Below are positions 1 to 29,845 of a stretch of DNA of 29,845 nucleotides, in pieces. Origin of the DNA: a virus. Made by a program: the position numbers and the translations under genes. The stretch spans positions 1-29,845 of the IMG/VR virus record IMGVR_UViG_3300030085_003861, one strand, 5' to 3'. Under the pieces are notes generated by a model that did not search any database, had not been told where the DNA came from, and worked only from the letters and a program-made list of their open reading frames with translations. Each line of letters begins with the position of its first letter. Position 1 is the stretch's first letter.

Positions 1-807
1 GTCTTGTGAAGTTTGGGCGACTGTAACATCGTTGCTTGATACTGTTATTGTAAGTTCTTGTGAATCTCCTATGATCACACCACTATCAGTATCGACTGTC
101 AACGCACCTGTTGTAGTGTCTGCCGCGTCTGCCCTTAAAAAGTTTCCACCAGCGATCACAGTGCCTGATGTGTTCGTTGTGCTTGAAACATCAACTGCGG
201 CCGCCTGCGTGTTTGAACCTTCAAACACAGCACTCAATGTTGAGTTAAGTGTGATACCTGCCTTGATCTCTGCAAAACCTGATTGCGAAACACTTGGAGT
301 AAAGGTTTCTTTTGAAAGAATTGCTACTCTTGTATTTCCTGCGTACATGGAAGAGACCACTTTGTTTCCGCCTGCACTGGCAAGTGTCTCGATTTTCCAA
401 CCTGACAATGTTTGTCCTGATGTGTAAACAGGACCAACCAATTGAAACGCACTACCTGTGTATGCGTACAACTGATCGTCATCTGAATCTAACCATAGGT
501 CACCTGCTGACGGTGAAGTCGGCGCTGATGATTGTGACTTTGCTCCGCCTGTTGGTTTGAAATCTGACCCATCATATACTTTGATTTGATTGGTTGAGGT
601 GTCAAACCATAATTCACCTTTCAAAGGTGCTGTTGGTGCCGAAGTTGAAGCGGCGTTCTCTAATAATTTTACTAGGTTCTCGTTTAAAAGTTCACCAAAT
701 CCTGAATAACTCTTACCGAAGAGTGTAAGGCTCGTTGTGTTGTCTACTGTGCCGTCTGTTATTGTGGCAACAACTGTGCCGTCTGTTTTGTTGATTGTGT
801 ACGCCAT
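1..807 (-). CDS. Tail-fibre-like structural protein, 3' end cut by window edge
   Basis: The frame is open from the ATG at 805-807 to base 1 with no stop, so 269 codons are visible and the C-terminus lies outside the window. The protein starts MAYTINKTDG and contains FGKSYSGFGELLNENL, TSAPTAPLKGELWFD, AGDLWLDSDDDQLYAY and FLRADAADTTTGALTV. Each of these blocks has a counterpart in the same order in the next gene (818-2314), so the two are tandem paralogs. The repeated LWFD/LWLD short beta motifs and Ser/Thr/Gly-rich composition are typical of fibre or fibre-adaptor proteins of marine T4-like phages (family knowledge). A C-terminal domain like the one in the neighbour is expected but not visible. 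The gene starts 10 bases after the neighbour's stop. Role in host recognition is inferred from composition and position after the baseplate genes. Confidence 0.8.
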   Translation of the reverse strand, partial: MAYTINKTDGTVVATITDGTVDNTTSLTLFGKSYSGFGELLNENLVKLLENAASTSAPTAPLKGELWFDTSTNQIKVYDGSDFKPTGGAKSQSSAPTSPSAGDLWLDSDDDQLYAYTGSAFQLVGPVYTSGQTLSGWKIETLASAGGNKVVSSMYAGNTRVAILSKETFTPSVSQSGFAEIKAGITLNSTLSAVFEGSNTQAAAVDVSSTTNTSGTVIAGGNFLRADAADTTTGALTVDTDSGVIIGDSQELTITVSSNDVTVAQTSQD

Positions 808-814
808 TTGCTTA

Positions 815-822
815 TATTTAGC
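815..822 (-). promoter_or_regulatory. Weak late-promoter-like word GCTAAATA
   Basis: On the minus strand GCTAAATA stands 7 bases before the ATG of the fibre-like gene at 807 and includes the TAA stop of the preceding gene. It matches only the TAAATA core of the T4 late promoter TATAAATA. It could be chance in an A/T-rich junction; it is listed because the same core occurs at nearly the same distance before the genes starting at 3039 and 19869. Confidence 0.25.
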
Positions 823-2314
823 ACCTTCCCACTACAATATTAATTGTGCCTATTTCGTCGGAATCGTAATTTTCTAACGCTTTTCCTATCACTTCTCCAA
901 CCTGTGGATCATGTGTTTTCTTGGCAACTCCGTGATTCTCAGGATCTGTAGACAACATGTCACCTTTACTGATATGTCCTACAACTTTGCAAGGCACTTT
1001 CCCCATCAACGCAACCGGCTGTCCCTCTGATTCTGAGTTCATCAAGTACGCAGGAGCACCACTTATCACCCCAGCGACTCTCGGACTGTTACCTTCTGTC
1101 GATATTGTAACTTCTTTATCGCCACCAAAAACAACCACTGTGCCCACATCGTATGTGCTGTCAGTCTCATATACCTCAGCCAAGTCAGCGTACTGGGCCG
1201 ATGTTGCTTTTGCATGTACAGTGTTGTATTTTTTAGATGTTGATCCTATATCATATGTTGTTGTTGTATCTGGCAATATTGTTTGTGATGTCAACGTGCC
1301 TGACATTGTTAGTGTGCCCATTGTGTTTGCTCCAGAACTTGTAACATTTCCTGTTACATTTCCTGTCAGAGGGCCTGCGAATTCCGTCGCCGTAGTTGTT
1401 CCTGATATTTCTAATTTTGTTGAAGGAGTGGTTGTGCCTATACCCACTCTAGATTCTGAACCATCTATTGTCATCACAGTTGTTGTTGTGCCGCCATCGT
1501 TTACTTTGAACGTGATGTCTGTGTTCGTCACTGTGTTTGTGATGATTGCGCCTGACGTGTCCACTGTCAGCGTCAAGTCACTGTCTGATCCTACTATAAG
1601 TCCTCCGTCATTGGCAATTGATATAGTGCCTGATGTTGTATCATTGGCATTCGATCTCAAATAGTTCGCCGCCGCTACACCACCAAGTGCGTCTGCATCT
1701 GTGGCAGTACCCGCAAATTTTACATCTGCGATTGCAGTTGTTAAAGTAATACCTTTTTTAATAGAAGCAAATCCAGATATGCTTACCTTTGGAGTAAATT
1801 CGTCTTCGGATATGATTGCTATTAAATTACCATCATTGAATAATTTTGTGATGTTTTGATTGACATCACCTGAGTCGAGTATGGTGTCAAAAGTGAAACC
1901 GTTTGTTGTACCTGTTGCACCAGGCGGTCCAACTAGTACCGATGCGTTACCGTTGTAGAAATACATCTGTCCTGTGTCTGAATCTATCCATATGTCACCA
2001 GCCGCCAAGTTTGCCGGTGCAGTTGACTGATATGGCGCACTACCACCTGCAGTCTGGAACGCTGTTCCATTGTAGACTTGTAGTTTTGCATTTGTGGCGT
2101 CCCACCATAGTTGTCCTGTAATAGGTTTTGAGGGTGCTGATGTGTTTGCGAAATTTTCTAACAAGTGCAGAAAGTTCTCTGCTATCGTTTCGCCGTATCC
2201 AGCATAACCTTTTCCAACGAAACTTAAATCAGTCTGCGTGTTTATCACACCGTCTTGAACTGTGTAAGAGTTCGGTGACGAAGAACTATTTGTTTTGTTT
2301 ACAGTGTATGTCAT
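818..2314 (-). CDS. Tail-fibre-like structural protein (paralog of the adjacent gene)
   Basis: 498 residues. The N-terminal ~120 residues (MTYTVNKTNS, KGYAGYGETIAENFLHLLEN, PITGQLWWD, AGDIWIDSDTGQMYFYNG) match the start of the neighbouring partial gene. The middle (about 130-370) is Thr/Ser/Gly/Asp-rich beta-type sequence with a short LVGPPGATGTT stretch. The C-terminal ~130 residues (TTYDIGSTSKKYNTVHA, YADLAEVYETD, VAGVISGAPAYLMNS, VPCKVVGHISKGDM) form a domain I recognise from fibre and large structural proteins of T4-like cyanophages. The start overlaps the stop of the upstream gene by one base (TAATG) with an AGGA ribosome site 5 bases before the ATG, so translation is probably coupled. 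The likely role is a distal tail fibre or adaptor; the precise equivalent in T4 is unclear. Confidence 0.8.
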   Translation of the reverse strand: MTYTVNKTNSSSSPNSYTVQDGVINTQTDLSFVGKGYAGYGETIAENFLHLLENFANTSAPSKPITGQLWWDATNAKLQVYNGTAFQTAGGSAPYQSTAPANLAAGDIWIDSDTGQMYFYNGNASVLVGPPGATGTTNGFTFDTILDSGDVNQNITKLFNDGNLIAIISEDEFTPKVSISGFASIKKGITLTTAIADVKFAGTATDADALGGVAAANYLRSNANDTTSGTISIANDGGLIVGSDSDLTLTVDTSGAIITNTVTNTDITFKVNDGGTTTTVMTIDGSESRVGIGTTTPSTKLEISGTTTATEFAGPLTGNVTGNVTSSGANTMGTLTMSGTLTSQTILPDTTTTYDIGSTSKKYNTVHAKATSAQYADLAEVYETDSTYDVGTVVVFGGDKEVTISTEGNSPRVAGVISGAPAYLMNSESEGQPVALMGKVPCKVVGHISKGDMLSTDPENHGVAKKTHDPQVGEVIGKALENYDSDEIGTINIVVGRC

Positions 2315-2324
2315 TAGTATCCTG
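2312..2324 (-). promoter_or_regulatory. Ribosome site and stop/start overlap CAGGATACTAATG
   Basis: On the minus strand CAGGATACTAATG combines an AGGA ribosome site, the TAA stop of the 241-residue gene and the ATG of the fibre-like gene. The same 13 bases occur at 15925-15937, at the gp6/giant-gene junction. In both cases they encode a C-terminal Gly-Tyr of the upstream protein. Confidence 0.7.
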
Positions 2325-3039
2325 TATTGCCACCTGACGTTGTTCCGCTCACAGTGTTAGATGTTGACAATGCCGTCGAACTTGTTTCGGTGAATGTTGT
2401 TAAACTCTGTATCCTTAGTGTGTAATCTATCTGGATCAATCTGTTCAAAGACTTTTGGACAGGGTGAAATATAACGTGAGTCAGCAGTTTGTTTGTGGAT
2501 CCATTCTCTGTTCCTTCCCATGATTTCAATCCCAGTTCATCGAACACATAATCTCCGTTGAAATCTGTTGTATTGTCAAACGCGGCCTGCCCTGTTGGCT
2601 CACCGTAATCTAAAGTGCAAGTCACAACGATGTCTGTGTATTTGTTACCTGCTGTGTGTCTCACTTCCATCTTGTTTTTTGTTGTATCTTTGTTAGTGGC
2701 AGAATTATCATCTATCACTTTGTAATAAGTCTGATTGTAAAGAGAGGCGTTAGTGCCCGTTGAGTTTGGAGTAAGATATGTGATTATTCCTGTGGGATCA
2801 ACACTTGTGCCACCGTTTCCTAGTGCTATCTCATGTATGAATCCTGTAGATTTGTTTGCCAAAGAATTTGCAAGTGCCTGAGACATGTTCTCGTAGTGTA
2901 TTGCATTTCTCTTATCTACAATGACCTCACCTGTCTCCGGATCTGATATCTTTATATGCCCCGTCATCATAACACCAGTGTTATCCTGAGGCTTTTTGTT
3001 TTCTTCTTTTGATTCTGTCTGTTTGTTATCCTGTGTCAT
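2314..3039 (-). CDS. Conserved T4-like marine phage virion structural protein
   Basis: 241 residues. A charged, Lys/Glu/Asn-rich N-terminal ~25 residues precedes a compact domain with GHIKISDPETGEVIVDKRNA, IHYENMSQALANSLANK, IHEIALGNGGTSVDPTG and LYNQTYYKVIDDN, then a Ser/Thr/Gly-rich tail ending GGNTGY. I recognise the central part as a conserved structural protein of T4-like cyanophages located near the baseplate and fibre genes, but do not know a T4 gene number for it. Position between the giant tail protein and the fibres suggests a connector or baseplate-periphery role (inference). The start ATG lies 9 bases after the stop of the giant gene. No AGGA is evident upstream of it; an AATAAATA word lies 6 bases before the ATG. 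Confidence 0.7.
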   Translation of the reverse strand: MTQDNKQTESKEENKKPQDNTGVMMTGHIKISDPETGEVIVDKRNAIHYENMSQALANSLANKSTGFIHEIALGNGGTSVDPTGIITYLTPNSTGTNASLYNQTYYKVIDDNSATNKDTTKNKMEVRHTAGNKYTDIVVTCTLDYGEPTGQAAFDNTTDFNGDYVFDELGLKSWEGTENGSTNKLLTHVIFHPVQKSLNRLIQIDYTLRIQSLTTFTETSSTALSTSNTVSGTTSGGNTGY

Positions 3040-3045
3040 CTAGTG

Positions 3046-3053
3046 TATTTATT
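3046..3053 (-). promoter_or_regulatory. Late-promoter-like word AATAAATA
   Basis: AATAAATA on the minus strand differs from the T4 late promoter word TATAAATA at the first base only. It includes the TAA stop of the giant gene and ends 6 bases before the ATG of the 241-residue gene. If it acts as a T4-type late promoter (word at about -13 to -6), transcription would begin at or next to the ATG, giving a nearly leaderless message. Confidence 0.4.
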
Positions 3054-6000
3054 CAGGTGCGTTTGTGGGCTCGTTAGCAATGAATTTAGCCTGAGCAGTT
3101 GTAGATGCTTGTAATCCTTTACCGTCTGCAGGATTACCATCTAATGCAGTGTACCAAACCTGTCCTTTCTTGTGTAGTATTTTTATCTGTGTGCCTGAAG
3201 CAGGAGCAGTGCTTAATGTCACAGCAGTAGTGCTTCCGTCCACAGAATAGTTAATAGTTGATCCATCCTCGCTAGTGAGCAACAATCGTTGGCCACCAAT
3301 GAATATGTCTAACTCACTAGCGTTGGATGGTGCTTGTGATAGAGCAAACAATAAAGTGCTTCCGTCACCTGTGAAGGTGTTGGTGTACACAGTGTCTGCA
3401 TAAGGGATGGTTTGAGTACCAGACGCATCTACCACTTCAGTGCCTGATCCATGCTCCTTAATTCCTGTACCAAGTGTTCCACGTCTGAGTTGTCCCAACG
3501 TGTTACCTGATTTTGTAAAGTATTCTATTCTTTCTTTTCCTACAAACACGACCCCTGGAAGATTAGCCGATGCGTTAGGTTCCTGTAACACACTTCCGTC
3601 TTCAACCGTCATGGTCGATATACTTGTTGTCATGTCAAGTGTTAATTTAGTAGTCGCTGTTTTACTGATTCGTTTATAGAAAGTTCTGTTCAACATGTCT
3701 TTGAATATCCTAAATCCTGTTGCATTCACCGCCGAGTCAACTGCAAAGTACATCACATCAAGCCTGTCTGACGATGTGATTGTTCTACCATTTACGGTAA
3801 TCGTGTTTCCGCTGACTGTGTAGTCGCTGGCCTGTATAAGTTGTTGACCGTTCAACCAAACATATGTGTAACCTGCGTTCAGTGTGTCAAATCTTAAATT
3901 GAATACACCAGACGGTCTACCTTCCAACACTTCTCTTCTCTGCTTCATGCCTAGTGCGTTGTTAAATGTTGTTACTGTTATAACGTCACTTGCACTTAGA
4001 CTATAAGGAGATGTGATTGAACTCGGAATCAATATAACGTCAGCATCTGTACCACCATCGACAAAATACTGGTGATCTACCAAAGTCGATATGCAGATTA
4101 CATCTGTCGCTGTCGGCACAGAGTCTGCTTTGAAATTGACGTTTTGATTTCCTATGTCAACTGTGTAGTGGGTATTAAGATTTTTCTGTACACCATTAAC
4201 AAACACTTCTACCTGTGAAGCCGCGGAAATGGTTTTTGCTGGATCCACGGTCGAGTCATCTCCCAAGCCTGACACAACACCATATGTATATGTGCTTCCA
4301 TCACCTGTGTAATAGGTGTTGTCTGGTCCTCTGAGCACCCTACCATTAACCTCGACAATCGTCAATCCAGAGAAAGGACCAATCGCACCTGCTGGATATG
4401 TGAGATTATACCTATTCGTTGAGCCGTCGTAAGTGATTGTCTCGCTTCTGACACTGGCAAAACTCCTAGTGGATGTTGTGGACTTGTTGAAGCCTGCTAT
4501 CTGTATGAAAGTGCCTGCACCAGGGGCCGAACTGAATGTCACAGTAATTGTGTTTGCCAAGGTTGAGGTTGTGTAAGCAACAGTTGGGACACCATCTATT
4601 GTGACGTATATGTCTGACGAAGTGGAGTCTAAATTGAACTCTCCCCTAGTTGAAGTTAAAAATGCAGTGGTCGAACCATCACCTGTGAATGTGTTCAACA
4701 CCCTGTAGTTCTCACCTGATATCGCGAACACTTTTGTTGACACCTGTGAATGATTTGCAGGGGCAGAGCCAAAGGTTATTGTTTTGTTTTTAACATCTAT
4801 TGTGTAATCTGTTGTTAGTTTTTTCACACTGCCGTCGACTGCCACAGTCACTGATCCTAATGTTCCAGGGAAGTCACCGATGTCGAAAACTGTTGTGGTG
4901 CCATCACCTCTGTAGTTTTTCTCTGATATGAAAGGTACACCCGACTCTGGAGAAGTGTAAACTTTGATATCAACTGTGTCAAACATTTGTCCTGGCACTG
5001 TCTCTTCTGGTGCATAACTGGTGTCAGGAGAAACAAATTCGTCGCCCTCTAAAATAATATCGCTAGGTGCGTGTCCCAAAGCAGAGGTAAACAATCCCCC
5101 TTTGACTATGGAATCAAGTGTCCGGTCATCTGTTGGTGTCAACACACCATCGTCATCGAATGGAATGAATTCAACCAGTGCGTTCTCTTCAGGAGTTTGG
5201 CTTATCGTAAATGTGACTGTTGAACCGTCGCCTCTGACAACGTCTGTCAATTTTGTCCTCGTGCTGTCGTCTTGCGTCAAGTATACCTGATACACCTCAG
5301 TACTAGCAGGTGCTGTGTCAAACGTGAATGCCGCTGTTGAGCCATCTGCCCTGAAAGCCTTCACCCTACTTGTTCCGTAGTTGTCCCATGGGAAGTCATA
5401 CCAACCTGCTTTGTCCCAGCCGGCTTCTTGACTGAAAAGTAATCCAGTAACCATCGTACCTCCATAGTCAATACCTGTCATGACTTGATCAAGTTCGTTG
5501 CCCGGCATTCCTGCTCCTGGTGTGTAGAATCCTTTCGTCCTGTCTGCCGCCGTCAAACCGGTTTCATCACCATAAACTTTGTATACACTTCCTATGTTGT
5601 CATCGAAGTCAGTGCTTGATGTGAATGCGTTAGTGACTTTATATAATTGATTGTTGTATCTGATTAGATCATTGTAAGCATAACTTGTGGATGCCGCCCA
5701 ATCTACTACCCTTGAAGTGCTTGACACCCTATCAAATTTTATTGTTGTGTCGAAATCTCTTACTAGATCATTGTCTAGATTTGCATATGCTTTCGCGGTA
5801 TCTGTAGGTGTAGAGCCATCTGTCTTACCTCCAGATATCACCACAGTAGGTGTAGTGGTGTAGTTGTCTCCATTGCTAGTCAACGTGATTTTAGTAACCG
5901 CACCATCCTGTATGGTTGCCGTAGCCGTTGCCGCCGTGGTTGCCGGAACAACATACATCTTGAATGTGCCAGACTTCGTAGACTGAGCCTCACTGGTTGA

Positions 6001-9000
6001 TGCAGTTGGACCATAGAATGTGTCCGCGTACCCATCGAACGTGTAAGACTTCGTAGTGCCTGATCCTGAATTTTGAGAATCATATACCTCTGCCTGTTTC
6101 TCACTTGTAAACAATGGATAGTAATAACCAAACTGTCCACTGGTAGCACCTGAAGAACTTGTCCCTTGGATCTGGAATGGTCCTGTTGATCCTGTGGTAC
6201 CTCCAAGTATTGTCACTGTTGGTGTTTCTTGATATCCGGAGCCTCCTGACGTGATTGTTATTGACTTGACATACTTCTTGTGATAGTCATACCACATCTG
6301 ATATGGATACTCTGTAAGTTTTTCAGTGTCCAGGTCAACGTTTAAACTTCTTATTTTGCCTGTGTTCGCATCATAGAAGGTTGGGTTGTCAAAATCTGAA
6401 AATATGCCATCCTGCGTTTCCGTTTTATCGTAGCCTAGTTTGTACTCTCTTAATTTTGTGTGGAAAGGTTTTACTTCATTGATGTAACTTTCAACCCAAC
6501 TGTCAGTACCTGTTGTGTAGGTTTTTCTCTGATCTAGTTGTCTTACTTTATTTGTGGCATTTATGAATGACGTCTTGAACATCCAGTCTACGTAAGTCTG
6601 TTCAGATAGCACTCTTCTTAGTCCTGTGAAAAACAAAGTGTTGTACTCTTTGGCTAGGTCATTTATGAATAAATCATCTCGCAACGCTGTAAGCACTTTC
6701 CTTGTTTCTATGCTTGGCTCTTCGTCAAAGAAATTGTCATCGAATGTGTCCTCACCTGCATACCCAGTAGCGTCCTGGCTGTAGTCATACAGTTTAGTGG
6801 ATAACCTTATTGTTCCGTTCTCTGTACCTATGTTTTCAAATCCTGTTGCAGTCTTCATGAACAGTTTCCAACCGCCTGTGTCTGCACTTGTCACTTTCAC
6901 GTGTTTTCCCACCGCAATATCTAGTGTGTCCAACTCGTATTGGAAAGTGACCTGTTTGTCGATAGGGGTGTTTTCATCATGCACCATGTCGCCATCGGTC
7001 TTGTACCAATCTGTGTAACTCCAGTAGTTCGATGTGTTGTACGTTTGAATTTTGGTCCTCGAAAATTCTGTGCCGTCCCATGTGTATATCGCCCAGTTGT
7101 TATTCGCGGTCTCATCGGCCTTAACCAAATAATTCACTGTCCCTGACAAATCCGCAGTGTTAATGTATGTCAGTTCAGCATAAGTGTCGACCGATCCGTC
7201 CCACTCACCACTCTGTGCTGTAGGTTCAGGGTCTTTTGAATCAAGGTTATCAAGATTTATCTGTCCAACCAATTGGTTCTTTTTTAGAACCGTGTTTGCG
7301 TAGTCAATTATTTCTTTTAGTGCCCCATATCTGTCAACGTACCAACTCTGCCTTGGTCTTGTGCTATTTCCATATCTCTCATTGACAGGCAGTGTGACAT
7401 CAGGCACAAGATCACCTGCTGAATTTTTTCCTACTAGAGAATCCCACCAACGTGTTTCGATTGTTGTTCCTGGCCTGTATGCGGCATCACCTTCCCTTAC
7501 TAATTTCCAAACACTGTGTGACTCTGCATCTGATGTGTTTGTACGGATGTCAACGTTCAACACTATGTCGGAGTTAGAAAGATTTTTTACATTGTACAGT
7601 TCTAATTTGTTTGTGTCAGTGACAGCGTAATATTTTACATCAAACCTCCTAGGATTTTCGATCAAGTTGGCGACATACGCAACCGTGTTACGTCTGTGCA
7701 AGTGTATGTGTCTGTCGTCCATGGTTTTGTTTCCCGGAATCGTGGTCTTGCCTTTGACCCAGTAGTAGTAATAATCCACAAACCTGTCCAGCCTTGAATC
7801 ATATTTTTGCCTTACAGAATATTGTGAGTCATCCCCGTGCAGTGCAGTCCCAGAAATTATCTCACCTGTGGTGTCAACCCTTGCGTCCCATTGGCTAGGT
7901 AACAATCTAGATTCAGTCCATTCATACACGTCTATGCTTGACCCAGGAAACACCTTGCCCCAGTTGTTGTGTCTGTATTCAGTTGTGTCCTGCTCGTACC
8001 ATAACCATTTGACTTTCGACAGATCCCACCATACCTCGCCAACGTGATCATCCAACCACGGTGTCTTGGTGTTCGCGTTTTCTCCTACGTTGTACATCGC
8101 AGGATCCCAACTCGTTTTGATGTCTATTTCTCTGTCTGCGACACCCAATATTCTTCCCTTGACAGGATCATATAAATCATAATAGTCTCGTATTGTTTTT
8201 GATGCACTGTTGAAATCAAACACAGTTCCTAATTTTTCTATGTCAATAAAATTTGTTTCTGTCACGATGTTCTTCCATGAATACTGGCCATTCTCTGTAA
8301 GATCATAGTGATTGACTGTGCCGTCATTTTGCACTTTGGTGCTACCATCTGAGGTTGTGTTGCCGTCATCGTCTGGCGCACCTATGAACACACTGTTGTC
8401 AATCATGCACACACCTTTTGCAAAGTCATCATTTTCAGAGATGCTGTCTGATTCCAATTTGTCGTCTATAATAAATTTGGTGTTGTACATCGTGGCCGTA
8501 AATGCTCCGCCTGATCCTGTGTTGGCGTCTAGTATCGTTGTGTCTTGAAGATCGAATGTAGTCTCACCTAGGTCAAATTTCATTTCTCTAGAACTAGCAA
8601 AATTTTCCGCCCCTATGACCAGTCTATTCCCAGCCTGATTCAAATCTACCCGTGTACCGAATCTCATGTTGGTCTGAGAAATCGGTGCATTTATGGTTTG
8701 CTGTAATGAGTAGGTGTTGGTAGACCCGTCCGCGTTCCATTTATAATAGTACACCGCGCCTGCATCCGCCGCCAATGTGCCATCTACGCCAGGAGCACCG
8801 ATTATCAAGGTCATACCGTCTTTGCTCATGGCAATGTCATCGCCAAATTTTGTGTTTATAGTCGAACCGTCGGAGTCGACGCCGGTCAGTGTCTGTACAT
8901 GGGTGAATGTGTTTTGTGTGCTGTCATCATCTGAAGCACCTTGTCTCACAAATATTTCAACTTTACCGGCGTTGCCCGGTGCTACTGAACTTACTGCAAG

Positions 9001-12000
9001 GATATCTCCGTTGTCGTTAGCCGCTAGCCTATGACCAAACCTTTGTGTTGATCCTCCCGCTGGTGATCTTATTGATGCGTCTTGCGTCCACGAATCATAT
9101 GTAGATCCGTCTGCACCGATACCCCATGTGTACATGTATACGACTCCGGTGTCAGTTGAATGCCCAGGAGCAGAAACAAACAAGTATTTCTTATTTGAGC
9201 TCCTTGTGGATGCTACCGTTGGTTCAGAAATCTTGTGTGCCCATCCAAAATTTAAATTTTCATTTTCAGTTGATCCGTCTGTAGGCGGATTTATAGTGTT
9301 TAATATACCGTATTTGAATGCCACAGGATCCCATACGTAAACTTTTATCAATCCAGCATCTATCTGTCTTGTGCTACCGTCAAGACCAATTGTATTAGTG
9401 TAAGGTGCTCCTGCCACTACAAAGTTTTCATCGGTACTGATAGACAGAGACTCACCAAGTCTGCTGGTGTTATCATTGTTGTCTGTCATTGTAGCAGTGG
9501 TCTGTGTCTGTAAAGACGTACCTGCTTCAGTGGATGTCCTAAATAAGAAGTGGACCTCGCCTTGATTTTTACCTGGTGCAGAGACCACCACAGTCCTTCC
9601 GTCATTACGTGCCACTATCCTGTGTCCAAACTCTTGGTCAGCAGTGGTTGTGTCCGGCGACAGCAATAAGTTTGCGGTATATGGATCACACTTTTCGTAG
9701 ACACGCCACAATCCAGAACTGTCGGAGTCTGCAAATACCTTGTCGCCTGGAAGTTCTAAATCTGCATTCATGTCAACGTAATCGTCAAAATTTAAAATGT
9801 CGTTGACATTGTCCATAGATGCCAGTCTCACTGATATGAACTTGTAGATGTTTCCAAAACTGTCCGCCGTTGATCCGTCTTCCAACGTTGGAATGAATCC
9901 CACACTGCCATCATAATCTATTATTACAGACTTATGATCCGGTGTTGCCTTGACCTGGTAAACACCGTTGAGCGTTGGCTCCTCACTATTGGAAATAGCA
10001 AAGTAATCCGCTTGTGATGTTGAGGTTCCTGCTGACAGGCCATGTGATCCAGAGAACGTTATCGACAGTTGTTCTCCATCATTGATCATTAATAGGTTAG
10101 CAATCTTTATGTTGGCGCTGGTGATCCTGAACACGTCCCAGTCTAGGTTACTCTTGTTTGCCACCCAAACAAGTTCGTTGCTCTTAATTTCGTTAATATC
10201 AAGATCTAAAATATCTTCTATGTTGAAGGCTGTATGATGTACCTGTTGCAGTTGTGGATACCCTGCTGTCTTGAAGATCTGGGCAGTGTCTCTGTCTACA
10301 CCCTGTTTTGTATAATCTAATTTAGAAAAAGTGTTGGCCGCAGTGTATTCCACGGGTTTGTTATAAAAATTATCCTTCACTATGGCGTCTGATCTTGCGT
10401 AACTTATGGTGTCATTGGAAGTATCCAACAATTCTATGGTCTGAGGATTCGACGTAATTTCATTATCTTTCAATACCAGTTGTATGTTTTCTATTTTGTC
10501 AGTGTTTCCAAAGTTACCAGTTCGTATCATCCACTCAGGATAAAGATCCAATGTGATGTCTTCATTCTCATATTTCGCTTTTAAAATTTTGTCTATGGCG
10601 TTCTGTGTGCCTTTCTCCCTGATGTATCCTTGATAAAACTTGTACTGTGATACGTCATTGACAAATAAATTTTCTAGATAGTCTCTGCTCTGGTATCCTG
10701 TGAGCCTCTGTGCTAATTGTTGTTGTGATTCGTCAAAATTATTTGATTCCAAGTTGTAAAAGTCATTGAACTGTGCTATCTTGTAGTCGAAGTTTGGAAT
10801 CAGTTGTGGCGCTGGTTTATTGTCCTTCAGTGTCCAGTACGTGGACGCAAAAATTGAACCAGAATTATGATTCGTTTTTGCAACATAAAACTTGCCTTGG
10901 TATTCAACGCTATCGCCTATTTTGTAGTCGGTGTTTGCCAACCAGTATGTAACCTGTGCGGCGTCAAAAACAAAACCAGGAGCATAGTAATCACCATTCC
11001 ACCCTGCAGTCTTCCATCCTACTAATTTTAGACGTGCTTGCCTAAAACCTGTGTATGGTTCATATATGATATCAGAAAACACTGTGCTATTGTCAAACAG
11101 AAGCACATGTTCTTTCTGCACAGTGTTCAACGCGATGTTGTATAATCCAATCGTGTCTGATTTTATTCCTAACTCAAAAGTTTTACCTATACGCTTTGTA
11201 GAGATTTCGTTGATGTCAATTTTCCTTCCACCCGAATCTAATATCGAATAGTCTCCTGCAAGGTTACGTAACTGTCCCACTATGCTGTTGTTGGTGTCAA
11301 GTTCGAATCCGTCCGCGGCAGGTGACACTGTGACTGCTGATCCAGGTTCCCATTCCTGTGTCGTCCAGAATAAGAATTCTCGTACTGCGTTCTGCCAATT
11401 TAGCGTTTCCTTCAACTCGTTTGAAAACTTGTTGAATTTGAATCCCTGTGACTCTAGCCAATGACCATAACCAAGCAAGAAATCTGTGACATCTTGTATG
11501 GTATCAAACACGTAACCATAGGGTATTGTCTGCGTGTTTTCTTGATAGTATTTGTACTGCTCAACTTGTACGGATCCTTCCACTGCCACCTTGGTAGCGG
11601 TAGATGTTTTTACTGGATAGTTGAAATTAAAGTATGGCCTTACCGTGCTGTAACCCAATACCTTGTATCCACCTAGCAATGTAGAGCCGTCTTGTGATAT
11701 GTCTGTGTTTTTCTCTATAAGCACACCTGAATAATAAATGCTGTCAACAGGGTTAGAAGTTCTGAATAATATTTTGTAGTTCTCATCAGGTATAAATTTA
11801 GACCCTGATGTCGATCCAGGCGATACACTATCAGTGAGAACTTTTAGATTGTCCTTGTCTGTAAATCCGCCTAACTTGTATGCCAACTGGACATTTAGGT
11901 TTTTCATCTTATCATAATAAAAAGTTTTTGCGTCCAGGTTCCTGTACACCAAATAGTTTACTATGTATGGTTGATAACCAGCAGTTTGGTACCTAGTAGT

Positions 12001-15000
12001 GACTCCTGTTGATAAGTTGGTCTCTGTTTCTAGATGATATTTGGCGTCTGCAAGTGTCTTTCTTACACCTGTTTCGGAATATATCTGATTACCAGAAACA
12101 TTTGTTGATAATCGTGACGGATCAAACATGTTTGAAAAATACCTTGCCGGTCTTGTCAACGCCATTGTTTTCATGACTGAGAAAGGATATGAACTTGATC
12201 TTCTCCACGCCGTTTCCGCTGGCGCTTGATCGCCGAACTTCCAGGCGTTGGACCTTCCACGGATGTCGAAATTGTCTACAAGTCCTGCGGCCAATGGATC
12301 CAATAGGTTTCCTGATGCATCTACAGGAAGGTAAGATTTTATTTCAGGCTTGGCGTATCTTCCAGTTTGACTTGCAATAGCGTCCCATAATACATCGTTA
12401 CCTGATGTGTATGGTGCACTTCCGTATGTGTCTTCCCAATCTGAAGGCTTTTCAGAGTGGCCTAACATCTCCCATGGTCTGACATGTGGAGCATCTGTGT
12501 CATAAAAATATTTGTAGATACCTCTCCAATATCCTGGCAAATTCTCACCAATTAATCTGCCTTTTGATCTAGCGTAGTTGTAAGTGAATGGCGATCCTTC
12601 TGTGTACACTGTGTTATTGATGTATTGAACATTGTTCCGTCCCGCCCATTGATAGAAATCTGGACCCATGATCTTTTCAACTTCGGCCAACGTGTAATCT
12701 GTTGATGTGAATGCACTTGGTAGCACATCATTGATATCAAGTAATTCAGAATCGTACGTGACTTTGATATTGTTGTAAATCCGTTTTTCTAGTTCTATTA
12801 TTAGGTCATCACGTTCATCGCCGTAAGCCTTGATAATAGATCCATCATGTTTCCTAATTACACTTGTGTCTGTCAGGTATGTTGTATCCGTGAATATTTC
12901 AGGAGTATACTTAGGATACATTCCAAGTTTAGTGGGCGACGGTGGCATGTAACTACCTGTTGTGTCAGCGTAGTCCTTTATCACTATCTTATCACCTTCT
13001 ACGAGTGCCTTCGATATAGTCACGGTATCATCTGTTGTGCTGAAAGTGTAATCACTGCCTAAAAGTAATTGCACATCGTTTACATAGACGTAAACCGCTC
13101 TGTTGCTTAATTTTGAAATGTCATGCTGTGAGTCCAAAGCGTAATCGGTTTGTGATGACCCCTGCACAGTGTATGATCTCGTGGAAACATTTTCTCCCCA
13201 TCCTAGCATGTCCTCATAGTAGAATGGAAACCCACTGTTCCTGCCCGGTGTTATAGAACTTATGATTTCATCCACTCTGTCAGCGGCGACTCCCTCGTAT
13301 GCGGTACCTGTGGCGTGTGTCAAAAATGCATTGTACCATTTTTCGTATTCCTGTCCCGCGTAGTCAACGGCTGTTATAAAGTTGGCATTCTGATCCACCA
13401 AACCGAATATTGCTGGAAGCAAGGATCCTTCGTGTTGATGAATACTACCGCCTTTCAATCTAGCATCAGGTTTGTCTCTAAGATTAGATACGCCGGGTAT
13501 TAATCCAGTAACCTCCTGGTTTTTGTCTAAAATATCCCTTACATGATTTAAAATTTGTCCGAACGTGAATGTTCCTAATTGTTCATTCAAAGCATTTGTA
13601 GATAAATTTTCTGGGACTTCATATATCCCTTTGTCTGTGACCTTATCTGCACTGCTATGACCTGCAAGTCTGATTTGATCGTTTACTTCAAGTTTTTCAC
13701 TGAACTTGACGAATTTGTTTTTTGTACCTGTCTCTAATGTGAAATCAGTTCCTAGGGTCTTTCTTGTGCCATTCACTGACACCGATACTTCTAGGTCTGT
13801 AAGATCTGCGGAATTTTTATAGAAATCGATAGGGAATAATTGTTTTTCAGTATCATCTACGGTTAAAGTCCTGATTACACGCTGTTTGCTATCACTGGTC
13901 CTTTTGATCCAGGCACTACGTGAATTATGAGTTGCCCTACCTGTGGTGTAGTGTAAGTGTCCTTCCGCTAAATTTTTTGTAAGCGTCTGGTTTCCATCCT
14001 TATAAGTGAATGTGCCGGAAGTGTGGTCAGATTCAAACACAATGTCGCCTACATTGTTCACTGTGTTGTACTTGACCTTTATGCCAAGCACTGTGTCTGT
14101 AGTGGCAGTGTCAGAAGTGGCAAAACTGAAGACCTTGGCGCCCTCGAAGGTTGAGTTAGGATATGTTGTGGCATCATCGAATGACGTATGGTTGTCGTCG
14201 AACATGGCAAACAAAGGCTGTTGGTTTACTTTGGTCTTTTCCTGCGCCTCTATGAATGTTTCCGTTGAACTGTCGTAACGAAAAGTCTTGCCTTGATTTG
14301 CAGTGCCAAATTCTATGAATATCGAGTCATCGTTGGCAGGTTCTGTGTCAGAGGCCTCGGTAAGTGCAATGACCTGTGTTGAATCACCCGCGGTAACAAA
14401 GTTGACATCATAAATTTTATTTTTTACAATAGGATCTGTGTCTGCGGTGAAAACCACCCTCATGCCATCCGCCAGAGCAACACCGTCAACAATGTAACCT
14501 GTCTGTTTGACCACTGTGCTGAATGCGTCAGTCGTCACTGTATCAAACAGCGTCACTGATTTCTTTGCTACTGTGCCATGATTGTACAACGCCAATCCTG
14601 AATCAAATTCAATGATAGGTCTCTTGGCCCTGTCGTCCTCATTCAATACCGGCGTGTAACCACCTATCCTTGCTGTCTCCTCTATCACAGATCTATGAAA
14701 CCACCTATTGTATCTCGACCAAGCATTCCTGTCTCGAGAGTCCCTCTTGATTGTCATGTAATCTTTTGTTTCCGGTGTGTAGAAGGCTTTTGCATATGGT
14801 CTTGTGTCGTATCCAACTTGATCATATAGTATTGTAGTCTCTGTGGCATATGAGCCAGGCGTAATCAAATCCTCCACGTCTGTAAGTGTAATTGCATCAC
14901 CCACACCCTCTACATAATATTCCTTGTCCTGATAATCGCTTGACACGAGAGAATTTGTAAATTTGATCTTCATGCCGTTTGAAAGATCTAAGGTTCTAAG

Positions 15001-15927
15001 ACTATAATTTTTAACCCCTATGATGTCGTCCTCAACGTTGATCGACGAGGTTGCAGTGATATCTTTGATTTGTAGTATTCCATACATGGCATCATGATTA
15101 CCACACTGATAGTACAAGGTGTTTGGAACACCTGTCGTTGGCACAGTGAAAGTTACCGTGCCGTAGTCGGCACCATTGTTTGTTACTCCTGTGTCAAATA
15201 TAGTCGAGGTCGATCCGTCTGCTGAAATTTTGGCCTTGTATGGCTCCGTCATTATCCAGAATGGATGACCTTTAGCGTTCACGTTAAATTTGTAGGTGTT
15301 TCCCCTGTAAAGAGTTATTATAGGATTGTTTTCATTTTCCCTGTGCGTGAAATTGTATGCACCTTGGGCCAGATTCTCAACAGAATATTCAAACACCGCA
15401 TTGGGACCAACCGCATCAATCTCCAATGAAGAAGGACCGCCCGGCATCCAATAGTACTCTCTGTAATTGACTAGTTTGTCGTAGTCAATTGCAGGATTCC
15501 AACTGTATATGGTTTCCTTGTTGAGCCTATCATGATTATTAACGCTACCACCGAAATATTTGATTTGATTGATATAATCGTCATAGGTACTTGTAAACTT
15601 CACCTGATCTTCAGGGTTGACAGACGTAGTATCCTTGTCGGTGTACGTCACCGCTGGTTCCAACTGGTATGCGTATCTGTCTCTGCTTGTGGCTGTTATG
15701 TATCTATCTGTTATTTGTCTGGTGTATGCATCCTGTCTGCCAATGAATCCGTCCAATCTCTCTAATGCACCTTTTTGCACCAAAGGATCTAAGGTGCTCG
15801 AAAAAAATCTTTGGTTTGCGTCTGTTCTGTAAAATGCCGGTAAATGTTGTACGGTACGCCTGTATTCGTTGTTACCCTGCTTTACGACTTCGCCATTAGT
15901 TAGAGCGTTTGTAGGATTGTCTGCCAT
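3049..15927 (-). CDS. Giant multidomain virion protein (4292 aa), probable baseplate-attached tail protein
   Basis: A single open frame of 12.9 kb in the place that gp7/gp8 take in T4 (directly after gp6). The N-terminal ~170 residues (LPAFYRTDANQRFFSSTLD, GALERLDGFIGRQDAYTR) look like a virion-anchoring region. Then come a cupredoxin-like domain (~178-290), modules such as NAWSRYNRWFHRSVI and AKRPIIEFDSGLALYNHGT (~400-460), a carbohydrate-binding-like module (1662-1698), a seven-blade FG-GAP-like propeller (~2095-2543), wedge-like mixed sequence with GEVWWDLSKVKWLWYEQ (after ~2620), two SGGSGY/PTVTI motifs, a second carbohydrate-binding-like module (3410-3441), and from ~3515 to the end repeated GDGST beta modules plus a PGVVFVGKERIEYF segment. 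It starts in a TAATG overlap with gp6 and an AGGA site. T4 gp7 has about 1030 residues, so this is about four times larger. Structural role is well supported; equivalence to gp7, or a fusion of wedge and fibre functions, is inference. Confidence 0.8.
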   Translation of the reverse strand: MADNPTNALTNGEVVKQGNNEYRRTVQHLPAFYRTDANQRFFSSTLDPLVQKGALERLDGFIGRQDAYTRQITDRYITATSRDRYAYQLEPAVTYTDKDTTSVNPEDQVKFTSTYDDYINQIKYFGGSVNNHDRLNKETIYSWNPAIDYDKLVNYREYYWMPGGPSSLEIDAVGPNAVFEYSVENLAQGAYNFTHRENENNPIITLYRGNTYKFNVNAKGHPFWIMTEPYKAKISADGSTSTIFDTGVTNNGADYGTVTFTVPTTGVPNTLYYQCGNHDAMYGILQIKDITATSSINVEDDIIGVKNYSLRTLDLSNGMKIKFTNSLVSSDYQDKEYYVEGVGDAITLTDVEDLITPGSYATETTILYDQVGYDTRPYAKAFYTPETKDYMTIKRDSRDRNAWSRYNRWFHRSVIEETARIGGYTPVLNEDDRAKRPIIEFDSGLALYNHGTVAKKSVTLFDTVTTDAFSTVVKQTGYIVDGVALADGMRVVFTADTDPIVKNKIYDVNFVTAGDSTQVIALTEASDTEPANDDSIFIEFGTANQGKTFRYDSSTETFIEAQEKTKVNQQPLFAMFDDNHTSFDDATTYPNSTFEGAKVFSFATSDTATTDTVLGIKVKYNTVNNVGDIVFESDHTSGTFTYKDGNQTLTKNLAEGHLHYTTGRATHNSRSAWIKRTSDSKQRVIRTLTVDDTEKQLFPIDFYKNSADLTDLEVSVSVNGTRKTLGTDFTLETGTKNKFVKFSEKLEVNDQIRLAGHSSADKVTDKGIYEVPENLSTNALNEQLGTFTFGQILNHVRDILDKNQEVTGLIPGVSNLRDKPDARLKGGSIHQHEGSLLPAIFGLVDQNANFITAVDYAGQEYEKWYNAFLTHATGTAYEGVAADRVDEIISSITPGRNSGFPFYYEDMLGWGENVSTRSYTVQGSSQTDYALDSQHDISKLSNRAVYVYVNDVQLLLGSDYTFSTTDDTVTISKALVEGDKIVIKDYADTTGSYMPPSPTKLGMYPKYTPEIFTDTTYLTDTSVIRKHDGSIIKAYGDERDDLIIELEKRIYNNIKVTYDSELLDINDVLPSAFTSTDYTLAEVEKIMGPDFYQWAGRNNVQYINNTVYTEGSPFTYNYARSKGRLIGENLPGYWRGIYKYFYDTDAPHVRPWEMLGHSEKPSDWEDTYGSAPYTSGNDVLWDAIASQTGRYAKPEIKSYLPVDASGNLLDPLAAGLVDNFDIRGRSNAWKFGDQAPAETAWRRSSSYPFSVMKTMALTRPARYFSNMFDPSRLSTNVSGNQIYSETGVRKTLADAKYHLETETNLSTGVTTRYQTAGYQPYIVNYLVYRNLDAKTFYYDKMKNLNVQLAYKLGGFTDKDNLKVLTDSVSPGSTSGSKFIPDENYKILFRTSNPVDSIYYSGVLIEKNTDISQDGSTLLGGYKVLGYSTVRPYFNFNYPVKTSTATKVAVEGSVQVEQYKYYQENTQTIPYGYVFDTIQDVTDFLLGYGHWLESQGFKFNKFSNELKETLNWQNAVREFLFWTTQEWEPGSAVTVSPAADGFELDTNNSIVGQLRNLAGDYSILDSGGRKIDINEISTKRIGKTFELGIKSDTIGLYNIALNTVQKEHVLLFDNSTVFSDIIYEPYTGFRQARLKLVGWKTAGWNGDYYAPGFVFDAAQVTYWLANTDYKIGDSVEYQGKFYVAKTNHNSGSIFASTYWTLKDNKPAPQLIPNFDYKIAQFNDFYNLESNNFDESQQQLAQRLTGYQSRDYLENLFVNDVSQYKFYQGYIREKGTQNAIDKILKAKYENEDITLDLYPEWMIRTGNFGNTDKIENIQLVLKDNEITSNPQTIELLDTSNDTISYARSDAIVKDNFYNKPVEYTAANTFSKLDYTKQGVDRDTAQIFKTAGYPQLQQVHHTAFNIEDILDLDINEIKSNELVWVANKSNLDWDVFRITSANIKIANLLMINDGEQLSITFSGSHGLSAGTSTSQADYFAISNSEEPTLNGVYQVKATPDHKSVIIDYDGSVGFIPTLEDGSTADSFGNIYKFISVRLASMDNVNDILNFDDYVDMNADLELPGDKVFADSDSSGLWRVYEKCDPYTANLLLSPDTTTADQEFGHRIVARNDGRTVVVSAPGKNQGEVHFLFRTSTEAGTSLQTQTTATMTDNNDNTSRLGESLSISTDENFVVAGAPYTNTIGLDGSTRQIDAGLIKVYVWDPVAFKYGILNTINPPTDGSTENENLNFGWAHKISEPTVASTRSSNKKYLFVSAPGHSTDTGVVYMYTWGIGADGSTYDSWTQDASIRSPAGGSTQRFGHRLAANDNGDILAVSSVAPGNAGKVEIFVRQGASDDDSTQNTFTHVQTLTGVDSDGSTINTKFGDDIAMSKDGMTLIIGAPGVDGTLAADAGAVYYYKWNADGSTNTYSLQQTINAPISQTNMRFGTRVDLNQAGNRLVIGAENFASSREMKFDLGETTFDLQDTTILDANTGSGGAFTATMYNTKFIIDDKLESDSISENDDFAKGVCMIDNSVFIGAPDDDGNTTSDGSTKVQNDGTVNHYDLTENGQYSWKNIVTETNFIDIEKLGTVFDFNSASKTIRDYYDLYDPVKGRILGVADREIDIKTSWDPAMYNVGENANTKTPWLDDHVGEVWWDLSKVKWLWYEQDTTEYRHNNWGKVFPGSSIDVYEWTESRLLPSQWDARVDTTGEIISGTALHGDDSQYSVRQKYDSRLDRFVDYYYYWVKGKTTIPGNKTMDDRHIHLHRRNTVAYVANLIENPRRFDVKYYAVTDTNKLELYNVKNLSNSDIVLNVDIRTNTSDAESHSVWKLVREGDAAYRPGTTIETRWWDSLVGKNSAGDLVPDVTLPVNERYGNSTRPRQSWYVDRYGALKEIIDYANTVLKKNQLVGQINLDNLDSKDPEPTAQSGEWDGSVDTYAELTYINTADLSGTVNYLVKADETANNNWAIYTWDGTEFSRTKIQTYNTSNYWSYTDWYKTDGDMVHDENTPIDKQVTFQYELDTLDIAVGKHVKVTSADTGGWKLFMKTATGFENIGTENGTIRLSTKLYDYSQDATGYAGEDTFDDNFFDEEPSIETRKVLTALRDDLFINDLAKEYNTLFFTGLRRVLSEQTYVDWMFKTSFINATNKVRQLDQRKTYTTGTDSWVESYINEVKPFHTKLREYKLGYDKTETQDGIFSDFDNPTFYDANTGKIRSLNVDLDTEKLTEYPYQMWYDYHKKYVKSITITSGGSGYQETPTVTILGGTTGSTGPFQIQGTSSSGATSGQFGYYYPLFTSEKQAEVYDSQNSGSGTTKSYTFDGYADTFYGPTASTSEAQSTKSGTFKMYVVPATTAATATATIQDGAVTKITLTSNGDNYTTTPTVVISGGKTDGSTPTDTAKAYANLDNDLVRDFDTTIKFDRVSSTSRVVDWAASTSYAYNDLIRYNNQLYKVTNAFTSSTDFDDNIGSVYKVYGDETGLTAADRTKGFYTPGAGMPGNELDQVMTGIDYGGTMVTGLLFSQEAGWDKAGWYDFPWDNYGTSRVKAFRADGSTAAFTFDTAPASTEVYQVYLTQDDSTRTKLTDVVRGDGSTVTFTISQTPEENALVEFIPFDDDGVLTPTDDRTLDSIVKGGLFTSALGHAPSDIILEGDEFVSPDTSYAPEETVPGQMFDTVDIKVYTSPESGVPFISEKNYRGDGTTTVFDIGDFPGTLGSVTVAVDGSVKKLTTDYTIDVKNKTITFGSAPANHSQVSTKVFAISGENYRVLNTFTGDGSTTAFLTSTRGEFNLDSTSSDIYVTIDGVPTVAYTTSTLANTITVTFSSAPGAGTFIQIAGFNKSTTSTRSFASVRSETITYDGSTNRYNLTYPAGAIGPFSGLTIVEVNGRVLRGPDNTYYTGDGSTYTYGVVSGLGDDSTVDPAKTISAASQVEVFVNGVQKNLNTHYTVDIGNQNVNFKADSVPTATDVICISTLVDHQYFVDGGTDADVILIPSSITSPYSLSASDVITVTTFNNALGMKQRREVLEGRPSGVFNLRFDTLNAGYTYVWLNGQQLIQASDYTVSGNTITVNGRTITSSDRLDVMYFAVDSAVNATGFRIFKDMLNRTFYKRISKTATTKLTLDMTTSISTMTVEDGSVLQEPNASANLPGVVFVGKERIEYFTKSGNTLGQLRRGTLGTGIKEHGSGTEVVDASGTQTIPYADTVYTNTFTGDGSTLLFALSQAPSNASELDIFIGGQRLLLTSEDGSTINYSVDGSTTAVTLSTAPASGTQIKILHKKGQVWYTALDGNPADGKGLQASTTAQAKFIANEPTNAPE
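3200..5360 (-). repeat. Array of DGST-containing beta modules in the giant protein C-terminus
   Basis: Residues about 3515-4240 of the giant protein carry repeated units of roughly 80-110 residues with the pattern (G)DGST-x-x-F ... V-x-V-x-G ... TDYTV ... I-x-F-x-x-AP. Examples are RADGSTAAFTFD, RGDGSTVTFTIS, YRGDGTTTVFDIGD, TGDGSTTAFLTS, YTGDGSTYTYGV, TGDGSTLLFALS and VDGSTTAVTLS. Such units are common in phage tail fibres (family knowledge). They are diverged at the DNA level, so this is an old protein repeat rather than a recent DNA duplication. Confidence 0.65.
5605..5700 (-). other. Carbohydrate-binding-like module 2 within the giant protein
   Basis: Residues 3410-3441 read W-A-A-S-T-S-Y ... 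ND-L-I-R-Y-N-N-Q-L-Y-K-V ... S-T-D-F. The pattern W-x4-5-Y-x3-D-x-V/I-x-Y-x3-Y-x-V-x(n)-F resembles the short aromatic fold of family 5/12 carbohydrate-binding modules. A related segment lies at 10834-10944. Ligand binding is inference. Confidence 0.4.
5821..6262 (-). repeat. Two copies of a SGGxGY..PTVxIxGG motif in the giant protein
   Basis: Two related segments about 130 residues apart encode ITSGGSGYQETPTVTILGG (about 6201-6262) and LTSNGDNYTTTPTVVISGG (about 5821-5885). This glycine-turn/beta-strand motif recurs in phage tail proteins. The segment between them is Gly/Ser/Thr-rich with many aromatic residues. Confidence 0.55.
8300..9640 (-). other. FG-GAP-like seven-blade beta-propeller within the giant protein
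   Basis: Residues about 2095-2543 show repeated blades that begin FG/LG and continue with a hydrophobic strand and a (G/S)AP or similar turn: FGHRIVARNDG...VVVSAPG, RLGESLSISTD...VVAGAP, FGWAHKISEP...LFVSAPG, FGHRLAANDNG...LAVSSVAPG, FGDDIAMSKDG...LIIGAPG, FGTRVDLNQAG...LVIGAE, FAKGVCMIDNS...FIGAPDDD. Most are followed by G-x-V-x-x-Y/F strands. This is the pattern of FG-GAP/integrin-alpha-type propellers, with seven blades by my count. Such propellers usually bind proteins or glycans. Confidence 0.65.
10834..10944 (-). other. Carbohydrate-binding-like module 1 within the giant protein
   Basis: Residues W1662 to W1698: W-L-A-N-T-D-Y-K-I-GD-S-V-E-Y-QG-K-F-Y-V-A-K ... H-N-S-G-S-I-F-x4-W. The order W, Y, GD-x-V-x-Y-x-G-x-x-Y, H-x-SG, F, W closely follows family 5/12 (chitin-binding-like) modules found in secreted glycosidases and phage fibres. 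This is a better match than the module at 5605-5700. Ligand unknown. Confidence 0.55.
15058..15396 (-). other. Cupredoxin-like domain with complete type-1 copper ligands, within the giant protein
   Basis: Residues about 178-290 show alternating beta strands (ITLYRGNTYKFNVNAKG, YGTVTFTVPTTG, LYYQCGNHDAMYGILQI). His221 in GHPFWI, Cys275, His278 and Met281 in C-G-N-H-D-A-M fit the His...Cys-x2-His-x2-Met ligand pattern of plastocyanin/azurin-type copper sites. Whether metal is bound in the virion is unknown; some phage domains of this fold are structural only. Confidence 0.6.
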
Positions 15928-15937
15928 TAGTATCCTG
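15925..15937 (-). promoter_or_regulatory. Ribosome site and stop/start overlap CAGGATACTAATG
   Basis: Identical over 13 bases to the junction at 2312-2324. AGGA lies 5 bases before the ATG of the giant gene, and TAATG joins the stop of gp6 to that ATG. Translation of the giant protein is probably coupled to gp6. Confidence 0.7.
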
Positions 15938-18900
15938 CTCCACTACTGCCAGAACTTGAACTTGATCCTGAACCTGATGTAGTAGAGCCTGACACTGCTG
16001 ATCCCGTTGTCGTGTTAGTTGTGGTTGTTGAAGTTGATGTGACTACAGTGCCCGAAGCCGTAAGTTGGTTGGCTCCTAACGCTGTGATTATCGACACATC
16101 ATCAACGGTGGCCCCACTGATGAAAATCTCGTCTGCCGCGGAATTTAGTTGGAACAGAGACCCAAAACTCTGTCCAGACTGATTTGGAACAATAACTGCT
16201 GTAAGCAAATCTGGTGCTAATTGATTGTGGATGTAAGCGGCTAGTTCTGTAAAGAAAAAAGTATCTCCAAAGTCCCAATTATCTAGGGCAAAGAATTCAT
16301 TTATTGCGGCAATTACCCTTGTTTTGACAACTGCGTCTGAAATATTTGTCTTTGGATTTTTAACAACTTTGAATGTTGCTTGTAATTCTTCTTCAGCGTT
16401 TGAACCAAACAATAATTTATATTTTACTGGATGGTACACTATTTGGTCTGATAACGATTTAAGAGGATTTAGTTTTCCAGAATAATTAATTCTCAACTGA
16501 TCTGGTGTGGATTCTGTAGGTTTGGTTCCGCCGTCTTGTAACCAAATTCTGTAAAGATTATCATACGTTCTCTCTAATAGGTATACGTCAACGATGTTCG
16601 AAACACTAGGATCGATCCTTGTTTCTTGTCCTGCATGATGTTTGTATTGGAAATCGATTGAACTTCTACCTTTCCTAGCCTGATAGTCCGTTGTAGTTGA
16701 TAATGTGTTCGTAGTAGAACTATACTTCTTGATCACGTCCTCTGCACTATCATAAAAATAAAACAACTGTTCATCTGTGTAGGTTGTGGAATTCAAGTTA
16801 ATGTCTGTTTCATTTTGCGTCACAATAAAATTGCTTGCCGCATATGGTCTGAATCTTTCTATGTTATCGTATGATGTGTATTTTTCAAAGAAAACAAATT
16901 TCGTTGATTCGGAAACTGTTGGTTCAATGAAAATGTCAAATATCTCTGGATTGTCAACGACACCGTCATCGTCACTGTCGAAGAATCCAACCTTGACTTT
17001 TCTGTTATCTTGGAAACCGTCTGCTTCCGTCACAGTGTCCACAACCTGCCACGTAATAGGATAACCAATGCTGTTTCCTGTAGACACGATACTGTTTGTT
17101 TTTAGGATTTTTACATTATCCTTTACGGTCTTGCCTGTTTTGTAATCATATATTTTTTCTTCAACATCGAAATGGAATTTATTCTGTCCTTCTGACTCGA
17201 ATATGTAATCCAGTTTTCTGTATTGTACGGTGTATGTATTTCCATCGTTTGTAAACTTGAACCACCAACTAGCGTCTGCGTTGGTACCTGTTGTTGACCC
17301 AGCGTTGGTCAAACTGAATACAGCACTCGCACTAAGGTTTGTACTTGTGATTACTTTCCAAGTCTCAGAGTCGACATCATATCTTAGGCCAAACTCTTCA
17401 TAGGCTTCGATCCTGTCTAGTAAATCTGTTTCCAACGTTGACGAGAATGATGTTGTGAAGTTAGGGATAATGGCACTAGCAACTGCTCCTTGCGGAATGA
17501 TGTTGTTTAATGTTACCGGTCCCACTCCTGACTCGAGATCTCCGGTTCCTCCGTTTGCGCCATCTCCTACCACTGCTCCTATCTTTGCCCATATTCTATC
17601 CTCAGCGTCTTCGGTTCCTGCGGTAACCAAGGTGCCGTTCAAGAAAGTTCTTGTATCTGGTGATGTGAATTTAACCAATGCACCCGGCTTCGCGAATTTC
17701 AAGTTAGAAGTTGCAAAATCGCCTAGCACAAGAGCACCACCGGATGTGAAGTAACCAGTGTTGGTGTTGGTGTTTGTTGTTGTTGAATTCCATGTGCTTG
17801 TAAGTGTGCTCACGTCTTTAGTTGAATATTTGAAATAATAGAACTGTCTGGCATATGCTTCTTTCAATCTTGCCTCAACTGATAAATCGATCGTGGATTG
17901 TATGTCACTCCTATTGTTAAACGTGAACGTAAATTGCTGGGTTGATTCTTCCCTGTAAAGTATTCCGTCTTCGGCAAAAGTGCTAACGTTAGAGTAGGCA
18001 CCCGTTGGGTCTATAATTTCTTTTGCCCTAGATATACCGGAAGCAGATCTGTTAACAGATCTCACCTTTACTATTTCCTGTGATGCACTCAAAGGCACCA
18101 CCTGATAGTCCTCCGCCGTAATCATCCTGTTCTGTGAATAATAAACCTGTGCCGCTTTTTCTTTTATTGAATCATTTGATTCGGTAGCCGCAGAATTGTA
18201 AACTGATGCCTTCAAACTTAAACTCATTGTCAATGACTGTTGTGATCCATTTGCATCTGTGTAAGGCACAGTCAATTGAATGTTTTGCATGTCTGCTGGT
18301 TGTATAGCGTACTTGGCATTGTCACTTGTTCTGTAATAAGTTCTGAAATTACCCAACGGAATGTTTGAGAAGTTACCATCTCCAAACACAAAGTCTATGG
18401 CGTCATTTGTTTTCGTCACAACATTGAAAGTATTTCTCTCTGCTTTGGATAATGAATTGTATATTGCATTATTGCCTGCCAGTGACGGAACCTTTGTCCA
18501 TGATTCTGCCAATTGTCCAAATTGATCTAGTTTATATAACCACACGTCTGTGTCATTTATGTTTTGGGTCTCAATAGGTTTAACGTAATTCGTGATAGAG
18601 GTACTGACATTGAATTCTTGGTTCTGCATGTTTCCTTGTTTGAAAAGGAAGAAAAAACCTGTGTTGTTCGAACTGTCACCTGATCCGTCTGATCTGTAAC
18701 TGTAGGTTATACCTGTGCCTGGCACTGGGGATGATTCGTAGATTGAGTCAGAACCTGAAATTGAACTTGGTACTATCTCGAACGCCCTGTTAGTGCCACC
18801 GATTGGTTTTGTAAATTTAAAAATAGGTAGATCAAATTGATTCGAACTTAAAGTGTAGACTTCTGTAGTGACCCCACCTATCGTTCCCGACTCCCTAGGA

Positions 18901-19415
18901 TTTCCAAAAAGTTGTCCTGATTGGTTGGCCGCATTTAATATTGAAGTGAACTGCTCTCTGTAATTTGAATTTGCACTATCGTTCCATATAATGTTCTGAT
19001 TGGCTAAATTAGTTCCTGTGCTGTCTAGCACATCCTGTGTGGTAGATATTGCCTCCACCTTAAGCAGTCCGGTAGCAGGTTTATTTCTTGAAGCGTTATA
19101 GTTGATTAACCTTGCTAACCTAAGGACTGAATTACGCCTCTCCGCAGTTTCTAAGAAGTTTTCCCTTGCATTCAAGTCAACTCTAAATGACAAAGCCTGA
19201 GAAATGTAGGCAATGAGATCTATCAACGCAATGTACTCAGAACTTTCTACAAAATCGTTGAAATCGTCTGGGTAATTTTCCTTGAGATATGACACCATGG
19301 TCCTTCTCAATGTTTCAAAGTCGTATGATTTGAAATCCGCCTGCTGGAAAGCCTGGTAGATCTTCCTCCAATCTTCCGCTACTAATAATCTGTTCTGTCT
19401 ATCTGTTGTGGCCAT
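15927..19415 (-). CDS. 6: Baseplate wedge protein gp6
   Basis: 1162 residues. The N-terminus (LVAEDWRKIYQAFQQADFK, MVSYLKENYPDDFNDFVES, SFRVDLNARENFLETAERR, LARLINYN) is characteristic of gp6/baseplate-J-like wedge proteins. FVFGDGNFSNIPLGNFRTYYR (~360-380) and EDYQVVPLSASQEIVKVRS (~440-460) are further family blocks. gp6 dimers form the inner ring of the baseplate that triggers sheath contraction. T4 gp6 has 660 residues, so this one is nearly twice as long; extra sequence lies mainly in the middle and includes an EF-hand-like calcium loop at residues 813-824. The last ~45 residues are a Ser/Thr/Gly low-complexity tail ending GAGY. The gene is followed by the giant gene in a TAATG overlap and preceded by a CATAAATA word. 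Confidence 0.85.
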   Translation of the reverse strand: MATTDRQNRLLVAEDWRKIYQAFQQADFKSYDFETLRRTMVSYLKENYPDDFNDFVESSEYIALIDLIAYISQALSFRVDLNARENFLETAERRNSVLRLARLINYNASRNKPATGLLKVEAISTTQDVLDSTGTNLANQNIIWNDSANSNYREQFTSILNAANQSGQLFGNPRESGTIGGVTTEVYTLSSNQFDLPIFKFTKPIGGTNRAFEIVPSSISGSDSIYESSPVPGTGITYSYRSDGSGDSSNNTGFFFLFKQGNMQNQEFNVSTSITNYVKPIETQNINDTDVWLYKLDQFGQLAESWTKVPSLAGNNAIYNSLSKAERNTFNVVTKTNDAIDFVFGDGNFSNIPLGNFRTYYRTSDNAKYAIQPADMQNIQLTVPYTDANGSQQSLTMSLSLKASVYNSAATESNDSIKEKAAQVYYSQNRMITAEDYQVVPLSASQEIVKVRSVNRSASGISRAKEIIDPTGAYSNVSTFAEDGILYREESTQQFTFTFNNRSDIQSTIDLSVEARLKEAYARQFYYFKYSTKDVSTLTSTWNSTTTNTNTNTGYFTSGGALVLGDFATSNLKFAKPGALVKFTSPDTRTFLNGTLVTAGTEDAEDRIWAKIGAVVGDGANGGTGDLESGVGPVTLNNIIPQGAVASAIIPNFTTSFSSTLETDLLDRIEAYEEFGLRYDVDSETWKVITSTNLSASAVFSLTNAGSTTGTNADASWWFKFTNDGNTYTVQYRKLDYIFESEGQNKFHFDVEEKIYDYKTGKTVKDNVKILKTNSIVSTGNSIGYPITWQVVDTVTEADGFQDNRKVKVGFFDSDDDGVVDNPEIFDIFIEPTVSESTKFVFFEKYTSYDNIERFRPYAASNFIVTQNETDINLNSTTYTDEQLFYFYDSAEDVIKKYSSTTNTLSTTTDYQARKGRSSIDFQYKHHAGQETRIDPSVSNIVDVYLLERTYDNLYRIWLQDGGTKPTESTPDQLRINYSGKLNPLKSLSDQIVYHPVKYKLLFGSNAEEELQATFKVVKNPKTNISDAVVKTRVIAAINEFFALDNWDFGDTFFFTELAAYIHNQLAPDLLTAVIVPNQSGQSFGSLFQLNSAADEIFISGATVDDVSIITALGANQLTASGTVVTSTSTTTTNTTTGSAVSGSTTSGSGSSSSSGSSGAGY
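16944..16979 (-). other. EF-hand-like calcium loop within gp6
   Basis: Residues 813-824 of gp6 read D-S-D-D-D-G-V-V-D-N-P-E. This is the 12-residue DxDxDGxxDxxE loop with acidic residues at positions 1, 3, 5, 9 and 12 and Gly at 6, as in EF-hand and dockerin-type calcium sites. Only one loop is seen and no paired helices are evident, so calcium binding is plausible but unproven. Confidence 0.5.
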
Positions 19416-19430
19416 TGTGTATTACAACGA

Positions 19431-19438
19431 TATTTATG
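19431..19438 (-). promoter_or_regulatory. Probable late promoter CATAAATA before gp6
   Basis: CATAAATA on the minus strand lies in the 43-base gap between gp25 and gp6 and ends 15 bases before the gp6 ATG. It matches seven of the eight bases of the T4 late promoter word. Predicted transcription start is about 8-9 bases before the ATG, leaving a very short leader without a clear AGGA site. Confidence 0.5.
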
Positions 19439-19458
19439 TGTAAGGAAATGTGCGTATA

Positions 19459-19869
19459 TTAAGATAGACGCAATAGAGAGTTTTCATCGAAGTTGAATCG
19501 CAGTTTCTCCGTGATATTGAGGGGAACATACTTTATTGTTGCCTGAATGGCAATGCCTTTGTCTGCTTCACTAACCAAAATCTCCTCGGTGGCAATTCTA
19601 GGATCGGCATTGAGATTGGCTGTGATATCCTCGATTATAGCGTCTTTTAGCGATTCAGTGAACGGTTCAAAGATGGCATCATATATTATGGTGCCAAACT
19701 CAGGATTCTCTACCCTCTCACCCTTACGCACACTCAACCTATTGATAAGATCCTGCTTCGCAACCTCAAAATCGTACAGTTTGAAATTTTTCCTGTCAGC
19801 ACGTGAACTGAAACCTTTGAAGGTTATAGTTTTGTTTGATAAGTCTGATCCTGAATCTCCATATGCCAT
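19459..19869 (-). CDS. 25: Baseplate wedge protein gp25
   Basis: 136 residues, close to T4 gp25 (132). The blocks VAKQDLINRLSVRKGERVEN, NPEFGTIIYDAIFEPF and ITANLNADPRI are those of the gp25/lysozyme-like wedge family, with the conserved RKGER (48-52) and NPEFGT (55-60). gp25 sits in the core of the wedge, where it contacts gp6 and gp53 and helps attach sheath to baseplate. Order gp5-gp25-gp6 here is as in T4-like cyanophages; in T4 itself gene 25 is elsewhere. Start chosen at the ATG at 19867-19869; a GGGAG lies 12 bases upstream. Confidence 0.9.
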   Translation of the reverse strand: MAYGDSGSDLSNKTITFKGFSSRADRKNFKLYDFEVAKQDLINRLSVRKGERVENPEFGTIIYDAIFEPFTESLKDAIIEDITANLNADPRIATEEILVSEADKGIAIQATIKYVPLNITEKLRFNFDENSLLRLS

Positions 19870-19875
19870 ATACTA

Positions 19876-19883
19876 TATTTACT
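19876..19883 (-). promoter_or_regulatory. Weak late-promoter-like word AGTAAATA before gp25
   Basis: AGTAAATA on the minus strand ends 6 bases before the gp25 ATG, in the 16-base gap after gp5. Only the TAAATA core matches the T4 late word. Its spacing equals that of the AATAAATA word at 3046-3053. Confidence 0.3.
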
Positions 19884-19885
19884 CC

Positions 19886-21667
19886 CTAAAATCTAAAGAA
19901 ACTTCTCACAGCGGAAATGGCGTTGCTTTTAATAGATGCTATTTTCCCATGAATAAAACTCATTGCGGCACCCTTGGGATCTGAAATTAATTTCTGGATA
20001 TCGTTTGCCTTGCTTGTCAATGTGTTCAAATTTTTAATTGGTAATTTGATGTTGTCATTTAGTTTTACGACTTTGCTTAACTTGTCAGATACTGCTTTTA
20101 TAGATGGTTGCTTCAACAATTCTCCCTTTATCACTTTTAGTTCTGTGGCAGACAATCCTGGACTAGATTTTTTGATTTCAGCCATTGCTTCATTTATAAA
20201 TTTCTTGGTCCTTGCAGTACTGCTCTGCCTGTCGTAAGGCTCATGAGTAACAAAGTCAGTTACCGTTGTCTTGTTGTCAATCTTGTTTGGCTTACCTTGT
20301 ACTAGGGGCGTGTCATCGTCGATGTCTATAAGTCCTTCTGTCACCTTGATTCCTATCGCATCTGGTTTCAACCAACTAGGCCCCCATGCACCACTGGCGC
20401 CAATGGAGTTCATGTGTACTTGTGATCCCGCTAGGTGAATCTGCCCTTTTGCACCATGTAGTTGTGTGCCGTCTGTGAATGAAGAAATACCGTCCCGGCC
20501 ATACGTCCTTACACTACCTTTTTGTGAACTCTGTAGTATTCCTTTTTCTCCCATTGCAAAAAGATATCCCTCAGCGTTCAGCGCCAGATGATTTTCTGAT
20601 GTAAAGTTTATTGTTCCTTTTGCATGAAAGTTAATGTTTGTTTCAGAGTGTAGGTTGAAGTCTCTGCCTGCCCGAAGATTTATTCCACCATCGGAGTACA
20701 CACTGATTGTTCCATCCTTGTCCATCTCCATGTAGGCTTTGCCCGAACCATTTGCTAGGTACACCACACCTTCCGTATCATGCATCAACAATTGATGTCC
20801 GGATGCTGTCCTCAATCTCATGAGTTGGTTGGTTCCATCGATTGCACCGTCGTCCATAACAAAAGTGTGGCCTGTCTTTCTCGTCACGAAGTCCTGTGCA
20901 CCTGAATCCTTTGCACCAACTTTTACTTTTGTGGTGCTAGTATCTTTTCTTCCTGGTGTACTGATCCCAAAAACCTGACTGGGTGTTTCCCTACGAGCAG
21001 AACTTGAAGTGTTCCCACGAATGTCGTCTGCACTCAAACCTTGCTTCAATAAGGTTTCTGCGAATGGGTGTATAGGCTTTGGTATTGATTCGTAATTGCC
21101 GTTCTGCAACGCACCCTGCCTGTTTCTGTTGAGTTCACCCGACGGCACGTTCTCTGAACCATACTTTGACTTCTTGTCTTGCTGGAAGCCGGCATCAGCA
21201 CCTTCGAAAGTTCCATCCAGTGCGTCGTTGGTGTTAGTGCTAGACGCTATACCCGGTGTCATGTGATTGGTGTAAGGCTCTTGCACACATCCTATCCAGT
21301 ATGCCTGCTCCATCTTTCCTTCCGCAAATATAACCAGTACCTTTGTTTCCAGATCCGGTGGCACCATCCACATACCGTATGAGTGTTGTGAATCCTCGAA
21401 AGACGTGCCAGCACCCCTGGCATACTTGCCTCCCTTGGCTCCATAGAAAGGTGCCAAGTATTCACACGTGATAAGTTGGTCCTCTGACGGGTCTGACGTC
21501 TTTGCCAGACTAGGAATGTAGACCTTCAACCTACCCATCCTCGCTGGGTCCAAGTTACCTTTCACTACCCCAACGTATGGCCCAGGATTTTGACCTGTCC
21601 ATGATTTATCACCGCCTGGTGCCTTAGATGTTGAAGCATCTCCTTTAAGATAATTGTATAGTGACAT
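19886..21667 (-). CDS. 5: Baseplate central spike protein gp5, lacking the lysozyme domain
   Basis: 593 residues. An N-terminal OB-fold (about 28-135: PYVGVVKGNLDPARMGRLKV, YGMWMVPPDLETKVLVIF, AYWIGCVQEPY) is followed by a linker with HPFAETLLKQGLSADDIRG and then a VgrG-like beta-helix (about 265-420: RKTGHTFVMDDG, RLRTASGHQLLMHD, INLRAGRDFNLHSETNINFH). gp5 trimers form the needle at the tail tip. In T4 a lysozyme domain sits between OB-fold and helix; here the linker of ~130 residues shows no lysozyme motifs, as in cyanophage gp5. An extra Lys-rich helical tail (about 460-593) ends VRSFFRF. The start overlaps the hub gene by TAATG with AAAGGA upstream. Confidence 0.85.
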   Translation of the reverse strand: MSLYNYLKGDASTSKAPGGDKSWTGQNPGPYVGVVKGNLDPARMGRLKVYIPSLAKTSDPSEDQLITCEYLAPFYGAKGGKYARGAGTSFEDSQHSYGMWMVPPDLETKVLVIFAEGKMEQAYWIGCVQEPYTNHMTPGIASSTNTNDALDGTFEGADAGFQQDKKSKYGSENVPSGELNRNRQGALQNGNYESIPKPIHPFAETLLKQGLSADDIRGNTSSSARRETPSQVFGISTPGRKDTSTTKVKVGAKDSGAQDFVTRKTGHTFVMDDGAIDGTNQLMRLRTASGHQLLMHDTEGVVYLANGSGKAYMEMDKDGTISVYSDGGINLRAGRDFNLHSETNINFHAKGTINFTSENHLALNAEGYLFAMGEKGILQSSQKGSVRTYGRDGISSFTDGTQLHGAKGQIHLAGSQVHMNSIGASGAWGPSWLKPDAIGIKVTEGLIDIDDDTPLVQGKPNKIDNKTTVTDFVTHEPYDRQSSTARTKKFINEAMAEIKKSSPGLSATELKVIKGELLKQPSIKAVSDKLSKVVKLNDNIKLPIKNLNTLTSKANDIQKLISDPKGAAMSFIHGKIASIKSNAISAVRSFFRF

Positions 21668-23934
21668 TACGATAAAAATCCTTTTATTTTTTTAGTGACT
21701 TTGGCTTTTAATCTGGTAACATTCGCCGAGGCCAGGTCAACAAATTTCTTTCCAATACTAGTTAAGTTTTCTTTGACGTTGGCGAAATTTTTCACGTTGT
21801 AGAAATTTGCAAGTTCATTTTTCAAAACAATGAATGATTCGCCGTTTCTATTCACCACGCTGGAGGTCGGAACGGGGTTTGATATCGGCATACCTTGGTT
21901 GTTAAATCTAACCAAATTTAATACGTTTGTGTACTTGCCATCAACAAAATTGTGTTCTACCTGGACCACCCTGTACAGTCCACTGAACGCGGCCGCCTGG
22001 CCTGTTTGCAGTTCATACACCCCTGTCTGGTCATTAAGGTCTGTGGGCATCCTGAAATTCAAGTTTATGATGGGTTCTGCTACATCAGTGTTGTAACACT
22101 GCAAATCTTCGTTCCATATCCTTCTCCTGTTGGCCCTCCAGTAGTCTATGTCGGGGTCGGTCCCTACACCGGTTCCTTGGGCAAAATTACTTGTGTTCAT
22201 TGGTATGAATTGGGACTGGCTTATCCAGGCTGGATCACCTAGGATCTCCAACCTTAGATTGACCATGTCCGCCATAGGATGGGTGAGCGAATCAAGGAAT
22301 TGGTCTAACTGTGTGGGCGTGCCACCGGTCTTACCAGTGCCTTCGTTTTTTGCGGTGCCTGGATGTGACCTTGTCACAAAGTCCTGGTCAGTGTAATACT
22401 GTGTGGCGTTAGACACTGATCCGGTATCTTTGCTTCGAGCATCATTTATGTTGTTTGTACGATCATCGGTGTTTTCAAAATCCTTGAGCCTACTTTGGTA
22501 GTATGCCACTTTGTAATCAATGTTTAGATCTAACACGTCGACATTATCACCTGTGAATATGTAATTGTAGGTCTTGAACACAAAACTCTTGAAGTTCTGT
22601 CCTGTGCTGACTCCGGGAATCGCCAAAGAATAAGCATGTACCTTGTATGGTTCAACGTGAAAGGTTATGTGCTTCCTATTCATGGCCCTTATCATGTCGA
22701 AGTCACCCGGTATGGGCTCGACGCTGGACCTTATCTTGAAGTAGTCAAAGAAAAAGTCCTGCGCCTGTTCCAACACTTCCTGGGCGCCACCCTTGAACTG
22801 TGCAACGTTTAACTGTTTGGTTACCTTCTGTTTCCATTGATCAAACTTGGCATCTGTGTAATCGGGGTGTCCTTTCATGATCTCTTCCAGTATTTTTGTG
22901 ATAGCGTTGCTGGAATTGATCTTCATGTAGTCAGGTGGCACTGCTATTTCATTCGCCACGTAGAATCCAGCGTCCGCGCCTGTGGCACCTTGCGTGGCCA
23001 TTCCGGTGCTCTCGAGATTGTCCATTGACAGTTCCACATCTTTTATTCCGTCAGGCAAGTTATCAAAAGCAATGGTGTATATGTCAGGTTTTTCCACTTG
23101 ACCTTGTTTTTCTTCGTCCTCGTTCTGTTTGTTCAATAATTTTTCGAGAGCCACAAACACGTCTGACAACTTCCTACCAACCGGTTGTAATTGACCTGCT
23201 GTCCTTGGATAGTTGAATCTATTCACAAAAGCAAATTCATTGTATGGTATAGCGGTCACCGAGTACACAGTGCCTGCGGCAGTCACGTTCATCTTCATAT
23301 TTGTGATCTTGATAGGTATCAAGCGTTTCATATTCTTAGAATCTTTCTCTGTCGCCAAATTTCCTAATTCGTCAAACCCTTGGAAGTCTATTGTCAACAG
23401 GAACGGGGCATCTAGATGATCAAGGAATCCGTTGTTTATTGCGGCTCCACGTATTCTTTCAAGTAGTGTTATGCCGGCCGGCTCCACTATCTCCATTTCT
23501 ATTTGAGTAACCGACGTGAGTCTTCTCTTTTCGTTCAGTCCCGGAATACTATTCATGCTGACTGATCTAATAAAAAGGTCTCTATTCCGTTCCAACACAG
23601 TCCTACTTTTTTCGACTGCGCCTTGCAGTCGCTCATTCTCCTCAAGTATCTTTCTGTCTCCGGGAGTAAGAGCATTTCTTTCGTTGTTTTCATTTGGTCC
23701 GATACCAGAACTCCTTAGTATAATATCATGTGGTCTGCTGTTCAATAATTCTGCTGTGTTTACGAGATCGTCCCTGGACAACGCACTCAAAGTGAACAGT
23801 TGGGTATATGATGCAAACTGGTGTAAAAGATTTGGAGCGTTGATAGTGGTTATGAACTGCTCGTTGGTTTTGTTTAAGGTGCTTTTTTCCGTAATTGTTT
23901 CACCAAAATCAGGACCGTTATATTCTATAGCCAT
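21667..23934 (-). CDS. Baseplate hub-like virion structural protein
   Basis: 755 residues. Conserved blocks include TSVTQIEMEIVEPAGITLLE, APFLLTIDFQGFDELGN, MKMNVTAAGTVYSVTAIPYN, HITFHVEPYKVHAYS, NVDVLDLNIDYKVAYYQS and, near the C-terminus, AFSGLYRVVQVEHNFVDGKY. The last is typical of tail-hub proteins that close a domain shared with gp27-type hubs. Place between gp53 and gp5, where T4-like cyanophages encode a large structural protein, supports a hub role holding the gp5 spike (inference). T4 gp27 has 391 residues, so this is much longer. A coiled or helical, Lys-rich tail ends TKKIKGFLS. It follows gp53 after 3 bases. The assignment to gp27 is not proven. Confidence 0.65.
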   Translation of the reverse strand: MAIEYNGPDFGETITEKSTLNKTNEQFITTINAPNLLHQFASYTQLFTLSALSRDDLVNTAELLNSRPHDIILRSSGIGPNENNERNALTPGDRKILEENERLQGAVEKSRTVLERNRDLFIRSVSMNSIPGLNEKRRLTSVTQIEMEIVEPAGITLLERIRGAAINNGFLDHLDAPFLLTIDFQGFDELGNLATEKDSKNMKRLIPIKITNMKMNVTAAGTVYSVTAIPYNEFAFVNRFNYPRTAGQLQPVGRKLSDVFVALEKLLNKQNEDEEKQGQVEKPDIYTIAFDNLPDGIKDVELSMDNLESTGMATQGATGADAGFYVANEIAVPPDYMKINSSNAITKILEEIMKGHPDYTDAKFDQWKQKVTKQLNVAQFKGGAQEVLEQAQDFFFDYFKIRSSVEPIPGDFDMIRAMNRKHITFHVEPYKVHAYSLAIPGVSTGQNFKSFVFKTYNYIFTGDNVDVLDLNIDYKVAYYQSRLKDFENTDDRTNNINDARSKDTGSVSNATQYYTDQDFVTRSHPGTAKNEGTGKTGGTPTQLDQFLDSLTHPMADMVNLRLEILGDPAWISQSQFIPMNTSNFAQGTGVGTDPDIDYWRANRRRIWNEDLQCYNTDVAEPIINLNFRMPTDLNDQTGVYELQTGQAAAFSGLYRVVQVEHNFVDGKYTNVLNLVRFNNQGMPISNPVPTSSVVNRNGESFIVLKNELANFYNVKNFANVKENLTSIGKKFVDLASANVTRLKAKVTKKIKGFLS

Positions 23935-23937
23935 AGG

Positions 23938-24237
23938 TTATATCCCCAGGTCTTTGAGCAGATTTTCTTTCTTGGGCAACTGCACAGTCACCCCTGGTTT
24001 GAAATCGTAAATTGGGTCTTCCAACTGATCTGGATTTCGCTGTGCGAACACCCACCATAGCCTAGGTGAACCGTACAAGTCATATGCCAACAGGTCAGGC
24101 CTGTAAGCGTATGTTCTCTCAATGGTGTATTCTTGATCATCTTGCTCGGCGGTGATCGTTCTCGGATTCAGTATGTCTAAGTAATCTGCTATCTCACGAG
24201 TATCGAAATATGGAGATGTGTTTGAATATTTTGCCAT
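23938..24237 (-). CDS. 53: Baseplate wedge protein gp53
   Basis: 99 residues, shorter than T4 gp53 (196) but of the size seen in cyanophage relatives. The family block TYAYRPDLLAYDLYGSPRLW followed by WVFAQRNPDQLEDPIYDF and PGVTVQLPKKENL is clear; this is a LysM-like wedge domain. gp53 clamps the inner baseplate wedge and links gp6/gp25 to gp48/gp54. Its ATG overlaps the stop of the tube-cap gene by TAATG, with AGGA 8 bases upstream, so expression is coupled. Confidence is high from the central motif. Confidence 0.85.
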   Translation of the reverse strand: MAKYSNTSPYFDTREIADYLDILNPRTITAEQDDQEYTIERTYAYRPDLLAYDLYGSPRLWWVFAQRNPDQLEDPIYDFKPGVTVQLPKKENLLKDLGI

Positions 24238-25145
24238 TAAATGAATCCTACCTCGTTTCGTCCTTTACCATTCAATTCGCCGTTGACAAATTTCTTCATT
24301 GAGAAGTTTTTAATTGAATCTCTGCTGTAGATAGGTGTGACTAACACAGATATGTTCGACAGAGTTGGCGCCCAGGTTTGCGAGTCTGAATCAAAACCAT
24401 CAACGGAAGCGTTTGTGATCGATTCCATGTTTATTGGTCTGCCTGTGTATGGATCATAACTTAGACCAGAATTAAGGTAACTTTGTTGTTGGGAAATGAA
24501 ATCTTGTTTGGCAAGATCACCTTTGCTTCCTTGCTTGGTACTGATGTAGTCAATTCCAGGCCTTAGTTCAACGTTGAACGTGTTTATGACCACAGGCACT
24601 TTGTTGAACATGTGATCACCATAACCATACAAGTGCATGATTGGTGGCGGATTGCCCTTAAGGCCGTCTAGACCATCATCGCTACCAAAAAACATTTTGG
24701 TCGCTGTCCTTAAGAAATTGACTGTTGCTACCCAATGCCTTGCATCGTCCTGATTCTGCACTGGAAACTCGCCAATGATGTTCATTGAATCCACCTGCGA
24801 ATTCTGATATGCCTGGTGCGGATAATTGCTGTGTACCTGATCCATTGCGTTGTAGTTTGCAGAATGCTGTATTACCACCGCGGGTGTCAATGGCCAGAAG
24901 ATTCCATTTGACTCGGCAAGTGGTTGCATCAGTGGATTGTTTTCAAAGTCGAAAAACTTTTGCAACGGTCCGTCCGGAACCTGTAATCGTACACGCCAGT
25001 CCTTTTTGTCAGATCTGCCTGACCATTTGGCCCTTGCCTGTACAATACGTGAATCGGTAGAAATACCTGCACCCATTAATCTTCCCAGGGTCCTGTTGAA
25101 TATGCTTGATCCAACATTCTTTATAACTTTGCCAATTGTTGCCAT
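24237..25145 (-). CDS. 48: Baseplate tail-tube cap/initiator protein (gp48-like, possibly gp54)
   Basis: 302 residues. Blocks KKDWRVRLQVPDGPLQKFF, IFWPLTPAVVIQHSANYNAM, VHSNYPHQAYQNSQVDSMNI, ARHWVATVNFLRTATKMFFG and VPVVINTFNVELRPGIDYIS match the tail-tube-like fold of gp48 in T4-like cyanophages. This protein caps the hub and starts tail-tube polymerisation. The N-terminus (IGKVIKNVGSSIFNRTLGRL) is a likely amphipathic helix. Marine T4-likes often have one gene here where T4 has gp48 and gp54, so the number is uncertain. It is the first gene of the leftward baseplate run; a perfect TATAAATA lies 44 bases before its ATG and AAAGGAAAG within the leader, with AGGA 14 bases before the ATG. Confidence 0.75.
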   Translation of the reverse strand: MATIGKVIKNVGSSIFNRTLGRLMGAGISTDSRIVQARAKWSGRSDKKDWRVRLQVPDGPLQKFFDFENNPLMQPLAESNGIFWPLTPAVVIQHSANYNAMDQVHSNYPHQAYQNSQVDSMNIIGEFPVQNQDDARHWVATVNFLRTATKMFFGSDDGLDGLKGNPPPIMHLYGYGDHMFNKVPVVINTFNVELRPGIDYISTKQGSKGDLAKQDFISQQQSYLNSGLSYDPYTGRPINMESITNASVDGFDSDSQTWAPTLSNISVLVTPIYSRDSIKNFSMKKFVNGELNGKGRNEVGFI

Positions 25146-25189
25146 TTAAATGGTTGCTTTCCTTTGTAAAATTTCGTATACTTTAACTA

Positions 25190-25197
25190 TATTTATA
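25190..25197 (-). promoter_or_regulatory. T4-type late promoter TATAAATA
   Basis: A perfect match to the T4 late promoter word on the minus strand, within CTATAAATATAG (25187-25198). Transcription would start about 6 bases downstream and leave a leader of roughly 40 bases before the tube-cap ATG. The dedicated sigma factor gp55 is encoded divergently right next to it. Confidence 0.75.
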
Positions 25198-25272
25198 GGC
25201 ATTATTTTAGGCGCACTTAATTCACCATACGGCACGATTCAACAGACCTGTTTGTGGTCACTTCAACGATTT

Positions 25273-25278
25273 AGAGGA
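25273..25278 (+). promoter_or_regulatory. Ribosome binding site AGAGGA of gp55
   Basis: AGAGGA ends 5 bases before the ATG at 25284-25286. It is a strong site at normal spacing and fixes that ATG as the start. Confidence 0.75.
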
Positions 25279-25283
25279 TAATT

Positions 25284-26264
25284 ATGAAACGAGTGAAATA
25301 CTTAAACAACCGAGATCTGTTGGCTCAAATACACGCCAGTAAAAACACGTACTGCTCATACGTCACCCCAGAGGATGCACAGTATGACCTAATTGTACAG
25401 AATCTGAAGAAAGTCAACGCCAGTGCTGTGGCACAGGCACGAAAGTCCAAGGCCAAAAGGCTCACGCAAGAAGCATGGGAACAAGCCAAAGCGGCGGGTC
25501 TTAAGAAAATAAAATTAGCGGACTACACAGTCTCTCCAAGAAAAATAGATAAGACTGATCTTGTGTTTAGGGTGATGTCATTTGATCATGTGCCAATGGA
25601 TGATGAAAGGAAAAAGAATCCAAAGACAACAGCGGATCACCACAGCAAAGTGAATTTCCCTCCTTTCCAACATTATCGATTTGACAAGAAGGACAAACTA
25701 GTCTGCGTTGGCAAGTCACATTGGGTTGGCGGAATGAGTAATGGACACTTCTCCGTAGACCATGGCAAGATGACCAACCAACTGGCACTGATGTACATGA
25801 AACTGTGTGAACGTTATGGCACAAGGGCAAACTGGAGAGGTTACACATACAACGATGAGATGCAGTCACAGGCGCTTATGCAACTTTCACAGATTGGTCT
25901 GCAATTCGACGAATCAAAATCGGACAACCCATTCGCATACTACACAGCGGCGATCACGAATTCGTTCACAAGGATACTGAACATCGAGAAGAAGAACCAG
26001 GCAATAAGGGATGACCTTCTGGAATTCAACAACATGATGCCGAGCTTCACTAGGCAAAACGAAAACGACACCAGTGCACCGTCCTACAAAAAAAGAATGA
26101 AGGAGGCGCACGGCGAAGTACGTCAGGTAAACAAGACCGGAATAGCAAAACTTAACAAGGTGTTAAAGAAAAAAGGCAAGTTGGAGGCCGAGGATTTCGA
26201 AACAGTCAATTCAAGAAAGGTTGATATGACAAATCACAAACCGATAATAAAGAAGAGATGGTAG
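25284..26264 (+). CDS. 55: RNA polymerase sigma factor for late transcription gp55
   Basis: 326 residues. The sigma-2-like core is at about 160-260: MTNQLALMYMKLCERYG, NWRGYTYNDEMQSQALMQLS, NPFAYYTAAITNSFTRILN, IEKKNQAIRDDLLEFNN. This is the recognisable gp55 signature. gp55 replaces the host sigma factor and directs RNA polymerase to TATAAATA late promoters; in T4 it is activated by the sliding clamp gp45 and gp33. T4 gp55 has only 185 residues; here about 150 extra N-terminal residues (DLLAQIHASKNTYC, DLVFRVMSFDHVP, FPPFQHYRFDKKD) precede the core, and a basic tail ends PIIKKRW. First gene of a rightward run; gp47 begins 4 bases after its stop. Confidence 0.85.
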   Translation: MKRVKYLNNRDLLAQIHASKNTYCSYVTPEDAQYDLIVQNLKKVNASAVAQARKSKAKRLTQEAWEQAKAAGLKKIKLADYTVSPRKIDKTDLVFRVMSFDHVPMDDERKKNPKTTADHHSKVNFPPFQHYRFDKKDKLVCVGKSHWVGGMSNGHFSVDHGKMTNQLALMYMKLCERYGTRANWRGYTYNDEMQSQALMQLSQIGLQFDESKSDNPFAYYTAAITNSFTRILNIEKKNQAIRDDLLEFNNMMPSFTRQNENDTSAPSYKKRMKEAHGEVRQVNKTGIAKLNKVLKKKGKLEAEDFETVNSRKVDMTNHKPIIKKRW

Positions 26265-26267
26265 CAT

Positions 26268-27287
26268 ATGTTTTTTAAGAAAGTAGCGTGTTTCACTGAC
26301 ATCCACTTTGGACTGAAGGGCAACAGTCGTGTACACAACGACGATTGCGAGGCATTTGTTATATGGTTCATAGAGCAGGCCAAACTACATGGCTGTGAGA
26401 CTTGCATATTCCTAGGCGACTGGCATCATCACAGATCGGCCACAAACGTGTCAACAATGAACTACACAGTTTCTAACATGGAACGACTAGGAAAAGCATT
26501 TGAAAAAGTGTATGTCATAATGGGTAACCATGACTTGTACTACCGAGACAAGAGAGAAATCAACTCCATGGAATACATAAGGAACATACCAAACATACAC
26601 ATCGTCAACGAATGGTTGGTAGAGGACGACGTCGCGATAATTCCATGGGTAGTGCAGGACGAATGGAAGAAGATTGAAAAAATGAAACAGAAGTATGTGT
26701 TCGGACACTTCGAACTGCCTTACTTTAAAATGAACGCAATGGTAGAAATGCCCGACGTTGGCGGAATACAGACCGATCATTTCGCAGGTTGTGGCAAAGT
26801 TTTCTCGGGACACTTCCACAAGAGACAGTACATGAAGAACGTCACATACATGGGCAATGCCTTCCCACACAACTACGCAGACGCTTGGGATGATGACAGG
26901 GGCATGATGGTGCTAGAATACGGCGGAGAACCTAAATTTATAAATTGGCCAGAGATGCCAAGATACATCACAATCAAAGTGTCTGAGTTACTGGAGGACC
27001 CGGACAAATACCTAAAGCCAAAAATGTACGTGAGGGTAACACTCGACATAAAAATAAGTTACGAAGAAGCAAATTTTGTAAGGGAAACATTCATAGACAA
27101 ATATCAACTGAGGGAATTACAACTTATACCAGAACAAGTGGACAACGCACAACAACCGTTGGTAGAAGTGCAGAAGTTTGACAGTGTTGATCAAATCGTA
27201 ATCAAACAGTTACAGGGAGTGGACTCTGAAGTCTACGACAAGAATGTATTAACAGCAATTTACAACGATCTTGATGTCACGAATTAG
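26268..27287 (+). CDS. 47: Recombination endonuclease subunit gp47 (Mre11-like)
   Basis: 339 residues, the same as T4 gp47. Metallophosphoesterase motifs are complete: D11-x-H13 (FTDIHFG), GD51-W-H53, G-N87-H88-D89, FGH147FE and GH182-F-H184. These bind two metal ions for 3'-5' exonuclease and endonuclease activity. With gp46 it resects double-strand ends to start recombination-dependent replication and helps degrade host DNA. The gene lies between gp55 and gp46, as in T4 (55-47-46). Its last 14 bases overlap the start of a small gene. Function is clear from the motifs. Confidence 0.9.
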   Translation: MFFKKVACFTDIHFGLKGNSRVHNDDCEAFVIWFIEQAKLHGCETCIFLGDWHHHRSATNVSTMNYTVSNMERLGKAFEKVYVIMGNHDLYYRDKREINSMEYIRNIPNIHIVNEWLVEDDVAIIPWVVQDEWKKIEKMKQKYVFGHFELPYFKMNAMVEMPDVGGIQTDHFAGCGKVFSGHFHKRQYMKNVTYMGNAFPHNYADAWDDDRGMMVLEYGGEPKFINWPEMPRYITIKVSELLEDPDKYLKPKMYVRVTLDIKISYEEANFVRETFIDKYQLRELQLIPEQVDNAQQPLVEVQKFDSVDQIVIKQLQGVDSEVYDKNVLTAIYNDLDVTN

Positions 27288-27444
27288 TAAAAAGAAATTG
27301 ATAAAAGTTTTGAAAGGTGATCTCGAAGAACCTGTAACCAAACAGTCACTCTTGGATCAACTTGCAAAACCTATAACACAGGAAGAATGGTTGAAAGGAT
27401 ACAGAGAGTGGGTGGCAAAACACAAAAAACATGTTAACGATTAA
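27274..27444 (+). CDS. Small protein of 56 residues between gp47 and gp46
   Basis: ATG at 27274 to TAA at 27442-27444 gives 56 residues: MSRISKKKLIKVLKGD, then LEEPVTKQSLLDQLAKPITQ, then a C-terminal EEWLKGYREWVAKHKKHVND. It fills the gap between gp47 and gp46 exactly, overlapping each by 14 bases, as expected of a translationally coupled gene rather than chance. Composition is basic and helical (12 Lys), with W-L-K-G-Y-R-x-W aromatic residues near the end. No clear ribosome site is visible, in line with coupling. T4 also has small genes (46.1, 46.2) between 47 and 46, but I cannot show homology. Function unknown; a regulator or partner of the nuclease is a guess. Confidence 0.7.
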   Translation: MSRISKKKLIKVLKGDLEEPVTKQSLLDQLAKPITQEEWLKGYREWVAKHKKHVND

Positions 27445-29206
27445 AGAACTTACAGTAAAAAATTTCATGAGCGTGGGCAACCAGGCCCAGGCCATTGACT
27501 TCTCGAACAAAAGTCTTGTACTTGTCATAGGTGAAAACATGGACCTAGGTGGCGACGATGCTGGTGCAAGGAATGGTACTGGAAAGACAACAATCATTAA
27601 CGCACTTTCTTACGTGTTTTTTGGAGAAGCACTAACAAACATAAGAAGAGACAACCTGGTTAACAAGACCAACGAAAAAGGCATGATGGTATGCGTTAAG
27701 TTTATCAAGAACGGCGTGACGTACACCATCGAAAGAGGACGTAAGCCACAGATATTCAGGTTCTACGCAAACGATATAGAACAAAATACCGAGAGCAACG
27801 AAGCACAAGGTGAGAACAGAGAAACACAGTCAGAAATCAACAAACTGTTGGGTATGACCCATTCCATGTTCAAAAACATTATTGCCTTGAACACGTACAC
27901 GCAACCGTTCCTATCTACTAAACAGGCAGAACAACGGGAGATAATCGAGCAGTTGCTTGGTATCACACTACTTTCCCAGAAAGCGGACCTGCTGAAAGAG
28001 AAACAAAAAGCAACCAAACAGATGCTTACCGAAGAAAAGATGAGGATAGATGCCAAGGTTGCCAGCAATGAAAAAATACAGGAGTCCATTGAAAGCCTAC
28101 AGATAAGATCAAACGCTTGGGCAAAACAGAAAAACGACGATATTGCAAGTTTCAAAGAAGCAATAGCAGAACTGGAAAAAGTGGACAGCGAGATCGAAAT
28201 AGAGAAACACAAAAAGTTACAGAAAAGAAATGAATTACAGACCATGTTGCGGAGTCTTGAAAAAGAGAAAGCCTATCACGAGAACTCCCTGACAAAGGCA
28301 GAAGGCACTGTGGCAAAAACTAATGCCGATCTCGAATACGCCGCACAACAGAAGTGTCCAACTTGCGAACAGGAACTACTGGACGACAAGCACACACACC
28401 TTGTTGACAAACTTAAAGTGCAACTGACAGAATCAACAGATTACGTGACCAAACTAAAAACTGATCTTGCAAAAATACAACAGGGCATAGACGAGGTTGG
28501 AGATCTAGGGCAGATCCCTGACACTTACTATGACACAATAGACGAGGCCTACAACCACAAAGGTTCGTTGAAGGACTTGCAGAGACAACTGAAGCAGACT
28601 GAAAAGAAAGAAGACACGTATGCCGAACAAATCGAAGAAATGAAAAAAACTGCAATACAAAAAATTGACTACGACAAAGCAAACGAACTTGAAGACTTGC
28701 ACAGGCACCAGGAGTTCCTTTATAAACTGCTGACTGCGAAAGACTCTTTCATAAGGACAAGGATCATAGAACAAAACTTGACATACTTGAACCAGCGACT
28801 GGCATTCTTCTTGGGCAAAGTAAAACTGCCACACACCGTAACTTTCCAATCAGACCTGACTGTGCGTATTGAAGAACTAGGCAGAGAACTGGACTTTGAT
28901 AATTTAAGTAGAGGTGAAAGAAACAGACTGATATTAAGTTTGAGTTGGGCGTTCAGAGATGTGTGGGAAAGCCTTTATCAACAGATCAACTTGCTGTTCA
29001 TCGATGAACTTGTGGACGCAGGCATGGACATTTCCGGTGTTGAGAGTTCAATGGCTGTGCTCAAAGACATGAGTAGAACACAAAAGAAAAATATATTCCT
29101 GATATCTCACAAAGACGAATTGGTGAGCAGGGTGAATTCTGTTTTAAAAGTGGTGAAAGAAAACGGATTCACCAACTATGCCAACGATGTAGATATTATT
29201 GTTTAA
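27431..29206 (+). CDS. 46: Recombination endonuclease subunit gp46 (Rad50-like ATPase)
   Basis: 591 residues (T4 gp46 has 560). Walker A is G-A-R-N-G-T-G-K-T at 45-53. A long coiled coil (about 170-440) is broken by a zinc-hook motif C309-P-T-C312. The ABC signature LSRGERNRL is at 492-500, Walker B LLFIDEL at 521-527 and the H-loop histidine in LISHKDE at about 560. This is a complete Rad50-type ATPase that controls the gp47 nuclease and bridges DNA ends. An insertion (GENMDLGGDDAGARNG) lengthens the P-loop approach, as in other T4-like gp46. Its stop lies inside the 3' end of the converging gene, an overlap of 11 bases. Confidence 0.92.
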   Translation: MLTIKELTVKNFMSVGNQAQAIDFSNKSLVLVIGENMDLGGDDAGARNGTGKTTIINALSYVFFGEALTNIRRDNLVNKTNEKGMMVCVKFIKNGVTYTIERGRKPQIFRFYANDIEQNTESNEAQGENRETQSEINKLLGMTHSMFKNIIALNTYTQPFLSTKQAEQREIIEQLLGITLLSQKADLLKEKQKATKQMLTEEKMRIDAKVASNEKIQESIESLQIRSNAWAKQKNDDIASFKEAIAELEKVDSEIEIEKHKKLQKRNELQTMLRSLEKEKAYHENSLTKAEGTVAKTNADLEYAAQQKCPTCEQELLDDKHTHLVDKLKVQLTESTDYVTKLKTDLAKIQQGIDEVGDLGQIPDTYYDTIDEAYNHKGSLKDLQRQLKQTEKKEDTYAEQIEEMKKTAIQKIDYDKANELEDLHRHQEFLYKLLTAKDSFIRTRIIEQNLTYLNQRLAFFLGKVKLPHTVTFQSDLTVRIEELGRELDFDNLSRGERNRLILSLSWAFRDVWESLYQQINLLFIDELVDAGMDISGVESSMAVLKDMSRTQKKNIFLISHKDELVSRVNSVLKVVKENGFTNYANDVDIIV

Positions 29207-29845
29207 CATCACCCAATTGTTTCCCTATAGAATATAATTTGCCATTTTTATCTTTAACCACATAAAAAAACATAGTTGGATTAAGTTTAAGTTTATCACA
29301 AATTTGTTGATTTGCTATTCCATACATATCCCACCCGTAATCTCTTGGAATATTGTCCATCATGTAAGAGCCACAGGCTCTAGTCAACTCATTGTACTTT
29401 CTCTGTTGGCTGAGTAACGTGCAGGAATCCATTGTACGTTGTCTGGACCATCTGAGGCCTATTCTATTCCACTGCAAATTGTACTTAGACATGCTCATGG
29501 CAAAAGATTTGATGTTAGGATGATCAAAATCAAATTTGTAACCTTTGGCGGCGATTGCCCAGGCACAATCAACGTGGATATCTATATCTTTCTGTTCACA
29601 CTCTTTAAGTACGTCTTGCCAGTCCGGTCTATCTCCATGAAAGTAATTAGGTAATGACACGATCAACGGTACACCAGGTTGTAAATTTCCTGGCTCTGTA
29701 GATTTCTTTCCCATAAGCGTGTAATATGCATATTCATTGTTGAGTATCTGTATGTTCCATTTGTTTTTGCTCACCAAACTTTCTATGAAATGTGTGCAAC
29801 CCATTATGACATCCACACATGGAAACTTGTCCCAACCCTGCAGAT
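29196..29845 (-). CDS. PLP-dependent fold-type I aminotransferase-like protein, 5' end cut by window edge
   Basis: The frame is open through the window edge (…LQGWDKFPCVDVIMGCTH), so at least 216 residues are visible and the true start lies beyond 29845; a GTG at 29814-29816 is an internal Val. Visible motifs fit fold-type I PLP enzymes. PLIVSLPNYFHGD has the usual Pro-Asn. HVDCAWA carries the Asp (codon 29568-29570) that would bind the pyridine nitrogen. FAMSMSKY carries the likely Schiff-base Lys (29484-29486). NRIGLRW carries Arg at the phosphate/substrate position, 28 residues after Asp to Lys and 7 or 11 more to Arg. The gene converges on gp46 and seems to start another transcription unit. 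Substrate is unknown; a role in host metabolism, in nucleotide or base modification, or in glycan synthesis cannot be separated here. A catalytically inactive relative is possible. Confidence 0.6.
   Translation of the reverse strand, partial: LQGWDKFPCVDVIMGCTHFIESLVSKNKWNIQILNNEYAYYTLMGKKSTEPGNLQPGVPLIVSLPNYFHGDRPDWQDVLKECEQKDIDIHVDCAWAIAAKGYKFDFDHPNIKSFAMSMSKYNLQWNRIGLRWSRQRTMDSCTLLSQQRKYNELTRACGSYMMDNIPRDYGWDMYGIANQQICDKLKLNPTMFFYVVKDKNGKLYSIGKQLGDVKQ

Follow-up and report, generated by a model that had tools for sequence, protein, structure and literature searches.

A predicted miniature fold-type I PLP enzyme of uncultured T4-like phages and its candidate enzyme cassette

The window analysed here, 29,845 bases long, is a complete virus record of IMG/VR and breaks off within a gene for a putative PLP-dependent enzyme beside the recombination gene gp46. 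This locus raises the question of which kind of enzyme a T4-like phage would encode at this position, and on what it would act. Based on a structural model of a full-length relative, we describe the gene product as a predicted miniature fold-type I PLP enzyme. With moderate confidence, we suggest that this enzyme works in a small phage cassette together with a 2OG-Fe(II) dioxygenase-like enzyme and an enzyme of the amidinotransferase superfamily. What is new is the family and the cassette; both are built from known chemistries and do not represent a new kind of system.

The reading frame at the end of the window

The PLP-enzyme reading frame occupies the last 648 bases of the window, is open at the contig end and has lost its 5' end (Table 1). 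The initial annotation had placed it next to gp46 on the opposite strand, and this location is borne out: the two genes are convergent, their 3' ends overlap by 11 bp, and gp46 is confirmed by its PHROG match. By PHROG hits, gp47 and a late sigma factor are also among the neighbours in the window. The reading frame is a real, strongly conserved coding region and is under strong purifying selection, with pN values of 0.09 to 0.15 in comparisons with loci L001 to L010, where synonymous sites are near saturation, and a dN/dS of ∼0.11 for the PLP genes of the pair L001/L007. The ∼60 N-terminal residues missing from the window protein are found in relatives, which thus have the N-terminal part of the fold on which the initial annotation had made its PLP claim depend.

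Table 1. Features of the window, with conservation scored in 107 aligned relatives of the PLP protein (incomplete rows set aside; residue numbers are those of the L001 protein)
Feature	Positions	Strand	Expected role or identity	Evidence or conservation
Single reading frame	3049-15927	-	4292 aa; apparently a very large structural protein of the baseplate or tail	
gp47	26268-27287	+	SbcD-like subunit (context)	PHROG 100, E 1e-67
gp46	27431-29206	+	SbcC-like recombination endonuclease subunit	PHROG 77, E 5e-98
PLP-enzyme reading frame	29196-29843	-	C-terminal 215 residues of a predicted ∼274-aa miniature fold-type I PLP enzyme	Reading frame, relatives, model and fold match
RIGLRW	29448-29465	-	Arg expected to bind the PLP phosphate	R186: Arg in 102 of 105, Lys in 3
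SMSKY	29481-29495	-	Presumed Schiff-base Lys (PLP attachment)	K179: 105 of 105 scored
HVDCAWA	29556-29576	-	Presumed partner Asp of the PLP pyridine nitrogen	D151 and W154: 106 of 106 scored
LPNY	29643-29654	-	Place of the NP(T)G-like loop	Pro fixed; Asn, His or Asp vary
YAYY	29721-29732	-	Final Tyr, residue 100, possibly stacked on the PLP ring	Y100: 107 of 107
GCTHF	29787-29801	-	G-x-T loop, expected by analogy to bind the PLP phosphate	G 107 of 107; T 106 of 107

The motifs HVDCAWA, SMSKY and RIGLRW, on which the PLP assignment was originally built, are present in fold-type I order and conserved in ∼105 relatives. Among the scored relatives, G74, Y100, P124, D151, W154, K179, G188 and R190 show no substitution at all (G188 and R190, 105 of 105). 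Because the motifs are near-invariant in the 107 aligned relatives, they are not chance matches.

Fold, enzyme class and distribution of the family

Several lines of evidence support the assignment to PLP fold-type I, which has held up. First, an AlphaFold2 model of a full-length relative, built with 65 aligned sequences, has a mean pLDDT of 92.2 and a pTM of 0.89. Second, Foldseek returned 847 PDB matches at E ≤ 0.001, and among the 50 matches listed, all are PLP fold-type I proteins. Third, VIA-align 2 gave Z scores of 15.9 to 17.1 over 244 to 262 residues, the top match (Z 17.1) having an rmsd of 4.0 over 254 aligned residues. By both methods, the chain from about residue 10 to residue 274 superposes on fold-type I PLP enzymes. 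The phage protein thus shares with these enzymes, i.e., the aspartate aminotransferase superfamily, the fold over nearly the whole chain and the order of the Asp, the Schiff-base Lys and the phosphate-binding Arg. By contrast, nearly all members of the phage family have 263 to 286 aa, whereas the matched chains mostly have 320 to 450; the phage enzyme is ∼100 residues shorter than ordinary fold-type I members, its identity to the matched chains is 6 to 16%, and no curated family scores above its cut-off. Such deep divergence, with ∼100 residues of the usual fold missing, is what might be expected of a PLP-fold protein that has given up catalysis for a structural or regulatory role; however, essentially all relatives retain the G-x-T loop as well as the Asp, Lys and Arg, and we regard a dead enzyme as very improbable. 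If active, the family illustrates how small a fold-type I scaffold can become. A second PLP fold of reduced size occurs in large phages, i.e., a DegT/DnrJ/EryC1-like protein of ∼200 aa in place of the ∼370 aa of its family (L123:20500-21108, L124, L141 and contigs G009, G010 and G011; Pfam score of 50.6 bits over two stretches).

Within fold-type I, the label "aminotransferase-like" of the initial annotation was right about the enzyme class and too specific about the activity. The listed fold matches include C-S lyases, ACC synthases, aminotransferases, a threonine-phosphate decarboxylase and O2-dependent PLP oxidases, and all of these are tied. Because enzymes of several reaction types share the fold and tie, the reaction is not readable from the fold and an aminotransferase activity is not established. 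The profile search against aminotransferase class I/II (PF00155) that had been proposed as a check gave no match for the window protein or for 65 members, and HHalign against 30 PF00155 proteins, using crude alignments, was not significant. Likewise, DegT/DnrJ/EryC1 (PF01041) gave no Pfam match and an HHalign probability near 0, also with crude alignments. Pyridoxal_deC (PF00282) matched the window protein over a stretch spanning HVDCAWA at 17.7 bits (E 0.0015), which is below the curated cut-off of 27 bits, and gave similarly weak matches in 18 of the 65 members. Among four cellular PLP families compared by HHalign with crude alignments, the best link was also to decarboxylases, with 32% probability over a 20-residue motif. 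PDB sequence-profile searches with the PLP protein found nothing significant (Sep-tRNA:Cys-tRNA synthase, E 1.3; flavodoxins, E 0.6). Altogether, searches of Pfam, NCBIfam and PHROGs with the window protein and its relatives gave sub-threshold hits and no convincing family.

The family includes 64 distinct full-length relatives, in which two outlying start calls, at 300 and 302 aa, are uncertain. In two scans of viral contigs, relatives were present on more than 90 contigs; the family is common in uncultured T4-like viruses, which is at odds with the generalization that T4-like phages seldom encode PLP enzymes. No relative was present among 50,697 annotated phage genomes. Being absent from these genomes and from Pfam, NCBIfam and PHROGs, the family is left nameless by current annotation. 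PADLOC gave no defence-family match, searches of the literature on PLP and DNA hypermodification turned up no paper about the family, and a marine survey of AMGs discusses creatine-pathway genes and not a PLP enzyme of this type. Judged by its independently predicted model, A0A6J5KXV0 of an uncultured Caudovirales phage (BFVD) is a member of the same family, with 282 aa, a TM score of 0.89 and 32% identity; it is listed in BFVD as uncharacterized, with no described function or context.

We also considered a cellular origin of the PLP gene. In 398 bacterial genomes searched, the sole match was on contig 44 of a Pelagibacter MAG (locus L090), while the 397 further genomes of the same phylum had no orthologue. 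Because the gene order at L090 is that of the gp46-context phage arrangement, we take this contig to be viral and to have been binned with the MAG. The most distant PLP relative found is at L114:16435-17256 (-), with E 6e-52, and, judging by eye, adjoins one methyltransferase-like and one further oxygenase-like gene.

Partner genes of the PLP gene

Clustering of neighbour genes revealed three recurrent partners around the PLP gene: a 2OG-Fe(II) dioxygenase-like gene (2OG), a gene of the amidinotransferase superfamily (AmT) and a gene for a beta-rich protein of ∼157 aa (BET). Each of the 48 loci that have 3 kb or more of sequence on both sides contains one or more partners within 5 kb, and over the 64 distinct loci, 137 partner hits lie within 3 kb of the PLP gene compared with one at 3 to 10 kb. 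The cassette genes are packed, with short gaps or overlaps of a few bases, as in L001 (2OG, 1890-2447; PLP, 2434-3255) and L049 (PLP, 9980-10804; AmT, 10804-11922; 2OG, 11925-12515). The identity matrices of the cassette families correlate, with Spearman coefficients of 0.41 to 0.72 and none of 500 permutations as high, although shared phylogeny alone could give this result. The cassette lies beside gp46 in the clade of the window's phage, beside the replicative helicase in another clade and elsewhere in others. Because the window ends before any partner gene, the cassette is assigned to its phage through the closest relatives, e.g., L001 and L003, and is thus a predicted feature of this phage. 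At L009 (L294:16125-17872), gp46 and the PLP gene are separated by two inserted genes, one of the radical SAM type that weakly matches a B12-binding family and the other encoding 146 aa.

That the PLP gene nearly always adjoins oxygenase- and amidinotransferase-like genes points to an undescribed phage pathway that produces or modifies an amine-bearing molecule. The PLP gene could instead encode an auxiliary metabolic enzyme that stands alone, an aminotransferase or decarboxylase supplying the ordinary amino-acid or nitrogen metabolism of the host and having no special link to its neighbours. The ordinary aminotransferases, C-S lyases and decarboxylases among the best fold matches are compatible with such a role, as are the weak Pyridoxal_deC matches. 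However, tight linkage to AmT, 2OG and BET genes argues against it, as does the lack of an orthologue in the further genomes of the MAG's phylum, a pattern unlike that of most host-derived metabolic genes. Moreover, the alignment suggests that the C-terminal part has no Arg at the site where many aminotransferases bind the substrate alpha-carboxylate. We therefore consider a stand-alone metabolic enzyme unlikely.

AmT has ∼350 aa, or about 280 in the window's clade, and its profile matches human AGAT (L-arginine:glycine amidinotransferase; E 9e-25), SxtG (6e-24) and StrB1 (5e-20). Phage AmT shares with these enzymes the catalytic Cys, the His and the HxD motif, and the Cys and His are invariant in 26 of 26 cassette AmTs. 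By contrast, the catalytic Asp is not conserved: its column holds Asp in 14 of the 26 and otherwise His (6), Thr, Gln, Val or others. In the window's clade, it holds His or Gln (AmT of L001, L003, L006, L007, L013, L027 and L035), with the Cys and the HxD motif fixed. Because the column is non-Asp in 12 of 26, including most of the window's clade, AmT may not carry out amidino transfer, and the alignment suggests that the reaction is changed in this clade. AmT also occurs in many phages with no PLP gene within reach, including a Synechococcus phage and Campylobacter phages. In the T4-like Campylobacter phages CP220 and CPt10, a putative glycine amidinotransferase gene and radical SAM genes form part of an exchangeable module (PMC2853527). 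The phages described here likewise carry an amidinotransferase-like gene in an enzyme module but differ by the PLP enzyme, of which the annotated phages searched here have no relative. On one short contig, three reading frames of the amidinotransferase superfamily occur together (L112:2456-8903).

The 2OG-like partner has ∼193 aa and the HxD...H...R pattern of 2OG-Fe(II) dioxygenases, with H113, D115, H166 and R178 invariant in 34 of 34 sequences. Family and PDB searches gave no significant hit for it, and its assignment as a putative dioxygenase is made by this residue pattern alone. BET is beta-rich in appearance and had no match in the searches made, including a PDB sequence-profile search. 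It lies within 1.5 kb of the PLP gene at most loci outside the window's clade (42 hits over the 64 distinct loci) and is missing beside the PLP gene within that clade. In L114, a BET-related domain is part of a 353-aa protein, the remainder of which resembles an SGNH hydrolase by eye, a resemblance that Pfam did not confirm.

Proposed pathway and its target

We suggest a model in which the PLP enzyme produces or modifies a building block that bears an amine, be it through transamination, decarboxylation or a related reaction of the Schiff-base type. The 2OG dioxygenase-like enzyme would hydroxylate this building block, to which the amidinotransferase-like enzyme would transfer an amidino group taken from host arginine. 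The resulting compound would serve in tailoring a small molecule or a glycan. That the enzyme binds PLP, in which order the steps occur, what the substrate is and that a glycan or small molecule is the target are all inferred and represent what we consider the most likely reading. A similar logic is known from the streptomycin pathway, in which the PLP aminotransferase StsC supplies an amine that the amidinotransferase StrB1 then modifies. StsC and StrB1 serve as a working analogy for the phage cassette; the analogy is one of logic only and does not make the phage PLP enzyme a sugar or cyclitol aminotransferase. The fixed partners turn a phage PLP gene into a testable three-enzyme pathway, with arginine and 2-oxoglutarate as likely co-substrates.

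A different target would be DNA, with the amidinotransferase-like and 2OG enzymes acting on a hypermodified base, and the initial annotation had raised DNA modification as one possible role. PLP enzymes take part in DNA-base hypermodification in phages ViI and M6, and the chemistry of the three partners could apply to a base-linked amine. However, none of ten carrier contigs of 52 to 316 kb, which may be incomplete, has a match to thymidylate synthase (PF00303), the PLP gene has no match in PHROGs or in annotated phages, and the linked genes are AmT-like, 2OG-like and beta-rich. DNA modification thus finds no support here, and by these gene contents, hypermodification is disfavoured as the role of the PLP gene and appears improbable to us.

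We consider it similarly improbable that the target is a protein or peptide, e.g., BET or a tail fibre, which the cassette would modify much as gene clusters with radical SAM enzymes tailor peptides. Such a role would be consistent with the small BET protein encoded close to the PLP gene and with the radical SAM genes, at least one with a SPASM domain, on many PLP carriers. However, radical SAM genes are also present on contigs with AmT and no PLP gene, and because the window's clade lacks BET beside the PLP gene and L114 has it within a larger protein, BET is not a universal substrate.

We prefer a glycan or small molecule as the target because of the gene context on carrier contig G005 and because the ten carriers have no thymidylate-synthase homologue. 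Near its tail genes, G005 encodes a PIG-L deacetylase, an epimerase, a DegT aminotransferase, a carbamoyltransferase and radical SAM enzymes. This glycan-type context is suggestive only, with the glycan genes lying tens of kb from the PLP gene. DegT matches occur on 3 of 10 PLP-carrying contigs and on 3 of 3 AmT-only contigs tested. Tentatively, we extend the model to a possible wider picture, in which T4-like phages of marine and freshwater habitats might carry a dedicated mobile three-enzyme pathway yielding a hydroxylated amine or guanidine for the virion or the host surface, and in which the PLP enzyme would be virus-restricted and among the smallest of fold-type I.

Five radical SAM-like genes lie in a row at 10153-16497 (-) of L292 (G005:1-20000), from a relative of the window's phage, near SGNH-like, carbamoyltransferase, DegT aminotransferase, epimerase and PIG-L deacetylase genes.
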